Below, piece by piece: positions 1-64,000 of a stretch of DNA of 64,000 bases (position 1 is its first letter; each line of letters begins with the position of its first letter). A program made the translations under genes and the position numbers. The notes beneath the pieces were generated by a model. That model ran no database searches, had not been told where the DNA came from, and saw nothing but the letters and a program-made list of their open reading frames with translations. Source of the DNA: an uncultured Lachnospiraceae bacterium (GTDB taxonomy: Bacteria; Bacillota; Clostridia; Lachnospirales; Lachnospiraceae); the NCBI GenBank assembly GCA_947576945.1, contig CANPTH010000010.1, positions 1 to 64,000 on the forward strand. Direction: 5' to 3'.

Positions 1-36
1 TATATCTTATCACATAGCACAGGAATGTACAATTAA

Positions 37-360
37 TTAGAATGTATTATACTAGCGGAGTATGTCAGAGGGTGGATAAATTATTACAAACTTGCAGACA
101 TGAAAGGACTGATGACGGAGACAGATGAATGGCTCCGGCGCAGGATACGGGCAATCTATTGGAAACAATGGAAAAGGGTGAAGACGAGGTACCGAAATCT
201 AAGGGCGTTAAAGCTTGAGGAATGGCAGGTGCATCAGATAGCCAACAGCAGGAAGGGTTACTGGAGGACAGCGCAGATATTAAGTGTTGCCCTCACCAAT
301 AAAATAATAGCCAAGCTGGGTTATATCTCCATGCTTGACTATTATCTGAAAGTTGCGTGA
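37..360 (+). pseudogene. Group II intron maturase, C-terminal remnant
   Basis: The frame open after a stop at 34-36 encodes the end of an LtrA-type reverse transcriptase/maturase. It carries the family's C-terminal pattern (GWINYYKLADM, then DEWLRRRIR, YWKQWKR and the closing YISMLDYY). A full maturase has roughly 400-600 residues; only about 108 are here, and the reverse-transcriptase domain is absent. The in-frame stop just upstream suggests 5' truncation or a frameshift, although only 36 bases are visible on that side. Intron domains V and VI follow immediately, as in intact introns. It is very probably inactive. Confidence 0.8.
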
Positions 361-368
361 AAACTATT

Positions 369-446
369 GAACCGCTGTATACCGAACGGTACGTACAGTG
401 GTGTGGGAGGTCGGCTGCTCAACTAATGGGTAGCCTCCTACCCGAT
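369..446 (+). ncRNA. Group II intron domains V and VI, 3' intron end
   Basis: Positions 371-404 form a 34-nt domain V hairpin: ACCGCTGTA pairs with TACAGTGGT, with a CG bulge, an inner TACC/GGTA stem and a GAAC tetraloop. The CGC-type catalytic triad lies at its base. Domain VI follows (about 406-443), with GGAGG/CCTCC closing a stem that holds an unpaired A in AACTAAT. The intron should end at CCCGAT, near 446. This confirms the upstream frame as an intron remnant. Confidence 0.75.
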
Positions 447-486
447 ATGATCTGTATGCCTTTATTTGTGTGCTTCTTTGCCGTTT

Positions 487-1983
487 CTATCTTTCGGTGT
501 GTTCCTCATTGATATCCGGAAAGACAGAGAGGAGAGGCTTCACGTCCTGCCTGCGGATAACGCGGTCCACATAGTTTTTTGTAATACGCACGACGAGCGG
601 CGACAGGCAGAGCACGCCGATCAGGTTAGGCATGGCCATCAGCCCGTTAAAGGTGTCGGACAGATCCCAGGCCAGACTGAGGTTCATGGTGGCGCCCACG
701 TAGATGATGAGGATAAACACGATCTTGTAGGCGATGGTGGATTTTGTGCCGAATAAATATTCCCATGCCTTAGAGCCGTAATGACTCCAGCCAAGCACCG
801 TGGAGAAGGCAAACAGCAGGATCGAGACGGCGATGAACATCGGGCCGAAGGAGCCGAATATCGTGGCAAAGGCCTCGCCCACCAGGGCGGAGCCGGAGGC
901 TTCGCTTAAGACTGCGCCTGTCTCCAGATCTACAAGTCCGGACGAAAGAACGGAAAAGGCAGTCAGTGTGCAGACAACCATGGTGTCGGCAAACACTTCG
1001 AAAATACCCCACATACCCTGCCGGACAGGTTCTTTGACATTGGAATTGGAGTGCACCATCACGGAGGAACCAAGGCCCGCTTCGTTAGAGAACACACCCC
1101 GCTTCATGCCCCAGGTCAGGGCCAGCTTGACGCCGGAACCGACAATGCCGCCGCCCACGGCTTTTAAGCCGAAAGCGCCCTTGAAAATGGCGGAAAAGAC
1201 AGCGCCGCACTGTCCGATATTGGCTAAGAAGATGACAAGCGCGCCCAATATGTATGCAATGGCCATAAAGGGAACCAGTTTCTCAGTAACGGAGGCAATC
1301 CGTTTCAGGCCGCCGACAATGACCAGAGCCGCCAGGATCATAAGACCGATGCCCGTAGCCACGGTGGGAATGGAGAAGGCCGCTTCCATATTGGCGGCGA
1401 TGGAATTCACCTGACTCATATTGCCGATACCGAAGGAGGCCAGCAGACAGAATACGGAAAAGAGTACTGCCAGAACCGCGCCGATCTGCCTGCATCCCTT
1501 ATAGGAGCCAAGACCGTCTTTCAGATAATACATGGCGCCGCCGCACCACTCACCTTTCGTGTTCTTGCGGCGGTAATAGATGCCCAGCACATTTTCGGAA
1601 TAGTTGGTCATCATGCCGAAGAAAGCCACGATCCACATCCAGAAGATGGCGCCGGGGCCGCCGGCGATCAGCGCGCTGGCTACACCGACGATGTTGCCCG
1701 TTCCGATGGTGGCCGCCAGAGCCGTGCACAGCGACTGAAACTGGGAGATGGCTTTGTCCTCTTTGTCGGTGTGTTTCGTGATATGCCTGTCACGGAAGAT
1801 ACCGCCGATAGTATTCTGGAACCAGTGCCCGATATGGGACAGCTGGAAAAATCTGGTCAGCGCTGTCATCAGGATTCCCGTTCCCACCAACAGTACCAGC
1901 ATGGGGATTCCCCAGACGAAATTGTTGACGGCGCTGTTGACGCTGGTGACAGAATCAATAAGGCCTGCAAAAAATTCTTTCAA
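487..1983 (-). CDS. Sodium:alanine symporter (AGCS family)
   Basis: Polytopic inner-membrane protein of about 498 residues that should take up alanine or glycine with Na+. Family signs are the GTGNIVGVA motif near residue 100, the MWIVAFFGMMTNYSE segment, a GGAMYYL motif and about ten hydrophobic helices. The frame opens at GTG 2001, but that codon lies inside a strong AAGGAGGAG ribosome site; the TTG at 1983 is correctly spaced and is chosen as start. A promoter and an intrinsic terminator-like hairpin lie in the about 100-nt leader, so expression may be controlled by attenuation. The exact amino-acid substrate is inferred from the family. Confidence 0.9.
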   Translation of the reverse strand: MKEFFAGLIDSVTSVNSAVNNFVWGIPMLVLLVGTGILMTALTRFFQLSHIGHWFQNTIGGIFRDRHITKHTDKEDKAISQFQSLCTALAATIGTGNIVGVASALIAGGPGAIFWMWIVAFFGMMTNYSENVLGIYYRRKNTKGEWCGGAMYYLKDGLGSYKGCRQIGAVLAVLFSVFCLLASFGIGNMSQVNSIAANMEAAFSIPTVATGIGLMILAALVIVGGLKRIASVTEKLVPFMAIAYILGALVIFLANIGQCGAVFSAIFKGAFGLKAVGGGIVGSGVKLALTWGMKRGVFSNEAGLGSSVMVHSNSNVKEPVRQGMWGIFEVFADTMVVCTLTAFSVLSSGLVDLETGAVLSEASGSALVGEAFATIFGSFGPMFIAVSILLFAFSTVLGWSHYGSKAWEYLFGTKSTIAYKIVFILIIYVGATMNLSLAWDLSDTFNGLMAMPNLIGVLCLSPLVVRITKNYVDRVIRRQDVKPLLSVFPDINEEHTER

Positions 1984-2009
1984 AATAATCTCCTCCTTCA
2001 CCGTTTCCG

Positions 2010-2045
2010 TAAAAAAGCGCAGACATGACAGAAGATGTCTGCGCT
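2010..2045 (-). terminator. Leader terminator/attenuator of the symporter gene
   Basis: On the minus strand AGCGCAGACAT pairs perfectly with ATGTCTGCGCT around an 8-nt loop and is followed by six U residues. The hairpin lies between the predicted start of transcription (about 2085) and the symporter's ribosome site, so it can only act on the leader transcript. A CTTTCCG segment before it can pair with CGGAAACGG after it, which is a possible alternative fold. Confidence 0.65.
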
Positions 2046-2091
2046 GACATTTCGGAAAGTATTTGGTTCAATGCTTAAAATTCACTTTTAC

Positions 2092-2120
2092 AGTATAGCA
2101 CAGTAAAGTGTTACGGGCAA
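2092..2120 (-). promoter_or_regulatory. Sigma-A-type promoter of the symporter gene
   Basis: On the minus strand TTGCCC (2120-2115) and TATACT (2097-2092) are separated by 17 bases. Transcription would start near 2085, giving a leader of about 100 nt. Confidence 0.55.
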
Positions 2121-2172
2121 GAAAAAATGTATACATGCATATTTGGATGTAATACAGAGTTGCATTTTGTCC

Positions 2173-2212
2173 GTTCATGAATTGTTCATATTTAATTTAA
2201 AAAAACTTCATG
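2173..2212 (+). promoter_or_regulatory. 11-bp-phased TTCA direct repeats, copy 1
   Basis: TTCA-type cores start at 2174, 2185, 2196 (TTTA) and 2207, exactly one helical turn apart. Such arrays are typical of OmpR/PhoB-family response regulators; the GTTCAT core with 11-bp period resembles PHO boxes. The last repeat lies about 37 bp before the -10 element at 2244-2249, whose -35 (ATTCTT) is poor, consistent with an activator-dependent promoter. The regulator's identity is inferred. Confidence 0.5.
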
Positions 2213-2255
2213 CAGGTAACATTCTTTAGACATTTCTCATGCGTATACTAAGACC

Positions 2256-2370
2256 ATAAGATAACAACAAGGCAACACAACAAACCGACAACATCAAGTT
2301 TACTGATTAACTAAAACTTTTTCATAATAATGCCAGGTAGAGTTCGCTCTGCCTGGCATCCTCCCTTTTC
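2256..2370 (+). ncRNA. Candidate small RNA, copy 1
   Basis: Predicted transcript of about 115 nt. It has a TATACT -10 element at 2244-2249 and an intrinsic terminator at 2330-2359 (13-bp stem ATGCCAGGTAGAG/CTCTGCCTGGCAT with a UUCG loop), followed by CCTCCCTTTTC. There is no convincing reading frame. The body is A/C-rich and mostly unstructured, and the tail contains a CCUCCC stretch complementary to Shine-Dalgarno sequences. A nearly identical unit lies 238 bp downstream. No known RNA family was recognised. Confidence 0.5.
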
Positions 2371-2410
2371 AGGGGCAAGGAAGATCAGGGAGGCAGGAGT
2401 TTTGAAGCGT

Positions 2411-2450
2411 GTTCATGAACTGTTCAAAAATGCTTCAAAAAAACTTCACG
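2411..2450 (+). promoter_or_regulatory. 11-bp-phased TTCA direct repeats, copy 2
   Basis: TTCA cores start at 2412, 2423, 2434 and 2445, with perfect 11-bp spacing. The last lies 37 bp before the -10 element TATACT at 2482-2487, the same geometry as copy 1. Between the copies the repeat cores and phase are kept while the intervening bases differ (for example CTTCAAAA here against ATTTAAAA), which suggests selection for the binding site. Confidence 0.5.
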
Positions 2451-2493
2451 CAGGTAACATTCTTTAGACATTTCTCGCGCGTATACTAAGACC

Positions 2494-2608
2494 ATAAGAT
2501 AACAACAGGTCAATGCAACAAGCCGACAACATCATGATTGCTGATTAACTAAAACTTTTTCATAATAATGCCAGGTAGAGTTCGCTCTGCCTGGCATCCT
2601 CCCTTTTC
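2494..2608 (+). ncRNA. Candidate small RNA, copy 2
   Basis: Second copy of the small-RNA-like unit. The segment from the -10 element to the terminator is almost identical to copy 1; the few differences fall in the central A/C-rich part. The terminator hairpin (2568-2597, UUCG loop) and the CCTCCC tail are identical. The downstream carboxypeptidase gene has its own promoter, so this is not simply its leader. Confidence 0.5.
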
Positions 2609-2675
2609 AGGGATATATTTTTCGTATGTTTTTGTAAAATAAAGATAAACTATAGAGGAAAGGGTTTTATTCCGG

Positions 2676-2704
2676 TTGACTTCTATCCTTAACCTTTCTA
2701 TAAT
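2676..2704 (+). promoter_or_regulatory. Sigma-A promoter of the carboxypeptidase gene
   Basis: TTGACT (2676-2681) and a perfect TATAAT (2699-2704) are separated by 17 bp. Transcription would begin about 42 bp before the ATG at 2754. Confidence 0.75.
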
Positions 2705-2753
2705 TTAGAAGAAATTATTGGCACAATAGTATCATTTTTTCGGAGAAATATTA

Positions 2754-4046
2754 ATGACAGGATCATATTTTGAAGATATAGAAGATGGCGAGACAGAAAA
2801 TAAAGAAACAGAGGACCTCGACAGCAGAGAAGTAGAATATTCAGATGACGCAGAAGAAATCGAAAGTATAGAGGAGTTTGGAGAAGAAGATTACAGAGAA
2901 TACTTTGCCCGCTATGAGGAGCGGAAGCGTATACGGTCTGCCCGGCAGCGGCGGATGAGAAAACAACGCGTCTGGAAGCGCTGTCTGTGTCTGGGGGCGC
3001 TTGGTGTCATTATGGGCATTATGATCATGGTCAGGGCGCTCGGTGGAAAACCGGAGGCGGAAGAGATGCAGAATCGGCTGCAGGCAGTCAACAATGTGCA
3101 GCCTGCTGGCGGCGACAGCCTGAGGGTAACCGGCGGGGTACAGGGCGGAACAGAGGAGGGCGGCGACGGCGCTGACAGCGAAATCGATACGGCGGCGACG
3201 AAAACGAATCAGGACAAGCCTGTTTACAGTTTTACATCCGCACCGAATATTACGGGTATCTACAGTGAGGAAGTGATCAGCAGCCATGCGATCCTGGTTG
3301 ACGAGAGTACGGATACGATTGTTGCAGCGAAGGGGGCAGACGAGAGGATCTATCCGGCATCCATGACGAAGGTATTGACGGTACTGGTGGCTGCGGAGCA
3401 GATCGCGGAGGAGGATCTGGATGATACCTTCACCATGACGCTGGAGATTACGGATTATGCCTATGTGAATGACTGCAGCGCCGTTGGATTTCTGGATGGA
3501 GAAAGGGTGACGGTGCGGGATCTTTTCTACGGAACCGTGCTGCCTTCCGGTGGGGATGCCGCACTGGGACTTGCGGTTTATACAGCGGGTTCGCAGGAGG
3601 CGTTTGTGGAGATGATGAATGCGAAACTGGAGGAGCTTGGGCTGGGAAACAGCGCACATTTTACGAATTGTATAGGACTTTTTGATGAAAATCATTATTG
3701 CACTGTTTATGATATGGCTGTTATCATGAAAGCCGCCATACAGAACGACCTGTGCAAAGAGGTATTGTCTGCGCATACCTATACGACCAGAGCTACGGCC
3801 GAACATCCGGAGGGCATTACCATTTCCAACTGGTTCCTGCGCAAGATCGAGGATAAGGACACGGGTGGCGAAGTGCTGTGCGGAAAGACCGGTTATGTAG
3901 TCCAGTCTAAGAACTGTGCCGTGAGCTATGGCACTTCCGCGGGCGGAACGCCTTATATCTGCGTGACTGCGGGGTCCACCAGCGGATGGCGGTGTATTTA
4001 TGACCATGTGGAAATCTATAACAGATATGTGCCAACAGGAGGATAA
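2754..4046 (+). CDS. Serine D-alanyl-D-alanine carboxypeptidase (S11, PBP5-type)
   Basis: Trims the terminal D-Ala of peptidoglycan stem peptides. Motifs are SMTK (Ser203 nucleophile, Lys206), SGGD at 265-268 and KTG at 378-380. The second motif reads S-G-G rather than the usual S-x-N. Unlike classical enzymes anchored by a C-terminal helix, this one has a very acidic cytoplasmic N-terminus (about 60 residues), a basic stretch and one membrane helix near residues 77-96, then a Gly/Thr-rich linker to the external catalytic domain. The ATG at 2754 follows a GGAGA site. The sigma-A promoter directly upstream suggests constitutive expression as a single gene. Confidence 0.88.
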   Translation: MTGSYFEDIEDGETENKETEDLDSREVEYSDDAEEIESIEEFGEEDYREYFARYEERKRIRSARQRRMRKQRVWKRCLCLGALGVIMGIMIMVRALGGKPEAEEMQNRLQAVNNVQPAGGDSLRVTGGVQGGTEEGGDGADSEIDTAATKTNQDKPVYSFTSAPNITGIYSEEVISSHAILVDESTDTIVAAKGADERIYPASMTKVLTVLVAAEQIAEEDLDDTFTMTLEITDYAYVNDCSAVGFLDGERVTVRDLFYGTVLPSGGDAALGLAVYTAGSQEAFVEMMNAKLEELGLGNSAHFTNCIGLFDENHYCTVYDMAVIMKAAIQNDLCKEVLSAHTYTTRATAEHPEGITISNWFLRKIEDKDTGGEVLCGKTGYVVQSKNCAVSYGTSAGGTPYICVTAGSTSGWRCIYDHVEIYNRYVPTGG

Positions 4047-4074
4047 CGGGATTCAGATCCTGCAGGCTGAAAAG

Positions 4075-4103
4075 AGCCGCACCGGTATTGTGCCGGGGCG
4101 GCT
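4075..4103. terminator. Possible hairpin between convergent genes
   Basis: AGCCGC pairs with GCGGCT around a second short CCGG pairing. It lies between the ends of the carboxypeptidase and cyclophilin genes, where a terminator is expected, but there is no clear T-run on either side. Confidence 0.3.
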
Positions 4104-4131
4104 TGAAATATTCTGTATGTCAAAACAGCAT

Positions 4132-4656
4132 TTACTGAAGTTTTTCCGGTTCCGGATATTCTACGCCGAACGTATCAACCGTGACAGTCTTCATGATCTG
4201 GTCTTCCAATGGCCTGTCGGAATAATCGGTAGCCGTCTCGGCAATCCTGTCCACCACATCCATTCCCTCGGTTACCTTGCCAAAAGCAGCATATGCGCCG
4301 TCTAAGTGCGGGCTGGTCTTGTGCATGAGGAAAAACTGGCTTCCCGCTGAGTCAGGATGCATGCTTCTGGCCATGGAGAGGACGCCGGGAGTGTGCTTTA
4401 AATCGTTGGGAAATCCGTTCTGTGCGAATTCGCCGCGGATGGAATAGCCCGGGCCGCCCATGCCGTTACCCTCAGGGTCGCCGCCCTGGATCATAAAGCC
4501 CTTGATGACTCTGTGAAAGATCAGGCCGTCATAGAAATGCTTCTGGATCAGGCTGATAAAATTGTTGACGGAAGCGGGGGCAATCTCCGGATAAAGCTCG
4601 GCTTTGATGACGTCACCGTTTTCCATCGTAAAGGTTACAAGTGGATTTTGTGCCAT
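4132..4656 (-). CDS. Peptidyl-prolyl cis-trans isomerase (cyclophilin type)
   Basis: A 174-residue cytoplasmic cyclophilin that speeds proline isomerisation in protein folding. The whole protein is one cyclophilin domain with the hallmark segments YDGLIFHRVIKGFMIQGGDP (active-site Arg in FHRV), GSQFFLMH and LDGAYAAFGKV. There is no signal peptide or lipobox. An AAAGGA site precedes the ATG at 4656. It is a single gene converging on the carboxypeptidase gene. Confidence 0.93.
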   Translation of the reverse strand: MAQNPLVTFTMENGDVIKAELYPEIAPASVNNFISLIQKHFYDGLIFHRVIKGFMIQGGDPEGNGMGGPGYSIRGEFAQNGFPNDLKHTPGVLSMARSMHPDSAGSQFFLMHKTSPHLDGAYAAFGKVTEGMDVVDRIAETATDYSDRPLEDQIMKTVTVDTFGVEYPEPEKLQ

Positions 4657-5022
4657 ATTTCTAAGTCCTTTCTTAAAATGTATGATTTCGTTTGTATATT
4701 TTTCCTATCTATTATATTATTATATATAAGAAAATACAAATAAAAAATAGGGATATACAGATAGAGTAACAGTTTGAGCGGAATGGCCGGGCATGTATTA
4801 CTGCGGAGCCAGAATCGGAACTGTTACTGCCGGACAGGAAATTATGCAAGAGCATGATTCTCATGCGACCCGCTGACCTATGGTGCGCCGCAGGATGGAA
4901 ATTGACTGTAAAGAACGAGACGTGGAAGAGCCATCGCGATGCGATCTTGAATGGCTGAGTGGCTGGATGGATGTGACGGGGAAAGGAGTTGAACCGTCAT
5001 GTAAGATGAGTGGGGTGGGATT
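4657..5022. other. Intergenic region without a recognised gene
   Basis: Contains the divergent upstream regions of the leftward cyclophilin and the rightward GNAT gene. The first 85 bp are AT-rich and probably hold the cyclophilin promoter. No convincing reading frame, RNA or repeat is seen in the rest. Confidence 0.5.
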
Positions 5023-5943
5023 ATGCTGAGGAAAGTGGTTTTTGCATTGAAAGATGGGACGGGAAATCGATTACAGTTATCGTTGCGCAGCCTGATCCAG
5101 GAGTTGAAACAGCATGAAGTGGAGGTGGCGTATGCCATCTGCCTGGAGGATAGAAGGGAGACGACGCGAAGCGGTGCCGCTGTATGCAGTAAAGACTGTC
5201 TGTTAAAGAAGCATGGCAGTATCTGTGCGGCTGATCAGGAGGAGCCGGATACATTGTATATTACGGATTCTTCCATACAGTACAGGATCTGGAAGCAGTA
5301 TGGGAAATATGTACTGCCCTACAGGCATCAGTGGAATCAGGAGGATGTCTTTGCGGGCGCGGAATATATGATAGAGCGTCTGGAAGAGGTGGATTACGAA
5401 GTGGTTGACATGGCCTACCGCCGGCTGGCCGGAATTCCATGGGAGATCTTCAAGACAGAGCGTTGTATCGTGCGGGAGACGATTGTGGAGGACGTGGACA
5501 GCCTGTACGGTATTTACGAAGAGCCGGCCATTACGGAGTATATGGAAGATCTATATAAGGATCGGGACGAAGAGATCGCCTACATAAAGGATTACCGAAG
5601 AAGAATGTATGGCTTCTACGGCTATGGTATCTGGAGCGTATTGTCCAGGCGGGACGGACAGGTGATCGGACGGGCCGGGATCAGCTGGCGGGAGGAATTT
5701 GATGTACCGGAGCTGGGATTTGTGATCGGAGTGCCGTGGCAGCGTCAGGGATACGCTTATGAAGTGTGCAGCGCGATTCTGCGTTACGCCTGGAAGGACA
5801 TCGGTTTTAAGCAGATTCAGGCGCTTGTCATGGAACACAATGAGAAGTCTTCCGCGCTGTGCCGGAAGCTGGGGTTTGAGGATAACGGAATCACGGTACT
5901 GGAGAATGTGCGGTATATTCTATATAAAATGCAGTTGAATTAA
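5023..5943 (+). CDS. GNAT N-acetyltransferase with an extra N-terminal domain
   Basis: The C-terminal half (about residues 145-306) is a RimJ/RimL-like GNAT fold. It has the typical start (FKTERCIVRE), the strand ELGFVIGVPWQRQGYAYE holding the acetyl-CoA loop (QRQGYA, standing for Q/RxxGxG/A), and the late HNEKSSALCRKLGF motif. The N-terminal about 140 residues contain TLYITDSS and a block around FAGAEYMIE that looks like the remnant of a HAD-like hydrolase domain fused to GNATs in related bacteria. The substrate cannot be told. Start ATG 5023 follows a GGGGTGGGA site. It stands alone. Confidence 0.75.
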   Translation: MLRKVVFALKDGTGNRLQLSLRSLIQELKQHEVEVAYAICLEDRRETTRSGAAVCSKDCLLKKHGSICAADQEEPDTLYITDSSIQYRIWKQYGKYVLPYRHQWNQEDVFAGAEYMIERLEEVDYEVVDMAYRRLAGIPWEIFKTERCIVRETIVEDVDSLYGIYEEPAITEYMEDLYKDRDEEIAYIKDYRRRMYGFYGYGIWSVLSRRDGQVIGRAGISWREEFDVPELGFVIGVPWQRQGYAYEVCSAILRYAWKDIGFKQIQALVMEHNEKSSALCRKLGFEDNGITVLENVRYILYKMQLN

Positions 5944-6195
5944 AACTGTAATTGCGCCATGCGGCGAAGAGCAGGAGAGGGAAACAGCGGCGGGGCAGTT
6001 TTCTGCATTATAATAGCTCGTGTTATTGTTTGATACAGGACAAATAACAGGTGTAATTTTACGATATATACGAACGAGGACTACCGCATTTTTTGGGATG
6101 CAATCTGAAATGCTTTAGTGTATAATAGGCCTGTAACAGCAGTTATATAAAGTAAAAGAGTTATTTGTTTTGGAGAGTGAGGAGGACAGACAGCA

Positions 6196-9100
6196 TTGAA
6201 AAGCAGATTTTTGATCGCATTGGTAACGTTAGGTATGATTCTGCAGTCTTTTACTGTGCCGGTTCTGGCGGCGGAGTATGGACGGACAGATTTTGCGGTT
6301 GAGCAGCCGGCGGGTGCAGAGAATCTGTCTGACGCGGAGGAATCAACCGATCCGGAAAATCCGGCGGATGCAGAGAATCCGTCCGATAACGAGAAACCAT
6401 CGGATGGGGAGAAGCCGTCTGAGCCGGAGAATCCCTCGGACTCGGAAGAGCCGTCCGATAACGAGAAACCATCGGATGGGGAGAAGCCGTCTGAGCCGGA
6501 GAATCCCTCGGATCCGGAAGAGCCGTCCGATGCGGAAGACCCTGCTGATGGGGAGAAACCGTCTGATAACGAGTCTCCCTCTGATCCGGAAGACTCGTCC
6601 GATGGGGAAGAGCCTTCCGACGCGGAAGAACCGTCTGATGCGGAAGAACCGGCCGATCCGGAGGAACCCACAGATTCTGATCCGGAGCAGCTGTTGGAGG
6701 AGGAGGCCCGAAATCAGTCATTATCGGCGGATGAGGAGCTGGAGACGGAATCTGTCAGCGGCGGAGAGGGTGTATATCAGGAAGGCTCCTTTACGGTTCT
6801 TGGGGAGGGAGAGTCCGACAGTTCGATATCCGGATACAGAGATCCGCTGCTTTCAGAGAGCGACCGGGCGGATGCGGAGGAATACCTGTACCGCCAGATG
6901 CTGGCCAGGAACAGCACAATCAGTATGCAGAAATATAATATTACGAGACAGGAAGCCGCCGGCTTTATATCCGGGGTGATCAATGAGCATCCCGAATTAT
7001 ACTTTATATCCGGGTTCAGCTACACTTATACGACAACAACTCAAATGCTGGTGGCTGTTAAACCAAATTATCTGAGTGGATTTGATGACAATACTTTCTG
7101 GGTAATGGTAGAAGATGCACTGTCTACAGTCGACGATAATATGTCAGATTTGGAAAAGGCCATCGCCCTGCACGATTATATTGTGATAAACTGTGAATAC
7201 GATTATGAAAATTATCTGGCCAATAAGCTGCCCAGAGAGGTGTACAGCGCTTATGGAGTCTTTGTCAACCGCAAGGCTGTATGTCAGGGATATGCGCTTG
7301 CCTATAAACTATTGTTGAACCGGGTGGGAATAGAGTGCTATATGGTGAGCAGCAGTGCGATGAACCATGCCTGGAATCTGGTTAAACTGGACGGACAGTA
7401 TTATCAGGTGGACACAACATGGGATGACCCTGTATGGGATCGGCTGGGACTGGTTGGCCACAACTATATGTTTCTCAGTGATGAGGTGTTTCGGACCGAA
7501 TCTGATGTAAGGAGCGACCATTATGACTGGGTGATCACCAAAGGAAGCCTGACGGTGGATCTGAAAGCGGAAAGCACCAGATTTGACAATGAATTCTGGA
7601 TCGGCTGTAAATCGCCATTTATTCTGGATAATGGCAGGTGTTATTACATAGAATCCAGCGGAAATTACAGTGGTTATGGAATCATCAAGGAGAGAGAGCT
7701 GTCGACAGGGACGGAATCGACTCTGTTAAATCCGATTGGCCGTTGGACGTCAGCAAACGGCGGGTATTGGAAGGGAGCTTATTCCGGCTTGTTTGCCATA
7801 GGCGACAGGCTCTATTATAACACGCCGACAAACATATGCAGTATTCCGCTTGAGGGCGGTGAGGCGCAGACGGAGACAGATCTGCTGTCAGATGGAAACA
7901 AATATGTATATGGAGTTGCTTTCCGGCAGGGAAAGATCGATTATGTTCTGAAAACGTCACCCAACGATCAGACAGGAGATATCCGTCCGGCAGCTTTAAA
8001 GCAGGATGTGCAGGTGCCGGTGACAAAGATCGTTCTGGATCGTGAGGAAATCGCAATGAAGGCCGGGGATACTGCACAACTGAGCGCTACGATTTATCCC
8101 AGCTACGGGAATCATACGGAAGTTACCTGGACTTCCGATGATGAGACGGTGGCGACGGTAAAGTCAGGCCTGATCACAGCCGTGGAGGAAGGAAGCTGTA
8201 CCATTACGGCATCTGCAGGAGGAAAAAGTGCGGTGTGCCAGGTACTGGTAACAGGCAAACCACGCAGGCCGGTGTTCTCTGCGACAGGGACAGTTGACAA
8301 GGGAAGCCAGGTGACAATAAGCGCAGATCCCTATACAACGATATATTACACAACCAACGGCAAAACACCGGAGCTTTCTGACCAGAAGACAACATTTCAG
8401 TATAAGGCGCCTATTACGATCAATGAAGATATAACCATTAAGGCAATCGCGGTTTCCGATCATGATAAAACACTTGTCAGTGATACAGCCGAAGGAAAGT
8501 TTATTGCATGTACCAATCTGCTGACTCTGGAAACAGACATGGTGACTTTGACGGAAGGGGAAGAACAGATCATTGCCATTCGGGAACTTCCCACGACAAG
8601 ATCGGCGGAAGATGTGCGATGGACATCGGCAGATACCAGGATTGCTGCGGTCGACAGGAATGGTAAACTCAAGGCGCTGTTGGAAGGGGAGACTGCTGTC
8701 ACTGCTGAGGTGGAAGATCATAAAGGGGAAAAAGTTACGGCCGTCTGTAAGGTGACCGTGGAGGCGCCTGTCTATCAGGTTACCTTTACAGGATTTCGGG
8801 ATCGAGTGATCAAGACAGAGCAGGTGAAAGCCAGACGTAATGCGACGCCGCCCAGATATAACAGCGAGAAACCGGAAGAATCGGATTTCAGGTTCCCGGA
8901 AGGATACCGGTTTACCGGCTGGGAAGGGAACTATGAGCATATCCTGCAGGACACGGTGATCAGGGCCGGATATGAATTGATTCCGTATAAGATCACCTAT
9001 GAGCTGAATGGCGGCGAGAATGCGGCAGGAAACCCCGCGACATACACGGTTGAGAGTGAGGATATCCAGCTTGCGCCTGCCGGGCAGAAAGAAGGCTGCC

Positions 9101-11076
9101 TGTTCACCGGATGGTACGAAGATGAGGCATGTCAGGGCAGCCCGGTTTCCGTAATCGCGCAGGGGCGGCGGGGAGACATTACATTATATGCGGGCTGGCG
9201 CGATGAGAGAGGCCTGTGGATGCAGGCTGAGGGAAGTGATGCGATAAATGATATTCCATCACAAGAGTACACGGGGAAAGCAATCAAACCTGTTATTGAG
9301 GTATGGTATGGGGATAAGCCGCTCAGGACAGGGAAAGATTATACGATCAGTTATAAGAATAATACCAGGGTTAATTTGTTAAATACGGAGGCAGAACAGC
9401 AGAAAGCGCCTGCCATTACCATCAAAGGAAAAGGCAATTTTGCGGGAACTTTGGTCTGTACCTTTGCGATTACGCCAAAATCTCTGCAGATAGACGAGGA
9501 AGACGTACAGATTGATCCCATGGCGGCAGCCTATAATAAAGGAAATCTGCTGAAACCTGTTCCGGCCGTGATCTGGAATGGCAGAAAGCTGGCAAACAAA
9601 AAGGATTTTACGGTGGAATATCCCGATCTGGCGTCAGGAGGTGAGGGAGCTTACAGGGAGCCTGGCGTTTACTCCGTGCTGGTTCAGGGATGCGGCAATT
9701 ATACAGGCAGCAGAGAGATAGAGTTTACGATCACAGACCCTGCGCAGGGAGAGATTCCGATTAGCAAGGTAACAGTGTCCAGGATACCGGACCAGATCTA
9801 TACAGGGAAGCCGGTGGAACTGACAGAGGATATGCCCCTTCTCAAAATGGGTTCGGAGACATTGACCATGGGCATAGATTATACGCTGGAACACGGAATC
9901 TGTACGGAGATCGGCGCCTATCAGGTACTGATCGTTGGTCAGGGAAAGTATAAAGGGGTACGGCGTGTCAGCTTTAAGATCACGGGTATTCCGATCAGGA
10001 CGGCGAAGGTCAGTAAACTGCAGAATCTGACCTATTCGGGAGAAGCTTTGGAGTATGATCCGCATGCGGATGCGGGGGCTAAAGACGCTGTGGTTATTAC
10101 GGACGCGTCCGGAACCGTATTGCAGGAAGGGGAAGACTATGTGCTTACCTACAGCAATAATCGTAATGTGGGGACTGCGAAAATGACGATAGCCGGCAAA
10201 GGAGCCTACTCCGGAACGCTGACAAAATCATTTAAGATCGTTCCGTATTCGCTGGAAGAAGGAAGACAGGGGATCACAGCCAGACTGGTGGACGGTGAGG
10301 AACAGGTGTGGCAAAAAGGCGGTGTTGTGCCGAAGGTAAAAGTGACTTTTTACGGTATGGAACTTGTGGAAGGTACGGATTATGTCTTAAGCGGCATAAA
10401 CCATACGGAGAATGCTGTGAAAAGGGGCCTGGAGCCGGCAGTCGTCATCAAGGGAAGAAAAAATTTCAGCGGCAGCAGGAAGCTTGCGTTCAAGATTGTG
10501 CCCAAGGATATCTCGAAGGTAGAGATTGCGGTGCAGGATATGGAAGAGAACAGCCGGGCGGGTAAGTATATGAGTAAACCTGTCCTGACGGATACCAGCG
10601 GTAAAAAGTTAAAGGCCGGGGTTGATTATGAGAAGACGTATGTCTATCAAGACGAAGTCGGCAGAATTCTGGAGAAAACAGACAGGCCTGAAGCCGGGAC
10701 GGTATTGAGCGTTACGGTAACGGGAAAGGGAAACTATCGGGGCAGCATTACGGAATCTTTCCGCATTGTAGCCAGGGGCAGCCATTTATCCAGAGCCAGG
10801 GTAAAGGTAGAAGGAAAGTTCTATTATACAGGCTTCCCGGTTGCGCCGTCGAAGAGCGATCTCACCGTTACGCTTGGGAAGGAGACGCTTACCGCCGCAG
10901 ATTATGATATCATCGGTTACAGCAATAATATAAACAAAGGAACCGGAAAGATTACGATCAGGGGTAAGGGAAGTTATGGCGGAACGAAACAGGTGAGCTT
11001 CAGGATTTTATCCCAAAGCATGACGTGGTGGGAGAAGGCGGCGGCTTATATACGCAGCGGAGGAACCGCAGGCTGA
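6196..11076 (+). CDS. Giant secreted transglutaminase-like protein with Ig-like repeats
   Basis: 1626 residues from TTG 6196, with GAGGAGGA 9 bp upstream. Order: signal peptide (about 1-26, cleavage near VLA-AE); an acidic Pro/Ser/Asp/Glu segment (about 35-165); a transglutaminase-like domain (about 310-415) with a Cys363-His391-Asp406 triad in VCQGYA, MNHAW and QVDTTWDDP contexts; a bacterial Ig-like group 2 domain (about 607-685); a chitobiase-C-terminal-like domain (about 690-775); a second Big2; an InlB-type repeat (about 930-1000); then seven repeats of about 80-90 residues with the pattern YTG...DYTISYxNN...GKGNYxG. It may cross-link or cleave surface peptides, but the activity is not proven by sequence. 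No LPXTG, SLH or membrane anchor is seen at the C-terminus. Confidence 0.85.
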   Translation: MKSRFLIALVTLGMILQSFTVPVLAAEYGRTDFAVEQPAGAENLSDAEESTDPENPADAENPSDNEKPSDGEKPSEPENPSDSEEPSDNEKPSDGEKPSEPENPSDPEEPSDAEDPADGEKPSDNESPSDPEDSSDGEEPSDAEEPSDAEEPADPEEPTDSDPEQLLEEEARNQSLSADEELETESVSGGEGVYQEGSFTVLGEGESDSSISGYRDPLLSESDRADAEEYLYRQMLARNSTISMQKYNITRQEAAGFISGVINEHPELYFISGFSYTYTTTTQMLVAVKPNYLSGFDDNTFWVMVEDALSTVDDNMSDLEKAIALHDYIVINCEYDYENYLANKLPREVYSAYGVFVNRKAVCQGYALAYKLLLNRVGIECYMVSSSAMNHAWNLVKLDGQYYQVDTTWDDPVWDRLGLVGHNYMFLSDEVFRTESDVRSDHYDWVITKGSLTVDLKAESTRFDNEFWIGCKSPFILDNGRCYYIESSGNYSGYGIIKERELSTGTESTLLNPIGRWTSANGGYWKGAYSGLFAIGDRLYYNTPTNICSIPLEGGEAQTETDLLSDGNKYVYGVAFRQGKIDYVLKTSPNDQTGDIRPAALKQDVQVPVTKIVLDREEIAMKAGDTAQLSATIYPSYGNHTEVTWTSDDETVATVKSGLITAVEEGSCTITASAGGKSAVCQVLVTGKPRRPVFSATGTVDKGSQVTISADPYTTIYYTTNGKTPELSDQKTTFQYKAPITINEDITIKAIAVSDHDKTLVSDTAEGKFIACTNLLTLETDMVTLTEGEEQIIAIRELPTTRSAEDVRWTSADTRIAAVDRNGKLKALLEGETAVTAEVEDHKGEKVTAVCKVTVEAPVYQVTFTGFRDRVIKTEQVKARRNATPPRYNSEKPEESDFRFPEGYRFTGWEGNYEHILQDTVIRAGYELIPYKITYELNGGENAAGNPATYTVESEDIQLAPAGQKEGCLFTGWYEDEACQGSPVSVIAQGRRGDITLYAGWRDERGLWMQAEGSDAINDIPSQEYTGKAIKPVIEVWYGDKPLRTGKDYTISYKNNTRVNLLNTEAEQQKAPAITIKGKGNFAGTLVCTFAITPKSLQIDEEDVQIDPMAAAYNKGNLLKPVPAVIWNGRKLANKKDFTVEYPDLASGGEGAYREPGVYSVLVQGCGNYTGSREIEFTITDPAQGEIPISKVTVSRIPDQIYTGKPVELTEDMPLLKMGSETLTMGIDYTLEHGICTEIGAYQVLIVGQGKYKGVRRVSFKITGIPIRTAKVSKLQNLTYSGEALEYDPHADAGAKDAVVITDASGTVLQEGEDYVLTYSNNRNVGTAKMTIAGKGAYSGTLTKSFKIVPYSLEEGRQGITARLVDGEEQVWQKGGVVPKVKVTFYGMELVEGTDYVLSGINHTENAVKRGLEPAVVIKGRKNFSGSRKLAFKIVPKDISKVEIAVQDMEENSRAGKYMSKPVLTDTSGKKLKAGVDYEKTYVYQDEVGRILEKTDRPEAGTVLSVTVTGKGNYRGSITESFRIVARGSHLSRARVKVEGKFYYTGFPVAPSKSDLTVTLGKETLTAADYDIIGYSNNINKGTGKITIRGKGSYGGTKQVSFRILSQSMTWWEKAAAYIRSGGTAG
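6379..6522 (+). repeat. Two tandem 72-bp repeats inside the secreted protein gene
   Basis: Units 6379-6450 and 6451-6522 differ at about two bases and encode 24-residue copies (PSDNEKPSDGEKP and onward). The near-identity points to recent duplication or slippage in the acidic linker. Confidence 0.85.
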
Positions 11077-11155
11077 ATTTCCCGCGTTGGCTGCGATATG
11101 AAATATGAATAGTATGACCGGGGTTTAAAGATAACGAAAAGGCAGGATCATTTCC

Positions 11156-12112
11156 ATGAATATCACAGTAGTAGTGCAGCAGATGGTCATCATCTTTATT
11201 TTGATCTGCGTCGGTATGTTTCTATATAAGAAGGAAATGCTCTCGGAGTTAACTTCCAGACAGCTGTCGGGCCTGATCGTCAATCTGACCGCCCCGGCGC
11301 TGTTGATCTGCAGTGCGCTGCAGGACGGACCCAGAATGTCTCTGCGTGAGCTGGGAGCGGCGGTTACGGTGACCGGGGGCGTCTATGTGATTTTGCTGGC
11401 GGCGGGCTTTCTGATTCCGTATATTCTGCGGGCGCCGGATCAGTACCATTATGCCTATCAGATGCTTACTGTTTTTGGTAACGTAGGGTTTATCGGGATA
11501 CCGCTTGCCTCTGCAGTGCTGGGACCGGAGTGTTTGATTTTTGTGTCCATCTATAATCTGTTCTTCAATCTGCTGCTCTATACTTTCGGAATCGCACTCC
11601 TGCAGCGGGCGGCGAAGCGGCAGGCATCCGGGCATGAGAGGATTTCAGATAAACAGACCACAGAACCGGGCTGGAAGAAGATGATCAATGCCGGGACGAT
11701 TTCGGCGGCAGTGACTATTATTATTTATCTGGGTGATTTTTCGGCGCCTGTCATCCTGTCTTCGACGCTGAACTATATCGGACAGACGACCACGCTCTTG
11801 TCCATGCTTGTGCTTGGCGTTTCCGTGGCGCAGATGAAGCTGCGGGATATTTTCTGCCACCCGAAACTTTACGGGTTTGTGCTGCTGCGGCAGATTTTAC
11901 TGCCCGTTGGCTGTGTTCTGCTGCTGCGGCCCTTTATACAGAACAGGCTGCTGCTGCATACCATGGCGCTGATGGTGGCTGTGCCGGCCGGAAATATGCC
12001 GTTGATGCTGTCAAAGCAGCTGCAGATCGACACGGACACGATCTCACAGGGCATCATACTGACAACGGTACTCGGCCTGGTGACGATTCCGGTGGTAAGC
12101 CTGATTCTGTGA
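11156..12112 (+). CDS. Auxin efflux carrier (AEC) family transporter
   Basis: A 318-residue membrane protein with about ten hydrophobic segments. The N-terminal pattern (residues 1-50, ending NLTAPALLICSAL) and the LTVFGNVGFIGIP motif are typical of bacterial AEC permeases, which export or exchange organic anions such as malate; the substrate is unknown here. A polar loop (about 150-180) splits the two halves. Start ATG 11156 follows AAGGCAGGA. It is separated from pyruvate kinase by a shared bidirectional terminator. Confidence 0.85.
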   Translation: MNITVVVQQMVIIFILICVGMFLYKKEMLSELTSRQLSGLIVNLTAPALLICSALQDGPRMSLRELGAAVTVTGGVYVILLAAGFLIPYILRAPDQYHYAYQMLTVFGNVGFIGIPLASAVLGPECLIFVSIYNLFFNLLLYTFGIALLQRAAKRQASGHERISDKQTTEPGWKKMINAGTISAAVTIIIYLGDFSAPVILSSTLNYIGQTTTLLSMLVLGVSVAQMKLRDIFCHPKLYGFVLLRQILLPVGCVLLLRPFIQNRLLLHTMALMVAVPAGNMPLMLSKQLQIDTDTISQGIILTTVLGLVTIPVVSLIL

Positions 12113-12117
12113 ACCTG

Positions 12118-12174
12118 TAGAAAGTAAAAATCTCGCAGCCGGCAGCAGCCGGTCCGCGAGATTTTTACTTTCTA
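12118..12174. terminator. Bidirectional terminator
   Basis: TAGAAAGTAAAAATCTCGC (12118-12136) pairs perfectly over 19 bp with 12156-12174. Runs of A and T in the stem serve both directions, ending the transporter gene (+) and the pyruvate kinase gene (-). Confidence 0.85.
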
Positions 12175-12177
12175 TAG

Positions 12178-13593
12178 TTACACGATCTGCACTTTCATCA
12201 TATTGGTGGTGCCGGACACACCGATGGGCACGCCGGAGGTGATGACGGTCAGATCACCGGCCTGCAGGAGTTTCATCTTTACGGCCGCCTGGATGGCCTT
12301 GTCGAAAAGGTTGAAGACTTCCTTTTCTTCCTTGATTACGATGGGAGTAACACCCCAGGTTAAGGACAGCTGGCGGCATACCTTCTCCGTGGTGGCGCAG
12401 CTGATGATGTCGCTCTCCGGGCGGTATTTGGCGAGCATCCTGGCGGAAGTGCCGGATTTGGTGACAGTCACGATGGCTTTGGCATTCAGATCCAGCGCTG
12501 TGGTGCAGGAGGCGTGGCAGATGGCGTTGGTGATGTCGGTATCTGTCTCCCGGGCGTTCTGGTGGAACCGTTTGCGGTAGTCTACGTCCTGTTCCGTGCG
12601 CTCAGCAATCCGCACCATGGTCTTCACGGCTTCTACCGGATAGGAACCGGCCGCTGTTTCGCCTGAAAGCATGATGGCGCTGGTGCCGTCGTATACGGCA
12701 TTGGCAACGTCGGTGGTCTCTGCCCTGGTGGGGCGGGGATTCTTGATCATGGATTCCAGCATCTGGGTGGCGGTGATCACCTGTTTGCCTGTGCGGTAAA
12801 CCTTCTTGATGATCTTCTTCTGAATCACGGGCACTTCCTCGTAAGGAATCTCCACACCCATATCGCCGCGGGCTACCATAATGCCGTCGGACACTTCGAT
12901 GATGTCGTCGATGTTGGTAACACCCTGTGCATTCTCGATCTTGGCGATGATCTTAATGTCGGAGCCGCCGTTTTTCTCCAGCAGCCTGCGCAGCTGCAGG
13001 ATATCTTCCTTCTTCTGGACAAAGGAGGCGGCGATGAAGTCTACGTCCTGACTGATACCGAAGAGGATATCTTCTCTGTCCTTATCGCTGATGTAGGGCA
13101 TGGAGAGATCCACGTCGGGTACGTTGACGCCCTTATGGTTGGAGACGGTTCCGCCGTTTATTACGCGGCAGACGATATTGGTGCGGTCTACCTGTTCCAC
13201 CTGCATCTCGATCAGGCCGTCGTCGATCAGTACGCGCATGCCGACTTCCAGATCTTCGTAGAGCCGGTTGTAGGTCACGCTTACCTTGTCTTTGGTACCC
13301 TCAACCTCGTCGGCGGTCAGGGTGAAAAGCTGTCCGTCCTCCAGCGTCACACGTCCGTCCTTAAAATTTTTGACACGGACTTCCGGTCCTTTGGTGTCCA
13401 GCAGGATCGCTACCGGCTGCCCTGCTTCTTTACGCAGCTTCTTTACCATATCCATTCTCTTCTTGTGTTCGTCGTAGGTTGCATGGGAAAAGTTACACCG
13501 CGCGACGTTCATGCCTGCCAGTATCATCTGTCTTAACACGTCCTCATTGTCCGTTGCCGGTCCCAGTGTGCATACAATCTTCGTTTTTCTCAT
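12178..13593 (-). CDS. pyk: Pyruvate kinase
   Basis: Last step of glycolysis: phosphoenolpyruvate plus ADP to pyruvate plus ATP, in the cytoplasm. The 471-residue protein begins MRKTKIVCTLGPA and contains NVARCNFSH, the active-site lysine segment IIAKIENAQG, MVARGDMGVEIP and the TRAETTDVANAVYDG region. It lacks the C-terminal PEP-utiliser-like domain found in many Bacilli enzymes. The frame is open further upstream, but ATG 13593, preceded by AGGAGGAGCCT, is the clear start. Confidence 0.95.
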   Translation of the reverse strand: MRKTKIVCTLGPATDNEDVLRQMILAGMNVARCNFSHATYDEHKKRMDMVKKLRKEAGQPVAILLDTKGPEVRVKNFKDGRVTLEDGQLFTLTADEVEGTKDKVSVTYNRLYEDLEVGMRVLIDDGLIEMQVEQVDRTNIVCRVINGGTVSNHKGVNVPDVDLSMPYISDKDREDILFGISQDVDFIAASFVQKKEDILQLRRLLEKNGGSDIKIIAKIENAQGVTNIDDIIEVSDGIMVARGDMGVEIPYEEVPVIQKKIIKKVYRTGKQVITATQMLESMIKNPRPTRAETTDVANAVYDGTSAIMLSGETAAGSYPVEAVKTMVRIAERTEQDVDYRKRFHQNARETDTDITNAICHASCTTALDLNAKAIVTVTKSGTSARMLAKYRPESDIISCATTEKVCRQLSLTWGVTPIVIKEEKEVFNLFDKAIQAAVKMKLLQAGDLTVITSGVPIGVSGTTNMMKVQIV

Positions 13594-14038
13594 AGGCTCC
13601 TCCTGTCTGAATTCTGATTTGCATGAAATGATCTTATTCCTGTTAGGAAACGTCATAAGGAAAACTCATAAGGAAAACATTTATGAGGTCTCCTATAGTC
13701 TGAACGGAATTACAGATTCTTAAACCTTGTTGTGCATGCCGCCATGCGGCATGCACAACATTTATCATATCATATGCGGGCTTTTGAGAACAAGGGAGGA
13801 TTTTGTTAAGATTTTATGGTAAGGTGTTTGAAATCACTTTACATAAAGGAGAGTTCAGAATACAATAAAACTGTTTTACTTGATAGAAGTAACTGCTAAT
13901 CAGAACTGTGCACCATGTTCAGGGAGATAGAGCGGCGATGAGGAAGGCTCCGGTATTATGCAGTGATATGGAGTACATTTTTCGGAAATGGACGTAGGTT
14001 ACTGTAAAAAAATTTCAGAAGAGAGAGGGAGAAAGGCG
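13594..14038. other. Divergent intergenic region
   Basis: Upstream regions of pyk (leftward) and the large secreted protein gene (rightward). The only marked structure is the inverted repeat at 13729-13759. On the minus strand TATGAT-like elements near 13765-13775 with an upstream TTGTTC are a weak pyk promoter candidate. No gene is seen. Confidence 0.45.
13729..13759. repeat. 13-bp inverted repeat in the pyk upstream region
   Basis: GTTGTGCATGCCG and CGGCATGCACAAC form a perfect 13-bp stem around a 5-base loop. There is no T-run on either strand, so it is more likely an operator or a leader structure in the pyk mRNA than a terminator. Confidence 0.6.
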
Positions 14039-17000
14039 ATGTGGTTCAGGAAGAGAATATTCGCGGGAATTCTGGCTGTTGTGGTGGCGGTTTCGTCTAT
14101 GCAGCTTCCGGCCGGAGTTGTCTATGCTGAAGAGGCAGCTGTGGTATCAGATGAGAAGGGAATGCATGCTGAGACGGAGCCAGACGGCAGCGGAACCGAG
14201 GAGACGGAAGCGGCCGGCGGCCATGAGCCGGGGAAAGCGGACAATGCGGACAATGGCGCGGATCGCTCGGAAGAGGAGTCGGACAGCGAAGAGCAGGCGG
14301 AACCGGAGGAAGAGGACGGGCAATCGGAGGGGAAGGATGACAGTCCTGAGTCAGGGGAACAGCAGCCGGACGAGGATCGACAGGAGGAGCCGGACGGCAG
14401 CGGTACGCCGGAAGCGGATGAAGAGCAGCCGGCAGAGTCGGATAACGACAGTGATAAGCCGGAGGAGCCGGAAGAAAATAATGACGGCGATGGGTCTGAG
14501 ATAACAGACGGTTCCCAGGAAGAGGACGGGAAACAGGACGGCTCTCCTGACGGGACAGAGGAGCCGGATACAGATGACCAGCAGGTTTCCGGCAATGATA
14601 TTTCGGAATCCGTACCAGCGGAGGCTGTGCAGGAAGAAGACGGAGAACGCAATATTGCGGCGGTATCAGGAGAAGGGCTGAATCTGGCAAACCCGATAGG
14701 GGAATATACTGCGCTGGATGGCTCAACGATCAGTTCCACGGCAATGGGAAAGCCGAAGATGCTCATCTTCTACAGCAATACATGCGGGAACTGCCAGCGT
14801 ACCATACGGGGAATCAGCCAGAATATCGAAGACTTTTGGGGCGTAGACATCCATGCATTGGAAACAACGAAAGTGAGTATGGAGGATGTTGCGGATTTCC
14901 GTAGGAGATTCGGATGTGAGGAGATCCTATTCTCCTACGATACCGGAGGGAACAACGGGAGCAGTATGTGGGACTATGCATTTGCGGCGGGAATCAGCAA
15001 TGGAATTGCATGGCCGCTGATCGCCTATATTGATGCGGATAACCGCCTGCAGTATGTGACAACTGCGTACAAAACAGTGGACGAGGTGCTGGCTGACCTG
15101 AAACAATACTGTGATTTCCCCAATGAGAACGAAGAGAGATTCAAGATTACCTATGTTCTGAACGGCGGTACAAACAGCAGAGAAAATCCGGCGTTCTATA
15201 CTTCGCAGACGGACACGATCATCCTGCAGGATGCAGCCAGGGCCGGCCATCCGTTTGAGGGATGGTATAAAGATCCGAGATATTCTGTCAGGGTGAGGGA
15301 GATTGCCAGGGGCAGTACAGGAAATATAACGCTTTATGCGAAATGGGGCGCTGCAGCGGAAGCGGAGATACCGAAGATCGACATAACGCCGTCCGAAGAC
15401 GGCATAGTCATGGGATTTTCGGGGAGTTATTACACGGAAAGCGTGGATAAGATTCTGAACCGCCTGAATGATATCAGATGGGAAGCCTGTAAGCAGGGGG
15501 TACGAAATCCGTTGACGGGAAATCCGCTGACAGAGGCGGACTATGTGCCGCTGCAGTGGTCGTCGGATCTGGAAGCGATCGCAAGACTCCGGGCGGCGGA
15601 AGCGACCGTCAATCAGGGGCATACAAGACCGAACGGGCAGTCATGCTTCAGTATATCCACTTCCAATGGCGAAAGCTCTTATGGGGAGAATCTGGCATGG
15701 AACTACAGTGGATTGATGGCCGGAATAGAGCAGTGGTATAAGGAGAAACAGGATTGGGTCAATCAGACAGCTGGAGCGGTAACGGGACATTACACGAGTA
15801 TGATCAGTCCCGGATTCTGCAGTGTCGGTGTGGGGGCGTTCCGGCTTTCCAGCGGAGGCTGGTATGCCGTTGCCCAGCAGTTCAGCTATAAAGACACATT
15901 GAATGCCTATAAGAACCCCGATCAGGGTAAATGTGTACAGGACATAGAGGTAGAGGGAAGCAATGTGACCGGATTTCAATTTGATAAGGACATTGCCACA
16001 TTCCTCAGAGAAGGATCTGTTTACCGGATTCCACTCAATATTTCGGTGAAGTATAACGATTATTATGGATCGGCCAAAACTTACAGCGGCCCTTACCAGG
16101 CAGGCGGTACCTGGTATTCTTCCGACGAGGCGGTCGCTGCGGTAGACAGTAAGGGCATGCTGCGTGCCGGAACGAAAGGAACGGCAGATATTTCCATCAA
16201 AGCCGGGAAAAAGGAGGCAGCGGTTACAGTTACGGTATATGGCCGGGACGAAAGCCTCTTTACGATTCAGAGTCCTGATACCACTACTTATAAAGTCGGT
16301 GAAAAGCTCAAAACAGCAGGCGGAAAAGTTACCTATGAGCCTGTGCCGGGTAAAGGAACCGTGACAACGGACATGAAACCGGATATGGTCAGCGGATTTG
16401 ATTCTTCAAAACCGGGTATCTGTACGGTAAGTGTCAGCTTCGGCGGTTATGTAGCCGATTTTGATGCATTGATTGTGGAGGAGCCGGAGATGCAGGCGGC
16501 TTACGGGCAGAGACTTGACGAGATTGCCCTGCCTTCCTGTGAGTATGGAACCTATTCGTGGCAGGACGGTACACAGGTATTGGATCAGGCCGGCGTTCGG
16601 ACTTATGCGGCAGAGTTTACGCCTGCGGATCAGGAGAAATTTCAGAAACTGACAGATATACAGGTGAAGGTTACGACGCGGATGATGTTGGGAAGCGGTA
16701 CGGAAATAACCTTTAAAAGAAATACATTTATCTATAATGGGACGCAGCAGGAACCGAAAGCAGTAGTGGCGGCGGCAGACAATGTGCTGACAGAAGGCCA
16801 GGACTATGTACTGTCTTATGAAGACAATAAGAATGCAGGGTTGGCCACGGTGACCGTGCAGGGAATCAATTATTATCATGGCAGTGTCCGTAAAACTTTC
16901 GAGATCAAACCGGCGCCGGCGGTGATTAAGGCCAGGGATATGACGATTCTGATCGGAGGAGAGATCCCTGCCTATAACGGCTATTCTTATGAAGTAAGAG

Positions 17001-19384
17001 GGCTGATGAAGGGGGACCGGCTGGTAGAGCCGCCCATTTTCTCCTGCCGTATCATCAGCACGGAAGAGACCGGATGTTATGACATTATTCCGGGAGGGGC
17101 AGATGCCGGGCCGAACTATACTATATCGTATGAGAAAGGAAAGCTGGTTGTAGCCAGTGAATTTGTTTCCGGCAGCGTTACATTTGACGTACAGGGGCAT
17201 GGCACGGCGCCGGCAGATCAGGTTGGCATTAAGATTGGCGGTACGGCCAGGAAACCGGCCGATCCATCGGCGGCCGGCTATCGGTTTGACGGCTGGTATA
17301 GTGATGCCGGGTGTACGAAAGTGTGGAATTTTGATACGGATATTGTACAGGGCGATGTAACCTTGTATGCGAAATGGCTTTACGAGAGTGAACCCGGCGG
17401 CTTTGCTATGCAGGAAATAGCCGATGTGTATTATACAGGGAAGGCGTGCAAACCGGCAGTAACGGTTTATGACGGCGAAACGCTGCTCAGGGCAGGCAGG
17501 GATTATCAGATCAGATATTACAATAATGTCAATGCCAATAAAGACAATCTGCGTAAGCAGGGTAACGGCGGAGGGGCCTTTTTCAAAGAGGAGCTGCCCT
17601 ATGTGGAAATTACCGGAAAAGGAAATTATACGGAGAAAGTCAGGGTAAACTTTAATATCCTGCCGGTATTGATCGGAGATGACAGCGGGAAGCCGGCTGA
17701 CGGTGTGACATTGAAGCTGTCGGATCAGCTTGTGAAAACGATGAAGGCGCAGAAGCCTTTTTCCTCCATCAAGTGCGGCAGGACGATGAGGAAAGGGACG
17801 GATTATACCGTTTCCCTGTCGGTGGAAAACGGCCGCGATCAGTCCGGTAAGAACCTGCCGATGGGAACGGCGCTGGAAGACGCTGTCATTCCTGCCGGAT
17901 ATGAGGGAGAATTTCTGCTGACTATCCGTGGCCTGGGAAATTATGAGGGAAGTATCAGCAGATCGATCTACGTTGCGGATAAGGCGCATCTGATGAAGAA
18001 TGCCAGGATAACGTTTGGCAGAAACCTGAAAGATATCTCCTTTAACGGTGAGCCGATAGAACTGAGAACGGCGGAATATGATTCTCCGGATGTATTAACG
18101 GTAAAATACGGCGGAAAGTTTCTGCGCTGTGACAGGGATTATACAGTAAGCTACCGTAACAATGACCGGGTGGGTAAGGCAGAATTGATTATCACCGGGA
18201 TCGGGGAGTATGTGGGTGAGAAAAAAACCACATTTGAGATCCGCGGGAAGTCTTTTAAATCCGGAACGGTGCAGATAGACGGGATAGAAGACAAGGTGTA
18301 TACCGGAACGGCTCTGACCCAGAATGATGCTTTTGTGCTTTACGGAAAAGGAACGGAAGGTGAAAAAGCGCTGGTCTACGGAACGGATTATACGATCAGC
18401 TATGCGAAGAATGTTAACGCGGGTACTGCGGTTATGACCTTTACGGGAATAGAGCAGGCGGGTTACAGCGGAAGCTTTAAGAAATCTTTCCGTATTAAAG
18501 CTGAGGATATCACGCAGACTGAACAGGCTCCGGGAATGGAGAATGTGATTGTCAGTTACAGTAAAGCAGGCGCCATGCCGGCGGAGAAGATTGTGCTTAC
18601 CAACAAAGCGGGCATAAGACTGGTTAACGGGAAGGATTATACGCTTCGGTACAGGAATAATAAGATGGTGGCGGACAGGACGGCGGAGGAACCGCCTACG
18701 GTGCTCGTGAAGGGAAAGGGAAACTATACGGGAGAGCTTCCGGTCTCTTTCAGTATTGTCAGGAAAGATCTGACGGAAGACGATATCACAATCAGGACGT
18801 CTGCGGCAGCTTATAAGGAGAATAAAGAAGACAGTTATGCATATAAACCGTCGGTAAAGCTGATGGACGGGAAGAAACAGCTGCGTGCAGGAGTGGATTA
18901 CGAGATCGCGTATGAGAACAATACACAGGCCGCCTATAAGGCCTATTTACAGAGCCTGGAGGGAAGCGGGCGAAATACATCGGCTTTTGGTGAGGCGATG
19001 GAGCAGGGCGCCGGTGTGCCTGGAAGGCCTCAGGCTGTTATCACACAGAAAGAAGGAAGCAATTACACGCTGCAGGAACCCCTTATTGTGCCGCTTACCA
19101 TTTATCGCGATAAGCTGACGAAATCGAATCTGACGGTGGAGATTAAGGAGTCTGTTTATACAGGGACGACGGTCAGGCCTGCGGTGACGGTATATTATCA
19201 GAACAAGGACGGGGGCAGCAGGATACTGCTTGTGGAAGGAGAGGATTATTCACTTACCTACGGAAGCAACATCGTATCCGGCAGGAATAAGGGAAGCGTT
19301 AAGATCAGTGGTATCGGGCCGTACTATGGCGGAGAAGTGACTGTGCGGTTTGATATCGGGAGGAAAGCGATCTCTTATCAGTGA
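14039..19384 (+). CDS. Giant secreted thioredoxin-like/CAP protein with Ig-like repeats
   Basis: 1781 residues from ATG 14039, preceded by GAGAAAGG; the frame also opens at 13988, but the signal peptide begins at the chosen Met. Order: signal peptide (about 1-32), acidic Glu/Asp/Gly-rich segment to about 205, thioredoxin-like domain with CGNC (Cys249, Cys252) after LIFYSNT, an InlB-type repeat, a CAP/SCP domain (about 465-620) with His528, Glu550 in GENLAW and His584 in GHYTSMI, a Big2-like domain, then MBG/InlB modules and about seven repeats of the DYTVSYRNN...GKGNYTG type. No C-terminal sorting signal. The CAP and redox domains in one chain are unusual; the joint function is unknown. It is upstream of the alpha-galactosidase gene by 45 bp. 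Confidence 0.85.
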   Translation: MWFRKRIFAGILAVVVAVSSMQLPAGVVYAEEAAVVSDEKGMHAETEPDGSGTEETEAAGGHEPGKADNADNGADRSEEESDSEEQAEPEEEDGQSEGKDDSPESGEQQPDEDRQEEPDGSGTPEADEEQPAESDNDSDKPEEPEENNDGDGSEITDGSQEEDGKQDGSPDGTEEPDTDDQQVSGNDISESVPAEAVQEEDGERNIAAVSGEGLNLANPIGEYTALDGSTISSTAMGKPKMLIFYSNTCGNCQRTIRGISQNIEDFWGVDIHALETTKVSMEDVADFRRRFGCEEILFSYDTGGNNGSSMWDYAFAAGISNGIAWPLIAYIDADNRLQYVTTAYKTVDEVLADLKQYCDFPNENEERFKITYVLNGGTNSRENPAFYTSQTDTIILQDAARAGHPFEGWYKDPRYSVRVREIARGSTGNITLYAKWGAAAEAEIPKIDITPSEDGIVMGFSGSYYTESVDKILNRLNDIRWEACKQGVRNPLTGNPLTEADYVPLQWSSDLEAIARLRAAEATVNQGHTRPNGQSCFSISTSNGESSYGENLAWNYSGLMAGIEQWYKEKQDWVNQTAGAVTGHYTSMISPGFCSVGVGAFRLSSGGWYAVAQQFSYKDTLNAYKNPDQGKCVQDIEVEGSNVTGFQFDKDIATFLREGSVYRIPLNISVKYNDYYGSAKTYSGPYQAGGTWYSSDEAVAAVDSKGMLRAGTKGTADISIKAGKKEAAVTVTVYGRDESLFTIQSPDTTTYKVGEKLKTAGGKVTYEPVPGKGTVTTDMKPDMVSGFDSSKPGICTVSVSFGGYVADFDALIVEEPEMQAAYGQRLDEIALPSCEYGTYSWQDGTQVLDQAGVRTYAAEFTPADQEKFQKLTDIQVKVTTRMMLGSGTEITFKRNTFIYNGTQQEPKAVVAAADNVLTEGQDYVLSYEDNKNAGLATVTVQGINYYHGSVRKTFEIKPAPAVIKARDMTILIGGEIPAYNGYSYEVRGLMKGDRLVEPPIFSCRIISTEETGCYDIIPGGADAGPNYTISYEKGKLVVASEFVSGSVTFDVQGHGTAPADQVGIKIGGTARKPADPSAAGYRFDGWYSDAGCTKVWNFDTDIVQGDVTLYAKWLYESEPGGFAMQEIADVYYTGKACKPAVTVYDGETLLRAGRDYQIRYYNNVNANKDNLRKQGNGGGAFFKEELPYVEITGKGNYTEKVRVNFNILPVLIGDDSGKPADGVTLKLSDQLVKTMKAQKPFSSIKCGRTMRKGTDYTVSLSVENGRDQSGKNLPMGTALEDAVIPAGYEGEFLLTIRGLGNYEGSISRSIYVADKAHLMKNARITFGRNLKDISFNGEPIELRTAEYDSPDVLTVKYGGKFLRCDRDYTVSYRNNDRVGKAELIITGIGEYVGEKKTTFEIRGKSFKSGTVQIDGIEDKVYTGTALTQNDAFVLYGKGTEGEKALVYGTDYTISYAKNVNAGTAVMTFTGIEQAGYSGSFKKSFRIKAEDITQTEQAPGMENVIVSYSKAGAMPAEKIVLTNKAGIRLVNGKDYTLRYRNNKMVADRTAEEPPTVLVKGKGNYTGELPVSFSIVRKDLTEDDITIRTSAAAYKENKEDSYAYKPSVKLMDGKKQLRAGVDYEIAYENNTQAAYKAYLQSLEGSGRNTSAFGEAMEQGAGVPGRPQAVITQKEGSNYTLQEPLIVPLTIYRDKLTKSNLTVEIKESVYTGTTVRPAVTVYYQNKDGGSRILLVEGEDYSLTYGSNIVSGRNKGSVKISGIGPYYGGEVTVRFDIGRKAISYQ

Positions 19385-19429
19385 TTAAATAAGAGGGCAA
19401 TTCCAGTGAAAACGAGAGGAGAAAAGAGA

Positions 19430-21640
19430 ATGCAGATTAATTACAACGAACAGAACAGGGTGTTTAAGATAGATACGGAACATACCAGTTATTGTATCGG
19501 TATCGTGGACGAGGAGAATTTTGTCGGACATATTTATTATGGAAGGAAACTGTCGGATGACAATCTGGTCTATCTGATGCGGACTATGGAGCAGCCTTTT
19601 GTGCCGTCGAAGAATAACCGGGACAGGACTTCCTTTCTGGATACCTTTCCGATGGAGTATACAGGCCACGGACTGGGAGATTTCCGGGAAGGCACTTTGA
19701 TGGTGCGGACGGCGGGCGGTCATTCGTGCGTGTCGCTGTCTTATGTCTCCCACAGGATTTACGACGGAAAAGAGGAACTTGCGGGGCTGCCGGCGACTTT
19801 CGGGACGGCGGATACGTGCAGGACGTTGGAACTTACCTGTGAAGATAAGGCGCTGGGGCTGCAGGTAATCTTATCCTACAGTATTTTTGCAGATAACGAC
19901 GCCATAGCGCGGAGCGTGCGGGTGGTAAATGGCGGGAAAGAGGCGCTTTATCTGACGAAGGTTCTCTCGGCCTGCATCGACATGGACAATGAGGAGTATG
20001 AGATGATCACGCTGCCGGGTTCCTGGGCAAGAGAGCGGATCATTCAGACACGTCCTGTCTTAAAGGGCAAACAGGGGGTCTCTTCGGTGCGGGGAGAATC
20101 CAGCCATCAGGATCACCCTTTCCTGGCCTGGAAAAGGAAGACGACTACGGAAGAGGCAGGGGATATCTATGCCATGAATTTTGTCTATTCGGGTAATTTC
20201 ATGGCGCAGATCGAAGAGAACCAGTTCGGCAGTATGCGGGCGTTGATGGGCATCCATCCGCAGGATTTTTGCTGGAAGCTGGAGCCGGGGGATGCTTTCC
20301 AGGCGCCGGAGGTGATCTGTGTGTATTCCGCGGAAGGCATCGGCGGCATGAGCAGAACCTTCCATGACCTGTACCGCAGGCACCTGATCCGGGGCGAGTA
20401 TAAGGATAAAAAGAGGCCGATTCTGATCAACAACTGGGAGGCGACTTATTTTGATTTCGATACGGACAAGCTGCTTGCCATCGCAAGGGAGGCGGCCGCG
20501 CTGGGCATCGAGATGCTTGTGATGGACGACGGCTGGTTTGGCTGCCGCAATGACGATAATTCCAGTCTGGGAGACTGGCAGGTCAATGAGGAGAAGTTAA
20601 AGGGCGGCCTGAAATATCTGGTAGACGAAGTCAATAAGCTGGGGATGAAGTTCGGCATCTGGCTGGAGCCGGAGATGGTATCGCCGGATTCCAACCTGTA
20701 CAGAGAACATCCTGACTGGGCGTTTGCCATTCCGGGCAGGACGGGGAGCCTTTCCAGAAACCAGTATGTGCTGGATCTGACCAGACAGGAAGTGCGGGAC
20801 TGCGTGTATGATATGATCGCATCGGTGCTGCGCAGTGCGAATATTGAATATGTGAAATGGGATATGAACAGGCAGCTGTCCGATATGGGAAGCTGCGGCC
20901 TGCCGGCGGACAGACAGGGAGAGCTGTTCCACAGACAGGTACTGGCGGTGTATGAGCTGCAGGACAGGATGACGAGGGAATTCCCGCACCTGCTTTTGGA
21001 GAACTGCTCCGGCGGCGGGGCGAGATTTGATCCGGGTATGCTCTATTACAGCCCGCAGATCTGGTGTTCCGATGACACGGATGCGGTGGAGCGGCTTTCC
21101 ATTCAGGCGGGTACGGCGATGGTATATCCGCTGTCCACCATGGGGGCGCATGTATCCGACTGTCCCAATCATGCGCTGGGAAGGACGACACCCTTTGAGA
21201 CGAGGGGGTATGTGGCGCTGGCAGGCACCTTCGGTTACGAGCTGGATGTGACGAAGATCCCGGAGGCGGACCGGGCCATGATCCCTGCGCAGACGTCCAT
21301 GTATCATAAGTACAATGACCTGGTGCGTGAGGGAGATTATTACCGGATCGCGCATTATGCCGAGAATCATTATTATGACTGCTATGAGGTGGTGGCGAAA
21401 GATAAGAGCGAGGCGCTTGTCACATACGTTCAGGTGCTGAACCGGCCGAGCCATCACAGCCGGCGGATCAGGATTCCGGGGCTTGACCTGTCTGCGGTCT
21501 ATGTGATCGAGAATGCGCAGGACTGGCCGGAGATCGGGCAGACGGAGTATCGCGGAGATGCGCTGCAGTTCGCGGGGATCAATGTGCCGCCGCTGTGGGG
21601 GGATTTCAAGGGGAGATTACTGCATCTTGTGAGGAAATAG
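19430..21640 (+). CDS. Alpha-galactosidase, GH36
   Basis: A 736-residue cytoplasmic glycosidase releasing alpha-1,6-galactose from melibiose or raffinose-type sugars. It has the GH36 N-terminal beta-sandwich, then the barrel with VMDDGWFG, FGIWLEPEMV, the nucleophile Asp478 in YVKWDMNRQ and the acid/base Asp548 in WCSDDTDAVERL. The length matches bacterial GH36 monomers. No signal peptide. ATG 19430 is chosen because it follows AGGAG; the frame is open from 19406. No sugar transporter lies next to it, so uptake must be encoded elsewhere. It may be read from the secreted-protein promoter. Confidence 0.95.
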   Translation: MQINYNEQNRVFKIDTEHTSYCIGIVDEENFVGHIYYGRKLSDDNLVYLMRTMEQPFVPSKNNRDRTSFLDTFPMEYTGHGLGDFREGTLMVRTAGGHSCVSLSYVSHRIYDGKEELAGLPATFGTADTCRTLELTCEDKALGLQVILSYSIFADNDAIARSVRVVNGGKEALYLTKVLSACIDMDNEEYEMITLPGSWARERIIQTRPVLKGKQGVSSVRGESSHQDHPFLAWKRKTTTEEAGDIYAMNFVYSGNFMAQIEENQFGSMRALMGIHPQDFCWKLEPGDAFQAPEVICVYSAEGIGGMSRTFHDLYRRHLIRGEYKDKKRPILINNWEATYFDFDTDKLLAIAREAAALGIEMLVMDDGWFGCRNDDNSSLGDWQVNEEKLKGGLKYLVDEVNKLGMKFGIWLEPEMVSPDSNLYREHPDWAFAIPGRTGSLSRNQYVLDLTRQEVRDCVYDMIASVLRSANIEYVKWDMNRQLSDMGSCGLPADRQGELFHRQVLAVYELQDRMTREFPHLLLENCSGGGARFDPGMLYYSPQIWCSDDTDAVERLSIQAGTAMVYPLSTMGAHVSDCPNHALGRTTPFETRGYVALAGTFGYELDVTKIPEADRAMIPAQTSMYHKYNDLVREGDYYRIAHYAENHYYDCYEVVAKDKSEALVTYVQVLNRPSHHSRRIRIPGLDLSAVYVIENAQDWPEIGQTEYRGDALQFAGINVPPLWGDFKGRLLHLVRK

Positions 21641-21655
21641 GCGATGCAAAGCCGG

Positions 21656-21812
21656 TATGACAGTCAGAACAGAGAATGATAATGAGGGAAAACCTTACGA
21701 GTCGCATGAAGAGCAGGGTTTATGACAGTCAGAACAGAGAATGATAATGAGGGAAAAACCTTACGAGTCGCATGAAGAGCAGGGTTTATGACAGTCAGAA
21801 CAGAAAATGATA
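21656..21812 (+). repeat. Tandem 65/66-bp direct repeat, 2.4 copies
   Basis: Unit 1 (21656-21720) and unit 2 (21721-21786) are identical except for one extra A; a partial third copy begins at 21787 and diverges after about 25 bp. The array fills the gap between the alpha-galactosidase and aminotransferase genes. It has no spacer structure and no clear coding potential. Confidence 0.9.
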
Positions 21813-21840
21813 TAAGGGTGAAAGGCAGGAGTGACAGAAT

Positions 21841-23025
21841 ATGGTGGTACAGAAGTATAAAGATATGTTACAGGGCAAATCGGTGATCCGGCAGTTGTCG
21901 GAGTTTGCGGTGGCCAGGGGCGCCGAGATCGGGTATGAGAATGTATTCGACTACAGTCTGGGGAATCCGTCGGTGCCGGCGCCGCAGGCGTTTACGGAGA
22001 CGATGATTCGTCTGCTGCAGGAAAAGGATCCCATGGAGCTGCACGGCTACAGCCAGAGCCTGGGAATCCCGGCAGTGCGGGAGAAGGTGGCGGCGTCGCT
22101 GAACAAAAGGTTCGGGATGCAGTATACGGGAAATCACATTTTCATGACCACGGGAGCGGCGGGCGCCATTGCCCATGCGGTGCGGTGTGTGAGCCAGCCG
22201 GGGGATGAGATCCTGACATTTGCGCCCTATTTCCCCGAGTATGGACCTTATATTAACCTGACGGGGGCCACACTCAGAGTGGTGCCTGCGGATACGGAGC
22301 ATTTTCAGGTGAATCTGGAAGCGTTTGAGGAGATGCTCACGGAGAAGGTGGCGGCGGTGCTCATCAATACACCCAACAATCCTTCGGGGACGGCCTACTC
22401 CACCGAGACGATCAGGCAGATGACTGCGATTATGACGAAGAAGCAGGAGCAGTACGGGCACGATATCTTCCTGATCTCGGATGAACCCTACAGGGAGATT
22501 GTTTTTGCAGGGGTGGATGCGCCGTATCCATCGAAATTCTATGACAATACGCTGTCCTGCTATTCTTTCTCCAAATCTCTGTCCCTGCCGGGAGAGCGGA
22601 TCGGGTATGTGGCGGTGAATCCGGCGTGCACGGACGCGGAGCTGATCAGCGCGATGTGCAGCCAGATTTCCAGAGGGACGGGCCATAACTGCCCGCCTTC
22701 CATCATACAGCTGGCGGTGGCGGAGGCGCTGGACTTAACGTCGGATCTGTCGGTCTATGAGACGAATATGAACATTTTATATAAGGAGCTTACCAACCTG
22801 GGTTTTACGTGTGAGAAGCCAGGCGGAACGTTCTATATGTTCCCGAAAGCGCTGGAGGAGGATGCGGCGGCGTTCAGTGAGAAAGCGAAGAAATATGACC
22901 TGATCCTGGTGCCCGGCGACAGCTTTGGAGTGAAGGGGTATTTCCGGATCGCCTACTGCATCGGCACGGAGAAGGTGGAGCGTTCACTGGATGCCTTCAG
23001 AAGATTTGTGAAAAACGAATATTAA
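21841..23025 (+). CDS. PLP-dependent aminotransferase (class I/II)
   Basis: A 394-residue fold-type I aminotransferase. Landmarks are NTPNNPSGTAYS, the ISDEPYREIVF loop with the pyridoxal-ring Asp, SYSFSKSLSLPGERIGY with the PLP lysine at 245, and a C-terminal RIAYC holding the carboxylate-binding Arg. This resembles aspartate/aromatic-type enzymes of Clostridia, often annotated as pyridoxal phosphate-dependent aminotransferase; the substrate cannot be fixed. ATG 21841 follows GGCAGGAG. A terminator-like hairpin follows. Confidence 0.9.
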   Translation: MVVQKYKDMLQGKSVIRQLSEFAVARGAEIGYENVFDYSLGNPSVPAPQAFTETMIRLLQEKDPMELHGYSQSLGIPAVREKVAASLNKRFGMQYTGNHIFMTTGAAGAIAHAVRCVSQPGDEILTFAPYFPEYGPYINLTGATLRVVPADTEHFQVNLEAFEEMLTEKVAAVLINTPNNPSGTAYSTETIRQMTAIMTKKQEQYGHDIFLISDEPYREIVFAGVDAPYPSKFYDNTLSCYSFSKSLSLPGERIGYVAVNPACTDAELISAMCSQISRGTGHNCPPSIIQLAVAEALDLTSDLSVYETNMNILYKELTNLGFTCEKPGGTFYMFPKALEEDAAAFSEKAKKYDLILVPGDSFGVKGYFRIAYCIGTEKVERSLDAFRRFVKNEY

Positions 23026-23033
23026 AATGCGAG

Positions 23034-23074
23034 CGAGAAATCTGTGGGGAGTAGGACTTTCCCGCAGATTTTCG
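23034..23074 (+). terminator. Terminator after the aminotransferase gene
   Basis: CGAGAAATCTGTGGG pairs with CCCGCAGATTTTCG with one bulge and a G-U pair, followed by TTAT. It begins nine bases after the stop codon. Confidence 0.6.
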
Positions 23075-23298
23075 TTATGGTACGGGATATAGAAATGTAC
23101 TATAATTCTTTGTATTGCGGCATAAATAAATATAGTATGGAAGTAATTGGCAAAAGATGATAAGATGATACTGTTTGCGGCTGCTGCCTGGCAGAAGGCT
23201 GACAGGTCTGCTTATGGACATATCACAGGTATCATGGACGATGGGTGAAAAGCGGCTGCAACGGACAGAATCTGGCATAACAGGAGGTAGACAGGAAT

Positions 23299-24129
23299 AT
23301 GATAAGTATCATAGAGATTCTTAAGACGATCTTATTTGGTATTGTGGAGGGCATTACGGAGTGGCTGCCCATCAGCAGCACGGGGCATATGATCCTGCTG
23401 AATGAATTCGTGAAGCTGGATGTGTCGGAAGAGTTCTGGGAGATGTTTCTGGTGGTGATTCAGCTCGGGGCGATTCTGGCGGTGGTGCTGCTGTTCTGGA
23501 ACAAAATCTTTCCTTTCCGGTTCAAGGAGAAACCGGTGATCAGGACCGATATTTTCGTGCTCTGGTTCAAGATTCTGGTGGCATGTATCCCGGCGGCTGT
23601 GATCGGGCTGGCGTTCGATGATGTGTTTGACGCGCTGTTCTACAATCCTACCTGTGTTGCGGTGGCGCTGATCGTGTTCGGTATTGCTTTTATCGTGATC
23701 GAGAACCGGAACAGGAATATGTCGCCGAAGATTACGCAGCTTCAGCAGATCACGTTCCAGACGGCTTTTATGATCGGGGTGTTTCAGCTTCTGGCGGCGG
23801 TATTCCCGGGCACATCCAGATCCGGGGCGACCATCGTTGGCGCGCTGCTGATCGGGGTATCCAGAACGGTGGCGGCGGAATTCACCTTTTTCCTGGCGAT
23901 CCCGGTGATGCTGGGAGCCAGCCTGCTTAAGATTGTGAAGTTTGGATTTGATTTTACCGGGGCGGAGCTTACGATCCTGCTGGTGGGGATGGTGTCGGCG
24001 TTCGTGGTATCCGTGGTCGTGATCCGGTTCCTGATGGGGTATATCAAGAAGCATGATTTCAAGGTGTTTGGCTGGTATCGGATCATTCTCGGGGCGGCAG
24101 TGCTGTTGTATTTTACGCTGGCCGCATAA
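23299..24129 (+). CDS. uppP: Undecaprenyl-diphosphatase (BacA/UppP)
   Basis: Membrane phosphatase that recycles the lipid carrier undecaprenyl-PP for cell-wall synthesis and can confer bacitracin tolerance. The 276-residue protein shows both conserved blocks, GITEWLPISSTGHMIL near the start and PGTSRSGATI near residue 175, plus about eight membrane helices. ATG 23299 follows AGGAGGT. It appears to be a single gene. Confidence 0.95.
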   Translation: MISIIEILKTILFGIVEGITEWLPISSTGHMILLNEFVKLDVSEEFWEMFLVVIQLGAILAVVLLFWNKIFPFRFKEKPVIRTDIFVLWFKILVACIPAAVIGLAFDDVFDALFYNPTCVAVALIVFGIAFIVIENRNRNMSPKITQLQQITFQTAFMIGVFQLLAAVFPGTSRSGATIVGALLIGVSRTVAAEFTFFLAIPVMLGASLLKIVKFGFDFTGAELTILLVGMVSAFVVSVVVIRFLMGYIKKHDFKVFGWYRIILGAAVLLYFTLAA

Positions 24130-24301
24130 CATACGGAAGTAATGCATATCCGGAAGACGGGATTGCAAAAGTGGGTGTAAAGCCAGGCCTTCCGGTGTTT
24201 CTGTGCGGTGCAGGCGCAAAATCAGACATTTTTACGTCTTACTTATGTCATTTCGTATAAAATACAAGAGGAAAGAGTAACTATTTGCTACAGATTGTAG
24301 A

Positions 24302-24330
24302 TTGACAGTGCCTCGATATTGCGTTAGAAT
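24302..24330 (+). promoter_or_regulatory. Sigma-A promoter of the AT-hook-like protein gene
   Basis: A perfect TTGACA (24302-24307) and TAGAAT (24325-24330) are separated by 17 bp, about 100 bp before the start codon at 24432. Such a strong promoter fits an abundant protein. The remainder of the 24130-24431 gap shows nothing else convincing. Confidence 0.7.
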
Positions 24331-24431
24331 CCCCATAGAGTCCCGGACTGCAGGGGTTTAGGGATTATGAAAAAGTGAGTATTGTAACATGTTACGTCCG
24401 ACAGCTCGGACATGTGGGAAGGAGATTTTTC

Positions 24432-24899
24432 ATGGCAGCAGCAAAGAAAACAACGGCAGCGAAGGAAGAAGCGGCTAAAGTTGCAGATACAAAGACGGAT
24501 GAAGTTAAGACAGCTAAGGAAGCGCCTGCAGCAAAGACAGAAGCAGTAACAGAGACTACAACAGAAGTTAAGAAGCGGGGCAGAAAGCCAGCAGCGGAGA
24601 AAACGGCAGCTAAGAAACCGGGCAGAAAGCCTGCGGCGGAGAAGACAACCGTTAAGAAAGAAACCGTGAAGAAGGAACCTGCAGCTAAGAAGGAAGCGGT
24701 TAAGGAAGCGGTTCATATTCAATTTGGCGGAAAGTCCTATGCATCAGAGGATCTGGTTAAGATCGCGAAAGATGTATGGGTTTACGATCTGAATCAGGAA
24801 GAAAAGAATTTCAAGTCTGTTGAGCTGTATGTGAAGCCGGAAGAAAACATAGTTTATTATGTGATCAATGGCGAGGTGCAGGGGAACTTTAATATTTAA
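24432..24899 (+). CDS. Lys/Ala-rich protein with AT-hook-like motifs and DUF6465-like C-terminus
   Basis: 155 residues from ATG 24432, behind AAGGAGA. The N-terminal about 95 residues are histone H1-like: Lys, Ala, Glu and Thr-rich, with two RGRKPA/PGRKPA motifs that resemble AT-hooks. The C-terminal about 55 residues (VHIQFGGKSYASEDLVKIAKDVW..., ending in VIND-like VINGEVQGNF) form a small globular domain seen in Lachnospiraceae proteins. The motifs suggest nucleic-acid binding, perhaps a nucleoid protein; this is inference. Strong promoter and terminator flank it as a single gene. Confidence 0.8.
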   Translation: MAAAKKTTAAKEEAAKVADTKTDEVKTAKEAPAAKTEAVTETTTEVKKRGRKPAAEKTAAKKPGRKPAAEKTTVKKETVKKEPAAKKEAVKEAVHIQFGGKSYASEDLVKIAKDVWVYDLNQEEKNFKSVELYVKPEENIVYYVINGEVQGNFNI

Positions 24900-25016
24900 A
24901 GCCCGAATTTACATATTTTGATCTTTTCCCGGAGAAAATAGCTTTGGGATAGCTCTGAAGAAGAATGCAGCCAGAGTGCCGGAGGCCGGTCTGCTGCAGT
25001 AGAAGATGGCGAATGG

Positions 25017-25057
25017 ACAGTCAGTTTGAGAAGAATCTCAGATTGGCTGTTTTCTTT
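25017..25057 (+). terminator. Terminator after the AT-hook-like gene
   Basis: ACAGTCAGTTTGAGA pairs with TCTCAGATTGGCTGT (15 bp with wobble pairs) around an AGAA loop, followed by TTTCTTT. Confidence 0.75.
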
Positions 25058-25119
25058 ACGATACAGGAAGTTTCTTTGTTCGTTTCATATTTTTTTAATA
25101 ATTATTTTGCATGGAGATG

Positions 25120-25148
25120 TTGACAACAAAAATCTTAAGTGATAACTT
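25120..25148 (+). promoter_or_regulatory. Promoter of the hrcA-grpE-dnaK-dnaJ operon
   Basis: TTGACA (25120-25125) with TAACTT 17 bp later. The CIRCE operator begins 15 bp after the -10 element, where bound HrcA would block transcription. Confidence 0.6.
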
Positions 25149-25162
25149 ACTACTAGAAGATG

Positions 25163-25189
25163 TTAGCACTCTTAAGGGTTGAGTGCTAA
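25163..25189 (+). promoter_or_regulatory. CIRCE operator (HrcA binding site)
   Basis: A perfect consensus: TTAGCACTC, nine bases, GAGTGCTAA. It lies just upstream of hrcA, so the repressor controls its own operon and releases it on heat shock. Confidence 0.97.
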
Positions 25190-25205
25190 CAATGGGAGAA
25201 ATGGT

Positions 25206-26231
25206 ATGCAGTTAGATGAAAGAAAATATACAATATTGCAGGCCATCATCCGCACTTACTTGGAGACGGGTGAGCCGGTAGGAAGCAGAACGATTTCTAA
25301 ATATACCGACTTGAATCTGAGTTCAGCCACCATCCGCAATGAGATGGCGGATCTGGAGGAACTGGGTTACATCTTACAGCCGCACACTTCTGCGGGACGC
25401 ATTCCATCCGATCAGGGGTATCGCCTGTATGTGGATAAGATGATGGAAGAGAAGGAACGGGAAGTGGAGGAGATGAAGGAGATTCTTCTGGAGAAGGAAG
25501 ACAAGATGGATCATCTCCTGAAACAGGCGGCGAAGCTGCTGGCCAACAACACGGAGTATGCCGCCATGGTCTCGGCGCCGCAGTATCACCGCAACAAGCT
25601 GAAATTCATCCAGCTTTCCCGGGTGGACAGCAGACATATCCTGGCGGTTATCGTGGTGGAGGGCAACGTAATCAAGAACACGATGCTGACAGTGGCGGAG
25701 GAATTGAGCGACGAGACGCTGCTTAAGCTGAATATCCTGCTGAACACACATCTGAACGGTTTATCCATGGAGCAGATCAACCTGGGGATGATCGCCGCGA
25801 TGAAGCAGCAGGCAGGTATTCACAGCGATATCGTGGCGGGTGTCATCGATGCGGTAGCCGAGGCTATCAAAGCCGACGAGGATCTGGAGATCTACACAAG
25901 CGGTACGAAGAATTTCTTCAAATATCCGGAGCTGGCGGATCACGAGCGGGCCAGTGAACTGATCACCACCTTCGAGGAGAAGCAGCTTTTAAGCGAACTG
26001 GTGCAGGATAACCTGGCGGATGAGAACAATACCGGCATACAGGTCTATATCGGCAATGAGACGCCGGTACAGGGGATGCGGGACTGCAGCATCGTGACGG
26101 CTACCTATGAGCTGGATGAAGGTATGAAAGGCACCATTGGCATCATTGGGCCGAAGAGAATGGATTATGAGAAAGTGGTCAAGAATCTGAAACTGCTGAA
26201 AAATCAGCTGGATGACCTTTACAGGAAATAG
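25206..26231 (+). CDS. hrcA: Heat-inducible transcription repressor HrcA
   Basis: A 341-residue repressor of class I heat-shock genes. The N-terminal winged helix contains TGEPVGSRTISK and LSSATIRNEMADLEELGYI, followed by HTSAGRIPSDQGYR. The central and C-terminal parts match the HrcA dimerisation and GAF-like domains (IGNE, GTIGIIGPKRMDY). The frame opens at a TTG inside the CIRCE element; the ATG at 25206, after GGGAGA, is the plausible start. First gene of the operon with grpE, dnaK and dnaJ. Confidence 0.96.
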   Translation: MQLDERKYTILQAIIRTYLETGEPVGSRTISKYTDLNLSSATIRNEMADLEELGYILQPHTSAGRIPSDQGYRLYVDKMMEEKEREVEEMKEILLEKEDKMDHLLKQAAKLLANNTEYAAMVSAPQYHRNKLKFIQLSRVDSRHILAVIVVEGNVIKNTMLTVAEELSDETLLKLNILLNTHLNGLSMEQINLGMIAAMKQQAGIHSDIVAGVIDAVAEAIKADEDLEIYTSGTKNFFKYPELADHERASELITTFEEKQLLSELVQDNLADENNTGIQVYIGNETPVQGMRDCSIVTATYELDEGMKGTIGIIGPKRMDYEKVVKNLKLLKNQLDDLYRK

Positions 26232-26274
26232 TGAACAGATAGAAGAACAGACATGACAGAAAGGAATGAGAATC

Positions 26275-26925
26275 ATGGCAGAGGAGAAAGATATCCTGCA
26301 GGAAGAAGACAGGACCAGTGATAATACGCCGGAGACAGAGACAGATGCCGGGGAAGCCGTGACTGGCGAGGAGACAGCGGGAACCGCGGAAGAAGAAAAG
26401 GAAAACACGGAGGAAGAGACTGCACAGGAGACTTCCAAAGAGAGCCGGAAAGAGAAGAAGAAAAGGGAGAAGGCCGACAAGAAGCAGGACGCCCTGAAAG
26501 AGAAGATCGAGGAGCTGGAAGACAGAGTAAAACGCCAGATGGCGGAATTCGACAATTTCCGCAAGCGGTCCGAGAAGGAGAAGACGATGATGTTCGAGAC
26601 CGGCGCAAAGAGTGTGATCGAGAAGATCCTGCCGGTGGTGGATAATTTCGAGAGAGGGCTGGCTTCGGTACCGGAAGAACAGAAGGCGGAGGGCTTCGCA
26701 CAGGGCATGGAGATGATCTACAAGCAGCTGATGACGGAGCTTGAGAAGATGGAAGTGAAGCCGATTCCCGCTGTGGGGGAAGAGTTCAATCCGGATTTCC
26801 ACAATGCGGTGATGCAGGTGGAGAGCGAGGAGTACGAATCAGGCGTGATCGCACAGGAACTGCAGAAAGGATATACCTACAGGGACGGCGTGGTGCGGCA
26901 CAGCATGGTGGCGGTAGTCAGCTAG
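26275..26925 (+). CDS. grpE: Nucleotide exchange factor GrpE
   Basis: A 216-residue co-chaperone that releases ADP from DnaK. The first about 75 residues are acidic and disordered, then a long coiled coil (KEKIEELEDRVKRQMAEFDNFRKR) and the C-terminal beta domain with FNPDFHNAVMQVE and GYTYRDGVVRHSMVAV. ATG 26275 is correctly spaced from AAGGA; the ATG at 26266 would overlap that site. Confidence 0.96.
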   Translation: MAEEKDILQEEDRTSDNTPETETDAGEAVTGEETAGTAEEEKENTEEETAQETSKESRKEKKKREKADKKQDALKEKIEELEDRVKRQMAEFDNFRKRSEKEKTMMFETGAKSVIEKILPVVDNFERGLASVPEEQKAEGFAQGMEMIYKQLMTELEKMEVKPIPAVGEEFNPDFHNAVMQVESEEYESGVIAQELQKGYTYRDGVVRHSMVAVVS

Positions 26926-28974
<2,049 letters not shown>

Positions 28975-28978
28975 TCTT

Positions 28979-30157
28979 ATGGCAGAACAGAAACGAGATT
29001 ACTATGAGGTGCTCGGCATAGAGAAAAATGCCGACGACGCGGCGATCAAAAAAGCATACAGAGTTCTGGCTAAGAAATATCATCCGGATATGAATCCCGG
29101 CGATGCGGAGGCGGAGAAGAAATTCAAAGAGGCTTCCGAGGCCTATGCGGTCTTGAGTGACCCTGAGAAGAGACGGCAGTATGACCAATATGGTCATGCT
29201 GCTTTCGATGGTGCAGGCGGACCCGGCGGTTTCGGCGGTTTTGACTTCAACAGCGCAGACTTTTCGGATATTTTCGGTGATATTTTCGGCGATATCTTTG
29301 GCGGCGGACGCCGCGGCGGCAGGAGCAACGGTCCCATGAAGGGGGCGAATATCCGTTCCAGCGTGCGGATCACCTTTGAAGAAGCGGTATTCGGCGTGGA
29401 TAAGGAGATTGAGCTGACGCTGAAAGATGAGTGTACAGCCTGCCACGGAACCGGTGCGAAGCCGGGAACCAGCCCGGAGACTTGTTCCAAGTGCGGCGGC
29501 AAAGGCCAGGTAGTATTTACCCAGCAGTCCTTCTTCGGTACGGTCAGGAACGTGCAGACCTGTCCCGATTGTCACGGAACCGGTAAAGTCATTAAGGATA
29601 AGTGCCCGGACTGCCGCGGCACAGGTTATATTGCCAACAGGAAGAAGATTCAGGTATCGATCCCTGCCGGAATCGATAACGGACAGTGTGTCCGCATCCG
29701 CGATAAAGGGGAGCCGGGAACAAACGGCGGCCCGCGGGGAGATTTATTGGTAGAAGTAGTAGTGGGCAGACATCCCATCTTCCAGCGGCAGGATGAGAAC
29801 ATATATTCTACCGTGCCTATGTCCTTCGCTGTCGCGGCGCTGGGCGGTGAGATCGTTATCGATACGGTGGACGGCAAGGTGATCTATGATGTGAAGGCAG
29901 GAACCCAGACTGACACGAAGGTGCGCCTGAAAGGTAAGGGTGTTCCTTCCCTGCGCAACAGGGATATCCGGGGCGACCACTATGTAACGCTGGTGGTGCA
30001 GGTGCCGGATAAACTGTCCCATGAGGCGAAGGATCTGTTGAAGAAATTTGATGAAGAGACAGGGGATTCCCTCAATGCAGCGAAGAACGTTACCTCTAAG
30101 AAAGCCGAGGAGGCGCCTGCTGGTAAGGGCAGAGGGAAGAAGAAACTCTGGAAATAA
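28979..30157 (+). CDS. dnaJ: Chaperone DnaJ (type I Hsp40)
   Basis: A 392-residue partner that stimulates DnaK ATPase. J-domain with YHPDMNPGD (HPD triad), Gly/Phe-rich region with repeated [11 protein letters not shown], four CxxCxGxG-type zinc repeats ([32 protein letters not shown]) and the C-terminal client-binding domain, ending in a Lys-rich tail. Its ATG is four bases after the dnaK stop, so translation is probably coupled. A terminator follows. Confidence 0.98.
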
Positions 30158-30214
30158 ATGTTTCAGATGGAAGATTATCTCACTGTCTGAACTGTTATAA
30201 TACGATACAGGCCG

Positions 30215-30249
30215 AAAGCACACTTTTCTGCGGGAAAGCGTGCTTTTGT
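30215..30249 (+). terminator. Terminator of the heat-shock operon
   Basis: AAAGCACACTTTTC pairs with GGAAAGCGTGCTTT through one G-U and wobble pairs around a TGCG loop, then TTGTT. Confidence 0.75.
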
Positions 30250-30369
30250 TATTGTCTGGCAGAGGTGTAATGCGTTGTAGTTTTCTGCACGGATCTGTGG
30301 TACAATGCAGATGTATACTCTCAGTGAAATCTATTGAAGCAATGCTATATTTATGATGGAGGAAAAGGG

Positions 30370-33300
30370 TTGAAAATAAGGAATCTGAGCAGAAGCATCG
30401 CGGCCTTTGTACTATCCGCGGCATTAATAATGGAACCGGCTGCCTGTATACCGGCAGTCCGTGCGGAAGAAGCACAGGAAGCGGAGCAGGATAAACAGGA
30501 GGGCGCTGTTGATCCGGCGGTTGAAAACGACGATATATCCGTAGAAAATCCGGAAAATACAGGGACAGAAGACGGGAACGCAAACAGCGGGGAGACGGAA
30601 ACTGAAGGAGTGGAGAACGGAAACGACAGTGAGAGCGCGGAAGATGAAAGTGATGATGAGGCAGATGACACATCAGACGGGGAGGCCGAAACCGACGATG
30701 CGGAGGAGGATCCGACAGAAGAAATAGAGAATGGGAACCTTGAAGAAGGGGAGCAGAACGACGATTTGGAGGAGGAAGCAGGGGACGGGACTGCACTGGA
30801 GAAAGATGAGGAAGAACCGGGAGATTTCTCGGATATGCCCGATGAGTACAGGCTGACTTCGTATCAGCAGGAGCTGAAGGCAGAGCTGTCAGCGGATTTA
30901 GGACGTCTGGAAGAAAGTGATGAAGGGGTGACTTATGCCGCTGGGCGGGTTTACACCTTCGCACAGAGCCAGGAAGAGGCCGAATTGATTGCCAGGGCTT
31001 ATCATGCGGAGATCGAGGATTTCAGCATGGGTGTTCTGACATTGGAACTTGGCGGGGACAGGACGGTCAGGGAAGCGGTTGAAGCGGCGGCATCCATGGA
31101 CAACAGTCTGCCGGCCGTGTGGCCGGATTATCGCCGTGAATTATATGAGGAGATATTTCCGGGAACCGGGGATTCCTTTCAGACGGATGGAAGAGCAGAG
31201 CTGGAAGTGACAGAGGAAGAATATGATCTGGATGAGGAAGAGATTGGGCTGCAGGCGGAAAGAGATATCTCTGCACAGGAAGCATATGGGCAGGCATTAA
31301 ATGAGTTGTACGGTTTTTCGGATCCATACCTGGATCCGGAAAGTGACCGCTATCAATGGTTCCATACCGCCATCGGCTCACCGTACGCATGGGAAGCCGG
31401 TTATACAGGACAATCGGTTACGGTAGGAGTAATTGATACCGGGGTGAGTCCGAACCCGGATCTGAATGATAATCTGACAGGCGGATATAATTTCTGTGAT
31501 GGGACGGAAGACACGGAGGACCGCTACCAGCACGGAACGCATGTGGCAGGAACGATTGCGGCGCTGGCGAATGGCGATCAGGGAGTTGGCGTCGCGCCCG
31601 GTGCAAAGATTTACAATGCAAAAGTATTTGGAGATGATGCGGGCAAAAGCGGTTATGATTCCACGATCATGAAAGCCATCCTTTATCTGATCAATGAGGA
31701 GGATAATTCCACGCAGAGGGCTGATTCCAAAGCGCCTAGAGTCGATATCATCAATATGAGCCTGGGAGGCTCCGGCAATACGATCGGTTTCCAGGCTGTG
31801 CTTGATAAGGCCAGGGAAAAGGGCGTTATTGTGTTTGCATCGACAGGTAACGACGGCGCTTCCACAATGATGTATCCTGCGTCCTATGAGCATGTTATTG
31901 CGGTGGCTGCAACGGACACCAACGGTGAAAGGGCATATTTTTCCAATTATGGGTTCAAGACAGATCTGGCGGCGCCCGGAGTGGATATATGGGCCACAAA
32001 TATAGATGGAGACGGAAATGCGGTCTACGAATCCCGGCAGGGCACTTCCATGGCGTGTCCTGTGGCGGCAGGGACGGCGGCAGTTATCCTGTCGGGACAG
32101 GCTGATCTGCCGTCGCTTAGCGGTAAGTCAGGAGCAGGCCGGGTGGATGCCCTGGAAGCTGTTATGCGGGGAAATGCCGTCGGCGCCGGTGAGGGTATGG
32201 GCGATGGCATAACCAACCTGGCGCAGGTATTTCATCTGACCACTGCCGGTATGAAACCGAATGCGCCCGATATAGATATTTCTGACAATTCTGATCAGAA
32301 GGGACAATCAGTGGAGGTGAGAATTACAGCGCAGGCGGGCATGCGGCTGTGCTACACGACGAACGGCAGAAATCCTGTCTATAAAAACGAGGAGGCAGGC
32401 GCGTATACAACGCTGACGGACAGCAATACGGTATCTTTTGTCATGGACGGGTCTCAGGCTGTGAAAGGGACAGTGAAGGCTTTGGCCATCAGTGAAGACG
32501 GGGTGGTCAGTGCGGTCAGGTCAAAGAGTTATAGTCTGTCGCCTTATGTAAAGGCGATAACAGTAACCGGCCCGGCCAAGGTAGAGAGAGGCCGAAGCAT
32601 TCAGCTTACTGCAGCAGTGACACCGGAGTATGCGGCCAACAAAAAGGTGACATGGGATCTGTCAGATTCGTTGGGAAAGCCGGTGGATACTAAGAAGATC
32701 AGGATTGATGGGAAAGGAAAGATTACGGTTGCGGGCACGGCCGATTTGGGCAGTTACACGGTAATTGTACAGGCCGGGGACGGCGGTAAGGCCGAGACGC
32801 GGTACGGAATCCAGGTGATTCAGAAAGGGACTGCAGCCACAAGGATTTCTTTTGATAAAAATACAACGAAAGAGCTGTGGATCACGAAAGAAGTTCCGGC
32901 TCCGACAATGAGTTTGGCGGATGGCCTGACTGTTATGGAGAAAGACGAGTCGGGTAACGAAATGACGTTCAGGGGAGACGAGCTGGGAGACCGTGTGATA
33001 TGGACGAGCAGCAAACCGGCTATAGCTGAGGTGGATTCCAAAGGCGTTGTAACTGCAAAAAGCGCAGGAACGGTCAGTATTACGGCCAGATCCAATGACA
33101 GCGGCAATAAGAAGACGAGTATCAGGATCAGGGTAAAGCAGGGGGTTACAGGAATCACGATCACTACGGCCAGGGGGAAGACTGATCCGGCATTATTTAC
33201 GGTGGCGGCAGGCAGAAGCATAACGCTTAAGAGTTCTGTCAGTCCGGCCAGACCGGCTGATAAAAAAGTGGAATGGAGTATCAGCCCGTCATCGCCCGGG

Positions 33301-34650
33301 GTGACGATTCACAGAACCAGCGGTAAGATTTCGGTTAAACCGGGAACAGAGTCAGGTATCTATACAGTGACTGCGAAGGCTCTTGACGGGAAAGGAGCGG
33401 CGGCGCAGCAGGAAATCAGGGTGTTCGGCGGCGCAGTCGGGAAGATCAGCCTGGATACATCTAAAGTTACGCTGTATACGAAGAAAGTCGATGATGTGAA
33501 AACGGATACGCAGGTGGTAACGGCCACGATCACCGGCGCTGATGGCAGAACGGATTTTGATCCCAATGCCTACACTGTCACGAGCAGCAATGAAGCCGTT
33601 GTCAGAGCGGCCTCTGTAACAGACGGTAGCGGCAAAGTGCAGATTACGCTTACTTCGGCGGGCAGTAAGTACGGCAGGGCTAAAATAACGATCACTTCTA
33701 CGGATGGAAGCAATAAGAAGGCGGTCTGCAATGTGGTGGTCAGCGGAAGCATCAAAAGTATGGAGATACAGGATACAGGCGGCAAAAAGGTAAGTAAACT
33801 GCAACTGTTCAGAGCCGTTGGTTCCAGTGCGCCGGAGTCTGCGGGCCTTAAGGTGGTGATCAAAGGGTCAGAAGGCTTCAATCCTGCAGCCTGTGATGTG
33901 AGCAGCAGTAATCCCGCACTGGTTAAAGTGTCACTGAATAAGCTGACAAATGAAATTCTGATAAGCGCCAGTGAGCGATCCACAGGTAAAGCAACAGTTA
34001 CATTGAGAGCCACAGACGGAAGCGGTAAGAAAGCATCCTGCAGTGTGACGGTCAGCAATCCGATATCCAGAATCAATATCGCGCCGAAGGCAGGTGCATC
34101 CGGATATGTTGTGTCGGGTAAAAGTGTGCAGCTGACGGCGGTACTTGAGACAGAATATGGCAAAGTGTCCGATCGGAAAGTAAGCTGGGAACTCTCCAAT
34201 AAGGCAGCAGGCATGGGCGTTACCATCAATTCTTCAGGAAAAGTAACTGTGCCCACAGGTTTGGAAGGGAAAACAGAAGATTTCACGGTTACTGCCACGG
34301 CCAGGGATGGAAGCGGTGTTAAAGCATCTTACACGATACGATTGAGGCCGCCAGCCACAAAGTTTGAGATCACATCCCAACTGCCGGCTAACGGGAAATA
34401 TGAGGTATATCATTTGTATACGATAAAGTTTACCTCTGACTGTGCTGCGCCTGTGATGTGTACATCTTCTTCACCGGAAACGGCTGCGCCTTCGATTGTG
34501 TATACACAGTACGATCCGAATACGAAGACTGGCGGAACGGGCAGGATTACTTTTATGGCAACAGGGGAGGGAGATGTTACATTTACCATCAAAGCGCTGG
34601 ATACATCAGACAAAACTCAAGAGGTAAAATGTACATTTCGAAAAAAATGA
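30370..34650 (+). CDS. Secreted subtilisin-like protease 1 (S8) with Ig-like stalk
   Basis: 1426 residues from TTG 30370 behind GGAGG. Order: signal peptide (cleavage near VRA-EE), acidic Glu/Asp/Asn-rich stretch to about 150, a conserved MPDEYRLTSYQ box, propeptide-like domain (about 190-260, FAQSQEEAELIARAY), S8 catalytic domain with Asp356 (VIDTG), His388 (HGTHVAG) and Ser560 (GTSMACP), a chitobiase-C-terminal-like domain (YTTNGRNPVY), then about six Big2-type Ig-like domains. The triad is complete, so it should be active. No LPXTG or other anchor is visible. The next subtilase starts 30 bp later, indicating an operon. Target unknown. Confidence 0.9.
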   Translation: MKIRNLSRSIAAFVLSAALIMEPAACIPAVRAEEAQEAEQDKQEGAVDPAVENDDISVENPENTGTEDGNANSGETETEGVENGNDSESAEDESDDEADDTSDGEAETDDAEEDPTEEIENGNLEEGEQNDDLEEEAGDGTALEKDEEEPGDFSDMPDEYRLTSYQQELKAELSADLGRLEESDEGVTYAAGRVYTFAQSQEEAELIARAYHAEIEDFSMGVLTLELGGDRTVREAVEAAASMDNSLPAVWPDYRRELYEEIFPGTGDSFQTDGRAELEVTEEEYDLDEEEIGLQAERDISAQEAYGQALNELYGFSDPYLDPESDRYQWFHTAIGSPYAWEAGYTGQSVTVGVIDTGVSPNPDLNDNLTGGYNFCDGTEDTEDRYQHGTHVAGTIAALANGDQGVGVAPGAKIYNAKVFGDDAGKSGYDSTIMKAILYLINEEDNSTQRADSKAPRVDIINMSLGGSGNTIGFQAVLDKAREKGVIVFASTGNDGASTMMYPASYEHVIAVAATDTNGERAYFSNYGFKTDLAAPGVDIWATNIDGDGNAVYESRQGTSMACPVAAGTAAVILSGQADLPSLSGKSGAGRVDALEAVMRGNAVGAGEGMGDGITNLAQVFHLTTAGMKPNAPDIDISDNSDQKGQSVEVRITAQAGMRLCYTTNGRNPVYKNEEAGAYTTLTDSNTVSFVMDGSQAVKGTVKALAISEDGVVSAVRSKSYSLSPYVKAITVTGPAKVERGRSIQLTAAVTPEYAANKKVTWDLSDSLGKPVDTKKIRIDGKGKITVAGTADLGSYTVIVQAGDGGKAETRYGIQVIQKGTAATRISFDKNTTKELWITKEVPAPTMSLADGLTVMEKDESGNEMTFRGDELGDRVIWTSSKPAIAEVDSKGVVTAKSAGTVSITARSNDSGNKKTSIRIRVKQGVTGITITTARGKTDPALFTVAAGRSITLKSSVSPARPADKKVEWSISPSSPGVTIHRTSGKISVKPGTESGIYTVTAKALDGKGAAAQQEIRVFGGAVGKISLDTSKVTLYTKKVDDVKTDTQVVTATITGADGRTDFDPNAYTVTSSNEAVVRAASVTDGSGKVQITLTSAGSKYGRAKITITSTDGSNKKAVCNVVVSGSIKSMEIQDTGGKKVSKLQLFRAVGSSAPESAGLKVVIKGSEGFNPAACDVSSSNPALVKVSLNKLTNEILISASERSTGKATVTLRATDGSGKKASCSVTVSNPISRINIAPKAGASGYVVSGKSVQLTAVLETEYGKVSDRKVSWELSNKAAGMGVTINSSGKVTVPTGLEGKTEDFTVTATARDGSGVKASYTIRLRPPATKFEITSQLPANGKYEVYHLYTIKFTSDCAAPVMCTSSSPETAAPSIVYTQYDPNTKTGGTGRITFMATGEGDVTFTIKALDTSDKTQEVKCTFRKK

Positions 34651-34680
34651 GAGGGGGAGCGCTTCGGCATGGAGGAAAGG

Positions 34681-37600
34681 ATGAAGAAATATCGTAGGGG
34701 AAGTAGAAGATGGGCGGCATTGCTGCTTGCGGCAATGCTGGCCGCAGAGCCGGTGGGGGTACAGAGTACGGTTTACGCTGTTGAAAGCGGCACGGAAAAC
34801 ATGATAATCCCGGAAGCGGATGCCGACAGTGCGGGGCAGGCAGAAGAAAGCGAAACCGCAGATGCGGAGAATGCCGAAGAGAAGGCGGGCGAAGAGACAA
34901 ATTCGGAAATTCCGGACGCAGACAATATAGAAGAAGACGGAGATGGTAATACAGAGACGGACGATTCGGGAAATCAGGAGAGCGAAGAAACGGAAGAGAA
35001 TCCGGGGACAGAGTCCGGAGAAACGGAAGGCGGGGAAGAAGGGCCGGATACCGAAGAAGGTAGCGGCTCGGAAAATACAGACGGAGAAGAAAAGAATGAA
35101 AGTGGTTCTGAGGAACCGGATACTGATGAGAAAGAACCGGAGGGTGAAGATCCGGCGGATACTGAGGGCTCAGAGGAACCGGAGGACTCCGAGGAGACAG
35201 AAGACACTGAGAATGCTGAGGATGAGGAAGCAGAGGGAGATGAGAAGTCTTTAGCGGAGACAGAGGAGTCCAAAGAGAAGATTCTTGACAGTTTTACGGA
35301 AATGTCTTCCGATTATCGTCTTACTTCGGAACAGATCGAAGGCAAACGGGATCTGGCAGTCCATTTGGATGAGATCAGCGAGTACCAGGAAGGTATTGAT
35401 TATGTGAAGGGACAGGTCATTACCTTTGCGCAGACACAGGAAGAGGCGGAATTGATCGCAGAAGCATACAATGCCCGGATCGCGCAGTTTGAATACGGCA
35501 TTCTGACACTGCAGCTGCAGGAGGAGGATACGGTTAATAAAGCGATGCGCGCGGCCGCTGCCGAGGAAATCAATCTGCCTGCTGTCTGGCCCAACTATTA
35601 CCGTTATGCATTTGGTGAAATAACTGAGGAACAGGGCGTCGCTTCGGGTGATTCGTCAGAAGATATGCAGGATCATTCGGAAGAGGGTATATCCGGGACA
35701 GATGAGGATGCAGAGGATTACATAGAAATTGAGACATGGGAGTATGAGACGGAGGAGGACGGAGAAGCTGGCAGGATCGACAACTCTGAAGAATTGTCCG
35801 GGCCGGGGGACGACTATTTGGAGGCGATGGGATACAATGATCCCTATTTACAATCCACGAGTTATTCTTATCAGTATCATCACACTGTCATAGGATCGGC
35901 TTATGCCTGGGCAGCCGGCAGCACCGGCAAGGGGATCAAGGTTGCTGTTCTGGATACCGGTGTCAAGAATCAGACGGAAGTATCGGTTACGGATATTTAT
36001 AAGAAGGGAAACAACGACAGTCATGGACATGGAACTCATGTGGCAGGTATTATCGGCGCAAGGGCGAATGGGCTCATGGGTGTTGGCGTAGCGCCCGATG
36101 TGACGCTCTACAGCGGCTGTGTGCTTCCCAATGGATATGGAACGGACGCCGATATTATGGGCGGTTTCAGAGCGGCAAAGAATAGAAATGTGGATATCAT
36201 CAATATGAGTCTGGGAGGAATCGGTTATAATGGATCTTTTCAGACAGTGATCAATGAGGCTTACAAACAGGGGATAGCTGTTTTTGTGGCAGCAGGCAAT
36301 GACGGCGGCACGAATTATCAGTATCCGGCGTGCTATGACAACGTGATCAGCGTAGCCGCCACGAATGAGAGTAATGGAAGGGCATATTTTTCCAATTACG
36401 GTAATAAGGTTGATTTGAGTGCGCCAGGGGTTGATATATGGTCCACAGGCAGGAATGATTCTGGTTATGTGAGAAAGAGCGGCACCTCGATGGCCTGTCC
36501 CGTGGCGGCAGGTGAGGCGGCAGTTATTTTGTCCGGCAACGCAGAAATACGGAATAAGAAAGGCAAGGCAAGGGTGGATGCCCTGGAAAGCCTGATGAAG
36601 TCCAGTGCAGTCAAAGCAGGCTCCGGCATGGGAGCTGGTATTACGATGCTGCCCAAGGCGCTGCAACTGAATACGGCAGCTGCAAAACCTGCCGCACCTG
36701 ATATCCGGCTGATACCTGACAGCGCTTCTGCGGCGCAGAGAGTCAGGGTGGTTATAGATGCGCCGGGCAATGTAAAGGTCTATTATACAACCGACGGCCA
36801 GAATCCTGCCTTTAGAAACGGACTGCCGGGAGATGGTTCCATACAGTATTCGCAGCAATTCACGGTCAGTGATCAGGCAAAAGCTACGATTAAGGCAATA
36901 GCGGTCAATGAAAGCGGTGTGTCAAGCGCGGTCAGATCCGTAACGTATACGTTGAAACCATATGTCAGCAGTATTAACATATCCGGTGTTCAGCAGATCG
37001 CTCAGGGTAAAAGCGTACAGCTGAAAGCAGAAGTGCTGCCGGCATATGCGGCAAACAAGAAAGTGATCTGGGAATTGTATACTGCAGATGGCAGAAAAAT
37101 TGACAGTAAGACAGATGCAGAGCTGGCCCGCGAAGTTGGCGTGAGCATATCGTCCGGCGGTAAAGTGACAGCATCCGGTAAGGCGAAGACTGGCAGTTAT
37201 GACGTAACAGCAACATCCAGGGATGACAGAGGCAGAAGCAGTACCTACAGGATTACAGTGATCGATACGGTGAACATTGAGAGTGTTAAGCTTACGACGT
37301 CGAAGTTGTCGCTCACGCTGCCGGATGATGCGGCTTATAATTTAGGGGCATGTCTGGAAGGGAAATGCAAGGACGGAACGACGCCGTCTGTGTCAGATTT
37401 CAAATGGAACAGCAGCAACGAAACGGTCGCCAAAGTAAGTGAGTCCGGAATCGTAACGGCGCTCCGGCCGGGAAAAGCGACGATCACAGCGCTGGCCAAT
37501 GATTCCAGCGGCAGGAAAGCAGCCTGCACTGTGACGGTATTACAGCAGGTCACAGAGATAACCATATCGGATTATAATAAGATTGCGGTGGGTAAGAGCC

Positions 37601-38709
37601 AGACGTATAAAGCGACGGCGCTTCCCGCTGCCGCCAGCAACAGGAAAGTAACATGGTCATTACTGCGCGGATCTGAGGAAGTGACTGCACAGCGGGCGAG
37701 AGAACTCGGTGTGAGTATTAACGCTTCCAGCGGTAAGGTAACAGCAACTTCGAAGGCGGCGCCGGGTTCCTATACAGTCAGGGCTGTTGCACGGGACGGA
37801 AGCGGAATCAGCGCGGACAGACAGATTAAGATTGTTACAGGTTCGATCACCGGGATTGCTTTTACGAAGAAGGAGTACAATAAAGTGACTCTTTTCAGGA
37901 AAAAGCAGACTTACAGCACACCGGTTTCAACAGAGATCTATGCCGAGATAAAAGGGACGGATGATGCGGATCTGGATGCCTATGAGGTGACAAACAGCAA
38001 TCCGGGGATTGCGGAGGTGACTTCGACGCAAAAAGACGGAAACCTTGCGTTGACGATCAGGGCAACCGGGACGGCAGCAGGTAAGAGCGTGATTACAATC
38101 AAGGCTACGGACGGCTCCAACAAGAAACAGAGTTGTACAGTCACGGTCAAAAACCCTGTCTCCGGAATTAGAATAGCGCCTTCCGGCGGAAGTACACAGT
38201 ATTTAGCCAAAGGAAAAAAACTGCAGATGAAAGCCGTCGTAGAGACAGAGAACGGTGCGGTATCCAGCAAAGGCGTAAAATGGGAGATCTATGGCGTCAA
38301 AGGGGTGAGCATATCATCGAGCGGCAGAATTAAGGCCGGCAGGAATGCGACAACCGGCTATTGCAGCGTTTATGCTACCGCGAAAGACGGCAGCGGCGTG
38401 ATGGCTTCATATTCCATATATGTCGTAACTCCGACAACGTGGATTAAACTGTATAACAATGGATATCTGTCTACAAAGAAAAAAATCCGGATCAATCGAG
38501 GACGGGTGTATTCTATGAATGTTGATTCGGACAGTATGCTTAACAGCTACTCTGTCTCATCTTCAAACCCGGCAGTGGTATCCGGTTCCTTTAATAATCC
38601 TGACAGGGTCCTGAAGATCATGGGAAACAAGAAAGGATCTGCCACGATTACCGTGAAGGCGCTGGATGGCAGCGGGAAGAAGGTAAAATACCGGTTTACG
38701 GTGAGGTAG
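34681..38709 (+). CDS. Secreted subtilisin-like protease 2 (S8) with Ig-like stalk
   Basis: 1342 residues from ATG 34681 (site GGAGGAAAGG). Same plan as the preceding gene: signal peptide, acidic Glu/Asp/Thr/Gly-rich stretch to about 195, box MSSDYRLTSEQ, propeptide-like domain (from Phe249, FAQTQEEAELIAEAY), catalytic domain with Asp425, His450 (HGHGTHVAG) and Ser603 (GTSMACP), chitobiase-C-terminal-like domain and Big2 repeats. A further acidic insert of about 70 residues separates propeptide and protease. It lies in the same operon as protease 1 and is a diverged duplicate rather than a recent copy. Confidence 0.9.
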   Translation: MKKYRRGSRRWAALLLAAMLAAEPVGVQSTVYAVESGTENMIIPEADADSAGQAEESETADAENAEEKAGEETNSEIPDADNIEEDGDGNTETDDSGNQESEETEENPGTESGETEGGEEGPDTEEGSGSENTDGEEKNESGSEEPDTDEKEPEGEDPADTEGSEEPEDSEETEDTENAEDEEAEGDEKSLAETEESKEKILDSFTEMSSDYRLTSEQIEGKRDLAVHLDEISEYQEGIDYVKGQVITFAQTQEEAELIAEAYNARIAQFEYGILTLQLQEEDTVNKAMRAAAAEEINLPAVWPNYYRYAFGEITEEQGVASGDSSEDMQDHSEEGISGTDEDAEDYIEIETWEYETEEDGEAGRIDNSEELSGPGDDYLEAMGYNDPYLQSTSYSYQYHHTVIGSAYAWAAGSTGKGIKVAVLDTGVKNQTEVSVTDIYKKGNNDSHGHGTHVAGIIGARANGLMGVGVAPDVTLYSGCVLPNGYGTDADIMGGFRAAKNRNVDIINMSLGGIGYNGSFQTVINEAYKQGIAVFVAAGNDGGTNYQYPACYDNVISVAATNESNGRAYFSNYGNKVDLSAPGVDIWSTGRNDSGYVRKSGTSMACPVAAGEAAVILSGNAEIRNKKGKARVDALESLMKSSAVKAGSGMGAGITMLPKALQLNTAAAKPAAPDIRLIPDSASAAQRVRVVIDAPGNVKVYYTTDGQNPAFRNGLPGDGSIQYSQQFTVSDQAKATIKAIAVNESGVSSAVRSVTYTLKPYVSSINISGVQQIAQGKSVQLKAEVLPAYAANKKVIWELYTADGRKIDSKTDAELAREVGVSISSGGKVTASGKAKTGSYDVTATSRDDRGRSSTYRITVIDTVNIESVKLTTSKLSLTLPDDAAYNLGACLEGKCKDGTTPSVSDFKWNSSNETVAKVSESGIVTALRPGKATITALANDSSGRKAACTVTVLQQVTEITISDYNKIAVGKSQTYKATALPAAASNRKVTWSLLRGSEEVTAQRARELGVSINASSGKVTATSKAAPGSYTVRAVARDGSGISADRQIKIVTGSITGIAFTKKEYNKVTLFRKKQTYSTPVSTEIYAEIKGTDDADLDAYEVTNSNPGIAEVTSTQKDGNLALTIRATGTAAGKSVITIKATDGSNKKQSCTVTVKNPVSGIRIAPSGGSTQYLAKGKKLQMKAVVETENGAVSSKGVKWEIYGVKGVSISSSGRIKAGRNATTGYCSVYATAKDGSGVMASYSIYVVTPTTWIKLYNNGYLSTKKKIRINRGRVYSMNVDSDSMLNSYSVSSSNPAVVSGSFNNPDRVLKIMGNKKGSATITVKALDGSGKKVKYRFTVR

Positions 38710-38866
38710 TTTTTATGGTGATGAAGTCGTGCGGCGCAGCGTCAGCAATGGAGAAAGATGATCTGCCGGCATAGATATATATTAAAGTGGAAAGATACTT
38801 CAGTACATGGAAAGTTATTCCATTTTGATTAGTTTTTGCAATTTAATATTCATTTTAAAAAAAGTA

Positions 38867-38875
38867 TGGTATAAT
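38867..38875 (+). promoter_or_regulatory. Extended -10 promoter of the propeptide-like gene
   Basis: TGGTATAAT gives a perfect TATAAT (38870-38875) with the TGn extension, and no good -35. It lies about 60 bp before the ATG at 38936, so the small protein and protease 3 can be transcribed independently of proteases 1 and 2. Confidence 0.55.
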
Positions 38876-38935
38876 ATTATGTGCATTTAGGCGGGTGTGA
38901 TTGCTGTAAGGATACCTGCCTGGAAAGGTTGGGAA

Positions 38936-39343
38936 ATGAATAAGAAAGTGATGGTTGTTGGTATTGTGGTCATTATCGCTGCCGCAGGTTTTATGGCAGG
39001 ATGGTATGTGTTGTCCTGTTATATGGGAATCGGTCCGGTTTTTCCATTTCTACCTGAGAAAGAAGTCAGTATGGAGAATCTGCAGGAAGAAAAAACAGAT
39101 CTGGTTGCAGAAGAAAAAGCAGATCTGGTTGCAGAAGAACAACTGATGGCATTGGTAGAGACAGAAGAGGAGGCAGAGAGCATCGCGGAGCAGTATGGGA
39201 TTGAGCTTACGTCTTTTTCTGAGGGAGTAGCAGTCTATAAGACGGAAGAGAATCCGGCGGATGTGATTGCCAGAGGGCAGGATAACGGGTATCCGCAATT
39301 GTTCATGAATCTGCAGCGCAGGACAATGTTGAATACCAATTAA
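38936..39343 (+). CDS. Membrane-anchored protein with a stand-alone subtilase-propeptide-like domain
   Basis: 135 residues from ATG 38936 (site AAAGGTTGGG). A basic N-terminus (MNKK) and a membrane helix at about 5-27 predict an external C-terminal part. After a Glu-rich linker with a tandem TDLVAEEK/ADLVAEEQ duplication, residues 69-128 align with the propeptide regions of the three neighbouring proteases: EEAESIAEQY here versus EEAELIARAY, EEAELIAEAY and EEAELIAAAY, followed by the F-x-x-GVAVY strand and a final P-L-x-N. No protease domain follows. Protease 3 begins 63 bp downstream, so the two are probably cotranscribed. A role as inhibitor, chaperone or protection factor is inferred. Confidence 0.75.
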   Translation: MNKKVMVVGIVVIIAAAGFMAGWYVLSCYMGIGPVFPFLPEKEVSMENLQEEKTDLVAEEKADLVAEEQLMALVETEEEAESIAEQYGIELTSFSEGVAVYKTEENPADVIARGQDNGYPQLFMNLQRRTMLNTN

Positions 39344-39406
39344 CCGTTTCACATATAGGGGTTCCAGAATAAGGGGAAGGACGCCCAGAATAAAAGGAGG
39401 AAGGAC

Positions 39407-42400
39407 ATGAGAGCAAGGAAGAAATTCAGCAAACGATTATTGGCATTATTATTGTCAGCAGTAATGATCGTAGAACCTGCGGGAAGTTCAATAATCGTTC
39501 ATGCAACAGAGGCAGATGCTGAACTGACAGAAGCAGAGGGAACTGAAGGTGCAGGTGGACAGACGGATGCGGGAACACCTGAAAGTGCAGAGGAAGAAAA
39601 TAAGGACAGTACTTCTGAAGAGCAGGGAAATGGCGAAAGCAATCCTGAAGATCAGGGAAGTGAAGAAAGCGGAGAAAAGCCGTCCGACAATCAGCAGGAA
39701 GAAACCGAGAACCAGAATCCTGAGGATCAGGAAGGAACCGAGAACCAGAATCCCGAGGATCAGGAAGGAACCGAGAATCAGAATCCTGAGGATCAGGAAG
39801 GAACTGAGAACCAGAATCCGGATGACCAGATCACGGATGAGGAAGAGCCTGGAGAAGAAGGCGATGAGGCTGAGGATTCCGAAGAGGAAGACGAAGAAGC
39901 AGAGGACGAAGAGGAGAAGGAAGAGAATACTGATACAAAGGAAAGCTTTTCCATGCCTTCTGATTATGAGCTGACGTCCAGACAGAAGCAGATGAAAGCA
40001 GCGCTTGCAGCAAGCATGAGTGATTTTGATGATTCGGCAGAAGGCGTACAGTATGCAGAGAGAGAGGTATTTACTTTTGCCGACAGCCGTGAAGAGGCAG
40101 AACTGATAGCCGCGGCATATCATGCAGAGCTTATAGAGTATGATGAAGGAATTGCGGTTTTGAAGCTGCAGGCTGGGGCTGCTGTAGGGGAAGCGCTGCG
40201 TGCGGCGGCATCGGCTGACAACAATCTTCCGGCGGTATATGCGAATTATTACCGGTATATCCATGTGGAAGAACAGCAGAATGTTCCGGCGCTGGATATC
40301 ACAGAGGAAGAGTTTGATTTAGAAGGATATACCTTTGTGGATCCGGAGACAGAGGAACCTGGCATAGAGGCATATATGCAGGCAGTGGAAGCGCTTGGTG
40401 AGCCGAACATGGCTTATGACAGCAACTATTATCAGTGGCAGCATGTGAATGTCGGCTCCGTATATGCGTGGGATGCAGGCTATAAGGGAAGCGGCGTTAA
40501 AGTTGCCGTGTTGGACAGCGGCGTATCGGGTAATGCAGATGTGACACCGATCGTAAATATTAATAAGACCGATGAGGCAGACGCAAATGACGGTAATGGA
40601 CACGGGACGCATGTGGCAGGTATTATTGCGGCACAATTGAATGGTCAAGGGGGCGCAGGTATTGCTCCTGAGGCGCAGATTGTGAATGTCAGAGTACTGA
40701 ATAGCGCCGGAAGTGGAACGGATGCCTGGATTGCGCAGGGTGTACGGGCTGCAATAGCTGAAAAAGTAGATATCATCAATATGAGCCTGGGCGGTATTGG
40801 ATATTCTCCGGCAATGCAGGAAGTAGTGGACGAAGCATATAAGGCAGGCATTGCAGTTTTCGTATCGGCAGGTAATGACGGCGGTACTAATATGTGCTAT
40901 CCGGCAGCGTGTGACAATGTTATCTGTGTTGGAGCAACTGACAGTAATAATCAGAGAGCAAGCTTTTCGAATTACGGAGCCTGGGTTGATTTGAGCGCTC
41001 CGGGTGTGAGCATCTGGTCTACCGGTAATAATGGTGGTTTTGTGAATATGTCCGGTACCTCTCAGGCCTGCCCGGTAGCAGTAGGTGAAGCCGCAGTCAT
41101 TCTTTCTTCCGGCAAAGTATCCGGTACTGGTTCCGGCAGAGTAGACGAACTGGAAAATCTTATGAAGAGCAATGCTGTTTCGGTTGGCTCCGGTATGGGT
41201 AAGGGAATCACCAGCTTACCGAAGGTATTTAATCTCAGCACAGCAGTGACGAAGCCGGCAGCGCCGGAAATTGAAGTGAATGTCGCTGATGATAAGCAGA
41301 CCGTGTCTGTAACGATTAAGGCGCAGGCAGGAATGACGATTTACTATACAGATAATGGCAAGGCGCCGAGTTTTAAGAATGGCTCTGCTGGAGCTGGCAC
41401 AATTTGTGCGGAGACGAATCCGGTAATACTTCCTCCTTATGAAGGCCAGCAGAAGATCGTGATTTCCGCCATTGCAGTAAATGAGAGCGGCGTGCCCGGT
41501 AAAGTAACGAAAAAAACGATCGAGCTGAAGCCGTGGGTAACGGAACTTGAAATATCCGGTGTGTCCCAAATTGCCAGGAAGAAATCTGCGCAGTTGACAG
41601 CAGAGGTGGGACCGAGTTATGCGAAGGATAAGAGCCTTACCTGGAGCATTGACGGTAATCCTGCCGGCATTTCAGTAAATGCCAAGGGTAAAGTAACCGT
41701 AACAGCTTCTGCGAAAGCGGGAGATTATACGGTCAGAGTGGTGGCAAATGATCGAAAAGGACAGGAAGGGCAGGTTGAAGCTCTACATACAATAAAGGTT
41801 CTTGATTCCGAATACATTAAGTCTGCTAAGTTTGCAAAAACAAAGGATACGATCTCAATTGGCGGACAGCCGGAAACATATAATGTTCCGGAGAAGGGAC
41901 AGTTTACACCTGTAAAAAAACCGGAATATGTGGGAGAAGTATCAGCGGCTGATTTTGTTTGGAGCAGCAGCAACAAGGCGCTTGCGACTGTTGATAGATC
42001 ATCCGGTATTGTTACAGCGAAAGCGCCGGGAAATGTTAAGATTACTGCAACAGCGAATGACGGAAGCAATAAGAAGGCCGTATTTACGCTGACGATTAAG
42101 CAGTTGGCAACATCGATGACGATTACCGGTGATGATTATGTTGCGGCAGGTGCAAGCATTACTTTAAAAGCGGTAATAGGACCGGAGAAAGTCAGCAGTA
42201 AGAAAGTAGAATGGACTTCAAACAGACAGGATGTTTCCGTGAAGAACGGTGTAGTAAAACCTGGCGCGGGTGCATCTGGAGAGTGTATTATTACTGCAAC
42301 TGCAGCGGACGGAAGCCAGGTGGCCGGTACAAAAACAATTACCATAAAGAGCGGTAAAATCAGCGGCATTAAATTTGATAAGCGCAGCATAAGTATTTTA

Positions 42401-43351
42401 AGACCGACTGATAATGCCAGGAGTAGTGAAGAGGTCGTTGCGACGATAACAGGAAATGGAGACTGTGCCTGGAATGCATATACCTGCACAAGCAGTAATC
42501 CTGGAATTGCTACAGCAGCGGTAACAGATGCAAGTAAAGATGGAACTGTGAAATTGGCTGTAACTGCTACGGGTAAGGCGGTAGGTAAGACTACGATTAC
42601 GTTGATGGCGACAGATGGCAGTAAGAAGAAAGCAACCTGTAATGTGACAGTGACCAATCCGGTTTCCAAGATCAACATTAATCCGGCAGCAGGCAGCAGC
42701 AACTATGTTGCCAAAGGGAAAACTCTGCAGTTAAAGGCAGCGCTTGAATCGGAATATGGTATTGTTGGCAACAAGAAGGTAATCTGGGAACTGTATACGG
42801 CGACTTTAAATGGAAATAGTTTAATAATGGGGGATAAAGTTACTTCTGCAAATGCAGGCGAAGTAAAAGTATCAATATCCTCAAGCGGAAAGATCAAAGC
42901 TGAAAAGGACGCCGCTGAACAATTCATGGTTGTGCAGGCTACAGCCGCGGATAATGGCGGAGCCAGGGCAAGGTATGCAATAAGAGTGACAACGCCGGTG
43001 AAGAAGGTTGCGTTATATGGATATTTCAGTAGACCGAATGGTTTGCCGGCATATGAGGAATTAAATACCAAGTCGATTTATGTGTACGAACAGTTAACAG
43101 ATGGAGGAGCGTATACGCTTGATTTAATGTGTGACTTTGATCCGCAGACAGGGAAGTTCACGATGCCGGCAGGAGGCGTGATCGTTTCTTCATCAAATCC
43201 GAAGGTTATGTCTGCGACATTCGGTTATGATTCAGAAGGTTACCCGGTAGTGCGGATATCGGCAGACAACCCTGGTAATGCTACTATTACGGTTAAGGCA
43301 ATGGATGGTGGCAATGCACAGGTGAAGTTAAAGTTTAAAGTGGAAAAATAG
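39407..43351 (+). CDS. Secreted subtilisin-like protease 3 (S8) with Ig-like stalk
   Basis: 1314 residues from ATG 39407 behind GGAGGAAGG. Signal peptide (cleavage near VHA-TE), acidic Glu/Gln/Asn-rich stretch with NQNPEDQEGTE repeats to about 180, box MPSDYELTSRQ, propeptide-like domain (from Phe224, FADSREEAELIAAAY), catalytic domain with Asp370 (VLDSG), His399 (HGTHVAG) and Ser552 (GTSQACP), chitobiase-C-terminal-like domain (YYTDNGKAPSF) and Big2 repeats. The triad is complete. It follows the propeptide-like membrane protein and ends at a strong terminator. No anchor motif is seen. Confidence 0.9.
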   Translation: MRARKKFSKRLLALLLSAVMIVEPAGSSIIVHATEADAELTEAEGTEGAGGQTDAGTPESAEEENKDSTSEEQGNGESNPEDQGSEESGEKPSDNQQEETENQNPEDQEGTENQNPEDQEGTENQNPEDQEGTENQNPDDQITDEEEPGEEGDEAEDSEEEDEEAEDEEEKEENTDTKESFSMPSDYELTSRQKQMKAALAASMSDFDDSAEGVQYAEREVFTFADSREEAELIAAAYHAELIEYDEGIAVLKLQAGAAVGEALRAAASADNNLPAVYANYYRYIHVEEQQNVPALDITEEEFDLEGYTFVDPETEEPGIEAYMQAVEALGEPNMAYDSNYYQWQHVNVGSVYAWDAGYKGSGVKVAVLDSGVSGNADVTPIVNINKTDEADANDGNGHGTHVAGIIAAQLNGQGGAGIAPEAQIVNVRVLNSAGSGTDAWIAQGVRAAIAEKVDIINMSLGGIGYSPAMQEVVDEAYKAGIAVFVSAGNDGGTNMCYPAACDNVICVGATDSNNQRASFSNYGAWVDLSAPGVSIWSTGNNGGFVNMSGTSQACPVAVGEAAVILSSGKVSGTGSGRVDELENLMKSNAVSVGSGMGKGITSLPKVFNLSTAVTKPAAPEIEVNVADDKQTVSVTIKAQAGMTIYYTDNGKAPSFKNGSAGAGTICAETNPVILPPYEGQQKIVISAIAVNESGVPGKVTKKTIELKPWVTELEISGVSQIARKKSAQLTAEVGPSYAKDKSLTWSIDGNPAGISVNAKGKVTVTASAKAGDYTVRVVANDRKGQEGQVEALHTIKVLDSEYIKSAKFAKTKDTISIGGQPETYNVPEKGQFTPVKKPEYVGEVSAADFVWSSSNKALATVDRSSGIVTAKAPGNVKITATANDGSNKKAVFTLTIKQLATSMTITGDDYVAAGASITLKAVIGPEKVSSKKVEWTSNRQDVSVKNGVVKPGAGASGECIITATAADGSQVAGTKTITIKSGKISGIKFDKRSISILRPTDNARSSEEVVATITGNGDCAWNAYTCTSSNPGIATAAVTDASKDGTVKLAVTATGKAVGKTTITLMATDGSKKKATCNVTVTNPVSKININPAAGSSNYVAKGKTLQLKAALESEYGIVGNKKVIWELYTATLNGNSLIMGDKVTSANAGEVKVSISSSGKIKAEKDAAEQFMVVQATAADNGGARARYAIRVTTPVKKVALYGYFSRPNGLPAYEELNTKSIYVYEQLTDGGAYTLDLMCDFDPQTGKFTMPAGGVIVSSSNPKVMSATFGYDSEGYPVVRISADNPGNATITVKAMDGGNAQVKLKFKVEK
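39704..39823 (+). repeat. 33-bp tandem repeats encoding an acidic linker
   Basis: Units start at 39704, 39737, 39770 and 39803 (the last partial) and encode TENQNPEDQEG. They differ by single synonymous bases, indicating slippage-type expansion. Confidence 0.85.
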
Positions 43352-43401
43352 AGAGCGGCGAATAGGATTTAATAGTAACTGAATAATGTAGTTATGATAG
43401 A

Positions 43402-43446
43402 GGCAGCATTTGACCAGTGAATTGTGGATAAAATGCTGCCTTTTAT
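43402..43446 (+). terminator. Terminator after protease 3
   Basis: GGCAGCATTT pairs with AAATGCTGCC over 10 bp, followed by TTTTAT. Confidence 0.75.
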
Positions 43447-43467
43447 CTGACAGGGGGTGCGGTTTAG

Positions 43468-43617
43468 ATGATTGCTGCAATAAAGGACAAGCGTATTCCG
43501 GATCTGGACAGAATTGTAAATGAAGTGATAAGGTTGAAAAATCACACTGATGTGCTGATTTTTCAACTGCGAGTTTGTGCCGGAGCCACAAACTCGAAAT
43601 TGCAGAGCCAAATTTGA
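43468..43617 (+). CDS. Small hypothetical protein, possibly interrupted
   Basis: A 49-residue frame with a GGGGGTG site 9 bp upstream of ATG 43468. The first about 33 residues look like an amphipathic helical peptide (KDKRIPDLDRIVNEVIRLKNHTDVLIF); the last about 15 are encoded by the inverted repeats that follow. Together with the next small frame it may be one gene broken by that repeat. No function recognised. Confidence 0.3.
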   Translation: MIAAIKDKRIPDLDRIVNEVIRLKNHTDVLIFQLRVCAGATNSKLQSQI

Positions 43618-43628
43618 AATTTGGCTCG
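43570..43628. repeat. Pair of inverted repeats (REP-like)
   Basis: CGAGTTTGTG/CACAAACTCG (43570-43596) and GAGCCAAATTT/AAATTTGGCTC (43605-43627) form two adjacent hairpins, both without T-runs. The arrangement resembles a short palindromic mobile repeat; there is no second copy in this window. Confidence 0.5.
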
Positions 43629-43667
43629 CAGCCTCCGCAAAAAAACTGCTTCGGCATGGAGGTACAG

Positions 43668-43820
43668 ATGGAAGAATGGGAGGCTGCAGCGCAGCTTTTG
43701 CGGCTGTTAAAGAATGCTGGAAGAAATGAAGAGGCGGACCGTGCTGTTTTTGATGAAGCGTATCGGAAGCAGCTGTATCAGGAGTTTGGAGCTGCCGTTG
43801 CGGAAGTACATGCTGAATGA
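43668..43820 (+). CDS. Small hypothetical protein
   Basis: A 50-residue acidic helical frame with GGAGG 6 bp before ATG 43668. The pattern LLKNAGRNEEADRAVFDEAYRKQLYQEFG resembles small Lachnospiraceae hypothetical proteins ending in YRxxLYxEF. It may be the second half of the frame at 43468. Function unknown. Confidence 0.4.
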   Translation: MEEWEAAAQLLRLLKNAGRNEEADRAVFDEAYRKQLYQEFGAAVAEVHAE

Positions 43821-43861
43821 TATCTAATTCTTATAATTTCCTTAGTTTTGCAAAATCTGAG

Positions 43862-43890
43862 TGTACAGCTTTCCATTTTTCGGCTATAAT
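43862..43890 (+). promoter_or_regulatory. Promoter of the DUF3048 lipoprotein gene
   Basis: TGTACA (43862-43867) and a perfect TATAAT (43885-43890) are separated by 17 bp. Confidence 0.6.
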
Positions 43891-43989
43891 AAGAATGTTT
43901 TTTGACCGCATACTAATTAAGGATGTTTTGGTATGAGAAGATAAAGCAAAAGCATAACCGAAAAAGGGGAATGTGGAAAAGAGGTAAAG

Positions 43990-45228
43990 ATGTTACGGAG
44001 GAGAATTGTATTAGCGGGAATTACAGTATTATGCATGGCGGCAGGTCTGACAGGGTGCGGTAAAGATGAAGAACCGGTTCCTGTACCGGAGGTAGATGTT
44101 GTGGAAGAAGAGCCGGAACCGGAGATCGAGGAGGAGCCGGAAGAGGAAATACCTGAGATTACGACGGCATATCCCGTGATTGAGGAGCGGGTAAGTGAGA
44201 ATGGTAAGATTCAGAGTTATCTGACAGGAGAATGGACGGATGAGAAAATGGCAAACCGCAGGCCGATCGCGGTTATGATTCCCAACAATGCTCCGGCGCT
44301 TCCGCAATATGGCTTATCCAGAGCAGGTATTATCTATGAGGCGCCTGTAGAAGGACGCATCACCAGACTGATGGCGGTATTTGAGGATTTTGACGATCTG
44401 GACAGGATCGGGCCTGTGAGAAGCAGCCGTGATTATTATGTCTATGTCGCGATGGGATATGAAGCCATCTATTGTAACTGGGGGCTTGCCAGACCTTATG
44501 TTGAGGAATTGATCAACAGGCCGGAATATTATAATGTCAGCGAAGCGGTGGAAGGGATTCATAATCCTGCCAATGAAGCGTTCGGCAGAGTGAACCGGCC
44601 GGGATATGCCAAGGAGTTCACGGGATATGTTATCGTGGACGGTGTGTTCGAGGCAGTGGAAAGACTCGGGTATGACTGGAATTATGATGATAAATATGTA
44701 CCGCCGTTCCTGTTCGCAGCAGATGATGTGACGGCGGATTATGCGGAGAAGGAAGATGCCATTCTGGTATATCCGGGTGGTAAGTCGGGCAAAAATGCCG
44801 GAGGCTACGGAGCCTATCATCCATATTTTGAATATCATGAGGACGACCATCTGTACTATCGGTATCAGGATGGCAAGAAGCAGATCGACGAGTATAATAA
44901 CGAGCAGCTTGCCGTCAGCAATATTGTCTTCCAGTATTGTCATGGCGAAGTGCGGGATTCCCATGATTATCTTGCCTTCGGTGTGCACGGCGAAGGCGAT
45001 GCCATAGTCTTTACCAATGGCAAAGCCATTAAAGGGACATGGAAGCGTTACGACGGTGATTTTACTCCGGCAAAGTTCTATGATGAGAACGGGGAAGAGA
45101 TCATCTTTAATCAGGGTAAGACCTGGATTTGCAATATCTGGCAGGAATACGGGGAGTATGTAGAGTATGGTAAGGATGATACAAGCCTGACTACGCCGGA
45201 TATGCCGTCTGTGAAAGCAGCAGAATAA
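43990..45228 (+). CDS. DUF3048 (YerB-like) lipoprotein
   Basis: A 412-residue exported lipoprotein. Signal peptide ending in the lipobox LTGC (Cys about 23), a Glu/Pro-rich linker (about 28-58), then a two-part DUF3048 region: RRPIAVMIPNN, GPVRSSRDYYV, a central segment, and the C-terminal QKxxxNIVFQY-like part (AVSNIVFQYCH, GKTWICNIW). The biochemical role of this family is unknown; a cell-envelope role is likely from its location. ATG 43990 follows GAGGTAA. Promoter and terminator define a single gene. Confidence 0.9.
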   Translation: MLRRRIVLAGITVLCMAAGLTGCGKDEEPVPVPEVDVVEEEPEPEIEEEPEEEIPEITTAYPVIEERVSENGKIQSYLTGEWTDEKMANRRPIAVMIPNNAPALPQYGLSRAGIIYEAPVEGRITRLMAVFEDFDDLDRIGPVRSSRDYYVYVAMGYEAIYCNWGLARPYVEELINRPEYYNVSEAVEGIHNPANEAFGRVNRPGYAKEFTGYVIVDGVFEAVERLGYDWNYDDKYVPPFLFAADDVTADYAEKEDAILVYPGGKSGKNAGGYGAYHPYFEYHEDDHLYYRYQDGKKQIDEYNNEQLAVSNIVFQYCHGEVRDSHDYLAFGVHGEGDAIVFTNGKAIKGTWKRYDGDFTPAKFYDENGEEIIFNQGKTWICNIWQEYGEYVEYGKDDTSLTTPDMPSVKAAE

Positions 45229-45253
45229 CAGGATTGATGAAGAGCAAGATGAA

Positions 45254-45296
45254 GCAGCATCCGGCTGAGACAATATCGGTCTGGATGCTGTTTTTG
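45254..45296 (+). terminator. Terminator of the DUF3048 gene
   Basis: CAGCATCC pairs with GGATGCTG, extended by weaker inner pairs, followed by TTTTT. Confidence 0.75.
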
Positions 45297-45318
45297 GCGT
45301 CCTGCATTTATTTTCGAG

Positions 45319-45347
45319 TATACACCCTTTAGAGTTTCGGGTATAAT
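45319..45347 (+). promoter_or_regulatory. Promoter of the prmA gene
   Basis: TATACA and TATAAT with a 17-bp spacer. The -10 and start-site region (TATAATAAGAATG) is identical to that of the DUF3048 promoter. Confidence 0.5.
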
Positions 45348-45400
45348 AAGAATGCTGATCTGCATGGCACAGTATTGGAGAAGGAGGCAGGTGCATCAAT

Positions 45401-46399
45401 ATGAAATGGATGAAATTCAGAATTAAAACAGTTACAGAGGCGGAAGATATTATTATCAGCACCCTCTATGATATTGGTCTGGAAGGTGCGCAGATCGAGG
45501 ACAGGATTCCTCTGACGGCGTTGGAGAAGGAGCAGATGTTTGTAGATATTCTGCCGGAGGAGCCGGAGGATGACGGTATTGCGTATCTTAGCTTTTTTGT
45601 AGAAGAGAAAGATGACGGCAGTCTGGAAATAAACGGTATGCCTGCGGATAAGGATACCATCGTGAAGCAGATCAGGGAGGAGCTGGATGGGCTGCGCCTT
45701 TTTATGGAGATCGGAGAGGGATCGATCTCGGTATCAGAGACGGAGGATCTTGACTGGATCAACAACTGGAAGCAGTATTTCCATCAGTTCTACATAGATG
45801 ACCTGCTGGTAATCCCCTCCTGGGAGACGGTGAAGCCGGAAGATGCCGGCAGGAAAATACTGCATATTGATCCCGGCACGGCTTTTGGAACCGGGATGCA
45901 TGAGACAACACAGCTCTGCATCCGACAGATCAGGAAGTATCTGACTTCTGAGACAGAGATTCTCGATGTGGGTACGGGCAGCGGTATTCTGGCAATTCTG
46001 GCGTTGATGTACGGTGCGAAGCATGCCGTAGGCACGGATCTGGATCCCTGCGCTGTGGAGGCAGTGGCGCAGAATATGGAGTCCAATGGTATTGCAGAGG
46101 AATCTTTTAAAATGATGATCGGTAATATTATTACGGACAAGGATGTACAGGATCAGGTGGGCTATGAGTGTTATGATATTGTAGCAGCCAATATTCTGGC
46201 AGATGTTTTGGTGCCGCTTACGCCGGTCATCGTCCGGCATATGAAGAAGGGCGGTATTTATATTACATCGGGTATCATAGATGAGAAGGAACAGACAGTC
46301 AGAGAGGCTGTGGAAGCGGCAGGGCTGGAGATTGTAGAAGTCACTTACCAGGGAGAGTGGGTCTCGGTAACTGCCCGAAAGGCGGCTGATCCTGTTTAG
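45401..46399 (+). CDS. prmA: Ribosomal protein L11 methyltransferase
   Basis: A 332-residue SAM-dependent methyltransferase that modifies ribosomal protein L11. N-terminal substrate-binding domain, then the Rossmann domain with PGTAFGTGMHETTQLC, motif I ILDVGTGSGILAI and the catalytic NILADVL segment. ATG 45401 follows GAAGGAGGCAGG. Probably the first gene of a group with vanZ and rsmE; the order prmA-rsmE is common in Firmicutes. Confidence 0.95.
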   Translation: MKWMKFRIKTVTEAEDIIISTLYDIGLEGAQIEDRIPLTALEKEQMFVDILPEEPEDDGIAYLSFFVEEKDDGSLEINGMPADKDTIVKQIREELDGLRLFMEIGEGSISVSETEDLDWINNWKQYFHQFYIDDLLVIPSWETVKPEDAGRKILHIDPGTAFGTGMHETTQLCIRQIRKYLTSETEILDVGTGSGILAILALMYGAKHAVGTDLDPCAVEAVAQNMESNGIAEESFKMMIGNIITDKDVQDQVGYECYDIVAANILADVLVPLTPVIVRHMKKGGIYITSGIIDEKEQTVREAVEAAGLEIVEVTYQGEWVSVTARKAADPV

Positions 46400-46427
46400 G
46401 GAGCGGCGTTGTGTTAAGAGGCATGGA

Positions 46428-46973
46428 ATGAACAGGAAAGAAATATTGAAGCTGCGGATGACAAGTAATGTGGCGGGTATTCTGGCGGTATTGTGGATGG
46501 CTGTTATTTTTGGCTTTTCCGCACAACCGAAGGAAGAATCCGGCATGGTCAGCGAGGAGGTCAGTGAGCGTCTGCTTAATGTGACCGGATGGTTTTTTCA
46601 TTTGAATATCGATGAAGAGAGAGTTCATGAGGCCGCCAGAGCGCTGGAGCGCTATGTCCGCAAGGGAGCGCATATGACAGAATTCGCAGTCCTGGCGGTT
46701 CTGTTGTATCTCTGGATCGGCAGATGGCGGATGTCGCGGTTACGACAATATGGAATTGCGGTTATGCTGGCGATCCTGTATGCCGGCAGTGATGAATTCC
46801 ATCAGCTTTTTGTGGAAGGCCGGGCCGGACTGGTGAGCGATGTGGTGGTGGATGGGACAGGAGCGGTACTGGGACTGGCCCTTTTTATCCTGCTGCCGCT
46901 TTGTACTGCGAAAATAATGCGGGAAGGCCGGCGCATACGCCTTCGACTTCTGACATCAGGCCGCGACTTATGA
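46428..46973 (+). CDS. VanZ-like family membrane protein
   Basis: A 181-residue protein with four predicted membrane helices. VanZ-family signs are FGFSAQP after helix 1, RKGAHMTEFAVLAVLL, and SDEFHQLFVEGRAGLVSDVVVDGTGAVLG. VanZ of glycopeptide resistance clusters gives teicoplanin tolerance, but most homologues, like this one outside any van cluster, have unknown roles. It lies 28 bp after prmA. Confidence 0.9.
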   Translation: MNRKEILKLRMTSNVAGILAVLWMAVIFGFSAQPKEESGMVSEEVSERLLNVTGWFFHLNIDEERVHEAARALERYVRKGAHMTEFAVLAVLLYLWIGRWRMSRLRQYGIAVMLAILYAGSDEFHQLFVEGRAGLVSDVVVDGTGAVLGLALFILLPLCTAKIMREGRRIRLRLLTSGRDL

Positions 46974-47060
46974 AAGCGCAGCGGATTTCTGCATTGTGAA
47001 CGGATCTCCAATCTCACAAACCGAAATTATGAAAGTCAGTGCGCGGATCATGGAGGGAAT

Positions 47061-47804
47061 ATGTATCAGTTTTTTGTAGAACCACAGCAGATACAGGACG
47101 GGAAAGTTATCATTACGGGCAGTGATGTCAACCATATACGGAATGTGCTGCGCATGAAGCCGGGAGAGGAGATTGCAGTCAGCAATGGAATTGACGGCAG
47201 GGAGTATCGCTGTGGCATAGAAATTTATACGCAGGACGAGGTGGTGTGCACGCTGCGGTTTGTCAAAGAGGACGGCGTGGAGCTGCCCTCGCGGATTTTT
47301 CTTTTTCAGGGGCTGCCGAAGGCGGATAAGATGGAGCTGATTGTACAGAAAGCGGTGGAGCTGGGAGCATATGAGATCATCCCGGTGGCGGCGAAGCGCT
47401 GTGTGGTGAAGCTGGATGAGAAGAAAGCGGCGGGGAAGGTGGCCAGATGGCAGGGGATCGCCGAGGCGGCGGCCAAGCAGAGCAAAAGAGCCGTCATCCC
47501 GCAGGTACATGCGGTGATGCGGATGCAGGAGGCGGTTGAACGTGCCGGCAGCATGGATATCAGATTGATCCCATATGAGCTTGCCGGGGATATGCAGCAT
47601 ACGAGATCCGTAATTGAGGCGGTGGAGCCGGGGAAAGATATTGCGATATTCATCGGACCCGAAGGTGGATTTGAGGAGAGCGAAGTGAGGATGGCGGCGG
47701 AGGCGGGCATAGAGCCTGTGACGCTGGGAAAACGCATCCTGCGGACGGAGACGGCAGGATTGACCGTACTGTCCTGGCTGATGTATCACCTGGAATCCTG
47801 CTGA
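47061..47804 (+). CDS. rsmE: 16S rRNA m3U1498 methyltransferase RsmE
   Basis: A 247-residue SPOUT-class RNA methyltransferase acting on the 30S subunit. An N-terminal PUA-like part (MYQFFVEPQQ, HIRNVLRMKPGEEI) precedes the knotted domain with KADKMELIVQKAVELGA, IFIGPEGGFEESEV and LGKRILRTETA. ATG 47061 follows GGAGGGA. Confidence 0.96.
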   Translation: MYQFFVEPQQIQDGKVIITGSDVNHIRNVLRMKPGEEIAVSNGIDGREYRCGIEIYTQDEVVCTLRFVKEDGVELPSRIFLFQGLPKADKMELIVQKAVELGAYEIIPVAAKRCVVKLDEKKAAGKVARWQGIAEAAAKQSKRAVIPQVHAVMRMQEAVERAGSMDIRLIPYELAGDMQHTRSVIEAVEPGKDIAIFIGPEGGFEESEVRMAAEAGIEPVTLGKRILRTETAGLTVLSWLMYHLESC

Positions 47805-47933
47805 CATATGATAAGGTATAGGGAAACAGACGCGGAGCAGGATGCGCTGCAGAAAGTAACGGTGAAGATGAATGCTGTGTCGTAATCGTAAAGCTTCCGC
47901 GTACGATAGAGTAGATGGAAAGGAAATATAAGA

Positions 47934-49088
47934 ATGCAAGTGTATTTGGATAATTCCGCGACCACCAGATGCTATGATGAGGTTGCGGAATTAGTATGCA
48001 GGGTTATGTGCAGGGATTATGGAAATCCTTCCAGCATGCACCATAAAGGCGTAGAGGCGGAACAGTACTTAAGATATGCCAGAGAAACACTGGCCAGATT
48101 GATGAAAGTGAATGAGAAAGAGATTCTGTTTACTTCCGGCGGTACGGAGTCTGATAATATTGCGTTGATCGGCACGGCGATGGCCCATCACAGGAGGGGG
48201 CGGCATTTGATCACGACCAGGATGGAGCATCCGGCTGTTCTGCAGACCATGGCGTATCTGGAAAGACAGGGATTTGAGGTGACTTATCTCTCGGTAGACC
48301 GTGAGGGGAGAATTTCCCTGCAGGAATTGGAGCGGGCAGTGAGGAAGGATACGATCCTGGTGTCGATCATGCATGTCAATAATGAGATCGGAAGTGTACA
48401 GCCTGTGGCGGAGGCCGGTGCGTTGATCAAACGCTGTAACCCGCAGACACTGTTCCATGTGGACGCCGTGCAGGGATTCGGCAAGTTCAGGATCTATCCG
48501 GCCAGGATGGATGTGGATCTGCTGTCGGTCAGCGCCCATAAGATACATGGCCCGAAAGGGGTCGGTTTTCTGTATATCAGAGACGGCGTCAGGGTGAATC
48601 CTGTCATATATGGCGGCGGGCAGCAGAAGGGAATGCGTTCGGGCACTGAGAATGTTCCGGGGATTGCAGGGCTTGCCAGGGCGGCTGAGCTGGTGTATGC
48701 TGAGCTTGACCGGGATGTGGAAAGAATGTATGCGCTGCGCCGGATGCTGATTGAAGGGGTCAGCCGTATTGAGGATGTGAAAGTCAACGGATGTCCGGGT
48801 GAGGATGGGGCGCCGCATATTGTCAGTCTTTCTGTGCGGGGCGTGCGCAGCGAGGTTCTTCTGCACGCGCTGGAAGAGAAGGAGATATATGTGTCGGCAG
48901 GAAGTGCCTGCGCTTCCAATAAACCGCAGATATCGGATACATTAAAGGCCATCGGTGTGGAGCGGGATCTGCTGAGTTCTACCATACGTTTCAGCCTTTC
49001 TGTCTTTACAACGGCGGAGGAAATCGAGTATACTATACAGGCATTGGAAGAAATGGTTCCGATGCTTAGAAAATATGCGCGTCACTGA
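47934..49088 (+). CDS. Cysteine desulfurase (IscS/NifS-like)
   Basis: A 384-residue PLP enzyme that moves sulfur from cysteine to its own catalytic cysteine. VYLDNSATTR start, HVDAVQGFGK, PLP lysine at 203 in SAHKIHGPKG, and the persulfide cysteine at 326 in SAGSACAS. The next gene, 48 bp away, is thiI, so this is probably its dedicated sulfur donor for 4-thiouridine, as for the NifZ-ThiI pair of Bacillus. No iron-sulfur scaffold gene is nearby. Confidence 0.93.
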   Translation: MQVYLDNSATTRCYDEVAELVCRVMCRDYGNPSSMHHKGVEAEQYLRYARETLARLMKVNEKEILFTSGGTESDNIALIGTAMAHHRRGRHLITTRMEHPAVLQTMAYLERQGFEVTYLSVDREGRISLQELERAVRKDTILVSIMHVNNEIGSVQPVAEAGALIKRCNPQTLFHVDAVQGFGKFRIYPARMDVDLLSVSAHKIHGPKGVGFLYIRDGVRVNPVIYGGGQQKGMRSGTENVPGIAGLARAAELVYAELDRDVERMYALRRMLIEGVSRIEDVKVNGCPGEDGAPHIVSLSVRGVRSEVLLHALEEKEIYVSAGSACASNKPQISDTLKAIGVERDLLSSTIRFSLSVFTTAEEIEYTIQALEEMVPMLRKYARH

Positions 49089-49136
49089 TACTCCGTATAG
49101 AAATTTTTCACATGGAGTATCGAATCAGGAGGAAAT

Positions 49137-50315
49137 ATGTTTACAGCTTTTTTGATAAAATATGCTGAGATCGGTGTGAAGGGAAAGAACAGGTATCTGT
49201 TTGAGAATGCACTGGTACAGCAGATTAAGTACGCTTTGAAGAGATGTGAAGGGGAATTTGCCGTTCGCAAGACGGATGGACGCATCTATGTGGATGCGGT
49301 TTCGGACTTCGACTATGAAGAAACCGTAGTACATTTGCAGAAGGTGTTCGGGATATCCGGCATCTGTCCGATGGTTTATGTGGAGGACGAAGGATTCGAG
49401 AAGCTGAAGGAAACAATCGTGGGCTATATCGGCACGGTTTATCCGGATAGGCATAAGAGCTTTAAGGTTGCGGCCAGGCGTGCCAGGAAGAATTATCCTC
49501 TCAATTCCATGGAGATCAATATGGAATTGGGAGGCGCCATTCTGGATGCATATCCGGAGATGTGTGTGGATGTACATAAACCGGACATCCTGTTGAATGT
49601 GGAGATCAGGGATAAAGTCTATATTTATTCCAGAATTATTCCAGGTCCGGGCGGTATGCCGGTAGGCACAGGCGGCAAAGCCATGCTGCTTTTGTCCGGC
49701 GGGATCGATTCTCCCGTGGCTGGCTGGATGATCGCGAAGCGCGGGGTTAAGATCGACGCGGTATATTTCCATGCGCCGCCCTACACCAGTGAACGGGCGA
49801 AACAGAAGGTGGTGGATCTGGCGGCCAGGGTGGCGGCTTATACGGGACCGATCTATTTACATGTTGTCAACTTTACGGACATACAGTTGTATATCTATGA
49901 CAAGTGTCCGCACGATGAGCTGACGATCATTATGCGCCGCTATATGATGCGCATTGCGGAGCGTATTGCCAAAGATACGGAATGCCTGGGGCTGATTACG
50001 GGTGAAAGTATCGGTCAGGTGGCTTCCCAGACGATGCACAGCCTGATGGCGACCAATGAAGTATGTGAACTGCCGGTGTACAGGCCGTTGATCGGTTTTG
50101 ATAAGATGGAGATTGTGGATATATCGGAGAAGATTGATACTTATGAGACTTCGATCCAGCCCTATGAAGACTGCTGTACCATTTTCGTGGCCAAACATCC
50201 GGTAACAAAGCCGAATTTGAACATAATCCGCAGACACGAACATAATTTGGATGAGAAGATTGATGAGCTTGTGCAGACAGCGCTGGATACGAAAGAAGTG
50301 ATTATAGTCAGATAA
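49137..50315 (+). CDS. thiI: tRNA 4-thiouridine synthase ThiI
   Basis: A 392-residue enzyme that makes s4U at position 8 of tRNA. Ferredoxin-like and THUMP domains (about 1-165), then the PP-loop ATPase with LLLSGGIDSPVAGWM. There is no C-terminal rhodanese domain, as usual in Gram-positives, so sulfur must come straight from the desulfurase next door. ATG 49137 follows AGGAGGAAA. Confidence 0.95.
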   Translation: MFTAFLIKYAEIGVKGKNRYLFENALVQQIKYALKRCEGEFAVRKTDGRIYVDAVSDFDYEETVVHLQKVFGISGICPMVYVEDEGFEKLKETIVGYIGTVYPDRHKSFKVAARRARKNYPLNSMEINMELGGAILDAYPEMCVDVHKPDILLNVEIRDKVYIYSRIIPGPGGMPVGTGGKAMLLLSGGIDSPVAGWMIAKRGVKIDAVYFHAPPYTSERAKQKVVDLAARVAAYTGPIYLHVVNFTDIQLYIYDKCPHDELTIIMRRYMMRIAERIAKDTECLGLITGESIGQVASQTMHSLMATNEVCELPVYRPLIGFDKMEIVDISEKIDTYETSIQPYEDCCTIFVAKHPVTKPNLNIIRRHEHNLDEKIDELVQTALDTKEVIIVR

Positions 50316-50336
50316 AAAAACGAGCAAAGCTCGTTT
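50316..50336. terminator. Bidirectional terminator between thiI and the HPr-like gene
   Basis: AAACGAGC/GCTCGTTT with a 3-base loop directly after the thiI stop. On the minus strand it is followed by a run of T residues, making it a good terminator for the leftward HPr-like gene as well. Confidence 0.7.
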
Positions 50337-50387
50337 ACGAGATCTGCTCCGCAGCCTCGAAATGCCCGGAGTGATTTGCAGTTAAAG

Positions 50388-50449
50388 GTATCCGGCCCAT
50401 CGCAAAGCGTTCAGGATGGCCGGATACACGTAACAACGAAAATGTTACG
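50388..50449. other. Two consecutive hairpins between convergent genes
   Basis: GTATCCGGCCCATC pairs with GATGGCCGGATAC (one bulge), followed at once by CGTAACA/TGTTACG. They lie in the 3' region shared by thiI and the HPr-like gene. This could be a processing or stability structure, or part of a short RNA; no family recognised. Confidence 0.4.
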
Positions 50450-50491
50450 ATCACCTGCAAGGGTGATTCCGGTGCTTAAGGATAAGTGTTG

Positions 50492-50722
50492 TTAAATGAT
50501 GTACGGCTTCAAAGCGGCCAGAACCTCGTCGATGGCGTCTTCGGCGTGGATGTTCAAGTCAATGGGCTTGGACAGATCCAGACTGAAGATACCCATGATG
50601 GACTTTGCATCAATGACGTACCTGCCGGATACCAAATCGAAGTCGTAATCAAATTTTGTAATGTCATTTACAAAAGACTTAACCTTATCAATCGAATTTA
50701 AAGAAATCTGTACGGTTTTCAT
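50492..50722 (-). CDS. HPr-like protein lacking the phosphorylatable histidine
   Basis: 76 residues with an HPr-like fold: N-terminal strand MKTVQISL, helix, and the block VIDAKSIMGIFSLDL that matches the HPr AKSIMG region with Ser41 standing for the regulatory Ser46. The GLHARPA segment with His15 is replaced by NSIDKVKSF, so it cannot pass phosphate in the sugar PTS. It may be regulatory, like Crh, which also lacks the histidine but keeps the serine. ATG 50722 follows AAAGGAGG. Single gene, convergent with thiI. Confidence 0.8.
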   Translation of the reverse strand: MKTVQISLNSIDKVKSFVNDITKFDYDFDLVSGRYVIDAKSIMGIFSLDLSKPIDLNIHAEDAIDEVLAALKPYII

Positions 50723-50826
50723 GTGAAATCTACCTCCTTTAATTGTTCATACCTTCTGCTCTAATACTAAATGTTGGAAGTGTAAAAGTCAATGATCAAA
50801 CAATACAAAAAACGTGGAGAATATAA

Positions 50827-52137
50827 ATGAAAAGTGTAGCACTACATAATTTGGGATGCAAGGTGAACAGCTATGAAATAGATGTAATGCAACAAAGGCT
50901 GCAGGAAAGCGGATATATCGTTGTGCCTTTTGATGAAGCAGCGGATGTTTATATTATAAATACGTGCACGGTGACCAATATTGCGGACAGGAAGAGCAGG
51001 CAGATGATCCATCGCGCAAGGAAACGGAATCCGGACGCCGTAGTGGTGGCAGCAGGATGTTATGTACAGACCGCAGGTGAGGCGGCTTTGCAGGACGGTA
51101 CGATCGATATTGCCGTGGGGAATAACCGGAAGAAGGATATCGTCTCTATACTGGAAGAGTACTGGAAGGGCAAAGAAGAGACGGCGGTGAATGTGATTGA
51201 TATCGGTGATACGAAAGAATATGAAGAAATGCAGCTGTCCCGCACGGCTGAGCATACCAGGGCTTATATTAAGATTCAGGACGGCTGCAATCAGTTCTGT
51301 TCCTACTGTATTATCCCCTATGCCAGAGGCCGGGTCAGAAGCCGCAGGGAGGAGGATATTCTGCGGGAGGTACGGGGGATCGTGGAGGCGGGATACAAGG
51401 AGATCGTGCTGACCGGGATTCATATCAGTTCATACGGCATTGACAGGGGCGCATCGGAATTGTTGCAGCTTTTGGGGAAGCTCCACATGATAGACGGACT
51501 GGAGCGTATCCGTCTGGGATCACTGGAGCCGCGTATCGTGACGGCAGATTTTGCGGCGCAGATCAGCGCCATGCCCAGGATATGTCCGCATTTTCATCTG
51601 TCTTTGCAGAGCGGCTGTGATTCGGTTCTGCGCAGAATGAATAGACATTATACAGCCGGGGAATACTTTCAGACAACAGAAGCGCTTCGGAGATATTATC
51701 GGGATCCGGCGATTACCACGGACGTGATCGTAGGATTCCCGGGAGAGACGGAAGAAGAATTTCACGCGACGGAGGAATTCGTACGCAGGATCAGGTTCTA
51801 CGAAATGCACATCTTCAAATATTCCAGGAGGCAGGGGACCAGGGCGGCACAGATGAATTTCCAGATTACGGAAGCGGATAAGAGCAGGAGAAGCGAGATT
51901 CTTATGCGTGCGGAGGCGCAGATGTCGCATGATTACAGGGCCGGTTATCTGAACTGTGAGACGGAAGTTCTTATGGAAGAGAAGAAGGAGATAAACGGGC
52001 AAACGTACTGGATCGGGCATACGCCGCAGTATATAAAAGCGGCCAGAGCGGACGGAGGATCACAGAATCTGGGGAATCAGATCGTAACGGGAAGGCTCAC
52101 AGAGTTTCTCGATGACGACATTATGCTGTTAAAATGA
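50827..52137 (+). CDS. mtaB: tRNA t6A37 methylthiotransferase MtaB
   Basis: A 436-residue radical-SAM enzyme converting t6A to ms2t6A at tRNA position 37. N-terminal UPF0004 domain with three cysteines (LGCKVNSYE, NTCTVTN, AAGCYVQ), radical-SAM motif CNQFCSYC, and a C-terminal TRAM-like domain. The start MKSVALHNLGCKVN is characteristic of MtaB rather than MiaB. ATG 50827 follows GTGGAGA. Confidence 0.94.
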   Translation: MKSVALHNLGCKVNSYEIDVMQQRLQESGYIVVPFDEAADVYIINTCTVTNIADRKSRQMIHRARKRNPDAVVVAAGCYVQTAGEAALQDGTIDIAVGNNRKKDIVSILEEYWKGKEETAVNVIDIGDTKEYEEMQLSRTAEHTRAYIKIQDGCNQFCSYCIIPYARGRVRSRREEDILREVRGIVEAGYKEIVLTGIHISSYGIDRGASELLQLLGKLHMIDGLERIRLGSLEPRIVTADFAAQISAMPRICPHFHLSLQSGCDSVLRRMNRHYTAGEYFQTTEALRRYYRDPAITTDVIVGFPGETEEEFHATEEFVRRIRFYEMHIFKYSRRQGTRAAQMNFQITEADKSRRSEILMRAEAQMSHDYRAGYLNCETEVLMEEKKEINGQTYWIGHTPQYIKAARADGGSQNLGNQIVTGRLTEFLDDDIMLLK

Positions 52138-52166
52138 TTGAATTTTAAGTGATGATAGAGTATTAT
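52138..52166 (+). promoter_or_regulatory. Promoter of the ireB gene
   Basis: TTGAAT directly after the mtaB stop and TATTAT with a 17-bp spacer; transcription would start about 50 bp before ireB. Confidence 0.6.
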
Positions 52167-52223
52167 GGTAATATATATTGTACGGGCAATTTCAAAAATG
52201 ACAATGGATAAGGGCGTAAGAAC

Positions 52224-52487
52224 ATGCGGGATTTAGAGAACACACAATTTTTTAAAGTAGAAACAGAGCCGGAGACGGGAGTGAAGATTGTACTCTCCAC
52301 GGTGTATGAGGCACTGACAGAGAAAGGATACAATCCGGTGAATCAGATCGTAGGATACATTATGTCCGGGGATCCTACTTATATTACCAGCCATAAGAGT
52401 GCACGCAGTTTGATTATGAAAGTGGAGCGCGATGAACTGGTGGAGGAGATGCTGGTAGAATATATCAAAAATTCACTGGGGAAATAG
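52224..52487 (+). CDS. ireB: IreB family regulatory phosphoprotein
   Basis: An 87-residue protein of the YrzL/DUF965 family. Helical core TVYEALTEKGYNPVNQIVGYIMSGDPTYIT is diagnostic. In enterococci IreB is phosphorylated near its N-terminus by the PASTA kinase IreK and modulates cephalosporin tolerance; Thr7 here is a possible site. ireB, ruvX and yrzB form a conserved Firmicutes cluster. Confidence 0.93.
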   Translation: MRDLENTQFFKVETEPETGVKIVLSTVYEALTEKGYNPVNQIVGYIMSGDPTYITSHKSARSLIMKVERDELVEEMLVEYIKNSLGK

Positions 52488-52651
52488 ACAGATCCGCCGA
52501 GGCCGGAATGTCGGCCGGGCGTGCAGCGTGTACGGATGCGCCGGGTGGCGGCGGAGAAAAGTACTTAAAGGAAACGCGGCGGTAACGGAAGGAAGAATAC
52601 GTTACTATAAACGGCCACGGCCGTGAATAGAGACAGGGATACAGGAACAGG

Positions 52652-53086
52652 ATGAGAATCATGGGTTTGGATCTGGGTTCCAGGACGGTGGGAGTGGCGG
52701 TAAGCGATCCGCTTCTGATCACGGCACAGGGACTGGAGATCATCAGAAGGAAAGATGAGAATAAGCTGAGGCAGACACTGGCGCGGATAGAGCAGCTGAT
52801 CACGGAGTATGAGGTATCGGAGATTGTGCTGGGACTGCCGAAGAATATGAATGATACGATGGGTGACAGAGCAGAACTGTCACTTGCGTTTCAGGATAAG
52901 CTGGAGAGAAGGACAGGCCTTCCCGTGACGCTGTGGGATGAACGTCTTACTACAGTGGCAGCGGACAGGGCGATGATGGAAGCAGGGATACGCAGAGAGC
53001 GCCGCAAGGAATATGTGGACAAGATCGCGGCAGTTTTTATCCTGCAGGGATATCTGGATTATCGGGCTAACAAGGAGAAGGCGTAA
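52652..53086 (+). CDS. ruvX: RuvX/YqgF RNase H-like nuclease
   Basis: 144 residues with the YqgF fold: [16 protein letters not shown] (metal-binding Asp), [10 protein letters not shown], and LWDERLTT near the C-terminus. It is implicated in Holliday-junction resolution and pre-16S rRNA 5' maturation. The ATG at 52652 follows ACAGGA; a start at codon 4 is also possible. It abuts yrzB with no gap. Confidence 0.94.
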
Positions 53087-53341
53087 GTGGAGAAGATTGT
53101 TTTTACACCGGAAGGTGAGGAACCGGTACAGTTCTTTGTTTTGGAGCAGAGCAGGCTGGGCGGCGTCGATTATATTCTGGTGACGGATTCCGAAGAGGGA
53201 GACGGTGAGGCTCTTATTCTTCGGGATGTGTCCGGGGCAGACGAGAAAGAAGCTGTCTATGAGATTGTGACAGAGGATGAGGAATTAAACGCAGTGGCGG
53301 CTGTGTTTGAAAATATGCTGGAAGACATTGAGTTAACGTAG
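53087..53341 (+). CDS. DUF1292 protein (YrzB-like)
   Basis: An 84-residue acidic protein starting at GTG 53087, right after the ruvX stop, with an AAGGAGAAGG site inside ruvX. The pattern EPVQFFVLEQSRLGGVDYILVTDS...EALILRDVS is the DUF1292 signature. The function is unknown; its location after ruvX is conserved in Firmicutes and implies translational coupling. Confidence 0.9.
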   Translation: MEKIVFTPEGEEPVQFFVLEQSRLGGVDYILVTDSEEGDGEALILRDVSGADEKEAVYEIVTEDEELNAVAAVFENMLEDIELT

Positions 53342-53710
53342 TGTTTTCGGCAGATGTGCAGGAATTCCGAATATACAGTGAGGGGCCGATTGTTCGCCGC
53401 CTGCTCTATATACGGAGGATGTGCATAATTGCAGTAAAGTGATTTCTGCGGATGTATGCAGAAAGAGGTAACAGGGAAGCGGCAGGCTGAAGAGAGCAAC
53501 GGCAGATTCCGTAACAGGGAAGCCGAAGACTGAACTGTTACCGGAAAGTATCGGTGCAGAGGATATCATAAGGGAAAACTATCCGCGGACTGCCGGCTTA
53601 GAGGAAAGCGAGAAGAACGTGCAGACAGGTTTTGCCTGTTTTGTTATTGTGCGGAATATATGCGTCGAAGCCGATACGGATACATATATGAAAGAATGGA
53701 GGAAATATAT
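53342..53710. other. Intergenic region before RNase J
   Basis: No gene recognised. It has two imperfect 24-bp direct repeats beginning GTAACAGGGAAGC at 53468 and 53511 and a short ACAGG/CCTGT hairpin followed by TTTTG near 53612-53640, a weak terminator or leader structure. Confidence 0.4.
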
Positions 53711-55387
53711 TTGAAGAAAATTGAACAGGGAAGAGGTGCTTCCAGGCTGAAAGTGATTCCGCTTGGAGGCTTAGAGCAGATTGGACTTAATATCACAGCT
53801 TTTGAGTATGAGGACAGTATTATTGTGGTAGACTGCGGCTTGTCATTTCCGGAGGATGAGATGCTGGGGATCGATCTGGTGATCCCGGATATCAGCTACC
53901 TGAAGGAACATGCCGATAAGGTAAAGGGGTTTGTGATCACGCATGGACATGAGGATCACATCGGTGCGCTGCCGTATGTCCTCAAGGAGCTGAACATCCC
54001 CATCTATGCCACCAGGCTTACCATGGGGATCATAGAGAACAAGCTGGCGGAACACGATCTGACGAATAAGACGAGACGCAAAGTGGTAAAATTCGGACAG
54101 TCGATTAATCTGGGCCAGTTCAGAGTGGAATTTATCAGGACAAATCACAGTATTGTGGATGCGGCGGCCCTGGCGATCTATTCGCCGGCAGGTGTGGTGG
54201 TGCATACGGGAGATTTCAAGGTAGATTATACGCCTGTGTTCGGTGATGCCATCGATCTGCAGCGTTTCGCAGAGATCGGAAAGAAGGGCGTGCTTGCGTT
54301 GATGTGTGATTCCACGAATGCGGAACGGCTGGGATTTACGGCTTCCGAGAGAACGGTGGGCAGGACGTTTGATACGTTGTTTGCAGACCATAAAGACACG
54401 CGGATCATCATTGCAACTTTTGCATCCAATGTGGACAGGGTACAGCAGATCATTAATTCTGCGTACAAGCATGGAAGAAAAGTCGTGGTGGAAGGCAGAA
54501 GCATGGTCAACATCATAGAGACGGCTTCCACGCTGGAATGTCTGCACATTCCGGAGAACACTTTGATTGACATAGAGCAGCTGAAGAATTATCCTAATGA
54601 TAAGACGGTGATTATCACCACCGGAAGCCAGGGTGAGAGCATGGCTGCTTTGAGCCGGATGGCCAGTAATAACCACCGGAAGATATCGATCCTTCCCGGA
54701 GATACGGTTATTTTCTCGTCCCATCCGATACCGGGCAATGAGAAAGCCGTTACCAATGTAATCAATGAGCTGCAGATGAAAGGGGCAGACGTTATCTTTC
54801 AGGATGTGCATGTTTCCGGACATGCCTGCCAGGAAGAGATCAAGCTGATCTACAGTCTTGTAAAGCCGCGGTATGCGGTGCCCATCCATGGAGAGTACAA
54901 GCACAGGAAGGCACAGGCTAAGGTAGCGGCGGATCTGGGCATTCCGAAAGAGAATATCTTCATGATACAGTCCGGCGATGTGCTGGAGATGAACAATGAG
55001 AAGGCGGAAGTGACCGGAAAGGTGCCTGTGGGTGCAATTCTGGTAGACGGTCTGGGCGTAGGTGATGTGGGCAATGTCGTTCTGCGTGACAGGCAGCATC
55101 TGGCTGAAGACGGTATTCTGATCGTAGTGCTGGCATTGGATTCCTACAGTGACCGTCTGGTGTCGGGGCCTGATATTGTGTCCAGAGGTTTTGTGTATGT
55201 CCGTGAGTCGGACGAGCTTTTGGATGAGGCGAGGCTGCTGGTGGATGAAGCTGTGCATGGATGCCTGAGCAGAGGTCAGACTGACTGGGGAAAGATCAAG
55301 TCGTCCATCAAAGACGTGCTCAGTGAATTTGTGTGGAAGAAGACGAAGAGACGGCCGATGATCCTGCCGATCATTATGGAAGTTTAG
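53711..55387 (+). CDS. rnjA: Ribonuclease J
   Basis: A 558-residue metallo-beta-lactamase/beta-CASP RNase with endonuclease and 5'-3' exonuclease activity in mRNA decay and rRNA maturation. Zinc motif HGHEDH (His78-His83), beta-CASP region with DSTNAE and TGSQGE, and a C-terminal domain containing HVSGHA. TTG 53711 is chosen because GGAGG lies 8 bp upstream and the length fits RNase J1; the frame opens at 53660. A single RNase J gene is seen in this window. Confidence 0.95.
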   Translation: MKKIEQGRGASRLKVIPLGGLEQIGLNITAFEYEDSIIVVDCGLSFPEDEMLGIDLVIPDISYLKEHADKVKGFVITHGHEDHIGALPYVLKELNIPIYATRLTMGIIENKLAEHDLTNKTRRKVVKFGQSINLGQFRVEFIRTNHSIVDAAALAIYSPAGVVVHTGDFKVDYTPVFGDAIDLQRFAEIGKKGVLALMCDSTNAERLGFTASERTVGRTFDTLFADHKDTRIIIATFASNVDRVQQIINSAYKHGRKVVVEGRSMVNIIETASTLECLHIPENTLIDIEQLKNYPNDKTVIITTGSQGESMAALSRMASNNHRKISILPGDTVIFSSHPIPGNEKAVTNVINELQMKGADVIFQDVHVSGHACQEEIKLIYSLVKPRYAVPIHGEYKHRKAQAKVAADLGIPKENIFMIQSGDVLEMNNEKAEVTGKVPVGAILVDGLGVGDVGNVVLRDRQHLAEDGILIVVLALDSYSDRLVSGPDIVSRGFVYVRESDELLDEARLLVDEAVHGCLSRGQTDWGKIKSSIKDVLSEFVWKKTKRRPMILPIIMEV

Positions 55388-55474
55388 TTCGTGCCGTTGA
55401 TGACGGCGTGGAGGCAATAAAGTACCCGGCTTTTTATGGAGTATATGTGACGAAGAAGATATGGGAGTGCAGGT

Positions 55475-55807
55475 ATGACAGAGAATGATGTTATGGAAAG
55501 TGCGAAGCAGCTTGCAGGGATCATTCGTGAGACAGATGTATACAAAGAATATCTGTGTCAGCGGGAAAGCCTGAAAGCGCAGCCCGAGCTGTATGCCCAG
55601 GTCAATGAATACAGACAGAAGAATTTTGCCATACAGAATGAGTCGGACGGCATGGAGCTGTTTGACAGAATGGAAATATTTGAGCGGGAATACAGAGAGT
55701 TCAGGGAGAATCCGGCTGTAGATGAATTTCTGAGGGCCGAGCTGGCTTTCTGCCGCATGATGCAGGAAATGAATGTGCTGCTCACGGCGGAGATTGATTT
55801 CGAATAA
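55475..55807 (+). CDS. YlbF/YmcA family protein
   Basis: A 110-residue all-helical protein of the YlbF family. Pattern: N-terminal helix SAKQLAGIIRETDVYKEY, then long helices with REFRENPAVDEFLRAE. In Bacillus YlbF, YmcA and YaaT form a complex that steers RNase Y. Being 87 bp after RNase J links it to RNA decay. Which of the two paralogues it corresponds to is not clear. Confidence 0.85.
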   Translation: MTENDVMESAKQLAGIIRETDVYKEYLCQRESLKAQPELYAQVNEYRQKNFAIQNESDGMELFDRMEIFEREYREFRENPAVDEFLRAELAFCRMMQEMNVLLTAEIDFE

Positions 55808-55923
55808 GGAATTACGCAGCTTTCGGCAGGAATTTGAGATTCTGCTTATGTGTAAGAACAGCCTTCAGGTAACTTGAAGGGAACTATTGCAAGAGAGAGA
55901 CGAACTTGCGGAGGATAGCGGAG

Positions 55924-56313
55924 ATGAATATTAAATACATCATAGGTTCAATAGTTGAGATGGTCATTAAGATCACGGCATTTGTATTTATTGCCATGTT
56001 TGTCATCAGAACGGCGGCGGCGGCTCATGATTATGGTTTCCGCGTGTTTGCGGAGAAGCCGATGGATGTTGGAGAGGGCAGGACTATCAGTGTTTCTATT
56101 GGAAATGCGGATTCCGCTAAGGAAGTAGGCGAAATGCTGCAGGAAAGAGGACTGATCCGGGATGCGACGCTTTTCAGGATCCAGGAGCTGCTTTCGGAAA
56201 ATCATGGCAAGATCCGGCCGGGTATCTATGATCTGACGACAGCGATGACTGCACAGGAAATGCTGGAAGTGATTGCGGCTAAACCGGATGAGGAAGAAGA
56301 AAGCAAAGAGTAG
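55924..56313 (+). CDS. Short MltG-like membrane protein without the catalytic domain
   Basis: 129 residues from ATG 55924 (GGAGGA upstream). One N-terminal membrane helix, then an external domain with ISVSIGNADSAKEVGEMLQERGLIRDATLFRIQELL and IRPGIYDLTTAMTAQEMLEVI, matching the LysM-like N-terminal domain of endolytic transglycosylase MltG. The catalytic half (about 200 residues in MltG) is absent. In Bacillus mltG (yrrL) precedes trmR (yrrM), so this sits in the mltG position. It cannot be the transglycosylase; a binding or regulatory role is inferred. Confidence 0.75.
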   Translation: MNIKYIIGSIVEMVIKITAFVFIAMFVIRTAAAAHDYGFRVFAEKPMDVGEGRTISVSIGNADSAKEVGEMLQERGLIRDATLFRIQELLSENHGKIRPGIYDLTTAMTAQEMLEVIAAKPDEEEESKE

Positions 56314-56333
56314 AGAAGAGAGGGTATAATACG

Positions 56334-57002
56334 ATGACAGGCGACGAGCGCCTCAATGTGTTTATTGATTCGCTGGATACCGGAAATACGCCCTTTTTAA
56401 ATGTTATAGAGAAAGAAGCCAGAGAAACTGATGTGCCTGTTATACGTCCACCGGTGCAGAGCCTGTTGAAGCTGCTGCTTGCGATGCGAAAGCCGGTGTC
56501 GATCCTGGAGGTTGGCTGCGCCATTGGTTTCTCTGCGATTTTGATGAGCGAGTACGGTCCGAAGGATTGCCATATAACGACCATTGAGAAATATGAGAAA
56601 AGGATTCCTGTTGCCAGAGAGAACTTCAGGAGGGCGGGGAAAGAGGAGCAGATCACACTTTTAGAGGGGGATGCGGCGGACATTCTGCGTAAAATGCAGG
56701 GATCCTATGAGATGATATTTATGGATGCGGCGAAGGCGCAGTATATTCATTTCCTGCCGGATGTCCTGCGGCTGCTGGCGCCCGGGGGCATCTTATTGTC
56801 AGACAACGTACTGCAGGATGGAGATATCATGGAATCCCGGTTTGCCGTGACCAGAAGAAACCGGACGATACACAGCCGCATGCGGGAGTATTTGTATGCA
56901 CTGAAACACGATCCGGTATTGGAAACGGTAATCCTGCCTGTGGGGGACGGTATAACAATCAGTGTTAAGAAGGACGGACAGGAAGCCGTGCGGCAGCATT
57001 GA
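56334..57002 (+). CDS. trmR: tRNA 5-hydroxyuridine methyltransferase (O-methyltransferase)
   Basis: A 222-residue class I methyltransferase of the catechol-O-methyltransferase-like family. SAM motif ILEVGCAIGFSAILM, acidic TTIEKYEKR, and metal-binding IFMDAAKAQY and SDNVLQDG. TrmR (YrrM) methylates ho5U34 to mo5U in tRNA. The next gene, a U32 protein, makes the hydroxyl group, which strongly supports this assignment. Start ATG 56334, 20 bp after the previous stop. Confidence 0.88.
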   Translation: MTGDERLNVFIDSLDTGNTPFLNVIEKEARETDVPVIRPPVQSLLKLLLAMRKPVSILEVGCAIGFSAILMSEYGPKDCHITTIEKYEKRIPVARENFRRAGKEEQITLLEGDAADILRKMQGSYEMIFMDAAKAQYIHFLPDVLRLLAPGGILLSDNVLQDGDIMESRFAVTRRNRTIHSRMREYLYALKHDPVLETVILPVGDGITISVKKDGQEAVRQH

Positions 57003-57063
57003 ATACTGCGTATGAGTCGTAAGCTGCAGAGCGGATGAAAGATGGTAAGGGTGAGGAAACCAT

Positions 57064-58320
57064 ATGGGAGACAAGATCAGAAAGCCTGAATTGCTGGTGC
57101 CGGCAAGCAGCCTGGAGGTATTGAAAACAGCGGTTATATTTGGAGCGGACGCTGTTTATATCGGCGGGGAAGCGTTCGGGCTGCGTGCAAAGGCGAAGAA
57201 TTTCACGTTGGAGGAGATGGCGGCGGGGATTGCTTTTGCCCATGCCCACGGAGTGCGGGTGCACGTGACTGCCAATATTCTGGCACATAACTATGATCTG
57301 GAAGGCGCGAAGGCTTATTTTAAGGAGCTGAAGGCTTTGCGGCCAGATGCGCTGATCATTGCCGATCCGGGGATGTTTATGCTGGCGCGGCAGATTTGTC
57401 CGGAAATAGAGATCCATGTGTCGACACAGGCTAATAATACCAATTATATGACATACCGGTTCTGGTATGAACAGGGAGCCAGGCGTGTGGTTTCCGCGAG
57501 AGAGCTGTCTTTGACAGAGATTCGGGAGATTCGGGAGAAGATACCGGAGGATCTGGAGATTGAAAGCTTTATTCATGGCGCTATGTGCATCTCCTATTCG
57601 GGGCGGTGCCTTTTAAGCAGTTATTTTACAGGGCGGGATGCCAATCATGGCGCATGTACCCATCCCTGCCGTTGGAAATATGCGGTGGTGGAGGAAACAC
57701 GCCCGGGAGAGTATCTGCCTGTCTACGAGAATGAGAGAGGAACCTATATTTTCAATTCCAAAGATTTGTGTATGATCGGCCATATTCCGGAGATGATAGA
57801 GGCCGGTATAGACAGTTTTAAGATAGAGGGGCGGATGAAGACTGCGCTCTATGTGGCAGCTGTGGCGCGTACTTACCGCCGTGCCATTGACGACTGCCTG
57901 GAATCCGAGGAGAAATACAGGGCGAATATGAAGTGGTATCTGGAAGAGATTGCCAAATGTACTTACCGCCAGTTTACGACGGGATTCTATTTCGGCAAAC
58001 CGGATGAGACGACCCAGATCTATGATAACAATACTTACGTGAATGAATATATTTATCTGGGGATTGTAGGAAAGATTGTTGAGACGGCAGGGGGAACCTG
58101 TGCGCGTATCGAACAGAGGAACAAATTCTGTGTCGGAGATTTTATCGAGATCATGAAGCCGGACGGCAGTAATACGGCGGCTGAAGTACTTGCCATGTAC
58201 AATGAAGCAGGAGAGCGTGTGGACGCCTGCCCGCATTCGAAGCAGGTGATTGATGTGGAATTGTCCGTGATACCGGAGCGCTATGACATTCTGCGGGTAA
58301 GCGCACGAGCCGCCTTATAA
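57064..58320 (+). CDS. trhP: U32 family protein, tRNA uridine hydroxylation (TrhP)
   Basis: 418 residues of the U32 family. Motifs: KPELLVPASSLEVLKTAVIFGADAVYIGG at the start, the U32 signature around ESFIHGAMCISYSGRCLLS, and the cysteine cluster ACTHPCRWKY. Annotated as peptidases historically, these proteins act in 5-hydroxyuridine formation at tRNA position 34. Bacillus has two (yrrN, yrrO); only one follows trmR here. ATG 57064 after GTGAGGA. Confidence 0.88.
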   Translation: MGDKIRKPELLVPASSLEVLKTAVIFGADAVYIGGEAFGLRAKAKNFTLEEMAAGIAFAHAHGVRVHVTANILAHNYDLEGAKAYFKELKALRPDALIIADPGMFMLARQICPEIEIHVSTQANNTNYMTYRFWYEQGARRVVSARELSLTEIREIREKIPEDLEIESFIHGAMCISYSGRCLLSSYFTGRDANHGACTHPCRWKYAVVEETRPGEYLPVYENERGTYIFNSKDLCMIGHIPEMIEAGIDSFKIEGRMKTALYVAAVARTYRRAIDDCLESEEKYRANMKWYLEEIAKCTYRQFTTGFYFGKPDETTQIYDNNTYVNEYIYLGIVGKIVETAGGTCARIEQRNKFCVGDFIEIMKPDGSNTAAEVLAMYNEAGERVDACPHSKQVIDVELSVIPERYDILRVSARAAL

Positions 58321-58498
58321 AGGCATTGTGCTGTGATTTTGGAAGAAAGTTTTGTCAGAAAATGATATGGAGGCGCTTTTGGAAATTGCAAAATCCGTCA
58401 GAAATTACAAAATTTGAATTGCAGTATTGCATTTTTTAATAAAGTAAGGTATTTTATAAAAGGGTTGTAGATTATATAATGGTATCGCGAGCGAAGGT

Positions 58499-58533
58499 GT
58501 TCCAAAAAGGGTTGTTTTTTGGGACATTTTTTT
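58499..58533 (+). terminator. Attenuator hairpin in the glnN leader
   Basis: GTTCCAAAAA pairs with TTTTTTGGGAC around a GGGTTG hexaloop and is followed by ATTTTTTT. It sits about 15 bp before the glnN ribosome site and about 180 bp after the trhP stop. A possible promoter, TTGCAT (58427-58432) and TATTTT (58450-58455), lies upstream of the hairpin, so it may terminate early glnN transcripts. Confidence 0.6.
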
Positions 58534-58549
58534 ATTTCGAAGGAAAGGA

Positions 58550-60673
58550 ATGGGTAGGAAAATGAGTAATGTGTTCAATGTGGAAGAGATTTTTGCAAAA
58601 AATGTGTTTACGCTGGGTAAGATGAAGGCGCGCCTGCCGAAGAATGTGTATGAGGAAGTTCTAAAGGTGATGAATGAGGGAGGCGAACTGTCCAAGGCGG
58701 CGGCTAATGTAGTTGCCAAGGAGATGAAAGACTGGGCGGTAGAGAATGGAGCGACTCATTATACGCATTGGTTCCAGCCGCTTACGGGTATCACGGCGGA
58801 GAAACATGACGCCTTTGTTGCGCATCCGGATGAGGAAGGCCGGATGCTGACGGAATTCTCGGGTAAAGAGCTGATCAAAGGGGAGCCGGATGCTTCTTCT
58901 TTCCCGTCCGGCGGCCTGCGGGCGACTTTCGAGGCGAGAGGGTATACGGCATGGGATATCACGTCCCCCGCTTTTTTAAAGGAATCCGGCTGCGGTATGA
59001 TACTGTGTATTCCTACGGCATTCTGTTCCTATACGGGGGAAGCGCTGGACAAGAAGACACCGCTTCTGCGTTCCATGCAGGCATTGAGCGAACAGGCTCT
59101 CAGGATCGTGCGCTTGTTTGGTAATACGGGGGCCACGAAAGTTACCGCGTCCGTTGGACCGGAACAGGAATACTTCTTAGTGGATAAAGATTTATATATG
59201 CAGAGGACTGATCTGATGTTTGCGGGCCGCACGCTGTTCGGGGCACCGGCTCCCAAGGGTCAGGAAATGGAAGATCATTATTTTGGTGTAATCAGGGAGC
59301 GCGTCGGCGCTTACATGAAGGACCTGAATGAGGAGCTTTGGAAGCTTGGCGTTACGGCCAAGACACAGCACAATGAGGTGGCACCGGCGCAGCATGAGCT
59401 GGCGCCAATCTACGAGACGGCAAATATTGCGGTGGATCATAACCAGCTGGTCATGGAGGCCATGAAAAGAGTTGCGATCCGCCACGGTATGAGATGCCTG
59501 CTTCACGAGAAGCCTTATGCGGGTGTCAATGGTTCCGGCAAACACGATAACTGGTCCATCACCACGGACAACGGTGTCAATCTGCTTGACCCAGGCGACA
59601 CACCTAATGAAAATATACAGTTCCTGCTGGTTCTTGCCTGCATCATGAAAGCGGTGGATACCCATGCGGATCTGCTGCGCCAGTCAGCGTCTGATGTGGG
59701 TAATGACCACCGGCTGGGCGCAAACGAAGCGCCTCCGGCCATTATATCCATCTTCCTGGGTGAACAGCTGGAAGATGTGGTGAACCAGCTGATCGAGACC
59801 GGTGAGGCTACCAGCGTGAAGGAAGGCGGCAGACTGCGGACCGGCGTCAAGACACTGCCGGATTTTAAAAAGGATGCGACAGACAGAAACAGAACATCGC
59901 CGTTTGCGTTCACGGGCAATAAATTTGAATTCCGTATGGTCGGTTCGGCGGATTCTATCGCCAGTCCGAATACGACGCTGAATGCCATCGTGGCGGAGGC
60001 TTTCTGTGAAGCGGCGGACAGACTGGAGAAGGCGGAGGACCTGGAGCTGGCGATCCATGATCTGATTAAGGAATATATGTCGGAGCATCGAAGGATTATC
60101 TTTAACGGTAACGGGTATGCGCCGGAATGGCTGGAAGAAGCCAGGGAAAGAGGGCTGCCCAATATTAAGTCGATGATCGAAGCGGCAGGCACACTGACGA
60201 CGGATAAGGCTGTCAGGTTGTTTGAGAAATTCCGCATCTTTACGAAGGTAGAACTGGAATCCCGTGAAGAGATCATCTATGAGACGTATGCCAAGACGAT
60301 CAACATTGAGGCGCTGGCGATGATCGATATGGCCGGCAAGCAGATCATTCCAGCAGTGGTGAAATACACCAGGACACTTGCAGATACGGTGATTGCGGTG
60401 AAGGAAGCAGGAGCGGACGCTTCCATGCAGATGGATCTGTTAAAGAGGGTCAGCGTCAGACTGGCAGCCATGCAGACAGCTCTGACCAGATTAGAGCAGG
60501 TGGAAGAAGAGGCTTCCGCCATGACGGATGCGAAAGAACAGGCATTTTTCTATAAGGATGTCGTCAGGACTGCCATGGAAGAACTGCGTGCGCCGGCAGA
60601 TGAGCTGGAGATGATGGTTGACAAGGAGATCTGGCCGATTCCTACATACGGTGAGCTGATGTATGAGATCTGA
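58550..60673 (+). CDS. glnN: Glutamine synthetase type III
   Basis: A 707-residue GSIII enzyme making glutamine from glutamate, ammonia and ATP. Large size, the N-terminal [12 protein letters not shown] block, [43 protein letters not shown], the [14 protein letters not shown] region and [19 protein letters not shown] are GSIII hallmarks. ATG 58550 follows AAGGA; ATG 58562 is an alternative with AGGAAA immediately upstream. A leader hairpin suggests nitrogen-responsive attenuation. Confidence 0.95.
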
Positions 60674-60721
60674 CAAAACTGCGGTCTCTGACACGGAAGC
60701 AGAAGCGAAGGGATCTGCATC

Positions 60722-60761
60722 CCTGCAGCAGACGACGGGATATCCTGTCGTCTGCTGCAGG
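60722..60761 (+). terminator. Terminator after glnN
   Basis: CCTGCAGCAGACGACGGGA pairs over 19 bp, with one G-U, with the segment ending at 60761, around a 2-3 base loop. A weak T-rich stretch (CAGTTTATTC) follows. Confidence 0.65.
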
Positions 60762-60906
60762 ACAGTTTATTCATGTATGCACTGCGCTGGTGGTTACGCC
60801 TGTGTGGACTTTTGAGTCATGTCTGCTCATATCCTGCGGGTATTGCAGGGTTACTCTCGGGAAAAAGGCGGCAATATCAAAAAATATAAAAAATTTAAAA
60901 AAAGGC

Positions 60907-60935
60907 TTGCAAAAAGAAATAATATGCTCTATAAT
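60907..60935 (+). promoter_or_regulatory. Promoter of tRNA-Gln
   Basis: TTGCAA and a perfect TATAAT separated by 17 bp; the tRNA begins 13 bp after the -10 element. Confidence 0.8.
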
Positions 60936-60948
60936 TATTAATTGTTGA

Positions 60949-61020
60949 TGGGCTATCGCCAAACGGTAAGGCAACGGACTCTGACTCCGTCATTTCAAGG
61001 TTCGAATCCTTGTAGCCCAG
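60949..61020 (+). tRNA. tRNA-Gln (anticodon CTG)
   Basis: A 72-nt cloverleaf. Acceptor stem TGGGCTA/TAGCCCA with discriminator G, anticodon stem ACGGA/TCCGT holding the loop CTCTGAC (anticodon CUG), T-loop GGTTCGAATCC. The U1-A72 start is typical of tRNA-Gln. CCA is not encoded. Confidence 0.97.
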
Positions 61021-61028
61021 CTGACAGG

Positions 61029-61060
61029 AACCCGGCAGAGATGATCCGCCGGGTTTTCTT
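61029..61060 (+). terminator. Terminator of tRNA-Gln
   Basis: AACCCGGC pairs with GCCGGGTT around an 11-base loop, followed by TTCTT. Confidence 0.85.
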
Positions 61061-61297
61061 ATGCCCGGAAATGCAGTGTTTATGCGGGTTTCACGTAGGT
61101 TTTCTGATTTCATATCATTAGATTCGAAAATTTCCCATATAAGCTGTAAAAAAGGTTTTACTGAAAAATGCTGAATCCTGAGTAGTTGTTCTGTTGGATA
61201 GGTCAATTCATAGGTCAATTTAAAAAATGCGGCAGAGTGCGTGAACAGTGGGTTGTAGGGCGGTGATATGTGTTTTTGCGCCGGAAAGTCATGAAGT

Positions 61298-61872
61298 ATG
61301 TGGTATATATTCTATCATCGCCAGACAAATAAGCAGAAGTGCTGCAGGCAGGAATGTGCGGAAAAGATTACGATACTGCCGGACGGTTCCATACCGCAGG
61401 TGGAACTGACAAGCTGTGGATTGAATGATGGCGCACTATCGGGGAAAGGGAGCTATGAGGCGAGAATTGCCTGTCATTTAATGAGTAGATGCGGCACTTT
61501 TAAATATGAAAGGAGTTTTGAAAAAGATAAGGGAGGCATTCATCCTTATTTTACACAATCCGGTAAAGACAGGGAAAAAACGGGGATCAATATATTGCAA
61601 ACATGACGGATGGAAGCGTGGCAGGTTTTAAGTATTTCCAGTTTGAAGGAGAAACTGGGGTCCAAGTCATGGTAAGAGGAAATAGCATGGGGATGATAGA
61701 AATCAGGACAGCTTTAGAGGGAGAAGTGATAGGAAAGATACCTGTTACAGCATCGGAGCAATGGCGTCTGTTTTCATCGGAAACACTTATTATGTTAAAT
61801 GGTATGCTGTCACTTTATTTCACATACAAGGGTGAAGGACATATGGATTTTGTACGGTTTAACTTATTATAG
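61298..61872 (+). pseudogene. Frameshifted GH43-type glycosidase, C-terminal remnant
   Basis: Two overlapping frames together give the C-terminal part of a GH43 xylosidase/arabinosidase-type protein with its CBM6-like tail. The first (61298-61606) carries MWYIFYHRQTN, AEKITILPDGSIPQVELTSCGLN and GIHPYFTQSGKDRE; the second (61603-61872) continues with QYIANMTDGSVAGFKYFQFEGETGVQV if read one frame over. The switch lies near 61575-61595, close to an A-run. The catalytic domain upstream is missing and an in-frame stop precedes 61298. It is a decayed gene next to an active-looking glycosidase locus. Confidence 0.75.
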
Positions 61873-61906
61873 TTTGTCATGTAAGGAGCAGGAAGTTTCG
61901 CCGGGG

Positions 61907-63097
61907 CTATTGAGACGCAGGGCGTTTCCGGTATTCATTCGGTGTAATCCCATATTTCTTCTTAAATACATTCTGAAAATATGCCTGGCTGGAAAAGCAC
62001 AAATAATTGCTGATCTCACTGATGGATTTATTGGTATAAGTCAGCAATGATTTTGCTTCTTCCAGTTTGCAGCGCATAATAAATTCATTCATTTGGAATC
62101 CAAGTTCTTTTTTAAAGCAGCGCGAAAGATACGAACGGCTTCTACCAACGTGGGAAGCAACATCTGATACGGAGATGGCTTGGTTCGTGTGCTGTTTGAT
62201 ATACTGGATGCTCTTGAATATATTTGAAGTCGTGTCATGGGGAATCTGAGCCTGAGCTACACGCCGCGTAAAATCTAACATCATATCATATTGTAGCTGG
62301 TCAAGTTCTTCTGTAGTTTGAAGCTTTTCTCCTTCTTGAATATAGATATCACTGAGCTGGTAGGCAGATTCAGTATCCAAGCCGCCTTCAATAGCGCACC
62401 GGGTAGCCAGAGTGACGGTTACGATTAGGATATTTTTAGCCTGGCGTAGTGTGTTGTCTGCAACCTGTCCTGCCTGTAAGGAGTAGGCGGTGGAAAAAAA
62501 TTCTTTCAGGCCATTCACATTTCCATTTCGGATATAGTCCAGATACAGCTGTTCGTAGTGGTATGTATTATGAAAATGTTCCTGTTCTTTTGCATCGTAG
62601 TATTTCGATGAATGAAGGGAAGCTACTTCAGGGCTGCCGGTATCCGTATAAAGATTCAGACAGGCTTCGATATCGACCGTGTCATGAAATAATTCCTGAT
62701 AGAACAAAGACAAGAAATGGCAGAACTGATGGAAAGAGCAGGTCGGCATGAAGTGGTAAAATTCTGTCAGATGTTCCCGGCATTCGGAAGGAATGCCATA
62801 TTCCCGCATGATGTTACGGATAGATGCCGGAGATGGCGTAATGCTGATCACAGGGCCGATTAATATACCTTGCTCGGTCTGTTCGTTTTGAACCAGACCC
62901 AGATAATGAAATTCTTTTGTGACAAGATAAGAAATAGCCTGTCCTTTGGAAAGAAGTTCTGGCAGGTGCGGCGTCGCAAGGTCAAAAGGAAAACCAGTAT
63001 CTGGCAACACAAGTTCTGGCTGTCCATTTTTGTAATAATGTATCGGAAGATAAGTGCAGTTGTATAAGGTATGGCAAAAAGAAGAAATAAGGTTCAT
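61907..63097 (-). CDS. AraC family transcriptional regulator
   Basis: 396 residues. The C-terminal about 100 residues hold two helix-turn-helix units: ISVSDVASHVGRSRSYLSRCFKKELG and KSISEISNYLCFSSQAYFQNVFKKKYGITPNEYRK. The N-terminal about 290 residues are an uncharacterised sensor-like region common in YesN/AraC regulators of Lachnospiraceae. ATG 63097 follows TAGGAG. It is transcribed away from the GH5 gene, 118 bp apart, so it probably controls that gene in response to a glycan; this is inferred from position. Confidence 0.9.
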   Translation of the reverse strand: MNLISSFCHTLYNCTYLPIHYYKNGQPELVLPDTGFPFDLATPHLPELLSKGQAISYLVTKEFHYLGLVQNEQTEQGILIGPVISITPSPASIRNIMREYGIPSECREHLTEFYHFMPTCSFHQFCHFLSLFYQELFHDTVDIEACLNLYTDTGSPEVASLHSSKYYDAKEQEHFHNTYHYEQLYLDYIRNGNVNGLKEFFSTAYSLQAGQVADNTLRQAKNILIVTVTLATRCAIEGGLDTESAYQLSDIYIQEGEKLQTTEELDQLQYDMMLDFTRRVAQAQIPHDTTSNIFKSIQYIKQHTNQAISVSDVASHVGRSRSYLSRCFKKELGFQMNEFIMRCKLEEAKSLLTYTNKSISEISNYLCFSSQAYFQNVFKKKYGITPNEYRKRPASQ

Positions 63098-63215
63098 GGC
63101 ATGCTCCTAAAATAAATATAACATAACTTTACAATATAAAGCACAAGATTACAATACATAATCGAAAAAAGTGGATATCATAGAATCAAAAACAAGAGAG
63201 ATGGAGGCAGTATCT

Positions 63216-64000
63216 ATGGAACGGATTCATATCAATGGCATGAATTTTCAGACAGCCGAGGGCAAACAGGTTTTGTTTAACGGTATTAATGTGGTATGTA
63301 AAGACAAGGAGCAGGGATATTTTTTCCCAGATTTAGAGGAATCTTTCCGGGCATTCCGGAAGATGGGATTTAACCTGATCCGGTTTGGTATTTTCTGGGA
63401 TGGGGTAGAACCGGAGCCGGGGAAATATGATATGGAATATCTGGATCAAGTAAAGGATGCTGTTCTTCTTGCAGAAAAATATGGATTGTATGTAATGATC
63501 GATATGCACCAGGATTTGTTTGCAAGGAAATTTATAGATGGTGCGCCGGATTGGGCAACCTTGGATGAGGGGGCTTACCATCCGGAAGGATGTACCATGT
63601 GGTATGAGGCTTATCTGCAGAGCGATGCAATCATTAAGGCTGCCGATAATTTCTGGGCGAATAAGGAAGCGGAAGATGGCGCGGGGCTTTTAGACCATTA
63701 TGAGAAGATGTGGGAACAGATTGCACTGCATCTGGACGGGTGCGGCAATATCATTGGCTGGGAACCGATGAATGAGCCTTTTATGGGAGGTATCGCACGG
63801 AATGCATTTGGCAGCGCCACGGCAAGAATCAAGGAGCAGTTCCCGCAGTTCGACCTTGCCAATCCGGTGGATATTACGTTGGAGCAGCAGGCACTATTCA
63901 TGGGGTATGTAACAGAGCAATTGCAGGAATTTGACCGTACTACCCTGATGGATTTCTATTGCCGTATGGAGAGGGCTGTCAGAAAGCACAGTACAAAGCC
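63216..64000 (+). CDS. GH5 family glycosidase (endoglycosylceramidase-like), partial
   Basis: The open frame from ATG 63216 (GGAGG upstream) reaches the window edge, 261 codons. GH5 landmarks: NGINVVCKD, FNLIRFGIFWDGVEPEPGKYD, YVMIDMHQDLF and GWEPMNEPF, with Glu187 as the predicted acid/base. The combination of MIDMHQD with the following GAPDWA is seen in endoglycoceramidase-like GH5 enzymes. There is no signal peptide, so it would act inside the cell. The nucleophile lies beyond the window. Confidence 0.85.
   Translation, partial: MERIHINGMNFQTAEGKQVLFNGINVVCKDKEQGYFFPDLEESFRAFRKMGFNLIRFGIFWDGVEPEPGKYDMEYLDQVKDAVLLAEKYGLYVMIDMHQDLFARKFIDGAPDWATLDEGAYHPEGCTMWYEAYLQSDAIIKAADNFWANKEAEDGAGLLDHYEKMWEQIALHLDGCGNIIGWEPMNEPFMGGIARNAFGSATARIKEQFPQFDLANPVDITLEQQALFMGYVTEQLQEFDRTTLMDFYCRMERAVRKHSTK

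Follow-up and report, generated by a model that had tools for sequence, protein, structure and literature searches.

A stand-alone, membrane-tethered subtilase propeptide-like protein encoded beside S8 proteases in Lachnospiraceae

Analysis of the window (the whole stretch of 64,000 nucleotides from an uncultured Lachnospiraceae bacterium) located a group of four genes between a gene which we take to be dnaJ, from its protein sequence rather than from a family search (28979..30157), and a DUF3048 gene assigned by family match (43990-45228); the latter is followed by a gene that is presumably prmA (45401-46399), the right flank thus covering 43990..46399. All these genes are on the forward strand. 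The three large ones code for S8 subtilases in which Pfam also detects repeat domains, Big_2 among them: protease 1 (30334..34650, TTG start as listed; taken from 30376 on in the family scans) and protease 2 (34669..38709), each with its own propeptide according to Pfam and own-genome matches, and protease 3 (39407..43351), a secreted subtilase with its own propeptide and Big_2 repeats. Between proteases 2 and 3 lies an ORF of 135 residues with an ATG start (38936..39343), assigned as a stand-alone, membrane-tethered propeptide-like protein from its homology to the neighbouring propeptides and from purifying selection in its family. The distance of 63 bp from this ORF to protease 3, given in the initial annotation, was confirmed: the stop is at 39343 and the start at 39407.

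A sigma-70 scan of positions 38500-39500 gave matches at background level (2 found, 2.0 expected), and the same region contains one weak terminator-like site, which overlaps the end of the protease 2 gene. By eye only, an extended -10-like TGGTATAAT was spotted at 38867-38875. Elsewhere, the window codes for a 1626-residue protein (6196-11076) that combines a transglutaminase-like core with Big_2 and Listeria-Bacteroides repeats and whose gene includes a long tract of 18/36/72-bp repeats (6307-6668). A second protein, of 1798 residues (13988-19384), has a CAP domain together with Listeria-Bacteroides repeats. The window also carries a 238-bp tandem duplication (2173-2612; 91% matches over 1.8 copies) in DNA not covered by ORFs of at least 280 residues.

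The small protein begins with a short Lys-rich N-terminus and a membrane helix at residues 3-30 (38942..39025), seen both in the hydropathy profile and in the AlphaFold model, which supports the single N-terminal membrane helix claimed initially. This helix is probably a signal anchor with the domain outside, an orientation supported by the lipoprotein relatives described below. The sole cysteine of the protein, Cys28, is inside the helix, and the extracellular domain has none. The helix is followed by a juxtamembrane motif, GIGPVFPFL (residues 31-39; 39026..39052). In alignment A1, which holds 33 of the 36 genus proteins (L038:8992, L062 and L064 were left out), the GxGPxFPF pattern is strongly kept among TM-anchored relatives of the window's type, unlike the adjoining linker. 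Frames longer than 260 residues in the collected loci contained no match to GPxFPF, and the only other DNA match to it in the same genome was within a 30-codon frame, which is not a gene. The linker (39081..39139) carries a 24-bp in-frame tandem repeat (EEKTDLVA/EEKADLVA) and is predicted to be disordered, with pLDDT below 50 for residues 39-65. A folded domain comes next (39134..39310; pLDDT 92-96 for residues 71-120 and 74 for residues 121-130), and the chain ends in a substrate-like tail (residues 126-135; 39311..39340), assigned from tail statistics and from the alignment to the BPN' prosegment. Met131 is found in this tail at the position equivalent to P1, six residues past Asn125, in a part of the model of low confidence (pLDDT below 50 for residues 130-135).

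The initial annotation had aligned this domain with the propeptides of all three neighbouring proteases, and this relationship was confirmed. In a search of the 4.37-Mb genome at E<=10, the small protein matched, apart from itself, only the propeptide regions of the three neighbours, with E values of 2.0e-4, 0.025 and 0.19; the family profile raised these matches to 5.7e-11, 4.3e-8 and 5.1e-6, and the domains are therefore homologous, excluding a chance resemblance. The motif EEAExIAxxY is common to all four. Family-search rows that matched the N-terminal helix (L081-L088) were inspected and rejected as members.

Structure prediction agreed with the homology: the modelled domain has the subtilase-propeptide fold, and its best structural match was ORF2, the external chaperone of the Aeromonas sobria serine protease ASP (3wqb, 2mk4). 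The prodomains of PC1/3, BPN' and fervidolysin were also matched, with modest scores. The kinship to propeptides first proposed stands; its I9 label needs correction at the level of sequence: Inhibitor_I9 is absent from the Pfam families shown, and the sequence link is to the fervidolysin-type prodomain PF22148. The cut-off of this family was passed by five of the ten relatives scanned, and 4/33 members of A1 matched it at E<=1. The window protein itself gave no credible match in Pfam, and the PDB sequence search with the family profile gave nothing significant (best E 0.17).

The propeptide of protease 3 that is homologous to the stand-alone domain comprises residues 216-286 in the AlphaFold model (40052..40264), with His286 at +6 in its tail. 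Residues 190-600 of this protease were modelled with a pTM of 0.89 and matched pro-subtilisin E, the predicted docking of the propeptide being that of pro-subtilisin. The signal peptide and the propeptide of protease 3 are separated by an acidic linker, which 33-bp tandem repeats encode (39695-39819). In an alignment of 38 proteases, the Asp, His and Ser which we take to be catalytic and the Asn which we take to form the oxyanion hole are among the invariant columns; alignment A3 retained 36/38, two with ambiguous letters being left out. Most of the proteases directly downstream of a stand-alone gene look secreted and unanchored by their sequences, because 43 of the 44 have an N-terminal hydrophobic stretch (19-residue mean of at least 1.1), none exceeds 1.8 elsewhere in the chain and only one LPXTG-like string occurs among them.

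Two further subtilase genes were observed along the way. A 331-residue frame (G000:C1:54711-55499) represents a subtilisin-like gene without this propeptide, and a similar short match is found in 76/77 genomes of the genus (not in G500). In genome G023 a second S8 gene is split across overlapping reading frames (L043, 8160-11074).

Small ORFs of the family were present in many genomes of the window's genus among the 98 relatives searched. A large S8 protease occurs in 38 of the 77 genomes returned by a search of the genus, and 37 of these 38 also have a gene for the stand-alone domain; none of the 39 genomes without such a protease has one (p 3e-21). These counts of 37 and 38 were made by hand from the search tables, and G036, G040 and G502 were not counted as stand-alone, their matches being to the N-terminal helix or to a protease propeptide. 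The sole exception, G502, is a genome 64% complete whose protease runs off the contig end. The pair of protease and stand-alone gene is thus conserved in many related genomes, contrary to the refuting case named initially. At the level of the bacterial family, 20/397 genomes matched at E<=1e-3, in some cases solely within S8 proteins or via the membrane helix; one 376-residue frame (G461:C72) was left out of the collected loci. A scan of named genomes with the alignment yielded 31 loci, mostly in records named Lachnospiraceae, with two from Butyrivibrio (one of them, in Butyrivibrio sp. MC2021, carrying a pair), one labelled Erysipelotrichaceae and three without a family label; 21 of these repeated contigs already in the set and 10 were added. 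The same scan with the single window sequence gave no matches. The family looks concentrated in Lachnospiraceae, since an even sample of the phylum gave one match at E<=1e-5 in 398 genomes, that of the window's own genome.

The final set comprised 60 stand-alone ORFs, the window's included, or 58 after removal of two duplicates; L139, itself a truncated protease end, was dropped. All 58 distinct proteins adjoin an S8 ORF on the same strand (57 within 250 bp, one at 535 bp), with overlaps of 1-4 bp in five cases. The S8 gene is directly downstream in 44/58 and only upstream in the other 14. For 56 of the 58, an S8 protein with a detectable propeptide match is encoded within 700 bp; the match includes the conserved Asn/Asp/Glu in 51 and is partial in 5. 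An N-terminal hydrophobic segment was detected by script in 57/58 of the stand-alone proteins, 21 of them with a lipobox; L134 has none, a few segments, such as those of L129 and L136, could be cleavable signal peptides, judging from their sequences, and the script overlooked the juxtamembrane motif of L043 (SMGPAFPF).

The dnaJ/DUF3048 junction (30158-43989 in the window) is the site of a variable cassette in the genus, which contains one to several S8 genes with differing stand-alone types, or nothing. Both flanks were found in 20 of the 63 loci examined, one flank in 11 and neither, within the available stretch, in 32; in these 32 the cassette is located elsewhere or the stretch is too short. 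Among seven genomes lacking the cassette, dnaJ is directly followed by DUF3048 in four (L159, L161, L163 and L164), other small ORFs occupy the site in L160 and two were not cleanly resolved.

In a tree of 122 rows and 67 columns, 50 stand-alone domains formed one group (98/93), while the other eight, identified by subtraction, were placed among the protease propeptides. The stand-alone label requires two changes on this tree, and the starred branches force two. The simplest reading is that the domain became stand-alone twice, on a tree whose deep forks are weak, whose bootstrap had not settled and in which some long branches meet. Among close pairs of stand-alone genes pN was lower than pS in 54/54, with a median ratio of 0.35, excluding a pseudogene fragment for the family.

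The divergence of the stand-alone proteins followed that of the catalytic domain of the downstream protease (r 0.61, 41 pairs). For the 22 pairs with dnaJ at hand, the correlation with the downstream protease was 0.81, and still 0.81 when dnaJ was controlled for, against 0.14 with dnaJ itself. Nine arrays have a protease on either side of the stand-alone gene; there the divergence of the stand-alone protein correlated with that of the downstream protease (r 0.89, permutation p 5e-4) but not with that of the upstream one (r -0.05). At the level of sequence divergence, these results identify the stand-alone protein and the downstream protease as a unit, making protease 3 the likely cognate partner in the window, without proving contact, because shared inheritance as one cassette would yield the same signal as co-adaptation.

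The C-terminal tails were counted in 56 of the 58 stand-alone proteins, those in which the conserved Asn/Asp is present (two have no aligned Asn/Asp), and in 67 of 74 protease propeptides. Past the conserved residue, the protease propeptides have a hydrophobic or aromatic residue (FYWHLIMV) at +6 in 45/67 and an acidic residue at +8 in 55/67. The stand-alone proteins have a hydrophobic or aromatic residue at +6 in 33/55, compared with 7/43 at +7; for representatives of clusters at 70% identity the counts were 19/28 and 2/21 (Fisher p 4e-5). A different residue is found at +6 in 22/55; in the window's type this is often Asp, Asn or Glu. The chain ends exactly at +6 in 12/56 and between +6 and +9 in 35/56. 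The published PfSUB1 propeptide shows the same spacing of six residues, from its capping Asp211 to Asp217 at the C-terminus, and BPN' caps with Asp71 (PMC6993865). The BPN' prosegment is 77 residues long, and its alignment to our model ended where its residue 77 meets residue 131 of the model. The stand-alone proteins thus retain the C-terminal tail, +6 being the last position of the published propeptides.

The best explanation of these findings, to which we give a probability of roughly 0.6, is that the small protein is a tethered, cognate trans-inhibitor that protects the surface of its producer and possibly also aids folding. Homology, predicted fold and anchor, linkage, co-occurrence, selection, co-divergence with the downstream protease and conserved tail geometry support it; binding, inhibition and self-protection we infer. 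The extracellular domain, predicted to share its fold with the propeptide of the secreted S8 protease whose gene follows directly, would dock on the catalytic domain of that protease as its own propeptide does, laying the C-terminal tail into the active-site cleft with the P1-like residue six past the capping Asn. Fixed in the membrane, it would restrain active protease, whether just exported or returning, at the cell surface, while the released protease would act at a distance, the two forming a protease-immunity pair; it may also assist the folding of the nascent protease at the export site. The anchored inhibitor or protector proposed in the initial annotation was thus supported in part, as regards propeptide fold and conserved pairing, its inhibitory activity being presumed.

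The protein could instead be a tethered folding chaperone, templating the nascent protease in trans at the export site with inhibition as an incidental effect. ASP-ORF2, the source of the best structural match, is likewise a propeptide-like protein on its own, whose gene neighbours that of a bacterial subtilase; according to PMC5638518, ORF2 is required for active ASP, its C-terminus lies at the ASP catalytic site and it inhibits ASP with an IC50 of 84.3 nM. A membrane location would also suit action at export. However, ASP, called propeptide-deficient in the title of a reference cited there, needs ORF2 to mature, whereas the proteins studied here, although all beside a subtilase as an external chaperone is, are membrane-tethered and neighbour proteases that keep a propeptide, protease 3 among them. 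A second foldase looks redundant given the propeptide matches close to 56/58 members, 51 of them with the conserved residue, and we consider this reading unlikely.

Less probable still is a licensing or docking factor, in which the tethered domain would displace the cleaved propeptide, capture the enzyme at the surface and switch it on. Mammalian SPRING, a small type-II membrane protein of similar topology, competes with the prodomain of the subtilase S1P and activates the enzyme by displacing it (PMC12419022), and the tails without a large hydrophobic residue at +6 could give weak inhibitors. The stand-alone proteins have nevertheless kept the propeptide fold and a tail expected to block the active site, hydrophobic or aromatic at +6 in the majority, and the Cys-rich C-terminal domain of SPRING has no counterpart in the window protein, which shares the anchor helix but has its only cysteine within it. 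The protein might also be a membrane sensor or substrate whose cleavage reports protease activity, as its anchor, short cytoplasmic end and cleavage-site-like tail would allow; this is very improbable, the 12 proteins ending exactly at the putative P1 leaving nothing to cleave there and no cytoplasmic signalling domain being visible. Finally, a functionless, decaying fragment of a duplicated protease gene would fit the second stand-alone group, whose place among protease propeptides means that the domain did arise by loss or duplication, but 58 distinct intact ORFs with anchors, co-occurrence and pN below pS in every pair leave it almost no probability for the family as a whole.

The module had at first not been recognised as a known one; this holds only in part, since close functional precedents exist in ASP-ORF2, SpeB-Spi and Plasmodium SUB1-ProM, while a tether beside proteases retaining their propeptide was not found described. 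Plasmodium SUB1-ProM, an inhibitor that resembles a propeptide but stands alone, is encoded in a locus next to subtilase genes and has a capping Asn and a C-terminal tail; unlike the present family it is eukaryotic and likely lumenal in the parasitophorous vacuole, its tail is one residue shorter than that of the cis propeptide, and the available part of the source describes no tether (PMC6993865). POIA1, the yeast peptidase B inhibitor and Arabidopsis subtilisin propeptide-like inhibitor 1 are also free subtilase inhibitors of propeptide fold, but these named stand-alone I9 examples are eukaryotic, and the same portion of text mentions neither an anchor nor an operon arrangement for them (PMC6993865). 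In Streptococcus pyogenes, Spi is a propeptide-analogue inhibitor encoded beside SpeB and thought to protect the producer, although SpeB is a cysteine protease of family C10 and Spi is thought to act in the cytoplasm; the Bacteroides pairs Bfp-Bfi and Btp-Bti combine a protease with an adjacent, co-transcribed inhibitor-like gene, some products being predicted lipoproteins for which membrane protection was proposed, but the proteases are again C10 and the partners are staphostatin-like, without propeptide resemblance (PMC2873492, PMC3462683). The open-access literature searched contained no description of this family, of a subtilase propeptide tethered to the membrane in Lachnospiraceae, or of such a protein beside proteases retaining their propeptide. 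The novelty lies in the tethering to the membrane next to proteases with a propeptide of their own, and in the repeated origin.

Returning to the tethered inhibitor, a wider and more tentative proposal, which we hold at somewhat less than even odds, is that Gram-positive gut bacteria possess a convergent protease-immunity system. In this view, secreted subtilases of large size, often in a swappable cassette (dnaJ/DUF3048), would be neutralised at the surface of the producer by membrane-tethered prodomains, freed more than once and fixed by a signal anchor or a lipid; producers would be spared, and neighbours and host proteins would not.

To our knowledge, the question of how a bacterium without an outer membrane spares its own surface from secreted subtilases has rarely been addressed, and a conserved, cognate, tethered prodomain would be a directly testable answer to it. 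The family may also serve as an annotation marker for small hypothetical proteins and as a natural source of selective subtilase inhibitors, and its repeated origin would show a cis-acting folding domain turning into a trans-acting regulator.
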